The translations under genes and the position numbers were made by a program. Of a stretch of DNA of 64,000 bases, positions 1-64,000 are shown piece after piece. The notes under the pieces are model-generated. The model searched no databases and was not told where the DNA came from. It was given only the letters and a program-made list of their open reading frames with translations. The DNA comes from Sclerodactyla briareus. Its lineage: Eukaryota; Echinodermata; Holothuroidea; Dendrochirotida; Sclerodactylidae. The stretch covers positions 1 through 64,000 of the forward strand of contig JAODTK010001054.1 in the NCBI GenBank assembly GCA_026419785.1. The letters run 5' to 3'. Positions within the stretch are counted from its first letter, which is position 1. Every line of letters starts with the position of its first letter.

Positions 1-373
1 CTGTAAAGGGGGTTCTACCATGTGACGGTTCTTACGTCGCTTCTTACCATCTTGTGGGATCGGTCGTGAGAGGATAAATGTGAGGTCATATTGGGCGTTT
101 TTTTTCCTCTCATTTTTCTCGTAATCAGTGGCGTGAACCGCGGGGCCAGGGAAACGGAACGATAGGTTCCGTATGGGGTTGTTGAGTGGCTGTAGCTGCA
201 CTTTCATTTCACACAAATGTACTCCTCTCATCACCTTTGTTTTGTTCCATATCGTTGGCAATTCGTGACACTTGCGTATATGGTGGCAGTTGGTTGGATA
301 TATAGATACGGAATGCTCAGCTGCAGAGCAGGACGTGCGTTTCTACTCCCACTCTTTCGTTTTTTTAAAATAA

Positions 374-409
<36 letters not shown>

Positions 410-3400
410 AAATAAATAAATAAATAATAAATAAATAAATAAATAAATTGACGCTGATTATAATATTTTTTTTATCTCCAGCAAATCCGGTTGTGGAAAT
501 AATCGGCATGAACGGGGTTTCTGATGTTTGTGAAGTCACGGCTAAACACTGTGGGAAAATAAGATGCAACATCTTTAAGACAATTTACCGATGACAGCAT
601 ATGGTGGCAAGACAACGCTGTAAAAAGAGAGGAAACTCATCATGATGAACCCCACTGGACGGAGTTCTGAATGTGCTGCCGAGTTGTCTCATGCTACCTC
701 AGAGGTCAAGACCATCAGTTGTTATGTCATGGCGGGCACATAGTGAACACGACTGCTTCAATTTCCATTCGGTTGCAACAAGAGACAGAAATCGAGGTTA
801 TGACAGGTCAGTTTGGTAACTTCAACGAAGATGTATGGGGTCTCTGTAGAATATGTCACTCGCTGTCTCTAACGGAATATTGATAGATATCAATCCATAC
901 TCATGTTAGGTATGGTTTTGTCCCCGTTAAGGTATACATTTGTAGTGTGCTATGGCAAATAGGCATAATTCCTCTGCTTAGCGTGATTTGTAATAATGGG
1001 GGGAAGAGTATAGTTAGAGTGAGGGTGTTGGCTGACTCTCACTCACTTGTGTCACTGAATGTTGCGGAGAAAGAGAAGCTACAGTAAGTGGGAATGACGT
1101 TTCTATTTAAAGTCATCACCATATATTTAAATTATGATATATGTCCATTTAAAAGCGGAATAAACACCGATTCAGTAATAGTGCTGTATACATTTCCCCA
1201 GCCATTGAAACCAACACACCCTCGGGAATTCCGTATTTATGGCTCATCACAGATCCCTACCTTATACCTGGCAATTGGGGACAGGAGGACGAGTTCCTGG
1301 CTCTTAAGAAAACTCCGGCAAGGGTAATGGTCCCCAGGTAACTTAAAAACTGTCGAGCAGAAGGGGGGTACTCCTTGATTTTTTTTTCTTCTGTTATATC
1401 GATCTCAGGTGTATATTCGGGTATGTTAAGATCTCACCCTCCCCGAAAACTGCCGGCGGTGTTTATAAAGTGACAAATTGGGCGATGGTAACTTAGCGTC
1501 CGCTGGGAATGGAAACGGGTCAGGCAACTTCGAGGCAGGCCAAAATCCATAATCGGGTTGGTCTTACCAATCATTCGAAAAATAGACATGCACCTATCCT
1601 TGAAAACCTAGGATTATGTTATTTCGTACATAGAAGGAAGTTGTAAATAACTTTCTCGACAGATTCAGCAGTACCGTGATGCAGTTTGCCCGTCGCAATC
1701 GTCGTGGCTGGTTTGGTGCTCTTAGCCATCGTTTGCCGCTCTGGAGAGCATAATCTGGACATAATCGATGTATAGTAACAAGGAAACGAAGATATAATCA
1801 ACCAATCTAACTCGATGGATGTTCAGACACCCAACCCAGCGAAGTGGGCACTGCTCAGGGGCCTAAAAAAGGTTAGTACACGTGCAGGAGGAGAACAGAA
1901 GAAAGTCCCCAGAACTGCCAAACGCCCGGGTCCCAATTTGTAGAAGTAGAAGAATATTACACTGTTACCGAGTCGAGGACTAAAATGTATCTGGCGAAAG
2001 TGGGTGGGAATATGAAAGAAATATCTGTGACGACTGGGAAAAAAAAAAGAAAGTTTGGAAATTCCGACTTGAGGGTAGACAGTCTGGCACTATTGCAGAG
2101 ATACGGCAATTAGGTCGCTTCACGCAACTGCGAGCATACCGACAATATTCACTTTCCCGAAGATAAGCTTAATGTGCTCATCGCGCAGCAGGTAGTTATC
2201 AACGTTGAACAGTAGAGTGGACTTTTTATTTCGTGTTCCGCGAAACCGTTTCGTAGGAGAGAATTACTGTGTTTGACAGTATCTGGTAATGATCACCGGA
2301 AGGTATATTGAGTGTATCTCAATAGTGCCCATTACCTCGAATGCGTAATATTGTACATGGACAATCACATTGGAATTGTACTTGTTTCGGCAGTGGTGAA
2401 AAGGAATGAAACAAGGAAGAAGCAAGGTGAAAAAGTGACAGGTGAGCCACATGGGCTATATATCATTGGGAGGCTTCACATGACAGAGTGATTAGCAAAG
2501 GCAAAAGCCTTTTAATATAGACCTCGGGCAGGATGCAGTCGGGTTAACCGCGACGTGATATCAAATATTACTTTGATGGACCTTATCCAGCAAAAGCACA
2601 TTAAAGGACAACTGCATCTCGGATACAACAGAGGGTAAACATCGTGGCGAATGGAAACTGTATCTATAGGTACTAAACCCCATTTTGATACATGTTCCTA
2701 TGTGGGGTTATCGGCCTTCAAAGTTGGGGCCATTATGCAGAGAAATGCGGGAGAATCCCCATGCGCAATAGAGATGACGAACACATATGGACAACACGGG
2801 AATCTATGTTATGTATTTCATTTGTAATTTTGTAGAATAATTCAGCATTTGCAGAGGTATGTTGGTCTTGTCTCACCAAAGTAACCGTCAACACCTCATT
2901 ACCAACCCACTGCAGGCAAATCCTCTCCCATTATACATGAAATTAATCTGTGAATTCAAATCGAAAACAAAGACTGTTTGCAGGGTTTTGCAAGTTATGA
3001 CAGTCATTTAGTATTGCCTTGATGGGATGCCTTTCGATATGCGGCAAGAAACATGTACAAACTTCAAAGAGACTGTAACTCTGGACGGAAAAGTCGTTTA
3101 TGGTTCGGGTTGGACTGACGCATAAGTTTTCGATCAGCTAATATACTAGCCTCTTTATACTTCATCTTGCAGTAGTCCTTCGAATCATGCTCATGCAACC
3201 TCCGGTGACTTGGATAACCACTATTGTTCCGAGACAAACTTTAATCCACATTTTCCAAGTTTCGTTTAAATACGACAAAGTTAGAAGAATCACATTGAAG
3301 TATGATATTTGGCCTCCTGTGCCCTTATATGCATTGAGCTGTTGTTTAGGACTAACAACAGTCCACATTTACTGCATGTTGCGTTCAACCTGCAAAATAG

Positions 3401-3797
3401 AAGGCGTTTTTTTTTTTCTTGTGAGGACCCCATCATAACTAATTGAAGGACACGTAAACGCTTACAAAAACAAACACACGCACATACACACCGACATACG
3501 TATATACGAGCCACAGTTGAGGTGGATGGTGGTGTGCAATGAAAATGTCGTCGATCATTTTTTTCGAACGTTGTCGGCATCAAAACATAAATGGGGAAGT
3601 GGTTGGAGTTGGGCAGGAAAAGAAAGAGAAAAAGTAAAGTTTTCTTCTTGTGTCATCTCGAGCGGTGAAATAGCTTGGTCGTCAGAATTTTGAATATCAA
3701 GGACTGGCGATTTTCAAAAGCAATGGAGCCTGGTGTTCTCATATTGCGGGGGGCGTCGGAAAAAGTTTATTGCCCAATTTTGGGGAATCAATAACCC
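1..3797. other. No supported gene; intergenic or intronic DNA
   Basis: I scanned both strands and found only short open frames with no recognisable domain. The sole clear structure is an AAAT microsatellite near 0.37-0.45 kb. A minus-strand frame at about 1.62-1.77 kb (with the stretch TIATGKLHHGTAESVEKV) looks somewhat protein-like, but it has no recognisable splice context and I cannot assign it to a family. Confidence 0.5.
368..448. repeat. (AAAT)n microsatellite
   Basis: Roughly 80 bp of AAAT units with occasional AAT interruptions. The low-complexity open frame across it on the minus strand (runs of I, Y, L, F) is a by-product of the repeat. Confidence 0.95.
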
Positions 3798-4607
3798 TAA
3801 AGCCGCAGTTTCCATGCACGCGGGCGGCGGAAGGGAGGGCGGGCGGGCGTTTTCTCAATCGCGTCATGAGCGATTTTTTTCCGCCCGCCTGCGTGCCCGT
3901 GTGATATTTCGCCATCAGTGCACGGGATTTCCTGCAATCTTACCGGCTGAAGCCGATAATTGCGAAGTAGAGCACTTAGGTTCAAATAATGTTCCAAACA
4001 ACATTCAAAACTTTCAACCACTATAGGTGTGAGATTTTATACAGATTGTGTTATATTCAACGGCCAACAACCTATTTGAACACATATTTACATGTTTTTT
4101 TTTTTAAACCGATGATATGTCAAGATTTGTAATTAAATCTCCAAAACCTGTAAAATGTGAAGTTTTAATGGTGGCGGGCGTAATCGTTGAAATCAGTAAC
4201 ACCAGTGTTTAGGTTTAAACAATAGTATGCGTCTGGTGTTCGACAACAACGAAAACGACAACGACAAACGACATACAACGACAACACGACAACGCCTCCA
4301 ACGACGACAACGACAACGAGCAACAACGACAACGACAAACACGAGACAACAACAACAACAACAACACAACGACAACGACAACGACAACAACACATAATAT
4401 AACAATAATAACATAATAACAATAATAATAATAACAATAATAAAATAGTAGTACACGGTTCGTATATAGCGCATATTATACCACAATAATAGTGAGAAGA
4501 GGTGCGTGACTAGAGAAAATGCCCGCCCGCCTGCCCGCCCCACGTGCATGGAAACAAGTTTTCCAAAACGCCCGCCTCCCGCCCCGCGTGCAAGGAAACG
4601 CGGTTTA
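3798..4607. mobile_element. GC-rich TIR element (MITE-like) with CAACGA core
   Basis: A left arm beginning TAAAGCCGCAGTTTCC and continuing into a CG-rich block (about 3798-3860) is matched in inverse orientation at the right end. The right end carries two arms in tandem. The inner one (about 4505-4555) shares GTTTCCATGCACG, the G/C block and TTTTCTC with the left arm. The outer one (about 4561-4607) ends CGCGGTTTA. The left end also has a short reversed copy (CCGCCCGCCTGCGTGCCCG, about 3883-3901). Between the arms lies AT-rich sequence and a (CAACGA)n/(CAA)n tract. No transposase frame is present, so a non-autonomous element is inferred. A 3-bp TAA/TTA at the outer boundaries could be a target-site duplication of the PIF/Harbinger type, but superfamily assignment is only a guess. 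Confidence 0.6.
4240..4392. repeat. (CAACGA)n / (CAA)n low-complexity tract
   Basis: About 150 bp built from CAACGA and CAA units inside the TIR element, passing into ATAATAACA repeats up to about 4445. The long minus-strand open frames over it (poly-V/C/R/S peptides) are repeat artefacts. Confidence 0.9.
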
Positions 4608-4612
4608 CACTC

Positions 4613-7600
4613 TTTCCTTCAATTGTGTTGCCCTCCTTCGAGCTGCTAATATTTCAACAGAGAATGAAATGCAACTTGGGGCACCCAATTAACCAAGGAG
4701 GGGAAAGAGGCGGTCAGTATTTCCACCCGATTTCTTTGACCATACCATACATAATTTCCCAACGATTCAATTTGCCATCACCACGCCTGAGCAGCGTGAA
4801 AAGTTATACTAGCTGCACTGCTCTACTTACCTGCCAACCCTATTACTATATCCTCACGGACCTTCAAGACATTCTGTTGGCGTTGGCTCGATATAACTTC
4901 ACCTATAGACCCCAAAGTTTCCCTTACTTTCCACTCCTTTTTTCACTCTTTTAGCTCATTTGTCTTCCACTTGTTATCTGGTGGAGGCCAACGCACCACG
5001 CACCTCCCCTCGCATACCGTCACTGGTCGCGATAATATGTATATGAGAACAGCATTTTCGAATGTCATGCTTAAAATGTGGGTTCGTATGCGGTTGTAAG
5101 CGCTATGTATATCATATCAGCGGTTTTTTGTGTACCTTCCATGAATACATCACCACCCAAAACATCCATCAAAGCCGCCTTATTTTATCATGAATACCCC
5201 ACTTTACATGCCACATGTCCCCCAATATCACGTTGGCGTCCTATCCATCGTTCAATTGCGGAAGTTTATCACTGCATTGCGCTATTTAATCGAATCCGAT
5301 GAATGTATTGTACATCAAAGTTAAAATACTTTTTCTCATAACGTGACGTACGATTAAATTTTTTCGTATCTATAAATCGTATCACCCAGGTGGACCCACG
5401 CCTATTGAGGATTACGCATTTTAACCCGACGTTCGATAAATGTGTCGTAACGTATCGCACAAGTGTGAACAGCCATTCAAACGCAACCGAAGGATTGACT
5501 AGTATCGATGATTGAATAAAGTATGGCTTGACACGCGTAGCAAAACGAAGTCAACTGATGTATTGGTCCTGAAATCGCAATTCCAAGGAGGACTATGATC
5601 GGGCCAATTGATAGTGTTGGCGAATTTCAGGCAGGCACGACTTCGTCCTCAGGCAATGAAATCCGGTCTAGGCATGCCACAACTGGGCAGGCACCGGTGA
5701 ACTAACAAGTCTGAAACTGGCATCAAGCGTGTACTCAATAGATGTTCGCACGAGGTTGAGATATACCATGCCAGCAAAACTTGGAAGCAGTATGCACGGA
5801 TCATAGTGGGTAGTTTTAGATAGGCTTAGCAGATAAGTGAACGAATATTTGGAGAAGGGAGGCTATATTCTCATTGATGCGCGAATGAAGCTCTGACTTC
5901 ACGGAATTCCTTGTTCCCGGAGACGGTAAGCTGCTGAAATGATACGTATTGGATGATTTGGTTGTCCATCATTCAAAAAAAATCGTTGGAAACAATAAGT
6001 GTTCTTCTTATGGAATGGACATTCTGTGAGAATTTGCAACTCAGGGTCCTCTGCTGCGTTGCTCTTAGATGTACAAAGAAAGAAACATAAACTGGCTTTC
6101 GAGTATCACTTCCAACCAACAACAAACACAGGGTACCTAGCACCTTATAAGTTGCCAAGTTTATAAACATTGCCAATATTGGGAGCGAACACAGTGAACT
6201 GGAACTCAACCCAAATTTTCTTAAATTTCCAGACCTTCTCCTGAAATAAAACGAACATAAGTTTCAACCATCTCGATCTAAAGCATCGTCATGAGATTTC
6301 TATTTTGGAAACAACAAACAACGTACACCTTTCTGAATCGCCATAGTTACAATAGAAAAGTGTACCAAGCCCGTGCTCAATAACGGATACGATAGCCTAG
6401 GCAGCTAGGGAGGGGGGGCTACAGTGATTTCACTAGAGCACTCGTTATTTTAATATATGCGTCGTAGTTATATTGTAAAATGTGCAAATATATAAGAGGC
6501 AAACTGTGGAAACCGTGCAATAAAGTATTATGAAATATATCCGAAGTGCCTTGTCCACTGCAGCCAAAAAAACAACGTACCACAGAGAGAGAGAGGGGAA
6601 CACCAATTTGTTTGACGTTGCATGAATGCGCTCATACGTGATTGGACAAAACGGACAAAAAGTCATTGGCGCTTCCGAAACAGACCTGGGGGAAAATAGA
6701 TATGTCCTCTCCTGAACACGTTTAGCATTTATATAAGCTAAGCAGTATTGAGCCCATGAATAAATTCACCTCCTTCCATATTCAATTTCTCAGATATTGT
6801 TTACACCTACATTTAAATGGCGTAGCCTAAACATATTCCTCGTAAGTACAGTCAAGTATATTCTGGCCTAGCTCACATATACAATGTGAGCTGTTTATAC
6901 AGCTTTTAAAAAGCTTTTTCACCGGTCTCCCTCCATTTCCAGTACTTATATAATTTGGACGATATATTGCTATTTCTGGATATATTACATGTTATGTCTG
7001 TTCTAGAATGATAAATAAATTGAATTGAATTGAATATACAATATGAAGGTACGGACCGACAGATGTGTGCAAACAAGATGTGACTCTCTGCAACTTGGTA
7101 TCTAATCAATATAAAAAAAAAAGTGTACCTGAAGTATTATTTAATAATTAATGATTGTGCTTTAGTGTGGTTTCTAATTCAATAATGAATTCCACGTGGG
7201 GAAATAGGTTTACATTGCAGTTTCAAATAAATATAGTCGACTACAGAGAGTAATTGTTCGCGTTTTACCAATATTATATATCCCCCTCCCCCACCCTTTC
7301 TCTCTCTCTCTCTCACTTCACTCGTTTCATCCCCCCCCCCTCCTCTCTCTCCTCTTCTCACCATACCATCCCGAGAGCTCTTTCGAGTTTAACGAGCGTA
7401 ATTTGCCCCAATGATAAACCCTGCTATGCCTTGCTATTCTCGCCTCCTCGAAACATTACGCACACATTGGTCTGGTCCATGATATAGCTGGAATCTCACA
7501 ATTATTCTTCCTGTCAAAAGATTTTTCGTTAGATATTCAATTATATTCACATACATTTATGGTTCTAGTATACCAGTATAGTTAAGAATAATGTTGGTTA
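4613..7600. other. No supported gene; downstream flank of the hyalin-like gene
   Basis: AT-rich sequence with short uninformative open frames on both strands. There is a CT-rich stretch near 7.30-7.36 kb. I found no clear AATAAA on the minus strand just downstream of the hyalin-like stop codon, so the 3' end of that transcript is not placed. Confidence 0.5.
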
Positions 7601-7681
7601 ACATGGTAAATAAAATACTCGTTTTCTTTTGCTGGCTCCTATTCTCTAAGATACTGCTCTCCGCAAGATGCGCTGTATCCT

Positions 7682-21789
<14,108 letters not shown>

Positions 21790-21799
21790 CTATGGAAGG

Positions 21800-23462
21800 A
21801 CACGTCCAAATAGGCGTTTTTAAATAGTATATTTATTGAAATTGTGTAAATCACATTACTGTAATATTCCAAATCAGTGCACTGAATGTTTTTCAATAAT
21901 TAATCGACAATATCGATAATTGTTTGTCTATTATAGTGCATACTCTTTCATTAGTTGAAACTTGTGGTTGAGAACGCTCCTATTGGAACAAATTACCCCA
22001 TTGACTGGGCAACGTTTTGGCCGATAATGGCATATTTCACACGTATCCGTGCAAATGAATAGAGACCCCAAAGACCTGAATCATGCTCAACTTGGAGTAA
22101 AATACTCGAACCTTCTAAATATTTCTCTTGTCAGTGGCTCAAATGTGTAATTGGTGCGTTTTCAGCTTGAAAACACAACAGATGCCATCGCTGTACAATC
22201 CCATGTAGGCCACTGTAATCGCCAATGGGTAGTATAAGCTCAGGCCCGGCGTAACGTTCCAAGTTCATAAAAACGTGGCATAATTTCACACTCACTATCT
22301 TACACATTTTCGTAGTGTTACTGAATCCTTCCTGGCACTTGGTAACACGTTTCCATTAGAAAAAACACCACTTGACTCCTTCTAAGTGGTGTTGTCAATT
22401 ACCATTCTATGTATGCCTAACGATGCCTGTATGGGGATTTCCTAACTATGGCGAGAAATGAGAGAATTGAGGAGACACAAAACGCATAGCTCCCTCTATT
22501 TTCCCATTATTCCGTTCTAGCCGATAATATCTGTAAAATAGATCGGATAGGTCGAAGGGTACTACCATGACTTTAAATACCTTCGACAGGAGGTTTTGCT
22601 ATCATCGTTGTATTATTTCTTCGAACCTGCTCAAGATATACCCCTGACAGTAGCAGTATTGTATGAATCGATTCCAAAAGAAATATGATGATATGAGGCG
22701 TTTGGCTCTTCGGATTAGTTTTCAAAGAGGATCAAAAAACGAGAAATTCCGTAAAACTGGCATTGACTGACTGAACCGCGAAAAAGATTTGTTGAAGATA
22801 AAAAACTAAATGTGACACTAATGATGCGCACTGACGAAACATAGTTCAACTATTTCATCGAATACAATCTCATGGACTATAGAGCAAGACATTAAAGATT
22901 TGTCCATTTATTTGTGAGCCGAACTTGTTTTGTTCTAAAGTTGCATTTCTAAACGTTGTACAGAAAGAACACTGGTGAATTGATTCAATGAAACCCCGCA
23001 AAGTTTGTCAGAGTTACACCAGCCGTACGTGCTCTAATTGCGCCACGCGGACCGTCTTAACGGAAAAAATCAACTCACTGAAAAAAATATGACTCAATGG
23101 CGTTGCAATAAATATTTTTGTGGATTTTTTCACCGATCATGTAATGGTACTTGTACCCCAATGTCATAGAAACAACAATCACCAATGAGATGACAGTATG
23201 TAATGAGGCACTACGGATGTATATATGTGTCTAAACTGGCTGAATCTCGATTGTAGGCCTACATGGTAAGAGGTCAATCCGTTTGGTTTATTGGGTGATG
23301 AAAAAGTGTTCGAGAATCGAGAATTCGAGACTTCCTTCAATGGCTGGATGTGACCAAGACCGCTGGGTTCATGATAGAGGTCATATTTCATGTATTACAC
23401 ATATCTAAATGAAATCTAAACAGCTTCAATAAGAATTGAAAAAACAAACAGGAAATACTTAC
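21800..23462. other. No supported gene
   Basis: Intron-like or intergenic sequence. Nothing recognisable was found on either strand. Confidence 0.45.
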
Positions 23463-23522
23463 CAAACGTAACGGGTCGTTATCCAACGCCCACATTGACC
23501 TGAATTTGACCGAACCGTCGCA
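23463..23522 (-). CDS. Candidate 60-nt exon, unassigned
   Basis: Bounded by a good acceptor (...ATATCTTGCAG) and a consensus donor (TTTG|GTAAGTATTT). The length is a multiple of three and two frames are open (for example CDGSVKFRSM...). It lies upstream, on the same strand, of the hyalin-like exons and might belong to that gene, but no HYR motif is evident. Confidence 0.3.
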
Positions 23523-23864
23523 CTGCAAGATATAGATAGGTACTTACTTAACTAGCGCATTAATGCGTGATATGGATGATGAAGGCTTATGGGATCCCTC
23601 CCAACTGTGTTTTACCCTTGGTGAATTTAAATGACCGTAGGACTTTACTCACTTGCGAATCCCTGAGATATTTTCCAATTGATAGAGTAGCATTAACTTA
23701 GAAGTTCCTTGAGTTTAAGATTACTAACTGTGTATTTGGTCTCTTAAGTAACGGATAACTACCCCCCTGCATTTTTTGAGCAGGAAAACTTGGTAAGTTG
23801 TTGTTTCATTCGTGCTTAGTTCTCTGCAAGGAAATTGCTACTTCTACCTCGCCCTTCCATTCTA

Positions 23865-24011
23865 ATATATCTATATATATATATATATATATATTTTAAA
23901 TATATAATATATATATATATATAATATAGATTATATTTATATATATATTATATATATTTATATAATATATATAGATATATATATAGATATATATTATATA
24001 TATAGTATATA
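23865..24011. repeat. (AT)n microsatellite
   Basis: About 150 bp of nearly pure AT dinucleotides with occasional TATAG and TTTA interruptions. Confidence 0.95.
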
Positions 24012-24070
24012 TGCGTAGACGGACGAGGAAAGCAATAAAGATGTTGTTCAAAGACATAACAACAAAAACA

Positions 24071-24358
24071 TTAAAAACCGTTTATCAAATCCATAAGAGC
24101 AAGAACAATCTCTTCACACAAGTAAATCGATGGTAATGACGTGTTCTGCAGCAGTGAATGGTGCTTGAAAGCGCTCGGTCCGTTTGGGCATAAGCACGGT
24201 CCCCTCCATGACGGTGCAATTACGTGAACGAATCTGCTTCCTGTGGTATGGAAGAACCGACGGCAGGGTCGAGCAGATCGGGCTATCTGCCGGAAGGATA
24301 CCATCAGAGAAGGCCAGGCTGATATCGAAAGATTCAGCTGGATAGAATTTAGAAACTG
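24071..24358 (-). other. Candidate exon, open in two frames, function unknown
   Basis: Starts after a possible acceptor (...TTTTTACAG). One frame reads FYPAESFDISLAF, then MEGTVLMPKRTERF, and stops at LLV. A second frame stays open to 24071. No family was recognised and no donor is compelling. It may be a coding exon of the hyalin-like gene, part of a mobile element, or chance. Confidence 0.2.
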
Positions 24359-24399
24359 TAAAAATTGAATATCCTGTCGTTAGACCATTGTGTTCATAT

Positions 24400-26340
24400 C
24401 ACAAGCAGCATGCTCGTTGTATATTATTTAGTGTTATCACACAATGTTTTTTTTTCGTTTGAACAGTCTCCCACCGAAAAGATCCTACTCAATTGCGAAC
24501 AGAAATATACCGCTTGCCATATCCCCTTGACCAGAATGTGTCTTTTCTTTCCTTCCGAAGTTGTATTGAGAGGTTGAGGCCCGGTTCGCGACGGCCACTT
24601 GACGTCCCTATTTGACTATCTGTATCATGTGGAGCAGAGCTATCGCCGCAGATGGTGAATCAGCACCGTGTATTTACCAACTCCATTAGCGCGTAGCTGC
24701 CCTGGACTAATATGTTCCCTGTACACTGTTAAAACGTTGGGAAAGTTTCACGACCTCAAACGTTGGGCAAAAAGTTACCAACTATTGTAATCCATTCCGA
24801 GATGAGCCATATTGACATGTGATTTGTCTATCGAGTGGGTAATTTGATTTTACCAACTTTTGAGATTGCTGAATACTTGCCAACAACCTTCACTATTCGC
24901 CGAACCTTTATAACATTGTCCAAGTCCTGTCAGAGTTTTCCAGCACATAAGCCTACGTCGTACTAGTGGTGTGGACCCATTTCTGAGAGAGGGCGGACGA
25001 AGAAGGGATGGAGGTCGGCAGAAGTAGAAAGGGACATCATTCTCATTTAGTGAGTCACTTCATGCGGGTACATGCCCTTTAGGGCCCTGGCCCCCCCCCC
25101 CCCCCGCATCCGTCCCGTCGCGATCAGACGATACAGATTCTCAACTGAGTGGTTACACAGTTGGTAGAAATCGTTCGGTTTTCCACAAGGGAGAACCGAG
25201 GATTCAAACCCGGCTGAATAACACCCCCGTTTCGTGAGCTAAAAATTGTACCTGTTGCTTCCTTGCTGGGAAATCAACCATGTAACTGAGCAGCTAGGAC
25301 GAACGGAAGTCGCCATTGTAAGTTGCCACTGCAATGGATTTTCCCCCGACCCCCACATTAAGGTATCGACAAAGCCGCATTGCCTTCTACCCGTGAAGGA
25401 TTCGCAGCTGACAAAGTGTCTAGGTTCTATACCCCCTTGCTGATCCTTGAATAGTTTCGATCCTTCATTTGGCGAGTATATCAACAAATTAAATATTCCC
25501 AGCTTAGCCATGGACCCCCTGGGGGTTAATTGAAGAATGGGTCCCCCGTTACCTGCCAAAACGTGCGCAGGCCACACCTGTTTGCTACATGGACCTGTAT
25601 AGTGTTTGGCAAACACTAAGGCAACTCCTATGTTGAGCTGTGGGTTCTTCTCTTCAAACAGCGCAAGTCGAAACGTCTCGTAGCTGCGGACGGCAACATT
25701 TTCCTGTGGCAATACACTACATGTTTTTTCCCCAATCCACATTTATCGTTTATGCACTTTGACTTGACCTTTATATACCGACATCTGTCATAACCTTTGA
25801 ATGGCTTAGAACATGTCTACGCATTGGCCTAATATTTGCTATCAGTGCCTCAACACAAAGTACATAACTGAATTCATCCTTCCTAGGCCTGTCAAAAAAA
25901 AAACAAAAAAAAAAAAAAAAAAAAAATATTGGCTATATGTCTCACCAAAAAACAACTCTCTTTCTGGGGGACACCAGCCAACAAATCTTAGGGCGAGATG
26001 TGTTTAACAGACACATTGCAGACACATATCTCCCCCTGGACAATAGGTTTTATTGTCGAACTAGGCTGCAGACCTGCAGACCTGAACATTCTGACAGATT
26101 AAGGTAAACACTGCTCTCAGGTGGGATGGAGTAAGCGTGAACAAATTCCTCTCTACACTGTCACAGAGGGCTCAAGGAAATGGAGAAATTGGGGGTGATT
26201 AATTGGATTTATTCAAAATCTATCACACTATGCGAAAATAAATGTAACTAAGTCAGCAGGTAAGCAAGCTTCATCAACTAACAGGTTTCAACTTGATCGC
26301 AAGTACGGTTTAGAGGTTATGAGGGAACGGGACGAACAGA
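24400..26340. other. No supported gene; poly-C and poly-A tracts, one SINE
   Basis: Contains a poly-C run near 25.09 kb, a tRNA-like SINE near 25.14-25.23 kb and a poly-A run near 25.90-25.93 kb. A 167-codon open frame (25239-25742, minus) has no recognisable domain and no splice context. Confidence 0.45.
25140..25225 (+). mobile_element. tRNA-derived SINE-like sequence
   Basis: An A-box-like TGAGTGGTTACACAGTTGG and a B-box-like GGATTCAAACC are spaced as in a tRNA promoter. The cloverleaf is imperfect, so a SINE head is more likely than a working tRNA gene. Confidence 0.5.
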
Positions 26341-26345
26341 ATGGA

Positions 26346-26412
26346 GGAACGAACGAACTAACGAACGAACGAACGAACGAACGAAGGACGGAGCACGAAA
26401 CGAACGAACGAG
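26346..26412. repeat. (CGAA)n tract
   Basis: Tandem CGAA/ACGA units, slightly interrupted. The SFVRSFVRS peptide on the minus strand is its translation. Confidence 0.9.
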
Positions 26413-28090
26413 AGACTGACGACTTGTAGACTGTTCTCCCGCAGCTTTAAAAGTTTCAGCGCGAACGCGCAACCACTCCGTTGAGCACACTGGAAGGTAG
26501 GGACAAGACCTCGCCCGACCCTCCAGTGGCAACTGCACAGTCGGTGGATGTTGTTAAAGTTCGCTAGGTCACGCATATAAACGTGATCAAGATATGCACA
26601 ATAGTCGGCTACCAAAGGAGTCTGTCAATGCATGCACACACTGTCTCGGAAAAGAACCTGTCAATGCCTGGGTGCCGTACAATTCTCTCATCTCATATGA
26701 AGTCGTGTTTGACTGTCTTCAAACTGGACTTCAATCATATTCCTATCCGGCTTAGCTGAAGAGGGGAAAGGGGCAGGAGCCCGTCTCGTTGAAGCCCCTC
26801 ACCCCCTGAAATCCAATCACTGTGAGAGCATAGTGCTTGACCCTATGCATATAAGCTTATACTACACCCACATTATGATCATCCACTCACTAGAATAACA
26901 TTCGAAGTCGCACTGGGGACACATGATTTAGTTGCTTTTTTCACAGGACTGCCTGAAATGATCAACTGAGGCCTTATATATTAGTCAAATTGACATAGAA
27001 TGACTTAAATGAAACATGACGACTTTCCCCCATTTATGTCCATAAATAGAGAGCACCACGTCGGTTGCTGGGGCTAGGCTGGCTAGTATCAAGGGATGAT
27101 ACGTATCAACATTCGACGAACACCCCCCCCCCGCCCCAGCCCCCCCCACCCCAAGACGTGTGCTTGCCCAGGCTTCCGGAGGAGGTGGAGCTGAAGTGCG
27201 AATTGTGTGAAGACCATCTATGCAGAGCGCGACCATAGGTCGGAAGATCGGAACATACTCTTACAAGGGAAAAAACGGCACTTTCCTGAGTCGAACCTGC
27301 ATATATACGGCCCTGGAGTACGGTCCCCACCTGTGAGAAATTGTTTCAGGTGATCAGAAACATTCGCAGGGAAAATGCAATGTTCCCATTTCCAACCATG
27401 CCTATTGTCAATTTATTTTAGGCAATAGCGCGATTTTCCCTCCTCTCCAATTCCAGTCTCCAAAAAATATGTTTCTCGCCCATGATTCGCATATGATAGG
27501 TGTTATCAATTTGGCCCCGTCCGACTTAGACTTGAGAATACATGACACCAGCCTCCCCAGAGATTGCTGCGTTGTATTGTACTGTTCTGTCAACGCTGTC
27601 ATCCCTGGAGTTCCCGTATTAACCAACCAACAGCCAATCTAAGCCAGCGGGTTCCCTGAATTTTTTTGGTTACCGCCGCCCCCGAACCATTGAAAATTGG
27701 TCTTGCCCTCACATGCGCCTTGAGTAGTTCCGGCACCCGAGTGGTTGTACCATCACGAGGGGGGCGGTAGACAACGGCCTCTGTCCTGGGGACAGCATGT
27801 TTTAATATTGAACTGCGGGCCTGTGCAGGGAATTTCCCGAGATCGTTGTGTTGTGATATCTGTAATGCAGCACATCATGATTATGTAAGCAGGGCTTGTT
27901 TGAGTCATTGGGACGAGGTTTACAAAATGGCCCTACATGGCGCAGTGTGACCAGGATTTTTCCTTCCAGGAATAGGAATGTCAAAGCGTAGCGGCGATAG
28001 AGGTGGCGAGAAGTGTGAGTGGTTTCATTCCCCGAGTCACAGGAAAGGCATGGGTTGCACTCTTGAAAGTGGTTAACTAGCACCACCTAT
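26413..28090. other. No supported gene
   Basis: Short unassigned frames only. There is a C-rich block near 27.12-27.16 kb and a SINE-like unit near 27.25-27.34 kb. Confidence 0.45.
27255..27340 (-). mobile_element. tRNA-derived SINE-like sequence
   Basis: On the minus strand, AGGTGGGGACCGTACTCC (A-box side) is followed by GGTTCGACTC (B box, at 27288-27297 in window coordinates). The stems are incomplete. Confidence 0.45.
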
Positions 28091-28170
28091 CCCAGTGTGT
28101 GTAAGAAATTATACAATCTTGTGTATAATCTGCACAATCAATGTTTTTTTTTCTCAAAACAACCTTACAC

Positions 28171-28300
28171 AATGTAGCACACCTATTTCGGTGTAAGAAA
28201 TCAGTCATTCAATCTGGTTAAACCTGACAATTTGTGTATTTTTAAAAACATTTATACAATGTTGTGTGATTTCTTACCGAACACCGAAATAGGTATGCTG
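28171..28300. repeat. Imperfect inverted repeat, MITE-like palindrome
   Basis: The left arm (28171-28203) contains ACCTATTTCGGTGTAAGAAA. The right arm (28267-28300) is its inverse with a 4-base insertion. The spacer is about 60 bp. A further TAAGAAATTATACAATCTTG motif at about 28.10 kb resembles the inner part, so the original element may have been longer. Confidence 0.65.
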
Positions 28301-29470
28301 GTTATACAGTGTGTTGTAAATTCGACACAACATTTTTACAAGTGTGAGTATCGGGGTGCAAAGTGATTAGTTGCCCATTACGGAGCTTAGGCTGTATGAG
28401 TCCTAAGAAAAACGCATTCGGAATAATTTTCGAAAAACTGCATGCGTACAGTGCGTACGGAGCGAGAATATCTGAGTAGAGCATGCATAGGAGTGGCCTG
28501 GCGAATATAATTGGCACCTCCAAATCAACTGAAAATAGCCACTATAGGCCGCACACAACGAACTGAAAGTCACGGCGAAAGCTATCTGGGCCTAGAGCAT
28601 AGTTTTGAGAAAGAAACGACTATGTTTATTACGACCCTTAGATCAATGAAAATGACACTCAGGCCTACGGGGCATGAAAAGAACATTTTTGTATCATATG
28701 CTGGATCATCAGAACTAACCCAAGACAGGCGGGGTTTTTTTTTTCATAAAAATAACCAAATTGATCTGGGAGATCAATCGAGGGTTATAAAAAAAAAAAA
28801 AAAAAAATGCTCGTCCTGAAGGAATAGGTTCAACTAGTTGGGGGGAAATTGTACTGGGAATAATAATTTCACACAAGCTGTAACAGCATAGTTCATTAAT
28901 TTATACAAAGGAGTAGAGTGTATGATTTCCGACAATTCTAACGTGGGCGATTCCCTTTCACCGTTCATTTTGAAATCAATCTGCTATTCAGCAGAGTGAA
29001 AAATAGTATTGAAGAAATCGTTTCAGGAATACGGTCTAAAGCATTGCCAACAAGGCATACAGTCAAGGTTTCTCAGCTCGTTCAACCTCCGAAAGCTGTT
29101 GAGAGTGGAACCTTGCCTTGGACATTTCCGTTGAAGAATGGAAAGCGTTCTTTAGTACACAGAAATGTGTTTCGCTAATACACAGTAATGAGTAATCTTT
29201 TTCTTAAGACTCAATTTGGATACAGCAATGGGTGTGTGTTTACTCGTCATCAATATTATAGATACGGTAGGTGAATTTGTTTTCACTTGCTGACATGAAA
29301 AGTGAATGAGCGATGAAAAAGATAGTGAAATAAGTAAGTTGGTCGTTCTAATGCAGTTCAAGCCTTGCCAGTGAAATTACCCCTAGTTATCTGGCGTGCA
29401 GTCCAAGGACGCAAACTGTTAGAAGATATCGCTGTTTTTCATTGGGTTTTGTGTGAACGTGTGTGGTGTC

Positions 29471-29609
29471 ATATGTGTGTGTGTATGTGGGTGGGTGGGT
29501 GCGCGCGCGAGTGGTGGGTGTGGTGTGTGTGGTGTGTGTGTGTTGAGTGTGTGAATGTGCGTGTGTGCGTGCGTGTGTGTGTGGTGTGTGTGTGTGTGTG
29601 TGTGTGTGA
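29471..29609. repeat. (GT)n microsatellite
   Basis: About 140 bp rich in TG/GTGTG, with GCGCGC and GGGTG interruptions. Open frames on both strands here are low-complexity artefacts. Confidence 0.9.
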
Positions 29610-30179
29610 TTTACGATCACTTAATAGAATGAAAGCACTTGATTCGTGCCTGCAGATCAAAGATGCAAGTGACCAGTTAATTACTGTTATCGTGTAATTT
29701 GAATTGTCTGCAGTCATGCACGCCAAACTGCTATAACACGTTGTATTTTGACGGCAAGTTTTACTCCAGAAGAGACGCGCTGCCTAGAGGATTTACCGTT
29801 ATTTGTGATAATTCACGGAGTACTTTACCCGCAGTCGTGACTCTCATTTCAGACACAAACGGGATAGACGAATGTGTTTTCCCCTTATAAACCCGACGTC
29901 GAATACTATAGGTCGTTTATATCACCCCTCCAGTCAAGTTACTCACCAATAATATTCTGTCCTGAAGTGTAAGTCGCGGTTGGCTCCAGTCGGCATCTTG
30001 ATCCCTGATGGGACAAACCAGTTTCCTAGGATTCAACGAGTGGTCAGTTATTCTGGCGTAAGCCTCGTGCCGGGAGAGAGTAACACACTGACGCGATTAT
30101 CCCGGGCCAACAGTGGACTTGGCGTATGACACGAACCCTAAACATAGCAGCCAAAGTGAATATACGTTCAGACTCAAAC

Positions 30180-30312
30180 ATACACCTCGTTCTGCCTGTA
30201 GCTGAATACCATTGACATTGTGGAGGATTGCTTCCTGTAGTGCCGCAGGATCGCGCTCAGAGTTGAGACTTTTTTCTAATGGATCACTCGGAGCAGTGGA
30301 AATAGGGTTCAT
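30180..30312 (-). CDS. Candidate first coding exon, unknown protein
   Basis: Begins ATG (MNPISTAPSDPLEKS) and stays acidic and hydrophilic through RDPAALQEAILHNVNGIQ to QAERG, where a GTGTATG could be a donor at about 30182. The composition is protein-like and two GCGCATGCGC palindromes lie 0.6-1.2 kb upstream. No homologous family was recognised and no second exon was found. Confidence 0.3.
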
Positions 30313-30900
30313 CGTTACGTTCGACGTAGTTGGTTTGCAAATGTCAGTGTCAATTTAAACGCATACAAACAAATTAGGAAAAATCCCAATGGTATATTCT
30401 CTCATGATGAGACAATCCTATACCTGCTACCAAATATCGACCTATCCTTCCTAAGAGTAGCCAGGAATACAGTACTGAGTATCAGCCTGAATTAAAGTTA
30501 ACTTCCGGCATCTTCTGTCCGGTATAAGTTGCTGGCGCAATTATTTACAGGAAAAAGCGTCACGTTACCTACAGTATACACAACACGTCGGTTTGAATGT
30601 AAACCTAAACAGGATTAAAGCAACAATAACTGTAAATGGACTTTAGGTCTGTAAAAACAGATTAGGTAAATGTCCAAGTAAAATGATGTTAATGGCCTAA
30701 GATTACCTGGTAGGCTCGTTAGAAAGTAATTCTCATGACTCACATGAAGTCACATTCTACATGCATCTCTATGGGTAGGTCAGATATACGTACCGTTTAA
30801 CACACCCAACCAGCAGAAGAATATATAATTAGGGGAATTGCGGTAATCCAGAATGGAGGGTAACACGGGACAGTCCAATTTCAGACCGAAGCCAACCCAA

Positions 30901-30910
30901 GCGCATGCGC
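30901..30910. promoter_or_regulatory. NRF1-like palindrome
   Basis: GCGCATGCGC, the core of the vertebrate and invertebrate NRF1 (P3A2/ewg) site. It is isolated in otherwise AT-rich sequence. A second copy lies at 31548-31557. A promoter role is inference. Confidence 0.35.
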
Positions 30911-31530
30911 TATTCCGTTGTAATCATGTATGAAGACTGTATTGAGAATTGGGCTTGAATGCCAACTCAAGTCATATTTTGACGGTTTCAAATTAAAAAA
31001 CGAATTTAACAGACGCAGTTCAATAGGCCGATCTATACGGACGAGTGCCTGTACATATTCCCAAACTTAGCAATAATGAATTTATTCTGAATGGAGCTAA
31101 AAAAAACTGCCCATTATTCGACGAAATTAAATGAGATCCTGGAATCTCTAACCCCCGATTTCATCTCCACTTTATGGATTTATGGTTTTTGCTTCGCCGA
31201 CTCCGCCGCCGCGTTTTTCGCCTCGCTTCGTCCGTCCCCCTACGGAGAACGTTTGTTTTAAGCACAATAAACTCCTTACTCTTTCAATCCCATCGTCTGA
31301 AACTTGCAACATATACCCCCTATAGAACTCTCATCTGTCCTCGAATAGTGCCTTGCAAATGTCACACACTAACGCAAGTGGAATGCAAGTGATAATATAT
31401 TGATAATTACCAATAATAATAGCCATTTTGACATACAACTCATGACCCTGCTTCATTGATGAAGCACTGTCCAGTTTTTCTTCTTCCCATGTTGCCGTGT
31501 AACCGACTACTTGCCAGTCCGCCAGTTGCG

Positions 31531-31575
31531 GACGCAGCGCATGCTCAGCGCATGCGCAGCGCAAGCGCAGCGCAA
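31531..31575. promoter_or_regulatory. Clustered GCGCATGCGC / GCAGCGCA repeats
   Basis: Short GC-rich run of AGCGCATGC and GCAGCGCA units, containing a second perfect NRF1-like palindrome at 31548-31557. It could equally be a small tandem repeat inside a mobile element. Confidence 0.35.
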
Positions 31576-32039
31576 GATCGTCCACAGCATTCGCCATCCA
31601 CTCCTCCGCAGCAACCTGCGTAGTCAATCCACATTTAGCCCATAAACACGAGAAACATTCGTTTCATTTTCTGTTTATCCGGACCATTCGCTTGTCAGTG
31701 TACAATATTACACGCTCGCAACTTTTCAACCATCAACTTGGAGAATTGGCATTTTATTTTTTTTCCCCCAATTACCATTTCTCGCAATGCCAGGGCGGCT
31801 CAATATGTTTTATCTCGTATCGGCATTTTGTAGGGTTTGAAATTGTTGCAAATTCCCATGATTCATAAATTCAGTTTCACTCACAACCAGCGGACCAATG
31901 TCCCCGCAGTGCAATTTTCGAATGTTATTTACGTATAGAGGATCGACCCTATTCAATGCCGAAGGGCGCCGACCTGGATACTGCTCCTATTACTCGCTCC
32001 TTCACCAGGTAACTGTGTGAGTGACCACAAGCAGGCCGG

Positions 32040-32190
32040 CCATCTTGCAAATTGCCCCCTCGTTTTCACTGCTTCAATCCCTAGGGCCTGCACGAGCGAG
32101 ACGGCCACAGGTACCATTTCAAAGTCCATGGTATGGCATGATCGTGATTCGAACCCCCGGTCTCCCCGGGTGGAGTCCCAACCACTCGAG
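32040..32190 (-). mobile_element. tRNA-derived SINE with body
   Basis: On the minus strand, CGAGTGGTTGGGACTCCACC (A box) is followed by GGTTCGAATC (B box, 32146-32155 in window coordinates). Then comes an unrelated body rich in GTACCTGTGGCCGTCTCGCT. This head-plus-body layout is that of a tRNA-derived SINE. Confidence 0.6.
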
Positions 32191-35100
32191 ATATATATAG
32201 TAAAGTATGTACGATTCCATACTTATATAGGCATATAATGCACTCAAATTCCTGTGTAATAATCTATCATTCTTTTCTCATCTATCTTCTAATCAGGGTC
32301 CATATGGCACAGCCCCCCCCCCCCCCTCCCCTACGCCCCTCCATTTGACACCCCAATTAGGAACTCATAGGAGAGAAAAAATGAGAACTTCCGGCTGGGG
32401 GGGGCGCGAAAAATCAAAGGAAGAAATGAAAAGAAACGAAAACAAATTAAAACTGAAAGCCGAAATGTAGATTGTGAGGTGGAGACATGGGGCAAGACAG
32501 GCTCATTGCCAACTTTTATCACAACTTTTACAGGGGCAAGCGTTTCCCACTGCAGGGCTAACGCCACTGGGGCGAGTGCACTTGCCTGTGTGCCACTTCG
32601 TCTGGACACGTCTGGAGATCATGGCGTCCTCTGCCAGTACATAGCTACGCTGCCCAAATGGTACAATTGCTCACCTCGCGGCTCGCGCTCAATGGAAACA
32701 TTCGCAAGGGCTTGCGCAGGTCCGCCAGAAATCGTTCACATGACCCATTCTCTGCTTGTAATCTGCGGATGCGCTGGCGCCTCCTGCCAATCCAACCCGT
32801 TGATGGCACTTTTTGGTTTTGCCTCTTTCTCGATTTCTGTGGGGTGCGCAGTGCCAGCGATGCGCCTGCGCTGCGGACTGGGGATGGCCAGCTTGAGGCT
32901 GAGGGTCTGAATATGACACTGAATTCGGAGGTCAAACACGACGCTGAGATCGACGGTGTGAACAGTGGAATGTTATGCTGGGTCGCCGACAGAAAGTGAT
33001 GACGGAGTTTGTGTGGGAGATCGAAACGTGGCCGTTATGGCATTAATTACGTTTTGTTGTTATGAGGAAAAGTCTTGCAGCAAACATTCTTGGCACTTCT
33101 GACATGCAGTTGTCAGACGAAACACTTTTTGAGGCGTCCGTAGTCTCCCGAAGGTTAAAAGTAAAGCTAGCTGTCATTTGCCTAACACATGTAATTCGGT
33201 TTGTCGAGAAAAGCACACTGGGGATTCATGTATAAACTGTATGCGTCGGACACGATACTGTCCCTGTGGAACACCCCACGGTAACACACAGGTGGCAGAG
33301 AGGCCTAAACTTTGACGCTGGGACCGTAGCGGAAAATGACGATTAAATCACGTCAACTTGATACCGTACTGGAATATCAAGGGCATTGGGTTTGGGGGTG
33401 GTCATTGTGGTCGACAGCGCAAAAGGCTTTACTAAGGACTTAGGGCTTGGACCAAGCTCTTGCATACAATCGTTGTTGACCTTTAGAGACAGCGGTCCGG
33501 TCGAATGATGTAGGCGAGGTGCAGCTTGAACTAATCCATGGGAACTTGACATAGGGTAGGTCTGCAGTTGTTCGGACACAACTCGACAACTCGAGTTGTC
33601 TTGCAGTGTTCTTAAGAGGCGAGAGTGACTTAGCATGTTCGGAAGCTGTGGGAAGTTCTTGCACGCAAACGATTCATTATTTATCCCAGCCACGATAGGC
33701 AACGATAAATACTGACCGGGTTCACAATACCGATTCGCAAGTTTTCGATGTGATGATGTGGAAGACTTGCTTAGTGACCAGATGGAGATCATGATGAGAT
33801 GATCCACAATAATCCGACCAGGAGCTGACAACAAGCTCCGATGAAATAAAAGTCGTCACGAGGGTTGACGGATGGTGGAAATTTGTCATGAAGAACCATA
33901 CGAAAGAGTCGACTCAGGAATAGTGGGCTTGATGTGCCCCAAACTTTATGTTGATAAGGTAGCATGTGCTTTGGTAATTTAGTAATAGTACTTACAGACG
34001 CGTAAAGTACAGGGGCGGTATATGTTTGTTTTTTCATTGATCTTTGGGAGCCAGTCGTAGGCCCCCGGCGAAGATTTGGTAGGCTCGGTAATAGTGAGAA
34101 AAACACCTATAGAAGTGGGCCTAGAAGCAAAGGAAAAACCGAAAAAGAACATTTTTGCGAGTCAATTGTATTCCTGTTGACTGTTTAAACAGGTCCGATT
34201 TCAGAGCTTTTTGGTGACGTGCTTTGTGGCCCCCCTGAACCTGTTGTTCATGTTTCGGTGCAACCCAACTCGCTAACAGTTATTCTCAGCTGCTATATTT
34301 TCTGGTCTATTGGTCATTTATGTTGTACAACTCCCCTAAGGCATTTGCCATATATTTGATTTTGCATTTAATCCACCTAAAACTGTTGGGTACAATACCA
34401 TCTGAGCATCGATTCACCCAGTCCGGGTAATATGTTTAGATATAAATCCGAAAAAACGGATCATTCCCTGATTTCTCTGCTTTCCAGTACAAAATAGCAA
34501 ATATACATTGGAAAGTAACCAAGATATTTTGCTGAAGTCATTGTGGGAAGCAAGGACGTCGACCTATCATACAGCATGCTAAATCCTGACCAGAAGATGA
34601 TATGGTAATCCCAGGACAACGCACATATCCAACACCACACGACAGACACAGTGGAACTATTCAATTGGTTGAAAATCTATGCATGTAAGGTCTCACTCAC
34701 TTACATGTATCGCCACAATACTACCAACTAATGGGTGGTAAACTTATTACGTATGTGCGAAAAGTCCTCGTGCGTCCAAAATAAAGGCAACGTCAGTTAC
34801 CTAATTAAACAGGAACGAGCTGACGAAGACGATAAGTAAGGACGAAACATACCTCATGTGGAGAGCTCAGTATTTCTACCTTCGAGAAAACGCATCTCGC
34901 CTAGTATTTCTTGAGAATACGGCATTTAGCAATGACTCGACATGTCAGTTCATGTAGCCTGAGTGCCCCCTTGTCACAACGACGGAGTTCCACTCATGCA
35001 GGTACGTACCTGCGAACGCTACGGAGGAGCTAGTAAATGGAGAGTGGGCCGCCGGGAACGATGGTTCGGATAAAAAAAACACTACATGAAAAAACTTGTG

Positions 35101-37380
35101 AATGACTCGTTTTAGCGACTTCACATGAGATCAGTCGCCGGCCTACAGTCACACCAAGAAGGTTAGCCGCGCATAACAAAGATCGCCCTCCAGGCCAAAA
35201 ACTCATTCGTAGACGACCTAACCAGGGAAAAATTCATGGGTATATGTCAGGTAAACTCAGGGTGTTGTTTATTTCACGTGGATCTTGTTCAGTACAGAGT
35301 AGGTGCTTTATAATGCTTTTGTGGACTCCTTATCACATGGATGAGGTTTTTAACCGTATTTTCTGAATACTGGTAGGGTTTCGGTGGGTAGCTATAGCGA
35401 ATGGGCGTCAACAGGTGGAGGACGGGGGGACATGGACTTCAAAAGTGTGGGGGGGTGATATCATATCGTTGTTCCCCTCCCCCTCCTCCCTCTTACCCCC
35501 TCCTCCCCACCCCGTCGCCCCCCCCCCGCACACTTTTCCGGACCGTAATAAAAAAAATAGGCACATGCCCAATTTTGTATCACTCTGAACTGATTAAATT
35601 TTTGTCTAACAAACCATAATCCGCGTGGAAATTGTCTTAAGTCCACTAATTCCAGGTGCCACCCCCGGGTGAGATCTGGACCTGACCTAGGGCCGAAGTG
35701 GAAGGATTAATTACCATGTTTTCATACCGAGTCCTCGAATTTTTAAATTGAATAGCAAAAGTGCATAAAATTTCAAGTGTTTCGCGCGCAATGGCGACTT
35801 TCTTCTTCCATGCGTTGTAGGCGAATATGCGATGTAAATGCTTCGCATCAATTGGTGCTATTCACCTGGGCAAGTTCGTATACCTGCTTATGGTGGCGCT
35901 TCGCTTAGATCGTAATTTGCATTCGCTCCCCCCCCCCCAACACAACACTTTTCAAACGGTCCGACGCCCCTGCTCTAGCGTTGGTAATTACGGTTAGCTA
36001 GCCTGAAAAACAGCTGTTGAGTTTTACAGTAGCATCTCTTTATACTGTTTCTTATCCAGGGAACCCATGGCATATTTTAGATTATCACCTTGGGGTAACG
36101 ACGGGGGGTGGAAAATTAATTTATTTATCGCGGACCAAAATCCCACAGTCGATGCAAATTTACAGTTTTTTGTAACGTAGTCTAACGGGGATATGAACGT
36201 GCGCACCTGTGCTAACCATCTCGTCTTGTACCCTATTTATATTTACTATTCGTTTGCCTGTCGATGCCTCAATTTGCATTATTCTTCGTTTGTTAGCTGT
36301 GAACACACTACAATCAGTCCGTAACACGCAGCGTGTCTAGGTCCAGTGAGCTCAGATATGCCTGCCTGCACTTGGCACCGTTTCAGACACGAAGCATGAT
36401 GTGCTCCAAGGGCGAGTATTAACAACGCACTCCTGTGGACCAATCTGTGACTTTTAAACAGCCGCGAAGACAGTAAGTCAACCGAGACAGAGTCGCATTC
36501 TTAGAGGAACTATTCGGGACTCGTAGCGAATTTAAGTCATCCGATACTCCGTTGCTGTCCTACATGCTGTTAGCGGCTGCTACTTAGACGACAACCCCAA
36601 GGATTCTGCACATTCTGAAATACATGCAGTGTGGATTGTCTGCAAGTGGCTAAGAGGTTGAGTTGTGTGCTGTACAGGTCTTGTTGATCGTTGCGCATCT
36701 GTTTTCTTTTTCGCTCGATTCGAGAATTGGCCGTACAGCCGGAAGGTATATAAGTATTTTTGTTAGTCCACATCGACCCATGTCTGGTTCTCGTTGATAT
36801 TTTTTGACATCCGAGAAATAAGGGTCTGATATAATCTCGTCATAAGGTGTAAATATATCCCGCAGTGTATGCCTCTTCTATTGACTATCCTTTGGTGACA
36901 TTGGTACGGTTGTGGTACGTCATTGTAGATAAGCACCAACTGCCAAATCGCATTGATAACACACTTGGAGTAAACGGCTATTTTTCCTGGTAGAGGAGGA
37001 GTGCAGACACAATATTTCGGGGGCAAGCCCATTTGTTGTGTTTGTTGTTGGGATGACAACCCAGGTATAACCCCCCAGGGGGGGGGGAAAAACCGGGTTT
37101 TTAGTCATCTAAGGTCGGACATGATTCTGGTTCAGTCTATTCTAGTTAGTGTGTCGCTCTTATGAGGAGTAAAAGACGATTATTTGATGCCGCCAGGGAT
37201 AATTTTGGTTTAGAGCAGAACTGCCAATTTATTTGTGAATGTGCTCTGATCTGATTTTACTACGGATCGAGTCATACTCGGTAACCGGTTGGCATGTTTT
37301 GATCAGGTCAGTACAAAGATAATTTGAGTTTAAACAAAATAAATTAATTGTATACGGATAATACCTCTCATCTCTCTCAG
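32190..37380. other. No assigned gene; GC-rich island and unassigned open frames
   Basis: A GC-richer block at about 32.47-33.00 kb is open in several frames on both strands (up to 143 codons), without a recognised domain. A minus-strand pair of frames covers 33343-34106. C-rich runs lie near 32.31, 35.46-35.53 and 35.93 kb. Nothing else is defendable. Confidence 0.4.
33343..34106 (-). other. Two overlapping open frames, unknown
   Basis: A 105-codon frame (33789-34106) runs into a 163-codon frame (33343-33834) on the same strand. Together they resemble one frameshifted reading frame of about 250 codons. I recognise no domain. A decayed transposon ORF or chance are both possible. Confidence 0.25.
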
Positions 37381-37584
37381 ACCTAATCCCTCATCGAGCG
37401 CCTCTCCCGTTCGCGACATGCGGTTCGACGAGAGTTGCAGCAGTTCAAGAATAAAGCTTTTGTGGAAGTACTTGTGTTCATCACTCTGTCATCAAACGTG
37501 CAACGTGCGATTTTCAAGAACAACGGAATATCCCGTATCCACGCTACTTCAAACGTGAAGGGCTCGATGAGACTAAGAGCGATG
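37381..37584 (+). CDS. Candidate exon with strong splice sites, possibly 5' part of the sulfotransferase gene
   Basis: Acceptor ...CATCTCTCTCAG and donor GATG|GTAAGTATAC are near-ideal, and the length is 204 nt. One frame, after an early TAA, is open to the donor (IERLSRSRHAVRREL, later NNGISRIHATSNVKG). Orientation and position (5 kb upstream) fit a stem-region exon of the sulfotransferase. No motif proves it, and the early stop needs an indel or another frame. Confidence 0.35.
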
Positions 37585-40500
37585 GTAAGTATACTAGAAA
37601 TGAGCTTAATGAGGCTAATCACAGTTGGAAGTACGCACCGCTGACTATGCTGCCTATTTCAAACACTGTCACCACTTTCGAAAAACTAACCAATTCATTC
37701 CATGTTCTAAAGTATTGTTGATGCGTATGAGGAAATCTGTTGAAGTTTAGGATGCTGATAGAATGTGTAACTATGTTTGTTGTTTTTCTCCAAAAAGTTT
37801 TGTAGCCCAATTGTCTGCTACGTCGAACGGTTATTTCATTACCTGTAACCTTATTACTTCATTGTCACGATTAAATAATGATTTTTATTGCTAGCGTACG
37901 AGTTTCATTTCATTAGGAACGGAAGGAGAAATACGAGGCCTATGCCACGAGGGTAGTATACCAATTTTAGGTTGGAGGCGGTTTGTCATAATCATGCAAT
38001 TAAAGACTATCGGTACTGCGACATAAAAATTGTGCCTCGAAGGACTTTACATATATAAACCCGACCAGTCCGCAAACTTGAGGATCTAGGAGAAGAAGTA
38101 GCGGTTAGCAGCCGGAGCATAGCGTTGGTAGTTGTGTGAGTTATCACAAGTCAATCAAGGGCACCTTGGTAGTGAGTAGGGGACACAAAGGAGATGCGCA
38201 TTATCTAAGCCTTAAGGTTACATCAACCCTCATGCGGATTAATATCTTTGGTATATTTTCTGAGGACGCTCATTGTCGATTCCCGTCCATAGATCTTTGA
38301 TATTTAATGTACTCCACGATATGGCCGATGACTGGCATAGCTTGAAGACAAGCGATCCACACTGCTTGAGGTATCCCCATTGACCGTACTAAAGGGACAG
38401 GCTTACCAAAATGTCACAGTCGTTTGCGATTATTCGTGGTCACGTGATCATCTGACTGGTCTTGAGTAAGTTCCTACTTCTTTTCGATTGGGCTGCATAA
38501 TTAAATAGGAGCCATTTTGCCCGCACATCTCCAAGAGAAAGCTTGTCTCAACTTCGCTGGACTTAGCTGGGATTTCGTAAATGTTTGACAGCCTAAGTAG
38601 GCCCCGGGTAATCATGAGAATGAAGTAATTTTACTTGCTTCATCGGGTGACAACCGCACAGAAGCGTCAAGAAATATGAGAAGCACTCTAAGGTAAAGGG
38701 AACTATGCATGACCAACCAAAAGATTGAGAACGCAGATTAACGTGTTCTCGATGTTTCTATATACACCGAGTACCCAAGGGGAACGGATCAGATTGAGAA
38801 TGAGATTCCTTGTTCCTCGGTTACTGTGCCAACATACACTGAGGGACGTCTGGGTGGACTACCATTTGCGCTAAGGATTCCATGTTTTCGAAACCTGGAG
38901 ATATCACAAGTTCGTAGGCAGAATAAAAAGTCCCCCTTCAACATACTTCGCATTCTACGGTTCTTACGCCCATTTGTTACTTAGAAGAAAGAAAACACAA
39001 TGTTCATTCATTTCTCCCCAGATTGTAACCGGGCAATTCGGGGAAATAAAACGAGGGAAGGTGAGGTAATGTAAGATGTGCCCCGTCAACTTGCTGAATA
39101 GATCAGGCCACTTCGGTACGATCCAGACTGTTCGCAATTGTGGATTTTGCAAAAAGTCCAACAACAAATAACTTTGTTTGAGCGCAACAAACCCTCTCGA
39201 ACGCGGAAATACGGTAAAACAAGAGAAAAGGCTATAAGTGTTTTTTATTTTTAGGCAGATGTTGGTGGACAGAAAGTTACAGTGAGATATATGTTGAACA
39301 TAAAACACAACAAAATAGGTCTCATTGATTTATTGACACAGTCGAGAGATCGAGTGTGACTGGGTGTGTGGATGTATGTGTTGTGATGATGTGTGTGTGT
39401 TCGAGGAGTAATGCATGGCCTGTGATTATGATAACTCAACCCCACCTGGAGAATGACACTCATTCTTGGTATGAGGGCTACCATGATGCGGAATGACACT
39501 GATTTGTTTTGTTTTTGTTTTTTTTGGGGGGAGGAGGGAAATCAAACTCATCCGAGGTACCACACGGAGTAGTTAGACCTATCGTTTTGGGGGCAGGTGA
39601 GGTTATATGAGTTCCAAAGCGGATACCTGGGACTACGGGTGGTATGTCAGGATGCTTGACCCGATCGAGCTGAAATTCGGCATGCATCTTCCTTACGTGG
39701 GTACCAAGAACATATATTGTGGTATAGATTGGGGTCATTTTCTGTTTGAGGAAAAGAGTGGAAAATTCTCGGAAATAGATATTTTGAGGAAATATTGGTT
39801 GGGATCACGATAACTCGAACTGAGAAGGGTGATGCTCATACTTGCTAGGCGGGATTCCCATGATGGGTACGGGAACCATATTGAGGTGGGGTCGGGTCAC
39901 AAGGCAATGAGATCACAGGGGCAAATAGTCTGGAAGCCTTGTGATCCAGAGTGCTGGCCCCGATCAAGCTGAAATTGGGCATGCAGCTTTCTCTAGGGAG
40001 ATATAAGAACTCTATTGTCCCCAGTAAAAAAATGTATATTTTTGCAATTTGGGATTGTGAAAACCCACCCGTTACTAGGGCATTATGTATTACCCCATTG
40101 ATGGGATAGCCCTACATTGAACTACTGTTTGGAGTAGGTCAGTCAGTAACCATTTGATGCCCCCAGAAGTCAAAGTCCTCGAAACCGTGTAATAAAATAG
40201 GAAATAAATTGTAAGAAATACTGTATGAATGAGCTGGGAGAGTTACTAATCGTATTGTCTGGAATAGGTTAACAGAAATGAGTCGAGGAATCATTAAGCT
40301 TTTGGGTTTCGGGTTAAACGAAGGTTGGTTAATTCATTAGTGAGCATGAGTGTTAATATAGCCCGATAACTGGCTACCTAAGAGCCCTGGTTATGATTAT
40401 CATTGGTCTACCCAAACACGTATGCCTAAGTAATTCTTAAGAATACTTGAAGACGTCACCTGAAAAAGACGCTCAGCTTATTTTGTATCGTACGCCCTCG

Positions 40501-42345
40501 GCGTTTCGCTGCCTGATAGATGTCTTGTTCATTGGTGTTGTAAGTTAGATGTCTCTCCCATATAAAACATAGCTTTGTTGACACATATCAACGGATTGTA
40601 CATTTGGGCAACTGTAGGTCCTTGTAGGCGTTAACCAAAATATTACGACAAAGTTCAAACTTTGCATACAGCAACTCTTTAACAAGAGAACACCTCTACT
40701 CTGTCCGTTATATGTCCTTTTCTGTGCGTGACCTTAACAATGTACGGATAACAATGTCTATGCACCTAGCACTTTACAAACGCAATTGAGTAGGGGGCAT
40801 CAACGAGACTTGAGTACGTGCCGCATACCTTCGAGCTAGCCAATCCATTAATCAGCAGGGGCGGTCGCACGCAGGCCACGTCTGCAAAACGTCCCCATCC
40901 ACTAGACCTCAGCAAATGCGCAGCCTCGATTCGCAGACAGCCCATTTAAAAACGCGTGAAACGAGTTAATTTCCATATAATATATCCTGTTAATGACCGT
41001 GTCGTTCGAGTTTCCCCTCGATAATGGGACAATGAGATATTACTGTATGGGTTATAAGTTATCCATGGGGTATAGCTGTCCCGACTGAGCCGACCTCTTT
41101 AAACGTTTTCGCATATCTTTTAGGTTTTGTCATAATATTTGCTCTCTCTATATTATCACTTATTTTGCTGATCGTAATCACCTTCCCACAATATCATCAG
41201 TTTCTGGGCGGGCTGGCTCCGCCAACGAAAGCCCCCCCCCACACTTGCTCAATGCCTGGGGGGGGGGGGGGTGTGGGATACCAATCTAGCAACCCTACTG
41301 TCTTCTGTTTCAGTGAGCTACTACTCCCTTCGCAGGCAAATACCCAGTGGCGTCCTTTTTTTTTTTTTTTTTTTTCACATACACTCGAGGCGATTCAAAA
41401 ACGTTCTATTTTCCTCCCGGCACCTTGGTACACGTGGTAGGGTTGTAAATCGTTTGTGAGATATATTTTTCATGTATAGTCAAATACATGTTCCATCCTC
41501 TCAAATTTATTGGGCCATCATCCAGTGTAGCAGAAACTCCAAATTGATTCTCTAATTGTTCAAACAAGTTAAATAATGTATTTATTAATCCCGTCAATAT
41601 TGTACTACCCCTGGAGACCCCGTGGCTACGTTACAAGGTCCTATAACGAAGCTATGGAGCCACCGTGTGGTATTTCCTCAATCGGCGCCCGATGGAACTA
41701 TTTGCACAGCCCGCGCTGTCCACTGAAACTTGTCACAATTCGATTCCCAGCACACACATCTGCCGATGCAGTTTTCGAATTTCAACCGACTGGCTCCGCC
41801 TTTCCCCTGTGACTTTGACAACTAGTGGATGGCTGCTTTTAGGAGGAGGGTGTCTTGCGCGGCCATTCGAACAAGCGTCAATATCGTCTCACAACCGTGC
41901 CGTTTGAATTACGCGGTCGCAACAAATCCGTCCTCAATATACCCGGAAAAACCGGTATCGTGGTTTGGTATATAATGTGAGGGACGACGGGATTTATAAT
42001 CTGCAATGAAAAAGCGTCCGCTGCAAAACCCCGGTGTTGCGAAACGGGCATTGGGCTGAATTGAATCAGGAATGAAATCGTGGCGTACAACCTACCCTTA
42101 AGTCCAACACTAGCACTCTGACATGCACAGGCCTGGGAGATGATCCTGGTGTAGGGGGGGGGGGGGGGGTGGGGCTCGCACCGATATTTGACAAATCGCC
42201 TGTTGACTTCGATTTTCCACCGTCTGCAGCACTTATCGGGAAATCAGGTCATTTCTCACAGCCGATATTTAAACGATCCGCCCCTGTCGGGTGTAGTTGC
42301 TTTCGATTTTTTTTTTTTTCAACACTGTTTTCTCTTTCTTCTTAG
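37585..42345. other. No supported gene; repeat-bearing intron or intergenic sequence
   Basis: Contains a duplicated block at about 39.42-40.03 kb, C/G and T runs near 41.23-41.37 kb, and a G run near 42.16 kb. If the 37.4-kb exon belongs to the sulfotransferase gene, this is its intron. Confidence 0.4.
39425..40030 (+). repeat. Diverged tandem or dispersed repeat with GATAACTC and CTGAAATT cores
   Basis: GATAACTCAA at about 39.43 kb recurs as GATAACTCGAAC at about 39.81 kb, each followed by a diverged TCATxCTTG...CATGATG segment. The block CCGATCGAGCTGAAATTCGG at about 39.66 kb recurs about 300 bp later as CCGATCAAGCTGAAATTGGG. Two diverged monomers of a non-coding repeat are the simplest reading. 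Confidence 0.6.
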
Positions 42346-42457
42346 ATATGTTATATATACCAACAATGTCCCAAAGTGCGGATCCAGGAGCCTTGCTACC
42401 ACCTAAGAAGTACACTCAAGCGAAAGGGACCGAAGGATCCCCATAAAACGAATAGAG
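42346..42457 (+). CDS. Sulfotransferase exon with 5'-PSB loop
   Basis: After the polypyrimidine acceptor TTTCTTCTTAG the frame reads YVIYTNNVPKCGSRSL. It then slips by one base, and the continuation YHLRSTLKRKGP runs to the donor AGAG|GTGAGC. VPKCGSRSL corresponds to the PAPS 5'-phosphosulfate loop of the family (compare VPKTGSTS in heparan sulfate 2-O-sulfotransferase). Confidence 0.78.
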
Positions 42458-45400
42458 GTGAGCAGAGGCATATATTTTATGCCCGGCAGTCGGAGTGGGA
42501 AACGGTGATAAACGCAAATATTTCGAAACAAACGCGGCCGTGAACAAATATTGTTGGATCAGGCGCGATACCTATAATTTCTCCTTCTCGACCATACAAC
42601 TTGTGGCATGCCATGGTACGTATACTAATACCTCTGAAAACACTCTGGTCTATGACCTGGAATCGAATGAGGAAGACAGCTGCCAGAAAAGAATCAAATG
42701 TATTACTAGATATTTCTTTCCTTCTGGGGGTGATTGATTAGTTTGAAGCGTCCTCTCTCTTGTATGGCCCAGTCAATTTGACTTTGAGTGCGTCTTTAGA
42801 GTGTATCGCTTATACAAGAGTTCAATCAAAAACAAAAAGGTGATTTCGTTATGTCCGAGAGCTAAACCGTTAACACAAACTACTTTGCTCCTGCCGTTTA
42901 TTTTATTCTTTCCTACTTTGTAGAAGGAAAAGCGACACACAGTCAGGGAACTTAGGAGGATTTGAGAGTGTCCCCCCCCCCCACCCTTTTTCTCCCCAAC
43001 CTTTGCTTTGGTCACATGCCCTTCATAGAACTGAACAGGTGAGTCCATGGACCACTATGTCCTTCCTTCACATGTGAACAATGTAGTCTGAAACTTACGA
43101 GACCTACTCTCGATTCAAATTTTTTGAACAGTTTTCTTTTCCTTTTTTTCTTGACGAAGTCAGAGGAATTATGCCGTTAAGAAAGTGTAATGTATGTAAT
43201 GTATGTATGTATGTATGTTGTATGGATGTAGTATGTATGTAGTATGTTGTATGTATGTATGTAGTATGTTGTATGTATGTATGTATGATGTATGGATGTA
43301 GGTATGTATGTATGTATGAAGTATGTATGTTATTATGTATGCAACGTGACGCCTAGCCGTGTTAACAAGATAACTCAAGCCCACCGGGAGGAAGTCATAC
43401 TTGATAAAAATGGGTTTTGCATAAGGATGAGTACATGATCCAGTCGTTTTTTTGACATCAGGGCATAGGCCATTGATGGGCAAAATTCGGAAACATAGAC
43501 TAATCTACTGGCCGTTTTCTGTAGAATGTTAAGTAATCCTATTGCAATGGAAAGTTGTTCATATTATTTCCTAGGCTTTTAGAACGCTTAAGACAAGGTG
43601 CCGTTTTCTATTCGAAGTGGAGAGTTCGTGCATCACCGGCCCCTAAATGTCTTGAAGTGTATTCAAGAGGTTTGCACCATCTTACGCAGATATCGTCATA
43701 AGGGGCCTTCTCACCTGGCCAGACGTCACCAGTGGTGTCCCAAAGGGTCGCTTATGGGTTCGCCTACTCTTCCTTAGGGCATATGTTATTGATCCCGATG
43801 ATTCTGTGCAATCCAGATTTAAAATATCTGTGGACGACACTGAGTGACTTCGAATGATGATTTTGCAAATTGTTCAATAGGACTTTATGCAATGTCCGGC
43901 TATCATAACGCCACGCGCCTTTCAGTTTAAATGGTAAGCATTTCAAGTGGTAAAACTCAGAAACGGGTATTGATTCTTTCTCGGCTTGAATTGAACGCAC
44001 TTTTCCGTTTTTCCCCCTTTGACAAAGACATTGTTGCCCTAAGCTCTGTGTAAGCAGATATGGTAGACCTTACCCTAAATTATGCGTGGCAAGTTTTGAA
44101 TCCGTATTCTCCCAAAGTCTGCTAATTGGGGCAGTCCAAGGATATCTGGGAGAAAAAAGGTGCTGTCCGCGGAGATTTGCCGTATGAGATACAATGCAGC
44201 AAAGGTCTGGGGTCACCACTCTCGCACGTAATATGGTTTGTATCAAAAGTACAAGTATTGAGTTGTACCAGAAGTATGACCTCTTACAGAGTTGTGACCT
44301 TATTACAAAGTGGGTGGTGTTTACCAATGATGAATCAGTTACACGATTATTGTAAACCTTTTGTTCTCTTTTCCGTGATCGGACCCGGTATATATTAACT
44401 GATCGTGATCCAGTGGAGCGGTTCATATCACGTTCTCACTTCGCTCGTAACGTGCAAGGGTGGAATCCTCCGAACCCCGATGTTTTAGCAAAAAGGTAAG
44501 CCAGGCCGCCCGTATACACAATATATAATATAATAGATATAATAGATATATATATATATAATATATATATATATATATAGATATATATATATAATATTAT
44601 AATATATATATATAATATAATATATATTATATATATATATTATATGACATGTGCTGGTTGCTGGAGGTTGGAATTTTACAGCAGAGTTGTGTGTTTATTT
44701 TGCGAATGACGGAGATGCAGTGCAGTCACAACAATTATGTACCACTAGTGATTAGAACTATGGTTAACTTCGGGAACCACCACCCCCTAGTGAGAGTACG
44801 CGAAAATGTGTTCGAAAACAACTTCAGGCCATTCGCCGCCCCCAGTCTAAGGACCTTGTTAACTCACCAGTAATATTACGGTTTACTGGATTACCCACTC
44901 ACTCACTCATGGGTTATGATCCGTCCGACACACAAAACCCTTTAATTTGAATATAGTCTCTCTGGCCCCCCCCGTGCCCCTGTCACGTCTCACCCCTATT
45001 TTCGGAGTCATTGGGACGCCAAATGTAATGAACCCCACAATAATGCCCCATAGTTGCTAAAGCCACTAAGCTCTTTAAACGTCTCTGTATGAATTTTCAA
45101 CCCTGCCCCCCACAGTTAAAGAAAATGCCTTATAACAAATGTCGCCCACCCAAACTCGCTATGTCATCCCAAGTGCGGTCTCCGTACACGTCAATAATAA
45201 AAGAAACTTGAAATGGTCAAAACAGAGCTGGTTAGATTGTTACCCCAGGCGTTTATCGCGCATGATAGTGTTAGTGAAATCCCGTCCTCCCTAAAATGGA
45301 AAACATTTGAGCATAGACGAGATTTTATAGAGATCTTCTGACATGTCACAAAATCCGCCAGCCACGAAAGGATGTCCCACACACAAGGCCATCTTCATTC

Positions 45401-48400
45401 CCCACTGGTGGACACCAGGGGTCTACATTGAGTCTTTAAAAAACGTGGTCTGTCGTGTCAATGCCGCTGGGGGCTCCTCTTTCCAAGGACCCTGCGTAAA
45501 TGGAACAACCTTCTCCAAACAGTGATGGGCTGGGTAAGTGAAAACAATGTTATTCAAGAGGGCAGTGGACACCTGGGTGAGCCAATAGATTCGTCTTCCC
45601 TACACACCAACTATCCTCCATCAAATGCCTTTTGGGGGCGATTTGGAGTACTTCCTCCTGAAGATGAAGACAACTATTTTTTCCTTTTCAGAGCTCGGGG
45701 CGTTCCATTGGAGGAATTTCTTAACAATGAAAGCTACCCAAAGTCAGTTCCTTTCATGACACATTTGTTCTCAGAAGAGCAATATTGGGAGGTGTATCTT
45801 TATCTCACAATAGACATAAATATTATTAGGCCTTATTTAAATGATCAATTGATATCAGTTCGCTACGCATGCTGTTTCAGAATATTCTGTTCGGTCATGC
45901 TTATGCGCCTGTATATGTTAGTGTTGTGCGTATGAAAATAGATGTGTGTCTTTGGTGTGCTGCCTGTGAGCGTGTTCATGTAAATTGTCACTTGTGAACA
46001 AGATAACTCAACCTCACCAGGATGAATGAAGTTCATGCGTTGTATGTGCATTTCCTATTGAAGGCTGTTTCACACTAGTGCGTACGATACAATAAATTTA
46101 CCGGATGCCGAGTTGAAAGTGTTATCTTCAATAAGATTGTTTCACCTTGTGCGCTACGATCCATACGGTCATTTTCATCGTACTATAAATTCATCGGATG
46201 CGATGAATTGCCCAATGCCGTCGTGAACGCCAATTCTTTAAAGAGTATGCGACGACTAAACTGGCTATTGGAGTAACGTTTTTCATGAATAAGTTATCAA
46301 ATGGGGTTTTCGATTAATGCAATTGGGCAGTGACGTCATCCATGACAGACCTTAGCCTCTGACTGACCGTTCGCGGCCGGGCGCAATTCCCCACCAACAT
46401 AGACTTACAGAACCATGATTTTATTTCGAATCGAGGATGCCCTCGGTTATAACAAGTAGCGTGCCAGCGAGGGGATGAGGAGGGGCCGTGTTGTTCGGCG
46501 TCCACCAAGCTCATGTGACACGCACAAGGCAGAAGATATGCGATTGATATTGGAGTGGCCAGGGGAGGAGGCGCGTGGTTGTTCGAGAGGGGGCAGGGGA
46601 GAATTAGATTTCATACGATCTGCCATTCTAGAAATTCTACCGCATTACGAAAGAGGAAGGGGTCGATCCACAGCCTATGCCGTCTTTACGGGAACTTCGC
46701 CTAACCCTCGTGGGAAGAGGTTGGAAAAGAACAACGAGGAAGGCAACAGGGTATTAAGCTAGGGAGGTGGGGGGGGGGCGGCGGGGCCGGCCATAATGCG
46801 ATCGACTCCTAATTAATAGCAGGGTACACAGGTGGAAGCCGTAGGGCATATTGTTACATGACTTTGTCTGGACAGGATAACCAAGTTGAGTGTTTTCCAG
46901 ATATTAAAATGTGCTTCCAAGACTTATATTAGAGACGCCGTCAATGCCCTTCCCCACCCAACTTTTCGTTAAGGGTTTTAACCACCGCCAGCGAAGCCGA
47001 AGCGAAGCGAGGCGAGGCGAACGAGGCCGCGATTGGTAATATAGTAATTAAAACAATGGTCACAAAATCGCTCGGAAGTTTCAACCACCGCCAGCGAGCG
47101 AGGCGAAGCGACTCGAGCTGTTCGCTAGGATCGATCGCACATATGTTGGACCCATTTATTTCGCTCGAATCGCTGAAAGAGCTACACGTGCACGGGATCT
47201 TTTTTGATGTTTCAGTGGCAGGATAAGCAGTAGTGCACGTATGTAGGCTTCTTTGTATGTATGGGTAAGGTTATGATCTACCGATAATTAGGTAAATATT
47301 CAAATGGCAGCGGCAATCAGCACTGAAGAGTTTCCAGAGTTTGGTAAAGCATTGACAAAGGAGGCATGGCGAATAGTAAGTCACCCACACTTCCGGGGGA
47401 TTCTAACCAAAGGTTGTTAGGTGTGAGTACATGCCATAACCACTCTGCCAACGCCCCTGTTCCCATCCTAGCCTTCACCCCAAGTTCCAGTACGTCTGTT
47501 GCCATAGAGGTTCAGTCATTTTGGCGACCGAGATGCGTGGTGCAGTGCAGTAACCAGAGTGTTCTATCGTTGATTTTTCCTTCCACATGACGATACGCAC
47601 ACCACTAACGCCCTCACTGGGACATATGAAAGAAATAGAACAAAATAAAAATAGCCAACCTCCGTTATATACGATGACGAAATAGTTCGTTCGTGCAACT
47701 CAATCGAACGTGTCGGATATACCGGAAATAGTCGTGAAACTTTTCTAGATTCTCTCTCATAGGACCTTTTCGCAATAGCATATTGGCTCTGCACTGTGGG
47801 ATCGTTTTGATGTCATTCTGGGAGACTTGTTCAGGGGGCTGTTTTGTGTTAACATTGCATTGGAAAAAAACGCGAAAATCTAACAAAAACAGGAAAAAAA
47901 ATATTGTCTGTGCATATTCTCTCAAAATTGATTATGTTGTCCCCGATAATTTTATACATCTTTATCGTGACAAATCTGACTAAATGTGCGATTTCGCTAG
48001 TAAAAATCAATTTTATCTGCTTAATTTCCTATTTGGCCTTCCATAGATTCCCATTTGCCCCCATAGCTAGACCACAATGCATTGCGAGAGGCTATTTGCG
48101 AAAAGGCTAATGTCACTCATAAAGTGGTTGTTTCCCCCTATCTCAGCCCCCCCCCCCCCCGAGTGTTGATGTGGTGCACCCACTGTCGTCGTTTTTATAC
48201 GCGCCCACCACAAGATGAATGCAGCTACGCGCTTGTTTTTGTTTTTGTTTTTTTACTATAAAAGCAGCCAACTGAGAACGTAAAATGGACGTCCCATTCT
48301 CTGAGCTGTTATTCGCGTCGCAGTGTGAAAGCACCATCGAGCGGTCACATCGCCAGAGCGATGAAACGATCGCTTCGCTTCGCTTCGCTGGCGGTGTGTA

Positions 48401-49256
48401 TGCACCTTTAGACTGAGGTGGATATTGAATGTGTTCTTGGCTACCTCACTCCGCCGTATCCTTGGATACCGCTGCCGATCTGGGTGTCCAACGATAGGGT
48501 AACCTAGGGAGCGGGACTGGTGAGGTCAGCTGCCTGATTCGTGATCGTCAACTGTGCTTCCATTCCTTGGGCAGATGTTCTCCACGGGACCCCCTTGGGT
48601 CACGGCCGTCGAGCCTTGGCGGCTACGTAGCTTGGCACAACTGCGCGGGTACCTCGAGGAGTTAAGAGGGAGGGAAAAGGCTCAGCCTGTTCGCTTTGGC
48701 TCAGAGGAGGCTAGCTAATTGGAAGCGGCGGGGGTGGATGTGGCTAGGTGCCTTCCAGACATGCGCTCCCGTGAGTGATTGTGCTTTGGGCAAGATGAAT
48801 CGTGAGGAAATTCATGTATGGAATGAAGGTCAGTGTTGTCCAGGAAACAGGTGAATCAGGTGCCCCTAGTGTGATGTCTCCATGACTAGAGAAGAGGTTG
48901 TAACTGTTGTGGCTTGCATTGAAATGGGTCCATGAACACGATTTAGCGCCTCCTACAAGTCCTGAGAAAGACACAGGCTTCAAATTGCTTTGAAATTACA
49001 ATTCTTGATATTCGAGAATTCTGCCGACCAAGCTATTCCACTGCTTGAGGCGACAATAGGGAGAACTTGTAGTTTTCTCAACCAAACAGGTGCTAAATGG
49101 GTAACCTGTGTCAAGGCGCAATTCGGTGCAGCATATACCTACGTTTGTGTGGGACCAACTGGTTGTGTCCAATGACCAGGGTAATTTGTGAAGAGCACTT
49201 GACGGGACACCATGTTAAGTTGCGCTATATGAATTCCAAAAAGTGTAGTATATATT

Positions 49257-49290
<34 letters not shown>

Positions 49291-50628
49291 ATATTATCAA
49301 TGAATCTTCCCTCAAGATCAAACTTTAATTATGACAGTCAAAGATTCTTCGTCTCCCGGTTGAGTGTGTATTTGGGGGTTATTCGTAAGACACAAACTGA
49401 TATTGCTACGGATTTGTAATTATCTTACTTTTTTGTGTCTTAATGTGGCTGACAGTGAAGCGATGAAGATAACCTCGCGAAAACAATGGCGGTGATAGAG
49501 AAGCACTACACATTCATCGGGCTCACGGAGAAAATGAGCGCCACTATGAGACTGTTAGAGGATCTGGTGCCTGACTTACTGAAGGATTGCGCGACAATAT
49601 AAGAGGGCCAGCAACAGGTAGTGGAAAGATACCACAGGATCGCTCAACGTTCAAACCGGAAATGCTAATCATCGCGCAAATACTAGCGCAACACTCGTTT
49701 AACGACGTGGAGGCGGTGCAGAAACAATGTTATCTAGAAGGCCTTATTGCGGGTGGAAGCTACCCAACAATGCAATACTCGTAGGCTCTAGAGGCGTTGG
49801 TGAAGCAGCAATCACTCATTTGATTAGCATGATCTATTGATTAGCATGATCTTTGTGATCTCATATCTGGAGGAAAAGTTTCTCTCAACACATGCGAGTT
49901 GATTTTCTTATATCACCTTTACTGACTATGCAGGTTATTGCTTCCTCATCAGATGACTGGTAGTACAGAAAATAATGAACAGTTACAGCACGTTCATCGT
50001 GTATTCTTTATTTTCTTTAATCATATATTTTGAAGTATCCGACTGACCGTAACATAAATCCTGTTTTGAACGCTCATTTAAAGGATTTAGTATTCTTATA
50101 GTAACAGGAGTCCCGATTTCAATCTGCCAAAAATTAGATTTTTTCCTGCAAAATTGATATTTTGGTATATCTAGCGCTCACAGGGTATGCCCATCGTTTA
50201 CTTGCATAAATGAATAAGTGGCAAAGTTCCTTATTTCTTTTAAGAATTTCAACCTAATCATAAAACACCTCCTGCAAAACGTCTCAGAACCCACTGATCT
50301 CAGTGAGTATAGGCCCGCAAATGTTCTAATTCCACTCTGTATTGCATGTTAGTTCCTTCTATTGATTCATGTTTTCTACAATTTTTTTACAATCCCATTT
50401 CCCTACAGGTGTCAAGCACCACTACGCTACAAAAGGAAGAAACCTCCGTCCGATAATGCTACGTCGATTCTGAAAGGGTATCTCAAATACGATTGTCAAT
50501 TGTACGAATTCATTAAAAGACGCTTCCAAGAAACTTCAGCAAAAGTTGGCGGAAGAAAAAGAGTCTCAAAAAGACCTCTTATTTCTCCCAGCTATTACAT
50601 TCAGAAACACTATGGCAGTTCAGATTAA
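42346..50628 (+). CDS. Heparan sulfate/uronyl 2-O-sulfotransferase-like gene (exons listed separately)
   Basis: Five plus-strand exons together carry the signature order of Golgi 2-O-sulfotransferases, type II membrane enzymes that move sulfate from PAPS to uronic acid residues of glycosaminoglycans. The 5'-phosphosulfate-binding VPKCGSRSL loop comes first, then PVYINLIRDPVERFISR (3'-phosphate site), then a Cys-containing segment, then EKHYTFIGLTEKM, and finally a basic C-terminal exon with LYEFIKRRF. Similarity to uronyl 2-sulfotransferase seems closest by eye. The exon coding for the catalytic-His region (normally RHVHFxxF) was not found between 42.46 and 44.37 kb. The transmembrane/stem exons are also missing, perhaps at 37.4 kb or further upstream. 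Frameshifts in several exons are each explained by single lost bases. An ATTAAA at 51095-51100 could serve as polyadenylation signal. Confidence 0.75.
42458..43180. other. Intron sequence, no recognised element
   Basis: A plus-strand 80-codon frame (42495-42737) has no known domain. A C/CCACCC run lies near 42.97 kb. The missing catalytic-His exon was looked for here and not seen. Confidence 0.4.
43188..43342. repeat. (ATGT)n microsatellite
   Basis: About 155 bp of ATGT units with GTAG and GGATGT variants, directly followed by AACAAGATAACTCAAGCC, the dispersed repeat core discussed in the findings. Confidence 0.95.
43560..43960 (+). mobile_element. LINE reverse transcriptase fragment
   Basis: Across frames the plus strand reads TWPDVTSGVPKG, LLFLRAYVIDPDDSVQSRF and KISVDDTE. 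These correspond to the RT landmarks VTSGVPQGSVLGPLLF, YINDLPDSV and the ADD box (here VDD). This is the palm domain of a CR1/L2/Jockey-type element. Frameshifts and stops make it a dead 5'-truncated copy in an intron of the sulfotransferase gene. Confidence 0.72.
44375..44495 (+). CDS. Sulfotransferase exon with RDPVERFISR (3'-PB) motif
   Basis: Reads DPVYIN, then (after restoring two single C bases) LIRDPVERFISR, then HFARNVQGWNPPNPDVL, to a strong donor AAAAAG|GTAAGCC in phase 2. RDPxxRxxS is the 3'-phosphate-binding signature of PAPS-dependent sulfotransferases. No clean acceptor AG is visible in the pyrimidine tract TTGTTCTCTTTTCCG. A lost base in the acceptor is possible, so the start is approximate. 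Confidence 0.75.
44521..44645. repeat. (AT)n microsatellite
   Basis: About 125 bp of AT dinucleotides, lying in the short intron between two sulfotransferase exons. Confidence 0.95.
44682..44789 (+). CDS. Sulfotransferase exon, Cys-containing segment
   Basis: Acceptor GGAATTTTACAG, then SCVFILRMTEMQCSHNNYVP, LVIRTMVNFGNHHPL, with possible donor CTA|GTGAGAGT. Spacing and content match the family segment ECxxxxxxxC...IPxFCGxHPxC, but the two later cysteines are not seen in this frame. Joining to the previous phase-2 donor needs one restored base. The 3' boundary is uncertain, since the frame stays open to about 44873. Confidence 0.6.
44880..46960. other. Large intron, unassigned open frames
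   Basis: A plus-strand 137-codon frame (45522-45935, with NNESYPKSVPFMTHLF) is protein-like but unrecognised. The GATAACTCAACC repeat core occurs at about 46.00 kb. Two similar GTTTCAC...GTGCG segments at about 46.07 and 46.14 kb resemble transposon termini but lack a partner. Confidence 0.4.
46972..48404. mobile_element. TIR-bounded element with GCGAA-rich ends (Harbinger-like MITE?)
   Basis: ACCACCGCCAGCGAAG followed by CGAAGCGA units begins at about 46.98 kb, and a second direct copy (CACCGCCAGCGAGCGAGG) lies at about 47.08 kb. The inverse, TCGCTTCGCTTCGCTGGCGG then TGTGTATGCACC, ends at about 48.40 kb. The interior has no transposase frame I recognise and contains a SINE-like unit. A GAAAGCACC/TTCGCGTCGCAGTGTG segment near 48.31 kb looks like an inner terminal motif. 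The superfamily is inferred only from the general appearance of such termini. Confidence 0.55.
47370..47460 (-). mobile_element. tRNA-derived SINE-like sequence
   Basis: On the minus strand, TGGCAGAGTGGTTATGGC (A-box side) leads, through a variable loop, to GGTTAGAATCCCC (B box, at about 47396-47407 in window coordinates). It is Leu/Ser-like in length but lacks clean stems. It sits inside the TIR element. Confidence 0.5.
48405..49460. other. Intron sequence
   Basis: A G/C-richer stretch lies at 48.42-48.72 kb with no recognised coding, and an AT microsatellite at 49.25-49.30 kb. An exon joining the Cys segment to the FIGLTE exon may be missing here. Confidence 0.4.
49250..49296. repeat. (AT)n microsatellite
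   Basis: About 45 bp of AT dinucleotides. Confidence 0.9.
49461..49617 (+). CDS. Sulfotransferase exon with FIGLTE motif
   Basis: After an acceptor ...GACAGTGAAG the frame reads DEDNLAKTMAVIEKHY, TFIGLTEKM, SATMRLLEDLVPDLLKD, then needs an indel to continue ARQYKRASN to the donor AACAG|GTAGTG (phase 2). The xVGLTE-xxx-LxLLExxLP segment is diagnostic of the 2-O-sulfotransferase family, where it lies about 80 residues before the C terminus. The acceptor could also be the AG four bases earlier. Confidence 0.8.
50409..50628 (+). CDS. Sulfotransferase last exon and stop
   Basis: Acceptor TTTCCCTACAG, joined in phase 2 to the previous exon. It is open for 73 codons: CQAPLRYKRKKPPSDNATS, then LKYDCQLYEFIKRRFQE, then a K/R-rich tail ending YGSSD and TAA. 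The LxYxxxLYEFIKxRF helix matches the family C terminus (compare MRYEYEFYHYVKEQF in uronyl 2-sulfotransferase). NAT is a potential N-glycosylation site. No frameshift is present. Confidence 0.82.
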
Positions 50629-52911
50629 ATAGAACTGTTCGTCGGCTAGCGGAAAGAACAATTGATTTCAGTTGATCTTTGGCATAAGTGTTGGGAAAAT
50701 GACCTCGTGTGATCCGTGTCGCTCGCAATCAAACAATCCTGGTCCGAATTCCATCGTACCAGACGTTTCCTCTATTCCTAGATGAGTAGGCAATGACTTG
50801 GTCTTCACTCATCGTTCCCCTGGAAGTAGTGTTTAGGGTTTCTGTGGGCTTTAACCATTAGAAGATTTGCTTAAATGTTGGTAATTATTCGACCATGCTC
50901 TATACAAAAGAGTGAATTAGCCTCCTAGATTTTAGGAACCGCTTCCCCTTTTAGTTATTTTAGCAGGCTAAAGTGGAAGACGCGGCGCTGATAAAATGGC
51001 GTTTAATTTTACTCATGAACAGTTATCAGGTCACCCAAAAATGCCCACCCATCGGATCAAAAACATGTTATTACTTTACTCGTTTGCCGTGTTTATTAAA
51101 AAAAAATAGGTGTCGTATCAGTGACTCATAATCAAGAACCCCGCCAGACGTACTTTCGATCTTCGGTTATGGGGGAACCGACGTCGAGTATTTGTTGGGA
51201 GGCGATATTTCCATACTAATGGTATGTAATGTGATGTCATTTGGCAGGCCGCACTGAGGCTTGTCTCTGATGTCACTATTGAAAATGCTAATTCGATATC
51301 GAAACAGATATTAGTCGTAATTATGTATCAAGTGAAACTGTTACCGTTATATCGCGACGAACGAACGAAACCGAAACGGTTTCCGTCGGAATCGTCGATT
51401 ATTCGCGGTATTGCGGGACGATAATTGCCTCTTCAAACCACCACCGGTAGTTTCTAGAAAACTCAACCTCAACAGTCGGGCAAAAATCCACCCAACTCGA
51501 TGGGCCCGTGAGTAACCCCCTTGACGAAGTTTCCATGGAAGGTCAGCTATAAACACTCAATGGTATAATCCAGAGGACATCGCCATAGGCTTATATGTTA
51601 TGATATGCCGGTTGGCTGCGTAATGCAGGTAGTTACTGCCCCATGCGAATGTCATTCCCTTTCTCTTCGTCGTTACATTGTATGAGGAGCAATGCTTTTG
51701 CCAACCTTTTCCGTTCAAGTCTCTATGTCCACTTCAAGCTGCCAGTAGAATCCATGATCTGTCTACTGCTCTCTCCCTCTTACCGTGCTCAACCATTGTT
51801 TTCTTATTCTTTATACAGTGCCATATAACATGTTCGTATACAGTTCCATATAACATGTTCGTTTTCATTGACCCTGTTTGGAAGGGGCCTGAGATTTCTA
51901 ACACCGTTATGGCGGTCAAAACTATAATATATCGTACACCGTAAGGGTGGTGGTTGATATTGATACGATGGCTATCTTATACCCTATTACTCCGCTTGGT
52001 ATATATGTTTCCTATGCTACTGGATAATTATTCACTGGTTACTGTTCGCACTATTCAGGTAATAAATACACCAGTGGGGGTGAACATTGTGGCACATTTT
52101 TTTCTTTTTTTCTTATATAGATTATTTGGATTCCGAAGATCCAAGAATACAAACAATCATGATCAAGAGCCCTATAGAATAATATGAATGTAGTCCTACT
52201 GACTGGCGAGGAACGTACACGGATATCGATCCCGTGCCAGAAACTTGGCGTCGCATTGTTCATGAGGATGGGATATGGATGGACTGCTTAAATTTCAATT
52301 GTCTCATTTAAGTAACGAAACCAAACTAGCCCACCAGGACGTCATTTCTTATTACCCCGAATAATTCTATGATAGGTAGGTCAAGGTTCGAATATTTGCT
52401 GTCGATATGTACCAATTCAGGGGAGCAATCGTCTTCACTCCAGCACACGGTCCGACCATCCTTTTTGACGCTGCATCTGTCTCGATTTGAAACTGAAGTG
52501 GAAAAAAGAAGACAGCATCATTTATAAGCCAGCAAGAATCAGCTGCTGCTTGACAAACATATGTAGTTTCTTTTCAAATGTTGAGAGCGAATTATCAGAA
52601 TGACGACCAGTGTGTTCTGAATGGCAGTGCCGTGCTTTAATTACCGTAGATTTACACGCGCGCCTCTATTGCTGTTTTTTTTTTTCTCTTTCTCTCAAAA
52701 CCGTTCTCATTGTAAAGAAGCTTATGTCATATAAAAGTGCATCCGTCGTTCCTTACCAACTTCGTGACATGTGTGTCCAAATAGAAGCACGGTGTAAATC
52801 AGGAGGTTTGAGTCTGCGTTTTCAACCAGTTCCAACGAATTTGTCGGCGGGGTCGTTCTTGGGCCGCGATTACATTGAATATGTATTATGCAGTTCGTTG
52901 GTAACAATACG
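50629..52911. other. Intergenic space between convergent genes
   Basis: This stretch separates the 3' ends of the plus-strand sulfotransferase and the minus-strand depolymerase gene. It contains ATTAAA at 51095-51100 (plus) and, on the minus strand, ATTAAA at 52636-52641, each a plausible polyadenylation hexamer. No other gene was seen. Confidence 0.45.
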
Positions 52912-53009
52912 TCAACCTGTGCGTATCCACCCAACACAGTGGCGGGTTCCGCGAATCAGTGTGTCAATAAACCGCATGGTGAGTGTTCCCATTCTTTTGT
53001 ATGTCCTTT
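52912..53009 (-). CDS. PHB depolymerase last exon and stop
   Basis: Acceptor ...TTACAACAG joins in phase 1 to the 27-nt exon, making a Glu codon. It then reads RTYKRMGTLTMRFIDTLI and a short tail (CVGWIRTG) to TGA. This matches the family's final helix (YxTKxGxQMxFIxxLI). The length of 98 nt is exactly compatible with phase 1 plus a stop. The tail beyond TLI is diverged, so an alternative end is possible. Confidence 0.6.
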
Positions 53010-56000
53010 CTGTTGTAACGAAACCGGTGAATTCAGTGTATTGTAACTCTATTGTATCCTTATAGGGATGATGCGAGGTATATGTGTCGCATGAAACCAA
53101 CGCCGAGAAAGGATCATTGTTAAAATGGGCCCGCAAACCCTTTAACTATTAACCCTAACCCCTATTAACTTTGTAATCGAATTATTTTCAAAGACATTCA
53201 GAAACCAAATTTTGCACCGTAACTCAATAGTTATTACTCATTCAAGTCTCGGTGGTATTGGCTGTGACTCTGATTTAGTGTTTGCCAGTAATATTACCGA
53301 AGCAGCAACACTCACCGTAATCAGTTCCAGTGTAATCCCCACCTGAAAAAGAACGACACGGAGCATAAGGATTTTTTAAAACCACTGAACCCGGGATAAA
53401 TTCCGGATCATAACCCTCACGATTACGATTCTGATTTGAAGCAATAGACAACCGCATCGTATTTGAAAGAAAAAAATACGACAAATCTTTCGTCTCTACT
53501 AACAGTGGGAGCAATCTACATGCATTTAGTATGCGGTGTGAATAAGTCCCCTAACATAGCTTCCGCTCATATGTTACTATTATGTCCATGTCCTTCTCCC
53601 CTGCATATTTTCATGTTACATTCACGACATGTGTCACCTGGATGCCCTCTAAGGATCTAGGTAGCTAGGTTTATTGAAGTCATAGTATTATTTGCCTATC
53701 ATTTCCCTAAATTGCGACTATGGGGAACATGACTTTTACTGTTTCCTCTAATTTTGTTTCATCAACCACGTTCAAAAAGAATGATGATGCGAGTCGGTAT
53801 TTCCATGGCTTCCCATTATATTATTGAAACTTGAATAATGAATGAAACATGGAAACAGATCGAAACCATCCGAAACTCACTGCTATTCGGGTAAAACTAT
53901 GTTTTTTTGTAATTCTTGTCGGAAAATCAGTGAACCCCTTCACTGATTTTCTGATGATGGATTGGAAGCTATGGGATTCACGACTGCATTATCTTTTTAT
54001 TGTAACAAAAGGACACATTTTACAAACGCTTGAAATTGTTCATTAATTATATGTAAAAACCGTGCATAACCAGATAACATGATCCTCTTACATTACACTT
54101 AATACGTCATTAACTTTCAGTAACTGTAACACAGATCGCGCCTGTAACCTGATGGTTTCCAGACATGGGTGCGTTTCGCGTTCATTTGCTTACTTGGATA
54201 CTCTGCTGCCTTAAATATTCTAGCTAGGAACATCAATTTTGATAGAATGGTGACCAAAAAATTTGTTGTTTTAGTTGACCGTCCTGGCGATTTCAGCTTT
54301 CCATTCCATGACTTCTTTCCTCCGTCATATATGGTCATTTTTCTTCTAATACCGGGGGCTGGATGTTGATAAATCGGAACTGTCTTGTTAGGACGATACT
54401 GTGGATAAAAAGCCCGTACTGGTTCCCCGTGTTAAGTACGTATCCCAATGTTCCGGGGTTAGGTCAAGTCAGCAAGGTGAAACAATCAAATACATTGCGA
54501 ACATTGAGATGTCCTGGAGCTTGGCTTGATATGGTTCGGTTGTAATTCAGTGTGCAGCTTTATTGTTTACTTAAAGCCTAATGGTAATATAATACAGACA
54601 ACCGAGAATATCCGAGTCGATCAAATGAAGACGATTCTAGCCTCGGTGAGTTATTTCGATTCACGCCTGGAATTTGATGATTTTATACTTCACGAATGGG
54701 GGCAAAGGCCGGCATGAACTGTTAAATGTTGCTGCGTTTGTCGCTTGATTACTGGAAAGACGGAAACTGCACATTTCCATTTCCGTTTTTTTTTTTAATC
54801 CTTCATAGTCCTGTTCGTTACATGTTTCTAAGAGTACAGGCTTTACATTGACTCTGTAGAACAAAGGATACCGCGGTCCCCGCGTTATTAGGAAAATTTG
54901 TCAATAGCAATTGTGCCTATTCGCGCACCGCGTGGTTTTTATAGCTAGATTTCGGTATGGGCCTCATTTTTATAATGCACTACAGTATAGACAACGTCAG
55001 TCATATTGACATGACCATTGGCTTTTTAACTAATTGAGCGAACCTCCCTAACACAGTCCGGAAAAATACATTGAACGAATTCCTCATATCAGCAGCTTCA
55101 CAGAAGAATATAGAAATTACTATCTTAGCTGATCAGCTCTCAGATAGTGATAAAAAGAAGATTCCATTTTCTCACCATCCCAACATCCACAGTATCTCGG
55201 AGTAGGGCCTGCCTGGTGGGTAAATTACATATAATACAGTGAGCTCTGCCACCTCGTTGGAACCGGTGTTCTCCGCGTATTCTCCACCCAGGAAATCCTG
55301 TAAATAGATCCAGAAAGAGAGTATGTCTAAGCCCTACGTGTTGTTTGATATACAATTTGAACGATTCGTGAGAGCACGCAACGTCATATATTTTTATTTT
55401 GGTTACTGTTTAGAGTACGCACTTTCCGATGGCGCGGAGTTCGAATAATTTGGTTTCATCGGGTTCGAGAGGCCACCCTGGCATACTTACTAATAACCCA
55501 CGCGGGCGCCAATTCTGGGCGATATTTCATCTTGGGGTGGCTGATTATAATAACAAGTAATCTAATCTAATCGAAGCGCCGAAAACGTTTGTCGCTGAGC
55601 TTTAAAATACATCCTAAAAATTAGACCCTTAGTTCATAAAATGACCCTTCCAAGCCCACCAAACAGTCCTGGAACATTTTCCATTCGGAGCATTCCTATA
55701 CGTTTTCTTGCGATTCATGGTTTTATTGTTGTTATTTGGGGAGTGGATATAAGAGAAACAAACACAATGTTTCGTGTTTTCGAGCGTTCGTGCACTTCGT
55801 TGACGGAAAAAAGACGTTCCGCGAAACACTGTTTTGCAAACGTACATGTTTTGGATTCGAGAAACGAATGCGAACCAAGGGGTTTGGAATGTGTGCTGTG
55901 TGCGTTTACTGCTCCGTGTCTCAATTGTTGTTTAGCTATACACAGACGACTACCATATGGTCGGCGCCCATGGAGCTAGTTCTGGTTCTTGAAGCCGGTA

Positions 56001-59000
56001 TTGCGGTTTATTTGTGTGGACTTCGTTAAGATGGATTGTCGGCATTAAAATAAATCTTGTAAAAACAAAATACTTGCACTCAGCATTTAGATAATTGAAA
56101 ATCAAATTTAATTTTTCACTCATTTTTTTTCCGTTAAAAAAAGATATGATAATAAGGTAGAAAAGTCTTGCTTCAGATTTACCTATAAAAGTAAGCCCCC
56201 CTACGATATTGTGGTCGTAACGGTCATGCAAAATTCGCCGTCGCTTGTTCGCTGAACGCTATGCAAACGACAATCCATCTCTAATTGTTGTGCTCTGCCG
56301 TGTGCGGGCATCATGCGCGGATACCGGAGAACAAGCGCGGAACAAATCCATCCAGCTTTTCTACCGTCCGTGCGCGTTCGGCGTAATCGAAATCGTGCTG
56401 CGATGCGACACTATAGCACGGTCCTGTAAAGTGGCGTTGTAAAAACCTCCCATATCATCAGCGTACAACATCGCCACACAACACTGGGGTTTAGCAATGA
56501 GTGTTGACAATCTCATACAAAGTCATCAGCAGTTTAGATAGACAGCATTGGATCATTACTCTCAGTCTTTGCCCAGCTGTGGTACCCTACCAAGCTCCCT
56601 TGAGGAAACTCGTTTCATCCCGAGGTAAGAACTCTGTTGTGCACTCGGAGAGATTTCTCTCCACCACCTGCCTGATATATATCCAACGCCGTACTCGAAG
56701 TTGGCTGGTTGAGGACACACCATCGCTAATGAGATCTGCGGCCGGCGAGGGATGCCTACGAAGCATTGTTATGAAGAGAAAATATTCTGCTGAATCTAAG
56801 GGGTGCGAATGATTTGATTTTCATTCATAGGCTTATGCCACAAAAACACATATTGTGTGTAACTTTTGTCAGATGAAATATTTTCAACCCGGAATCGTGT
56901 TCCATACCCTTCCGAGTATACTGACGTATAAACGAGACCTATGCTTTGAAGAACTGGGTAGTAGTAGTAGTAGTATAGTAGTAGTAGTAGTAGTAGTAGT
57001 AGTAGGCGCCATTAGATACCGTATAACATGTATTCCTAGGTGCGCCTAGAACAGAATTTACTTTAGTACGTCAACAAATGGAAATTCAAGGGACATAAGT
57101 CTTGTCTGACATAGCTGAATTGCAAAACGCAATCTTTCATAGTGTGGCACAGAAGGTAACCATCGTAACACCTGAATATTTCGGAATAGCTTTATTTTGA
57201 ATGTAGGTCAACTGTTGAAGAAAAACAGGCTGACGTGTAACTACAGTCAATTCATTGACTGCACCGACACACCCCCGCTCTGAAATCAGAATAAGAAAGA
57301 CAATCGAGTTGGTACATACCGCCCTTGGTTACATCCGTGCAAACTCACGTGTACCATGCAGTCTGAAAGAAATAACGGTCAGTATGTTGTAATTCAGTAA
57401 TATCTTAGAAATACAGTTTTTTTTCAGGACAGCGGTAACCATAGCTGTATATTGGCGGCGCCAGCGGGGCAGCACGTACCCCCCCCCCCTCCCGTCTTCG
57501 AGGAACCAACCATAAGAATGAGCTCAGAACAGGTGATGATTGGGTGTGCCGACCTCGTCGGTGTGTATGCGTGGGAGCGTGAACTAATGAAATACCGAGC
57601 AGGGGTTCGAATCCCAGCAGAGTCATACCAAAGACTTCAACAATGGTACCTGTACCTGTTCGGGCAGCACTGTATGGCCCGGTCGCTTGACCTTCACAGC
57701 AGGTGGGCTCTGGCAGTGTCGAGAGAACCCCCCCCCCCCCCCCCCCCCCCTCCCCCGCAAAGAGGCGCTGTTTACAGCGCATGGTCCTAACTTTCCTTTC
57801 CATTTTTTTTTTCTTCGAACCAGGAGTATCCCTGTATATGTGCGCTAGCGCGTCGACAAATTCATCAATACAAAACAAGTTTGACTTACTAGTGCTCCTG
57901 TTTTGACACTGAAGTGGCACGTAAGCAAATCCAATATCATCTAACTGGCGGAGTTGTTACTCGGATGGAATTCTTTCTGTTGAATTCTAGTAGCTACACA
58001 ATAATAGAAAAAAAGTTCGTTCGTACTTAAAAAAAAAATACATCGTCTGACTTTCCGGGTGTCAAAGACCAATGGTCATGTAATTATGCCTGGACATTTT
58101 TTAACTTTCTATTTATTACACTATGACAGCTGAACCCCCATACCGAATTCGAGCCGGTTTGAGTGTACCGATAAGGCACAATCAGCTATTGCAAAAAAAT
58201 GCTCTGTAACATCACTGGGAGAACCGCAGAATCCCCTGTAATACAAAGTCAATAAAAACATTTACTTTCGAAAATCTTATACCAAACAAACCATTAATGG
58301 GATCCGGATAAAAACCTACAAAATCGTTCACAAGATATTAAGAAATTATCTCGATGATTTCTATGTAAACACTTTTTTTGTTTCCATGTTAGCATGGTGC
58401 AACAAATAAGATTTACTGAGTAGGTTCCATGGGCAGCCTTCGTATCATGCCCCCCCCCCCCCGTGATGTCATAGATTCCTCGAATTTCTCAAAAGTATAT
58501 TGAAATGTCTCAACAAAGCAATATGCTAGAACCTTCAAATTTGGAGTGTGGGGTTTTGGTATGCCCTCTATTCACCTGTGCTAGTTTAAAGCAAATCTGT
58601 CACATGACCATTGGCCTTTAAGGAAAACACACTTGATATACAGTAGTTTTTATCATGGAGCTAATATAATAACTGGGGGCACTCGAAGAACTGTTTGTGA
58701 CCACTGACAGGGCTGTGCTATTTCATGTTAGTCCGACACTGTACACTGTAGACGTTCAGAATGTGTGACGAACGTCCGAATGGTGTTGTGAGAATCCATG
58801 GCGCAGACTGACATTGCTTTATGGTATACACTGATACAATTATGCGAACAGTTTGGAAACAACCATTGTCAGCGTTACCCTATTTAGCAAATCGAAGAAC
58901 AAAGCTAAATCATTACAGAAGCGCCGTCGTATAGTGCCAAAATAACGTAAATAATTCAGTTATGAAACTCAATCGCGGCCGGCACCCGGGTTTAATATAC

Positions 59001-62000
59001 AATATCACTGCAGAGCATATCAATATATATTGTTAAGTTCGATGTAAAGGGCGCTGTCAAACGGAACGCCATCTTATAAAATTGCTACGGGTCCGATACT
59101 GCGCTGTCGGATTCACATTAAAGTTTTCAATTGACATCCAACGCAGTTGATGACAGAATGCAGAGAGGATCTGACACTTATTCAGGTAAACAATGAACTA
59201 TATGCTCGAAAGAAATATAATTTGTATATTAAACAATTTGTATTCAAAACATTTTAACGAGAATAAAGCTATGGATTCAGGGAACATATAATTCAACTCA
59301 CCCCAACATTGTCAATGGTATTATATTCGAGGGAACCAGTTTTCTGGAAGATAACAAATTGAAAAGACAGGAGTGGAATGATTGCAGTATAACCTGCCGT
59401 ATCTAACGTCATTGAGAATAGCCTATGATATGAATTACGTCACAGGTGGTCATATATGTTGATGTGTCATTGAACTATTGTATATGTTAAATAATTATCC
59501 TCGATTTTTACTGTAAAAATATAATAATAATCATGCCAGGACCTAACACTAAGTTGAGTTAGTGAACCCACATGTTCACTACGGCCGACTAGCTATCAGT
59601 CAAACCGAACCCCTGCGTTGGGCCATGTACTATAGTTCTCGACATACCTGCAAGCCCGGGCCGTAGATGTGGTCCAAGATCTCGTATGCTTGGTTGTACC
59701 CACAGTTACTGATGTATGGAGTCCTGGACACAGTGTCACACCTATTGCCGTAATTGTCAGTGATCTGAAGTATTATTTAAAGTAAGGAAAACAATAATTC
59801 ATCAGTAACCTTTTCCACCATTGTGTAGAGAGTTAAGAAAGGCATTTTTGGCCAAATAGAGGAGTCAAGTGGGTTAATTGCTGGGGCCAGGAAGCCCGGT
59901 CGCGTCATTTCATCGCATGTGCTCTAATAATAATGTTACACCAATCGCATTGCCTCAAATCGAACACGCAGTATTTTGCAAGACATTGACTTCCCGTCGA
60001 CCATCTCTCATATATTTAGTGTATGGACGTACCCGAACCTCTACAACCGAACCCGAATTTCCGACTGAGATCATCTTCAAACTTGTAATAAATTACCAAT
60101 AGACATACATTGGAATTAATAAATTGGCAGTAGTCAGAATATGAAGGCATTTTGTATTGCACCTATTTGTTTAAGACACGAGACTTCATCAGAACAATGA
60201 ATGATTCCGTGTTTTTTATGGCAACTGGACTGTGCAGGTGGATACAGCACAATTTAGCACTTGCTATTCGATGCTTTGTTCACTCGTCGAACAAGAGGGC
60301 AAGGGGCGCAGGCAGTCCCGTGAACGCTTGGAAAGTCGGAAGTGCGGACAGAAAACAACAGGCAACAAATACCCGGAATTAGAGATGAAGGCAGATTTGG
60401 AAAAATATTGCATGGAATTTGAATCTGAGTCAAGGCCAATCTATTCGCAATAGTGTCACCATGCAGTGAAATGGAATTGTGGCAAACACCGCGGTGACCC
60501 CGCCAAGGTTGGTAGTTGAAGTGAAATTGTGATGGATTTTATCCATAGTGGTCTCAATCCTGGATTTGACAGGTCTATTTTCATATGAAAGGTGGTTTGA
60601 GCAGGGATGTATAGTCGAGCACGGATCTAATACACTTCACCAGTGTGTCCCTTTACTACCCGTCTATCACAAAAGTGGAGACCGGGACCGTCTGGTCGAT
60701 TTCAGGCTTCATTTTCACTTGCGGGCCTTTGCGATGTTACCCTGTGCAGCAATGCTATATGTGCGTAAACCATATTATGAAGCATTCGGCAAAGTTTTCG
60801 TGTTTGATATAATCCAAGCCACAATCGACTGACCTTACTGCAATATGGAACACCAAAACGGTCATTGTTCAGTATTACATCTTGATGCAGTTATCAATTA
60901 TGCGACAACAAATCACTGCCACATAATGACTAAAAATATGTGATCTCATCATGGGAGTATAGTTGTCAGTTGCATAACGGGAAATGATTTTTTTTTTTTT
61001 CTGACCAAAACGTCTTATTCACATAATGAGCGCCGTTTAGGACAACATAGTTAAACTTCTGCAGACAAACATCTGACAATGCAGCCAGTTTGATTAGAAA
61101 GTCATACTGGTTCAGTCCGTTTAGAGCATAAAGACACTATGTGTAGAACTATCGTGCAGGTGACCTAATTCGCATTTCATCCCCTTACCTTTCCTAAGTG
61201 TTGCGCGCCCGTTGATATGCAAATTTCACAGCGCCAGTCTCCATGCTGATTGTATCTCTGGAAGGGTTCGGTTAGGGATTGGAACCACGTTAAAAAAAAT
61301 ACGAAAGTACTCGAAGTGAAAACAAGAAAAAACAGAGTGCCAACATATCTGTCTCTTTAGCCACAACAGAAAAATACTCACGAATGCATGACCCGTCGTC
61401 ATGGAGAATTCTGTCTTGATATTCTCGACACCGATAAACCCGCGATAATATTCCTCCAGTTTGACCATCACACCTGAAAAAAAAATCACACCAGTTACCG
61501 AACACAATATATTTCTGTTCGGTTTAAACAGGATATGCATACCTGAAGAGTAATTTCTTTCAGCACGTGCGAATGATGAACTGGGCCATTCACAAGTTAG
61601 GAACGGATCCCGTCCCTCTTAAAACGCTAAGAAGAGAAAATAAATTCAACATCGATTAGCGGCTAACCAGCATTTCCCTTGTATGGTCAGCCAATGTTTG
61701 CTATTATTTAGACGCTTCGGCTTTCTTCACTAGTGAAAAAAAAATCTGCAGTACAATTGAGGTGATCTCCCAAGTTATCTGATGTAGACTGTATTAACAC
61801 ATCCTCGAGTCGAGCGTGTGGATAAGTGAGTCAATAAATGCATTTTCGAGAGGGTCGGCCAGTGTTTGAACAAGTGAGTGTATATTGACCCTCGTGGCGT
61901 TCATTTAGAACGGAGACGTGACCACCCCAAGCACTCATTTGGTACCTGTTTAGGTCTACCAGTTGAATGGACTAGCTGGCCGCGTGGTACTCGCGAGAGT

Positions 62001-63451
62001 TATCAGGACCCAATCAATTACTTATGTAGGTTCCACCTGCCTGGGAGCCTGTACAGACTGAATAATGTTCCAGGTTGTGGTGAGTAACCGTCGAGGAGAA
62101 AACAGCACATGCGTGTGTATAATGTCTGTGAAACACAACTGAGTAATAATGCGCGAAACGGTAGGTGGTGCTTATATGGCAGAGGCAGAGGCTCCAGAAG
62201 CCTAGTCTCTATGTACGATAGGACGTAGGAATAATCGAAATGGTATGCCATTATGTGACGTCTCCGATCATCAGCACTTTCGTGACCCTCGCAATCCATG
62301 GAATGAACAACTGCCGGTTGTAATATATGAGTAGGCAGTATTTAAGGACGATAGATCAATCGAAAGGCGCTGCCATTAAAGGCGTTAGGATCCCCTCCAC
62401 ATCGGGGGACGTCAAAATAGAGGGCGCACGGTCCTCAAGCAGACAAATATTCACCAACTTGTCAAGTCTAGAGAGTCGACACTTGCTCTTTCGAAGAGGA
62501 ACAACATTTTGAGTGTGCAGCACCTGGTACAACTGTTTGATCAAGTTTACCACTATACAGGTACACCGGTCGCCTCTCATATTGACCGGGTAGTCAATGC
62601 CGGATGTGTCAGAACCCCTCTCGTGATGTGACTTAACCAGGCCACATCGATTCCCTCCGGGGTCGCCATACATGGTCCTACTGCTGTAGATAGATCGCCT
62701 TGGGCACAGTAGTACGGCCCTTGAATAAGAATGAAAATGAAACAAGAGAGACTTACGATCAACCAAGATCCCATGTAGATTCGCCTTTTGTTGGCATCAA
62801 AACTTTTTCACCTTGATAACCTTAATATCTTTATTATTATTATCAGATTATTATTAAATTGCAAACCATGAACAAAATCCAACAAGGGAAAACAGCTAGG
62901 CTCATCACATAAATACTTTTTGAATTTGTGAATGATTAGTATCAACGACACTACGAACAATTTACTTGTCCACCCTTGTCAACTTACGTGTACAACAAAG
63001 AAGTTTTATATGTTCATTCTGACGAATAAAGAAGGTTCAATATTTCAACACCTCCGAATCGGAAATCTATTGTTGTTGTTGTCAGTCATGTCAATTGCCA
63101 ATTCCTTGGTGAGAGTTATAATGTAATATTGAAAAAAAGACAGAAACTCCCTGGTGGAAACCACCTATTGCAATGGTCGTCAAAACATAAGCTAAGGTTT
63201 GGGGACGGGCGGCCCACAACACGCCACGGATGCCGTACTTTTACTCATGCCATTTTTAGTAAACACAATCACCTCCATTATATAGTTGATTTTGTTTCAT
63301 TACACTTAGTGAACTAGTCGCGCAATTACCTCCGGCCACTACTCCAGCACCCTTGAATGATTCTGAGAAGCCCACATGGAGCTGTACAGCCATATATCCA
63401 CCAGATGAAAGTCCGCTGACTGATACCTGATCCTATCGGCCCCATATCCAC
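52912..63451 (-). CDS. Poly(3-hydroxybutyrate) depolymerase, circularly permuted type (nine exons; 5' end missing)
   Basis: The minus strand carries, in order, every landmark of the single-domain PHB depolymerase family (Esterase_PHB-like alpha/beta hydrolase). These are VSVSGLSSGGYMAVQ (nucleophile Ser, near the N terminus), GPYYCAQGDL, VYLYSGKLDQTVVPG (acid Asp), MTTGHAF (His), TDNYGNRCD, YNQAYEILDHIYG, a linker, CMVHVSLHGCNQG (oxyanion-hole Cys), then CGCWDG and GDYTGTDY. The enzyme hydrolyses ester bonds of the bacterial storage polyester PHB and is normally secreted. The readable exons encode about 305 residues, close to the roughly 320 of the mature fungal enzyme, so only the signal peptide and about 20 residues should be missing upstream. 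Splice phases agree at all eight junctions once about seven single-base indels are allowed. Alternatives such as a feruloyl esterase-type relative are less likely given the HGC and GCWD motifs. Confidence 0.88.
53316..53342 (-). CDS. PHB depolymerase 27-nt microexon
   Basis: Acceptor GTTCTTTTTCAG, then a 27-nt exon encoding (G)GDYTGTDY, then donor G|GTGAGTG. Phase 1-1, no frameshift. It continues the CWDG motif of the previous exon to the Y-T-G-x-D-Y segment that follows GCWDWWGYTG in bacterial family members. Gene predictors are likely to miss it. Confidence 0.72.
55176..55297 (-). CDS. PHB depolymerase exon, GCWD substrate-binding region
   Basis: Acceptor ...TCTATTTACAG, then DFLGGEYAENTGSNEVAEL, TVLYVIYP, AGPTPRYCGCWD and donor G|GTGAGAAA. 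It corresponds to family segment YNEWAExNNIIVLYPQA...NPxGCWDWWGY. Starting in the phase left by the previous exon needs one extra G at the acceptor, and one surplus base lies in the CCACCAGGC run. The net length is nevertheless correct. Confidence 0.78.
55400..55460 (+). mobile_element. tRNA-like SINE head, weak
   Basis: GGTTACTGTTTAGAGTACGC followed at tRNA-like spacing by GAGTTCGAATAA (B-box-like). It is partial and lies in a depolymerase intron. Confidence 0.35.
55480..56950. other. Depolymerase intron, no recognised element
   Basis: Several overlapping plus-strand frames at 55.64-56.03 and 56.50-56.81 kb show no domain. A GC-rich stretch lies near 56.23-56.44 kb. Confidence 0.4.
56958..57006. 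repeat. (TAG)n microsatellite
   Basis: Trinucleotide TAG tract of about 48 bp, the same unit as in the tracts near 20.4 and 21.4 kb. Confidence 0.9.
57320..57362 (-). CDS. PHB depolymerase 43-nt exon with HGC motif
   Basis: Acceptor GTTATTTCTTTCAG, then (N)CMVHVSLHGCNQG, then donor GGCG|GTATGTACC. It begins in phase 1 and ends in phase 2, both fitting its neighbours. The Cys of HGC corresponds to the oxyanion-hole cysteine of the fungal PHB depolymerase (Cys250 in Penicillium funiculosum). No frameshift is present. Confidence 0.82.
57550..57630 (+). mobile_element. tRNA-derived SINE-like sequence
   Basis: CGTCGGTGTGTATGCGTGGG (A-box side) followed by GGGGTTCGAATCCCAGC (perfect B box and T-stem-like palindrome). 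The acceptor stem does not close. It lies in a depolymerase intron, in inverse orientation to the gene. Confidence 0.5.
57728..57756. repeat. Poly-C run
   Basis: More than 20 C with few interruptions. Long C/G runs occur repeatedly in the window (25.09, 27.12, 32.31, 41.26, 42.16, 48.15 and 58.45 kb). Confidence 0.9.
57890..57993 (-). CDS. PHB depolymerase linker exon
   Basis: Acceptor ...ATTGTGTAG, then LLEFN, QKEFHPSNNSAS and LDDIGFAYVPLQCQNRS, with donor CACTA|GTAAGTC. It matches the family pattern GxLxxFDQxEF...LDxxGYVYVPxxC. Two single-base losses (a C in AACCAG and a T in AGTTTA) are needed. Adding them turns 104 nt into the 106 nt required to go from phase 0 to phase 1. Confidence 0.78.
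58000..59640. other. Depolymerase intron, no recognised element
   Basis: AT-rich, with a poly-C run at about 58.45 kb. No repeat family or coding sequence was recognised. Confidence 0.4.
59648..59764 (-). CDS. PHB depolymerase exon, TDNYGN / YEILDHIYG
   Basis: Acceptor ...AATACTTCAG, phase 0, 39 codons: ITDNYGNRCDTVSRTPYISN, CGYNQAYEILDHIYGPGLQ, donor CAG|GTATGTCG, phase 0. It is intact. The motif is nearly invariant in the family (FPTDNYGNxCxxxxxPYIxNCxYDxAGExLxxIYG). Confidence 0.9.
59800..61370. other. Depolymerase intron, no recognised element
   Basis: Plus-strand frames (59878-60102, 60152-60453, 60548-60832) lack domains and run against the gene's strand. Confidence 0.4.
61382..61473 (-). 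CDS. PHB depolymerase exon with catalytic His
   Basis: Acceptor TGATTTTTTTTTCAG, phase 1, then (G)VMVKLEEYYRGFIGVENIKT, EFSMTTGHAF, and donor TTC|GTGAGTAT, phase 0. It is intact. H of GHAF aligns with the catalytic histidine of the family (EHAFPTDNYG), and the next exon supplies ITDNYG directly. Confidence 0.87.
61500..62520. other. Depolymerase intron
   Basis: No recognised element on either strand. Confidence 0.4.
62524..62719 (-). CDS. PHB depolymerase exon with catalytic Asp
   Basis: Acceptor ...TTCTTATTCAAG, phase 1, then GPYYCAQGDLSTAVGPCM, ATPEGIDVA, and one base short at the VK junction. After SHHERGSDTSGIDYPVN comes MRGDR, again one base short, then VYLYSGKLDQTVVP and G|GTGCTG. The Asp of SGKLD is the acid of the triad. 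The exon is 196 nt. The two missing bases make the expected 198. Confidence 0.84.
62780..63320. other. Depolymerase intron
   Basis: A short TTATTA run lies near 62.83 kb. Otherwise nothing was recognised. Confidence 0.4.
63330..63451 (-). CDS. PHB depolymerase exon with lipase box GLSSGG
   Basis: Acceptor GTCATTTGCAG, phase 1, then GGYGADRI, a one-base slip, then VSVSGLSSGGYMAVQLHV and GFSESFKGAGVVAGG to donor G|GTAATTGC. GLSSG is the lipase-box pentapeptide, with its middle Ser as nucleophile. The exon is 122 nt, and one restored base gives the expected 123. The exon with the signal peptide was not found between here and the window edge. Confidence 0.86.
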
Positions 63452-63559
63452 CTGCAAATGACAGTGTACATAGAATTGAATGATCGACTTTGTTCAAAGA
63501 AGAAAATGGGTCAACGCAAAAAATCATTCTAATAACAACAACATAATGACACATTTATC

Positions 63560-63965
63560 TAGCATGGTCCGTCATCAAATTGCATGGTCCATCATCAAGT
63601 TATATATTATATAGGGCAAAATCAAACGAAAGAAGTGTTCAATGCGCTTTATGGATGCCGAAATCAATAAGTTTGATCTCCAGAGTCGAAGACCTGAGCT
63701 CTACAGGGAGGGAGTTCCAAAGCTACGATCCCAGTGTTTTCGTTCGTGACTTTGGAGAGTGGAGTTGATGTTGGAGTGAGAGCGGACAGGTATGCAACAA
63801 ATTATGCAGATAAGCTGAGTACCAGTTTTGATTGCACGAAAGACAATAAAAATAATCTATAGCTGATAAGACCTGAGAAATAGCTAACCAGTGTAGCTCT
63901 CTTAGAATAGGGGTAACAGGTGTGGATTTCTTAACACTGCAGACTACGCGAGCAGATTAGAATCG
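63560..63965 (-). mobile_element. LINE 3' end: C-terminal RT tail plus tandem 19-bp tail repeat
   Basis: The minus strand reads TPILRELHWLAISQ, later RTKTLGS, LWNSLPVELRSS and LEIKLI. This is the C-terminal signature of CR1/L2/Jockey-type LINEs (ITPxLKxLHWLPV..., ARTKTYGxRAFSxxAPxLWNSLPxxLR). It is followed at 63560-63600 by two near-identical copies of TTGATGATGGACCATGC, typical of the short tandem repeats ending such elements. It lies upstream of depolymerase exon GLSSGG, in the same orientation. Confidence 0.8.
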
Positions 63966-64000
63966 ACCAGGGGCAGATTCGATGTGTGGTATGAATATAA

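Follow-up and report, generated by a model that had tools for sequence, protein, structure and literature searches.

A predicted type 2 poly(3-hydroxybutyrate) depolymerase gene in the sea cucumber Sclerodactyla briareus and its relatives among animals

A 64000-base stretch of the Sclerodactyla briareus genome (bases 1 to 64000 of contig C1048, here called the window, from an assembly of 319 Mb in 3171 contigs) carries an intron-rich, minus-strand gene of the poly(3-hydroxybutyrate) (PHB) depolymerase family. Judged from its sequence, the product is predicted to be an esterase with a single domain that belongs to the extracellular type 2 short-chain-length PHA depolymerases. We consider it probable that this is a nuclear animal gene for a type 2 PHA depolymerase that is intact, secreted into the gut, and used to digest bacterial PHB. 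On the trees presented below, the gene appears to have been in the animal line long before sea cucumbers.

Ten coding exons, 923 bases in total, run from 63451 down to 52435 on the minus strand and are separated by nine complete introns, all GT-AG, a count that is partly by construction, as the exon boundaries were set by hand and picked to fit GT-AG ends. The preliminary description had proposed nine exons and about eight introns; its intron-rich minus-strand gene stands, and its count gives way to the one reported here. The motifs that it quoted lie on the minus strand and occur in order along one homologue, the Apostichopus japonicus protein P0001, and a translated comparison with animal relatives lines the motifs up in order along one gene. 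Exon 2 (63330 to 63451; GYGAD..DQVSVSGLSSGGYMAVQLHV..VVAG) holds the lipase box GLSSG, with the catalytic Ser codon at 63408-63406 and one frame break near 63434. Exon 3 (62524 to 62719; PYYCAQGD..GIDYPVNM..VYLYSGKLDQTVVP) holds the catalytic Asp codon at 62542-62540 and has two frame breaks, and exon 4 (61382 to 61473; VMVKLEEYYRGFIGVENIKTEFSMTTGHAF), in an unbroken frame, holds the catalytic His codon at 61390-61388. Exon 5 (59648 to 59764; ITDNYGNRCDTVSRTPYISNCGYNQAYEILDHIYGPGLQ) is also unbroken, and 31 of its 38 aligned residues are identical to those of A. japonicus. The weakest of the ten is the probable exon 6 (59302 to 59343; KTGSLEYNTIDNVG), which was placed by splice sites and phase, not by similarity, has no usable alignment, and falls in a variable part of the family. 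Exon 7 (57890 to 57993; LLEF..QKEFHPSNNSA..LDDIGFAYVPLQCQNRST) has two frame breaks, and exon 8 (57320 to 57362; CMVHVSLHGCNQG) is unbroken and encodes the oxyanion-hole His-Gly-Cys, the His codon being at 57339-57337. Exon 9 (55176 to 55297; DFLGGEYAENTGSNEVAELTVLYVIYPPG..GCWD) has one frame break near 55207, and the phases of its ends imply further ones.

At the 3' end, exon 10 (53316 to 53342; GDYTGTDY) spans 27 bases, with only six residues aligned, and the terminal coding exon 11 (52435 to 52492) ends in DRVLE and a stop codon in a disturbed frame. The preliminary description had put the lowest exon near 52912-53145, where no match was found; the better final exon at 52492-52435 lies outside the interval it gave. 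This site scored highest in all five tail-peptide scans of 40000-53420 (23 to 34, against 13 to 21 for the runner-up), and the best score in a control region was likewise 13 to 21. At the 5' end, P0001 has a hydrophobic N-terminal stretch; no exon 1 with a signal peptide was found for the window gene between 63455 and position 80000 of the contig. Scanning for hydrophobic starts gave three candidate rows at two places, none of which was retained. Long G runs occur on the minus strand at 57728-57750 and 58450-58462, within two of the introns, and are a possible cause of local assembly trouble.

Membership in the PHB depolymerase family, as first proposed from the motifs, was supported when the exon translations were joined with X and searched against proteins. 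The best match among 1105 proteins was P0001, annotated as poly(3-hydroxybutyrate) depolymerase-like (53% identity over 100% of the joined query, E = 4.3e-80), and the same query matched the PHB depolymerase PDB 2d80 at E = 2.1e-22. P0001 itself matches 2d80 over nearly its whole length (E = 1.8e-47). The GLSSG Ser, the KLDQ Asp, and the TGHAF His align with those residues of the 2d80 chain that we take to make up its Ser-Asp-His triad. These residues lie in exons 2 to 4 and are followed by LHGC in exon 8, which is the type 2 motif order. According to PMC2666664, an oxyanion hole C-terminal to the triad marks the type 2 catalytic domain, the two are in opposite order in type 1, and the x1 residue of the GxSxG lipase box is hydrophobic in these enzymes, a rule that the Leu of GLSSG in exon 2 fits. 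Type 1 PHA depolymerases and the Pfam family PF10503 have the lipase box in common with the window gene but the opposite order of oxyanion hole and triad. The enzyme of 2d80/2d81, from Penicillium funiculosum as given in PMC2666664, shares the type 2 Ser, Asp, and His and the late HGC with the window gene; it is fungal, has a long branch, and lies outside the animal clade described below.

Against the NCBIfam type 2 model NF050059, the window pieces, with their X positions and missing ends, score 274.6 bits over model positions 10-287 of 305 (cut-off, 280), and the animal relatives score 379.5 (Apostichopus P0001), 361.6 (Acanthaster), and 371 bits (Spea). Type 1 models match the window pieces weakly, at 60.6 and 42.4 bits against a cut-off of 150. 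The bacterial extracellular type 2 short-chain-length PHA depolymerases described by NF050059 share the model and the active-site motif order with the window gene; several of the bacterial members listed have extra domains, such as fibronectin type III, whereas a single domain is predicted here. The search against Pfam Esterase_PHB (PF10503) that the preliminary description asked for gave no match, either for the window pieces or when the genome was searched exon by exon. This Pfam model is too insensitive and is a poor yardstick for the window gene: with a cut-off of 23 bits, it gives 27.1 for P0001, 28.9 for P0029, and 19 for P0010.

Digestion of bacterial PHB, the use that the preliminary description had suggested, is the best explanation of these sequence features. 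The enzyme would be secreted into the gut, where its serine, with the help of His and Asp, would attack the ester linkages of PHB, whether its bacterial source is ingested or resident, and the resulting 3-hydroxybutyrate would be absorbed and burned by the animal; in this scheme, gut expression is taken from reports on a relative only and the chemistry from family membership. PMC3735544 reports that in A. japonicus, 14 days after evisceration, a polyhydroxybutyrate depolymerase-like transcript is down relative to normal intestine (log2, -7.35; FDR, 8.97E-45). It ranks fifth in the top ten down-regulated genes of day 14, listed together with alpha-amylase, preamylase 1, Rp2 lipase, and pancreatic triacylglycerol lipase, and it is mentioned once in the main text of that paper, so it is absent from the other top-ten tables. 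We tie this transcript of PMC3735544 to the window gene by its label, with orthology assumed. PMC4764845 refers to an EST from the intestine for a gene of this kind (JK730361.1) and suggests that hosts may feed on bacterial PHB. An assay of an animal member on PHB was not met in the available parts of PMC4764845 and PMC3735544.

An active enzyme of the same fold could have a main substrate other than PHB, such as other polyesters, short 3HB oligomers, or dietary esters. The name PHB depolymerase derives solely from similarity, a feruloyl esterase is the next PDB match once chains of the PHB depolymerase family are set aside (E = 0.088 for the window and 3.9e-06 for P0001), and the animal clade stands apart from the rows of bacteria and fungi. 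A different main substrate nevertheless seems unlikely to us, although it deserves some weight, given that the three animal members above score far beyond the 280 bits that the PHA depolymerase model sets as its cut-off (379.5, 361.6, and 371) and that the hydrophobic Leu of GLSSG fits the lipase-box rule in PMC2666664.

Under the preferred reading of an intact gene for PHB digestion, the frame breaks in the window gene would be errors of assembly. Frameshift-aware alignment to the A. japonicus protein, with exons 6, 10, and 11 partly aligned, gives 6 frameshifts over 878 aligned bases; additional, uncounted frame breaks in exons 9 to 11 follow from exon lengths and phases, and exons 4, 5, and 8 have none. 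P0001 is an uninterrupted protein, whereas the window frame is broken as assembled. The frame breaks might be real and the gene an old PHB depolymerase gene that has lost its function, as could be argued from the number of frameshifts and the further ones implied by exon phases, from the long end branch of the window (0.72 against 0.23 for P0001 in the 66-row tree), and from the single locus: in a search of the assembly in which the best candidates were scored, we found no second or allelic copy, including one with a different indel pattern. A pseudogene is nonetheless improbable in our judgment, as conserved genes are broken at a similar rate in the same assembly, nine GT-AG introns can be drawn, the triad and oxyanion residues are retained, and the frame matching the homologue contains no stop codon in the frameshift-aware alignments to the A. 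japonicus protein. Neutral decay with so many indels should also carry many substitutions, which counts further against a pseudogene.

The comparison with conserved genes rests mainly on actin. The window gene has 6.8 frameshifts per kb, against 4.9 per kb in actin copies B and C of the same assembly (9 in 1850 bp), a rate drawn from 7 of the 11 actin alignments and including two overlapping copy B stretches, one of which (226 bp, one break) has a query that starts partly out of frame and whose exclusion leaves 8 in 1624 bp. In copies B and C, 556 of the 617 aligned residues are identical to the queries, which were drawn mostly from a third copy (copy A). Left out of the rate were one copy A alignment made with that questionable query (2 in 229 bp), together with three actin-like stretches with 7, 7, and 9 frameshifts in 386, 392, and 409 bp, which may be pseudogenes or bad assembly and which, if pseudogenes, would lend some weight to the same reading of the window gene; all 11 alignments pooled give 34 in 3266 bp. 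One HSP70 exon of the assembly has 3 frameshifts in 272 bp; four histone matches were left out of the control. Because the actin copies in the same assembly are also broken, assembly error is likelier than a pseudogene as the cause of the frame breaks. The actin-like stretches with 7 to 9 frameshifts lie at C2088:1624-1959, C2088:15017-15401, and C2792:288580-288756. Conserved actin and HSP70 exons of the assembly are spread over several frames (e.g., C1260:170309-170820, C2792:267460-267940, and C2424:94846-95132), and broken genes in this assembly need to be read with this frame splitting in mind.

Relatives of the window gene are found across animals. The best 120 of the 1105 proteins from the first search were listed, as were the best 120 of 3356 proteins that a profile search, seeded with 12 relatives, found among 8000 scored candidates. 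The echinoderms among the matches listed are Apostichopus, Patiria, Asterias, Strongylocentrotus, Lytechinus, and Anneissia, with Acanthaster from the first protein search; the hemichordates and tunicates among them are Ptychodera, Glandiceps, Ciona, and Styela. Also among the matches listed are the sponge Amphimedon, Artemia (as a hypothetical protein), and over a dozen amphibian species, and Em0020g205a is presumably a sequence of the sponge Ephydatia. Amphibians are the sole vertebrates among the names listed, and at least four frogs (Rana temporaria, Rhinophrynus, Bombina, and Leptodactylus fuscus) have two or three entries each. The Artemia franciscana entry (P0182, hypothetical protein, partial) is the only arthropod among the named matches listed; transfer, contamination, or a relic are all possible for it. 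The preliminary description had treated such an enzyme as unexpected in an animal, an impression that dissolves with so many animals among the relatives listed and with two sea cucumber papers that already report one from the gut (PMC4764845 and PMC3735544).

Phylogenetic analysis with bacterial, fungal, and animal rows, as asked for by the preliminary description, placed the window gene with animals (support, 99/93 in one tree and SH-aLRT 88 in another). The first tree has 66 rows (36 named rows, 28 without an organism name, the window, and the 2d80 chain) and a midpoint root for drawing only. In it the window pairs with A. japonicus P0001 (100/96) and belongs, along with both Apostichopus rows and three unnamed ones, to a set of six rows (99/98). 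This placement makes a sea cucumber the most likely source of the window; a search of the assembly for COX1 gave no match. A 44-row clade (99/93) comprises all 24 named animal rows, 19 unnamed rows, and the window; none of the 10 named bacterial rows falls inside it, and the amoebozoan and the fungus are outside as well. Its nearest outgroup is a three-row set that includes Cavenderia, which we take to be an amoebozoan. The second, quick tree has 196 rows (221 proteins minus 26 amphibian rows and one A. japonicus variant, plus the window and 2d80), with all rows but one cut to 420 residues and again a midpoint root. All 22 animal-labelled rows fall in one 56-row clade (SH-aLRT, 88) with no bacterium-named row inside; of its 33 rows without an animal label, one belongs to Styela and the rest lack an organism name. 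The Artemia row sits beside sea cucumber rows in the 196-row tree (83) and beside amphibians and unnamed rows in the 66-row tree (82/87), and with its placement differing between the two trees its position is unsure.

The surroundings of the gene are those expected from the earlier account in one respect, the HYR genes in the same window. Four of six candidate open reading frames pass the Pfam HYR cut-off (64.6, 63.4, 59.7, and 32.9 bits), one falls just under it (19.6), and one is unmatched. These HYR-domain exons lie at 7685-17311 on the minus strand and are perhaps parts of one long HYR gene. The sulfotransferase genes also reported there were sought among four open reading frames picked as possible candidates, none of which matches any Pfam family; our picks may differ from those of the preliminary description. 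The frame at 45432-45932 was rejected as a sulfotransferase, with neither a Pfam family nor a homologue found.

A bacterial sequence, whether a contaminant or a recent transfer with later intron gain, is very improbable. In its favor are the many bacteria that have the family and the plasmid genes that match a short N-terminal piece at as much as 65%; against it, the gene has introns throughout, shares its window with HYR exons, nests beside A. japonicus, and lies in an animal clade with no named bacterium in either tree. The introns and HYR neighbors lead us to reject contamination, and together with the place beside A. japonicus they uphold the earlier view of a eukaryotic gene. The N-terminal piece in question has 68 residues, includes the lipase box, which is well conserved in the family, and when searched alone finds bacterial plasmid genes in 28 records, with at most 65% over 52 residues, so short pieces cannot tell animal from bacterium. 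Since the animal relatives form one clade from which all 10 named bacterial rows are absent, we see no sign of recent transfer, and neither tree favors a recent lateral transfer into this animal. On these midpoint-rooted trees, lateral transfer, if any, would have to predate the sampled animals, including sponges. The gene may even be older than animals, because the nearest sampled outgroup includes an amoebozoan. A more tentative proposal, which we hold at somewhat under even chances, is that one PHB depolymerase was inherited from before the sponge split, lost in many lines (losses that we read from the names listed), and retained by sponges, echinoderms, hemichordates, tunicates, and amphibians, which would use it as a gut enzyme of their own to feed on a bacterial storage polymer, with no need of microbial enzymes.

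The window gene is real, the family has already been named in animals, and the proposed role is already in print. The closest known system is the A. japonicus poly(3-hydroxybutyrate) depolymerase-like set (P0001, P0025, and P0037; EST JK730361.1), which has the same family and motif order; P0001 is 61% identical to the window over 277 tree columns and is its sister in the tree. A. japonicus has at least two distinct sequences, whereas one locus was found in the S. briareus assembly. Among the top-ranked papers of literature searches that covered few subscription journals and no bioRxiv preprints, none dealt with an animal-wide clade, which speaks only weakly for its absence from the literature. 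Of the two, the clade of animal proteins is of more interest than the single gene, and through it the origin, loss, and gut use of the enzyme become testable with existing genomes and recombinant proteins. PHB is a common bacterial carbon store that deposit feeders could exploit directly with a depolymerase encoded in their own genomes. Such an enzyme would also be relevant to the feeding of PHB in aquaculture and to the handling of PHA bioplastics by animals.
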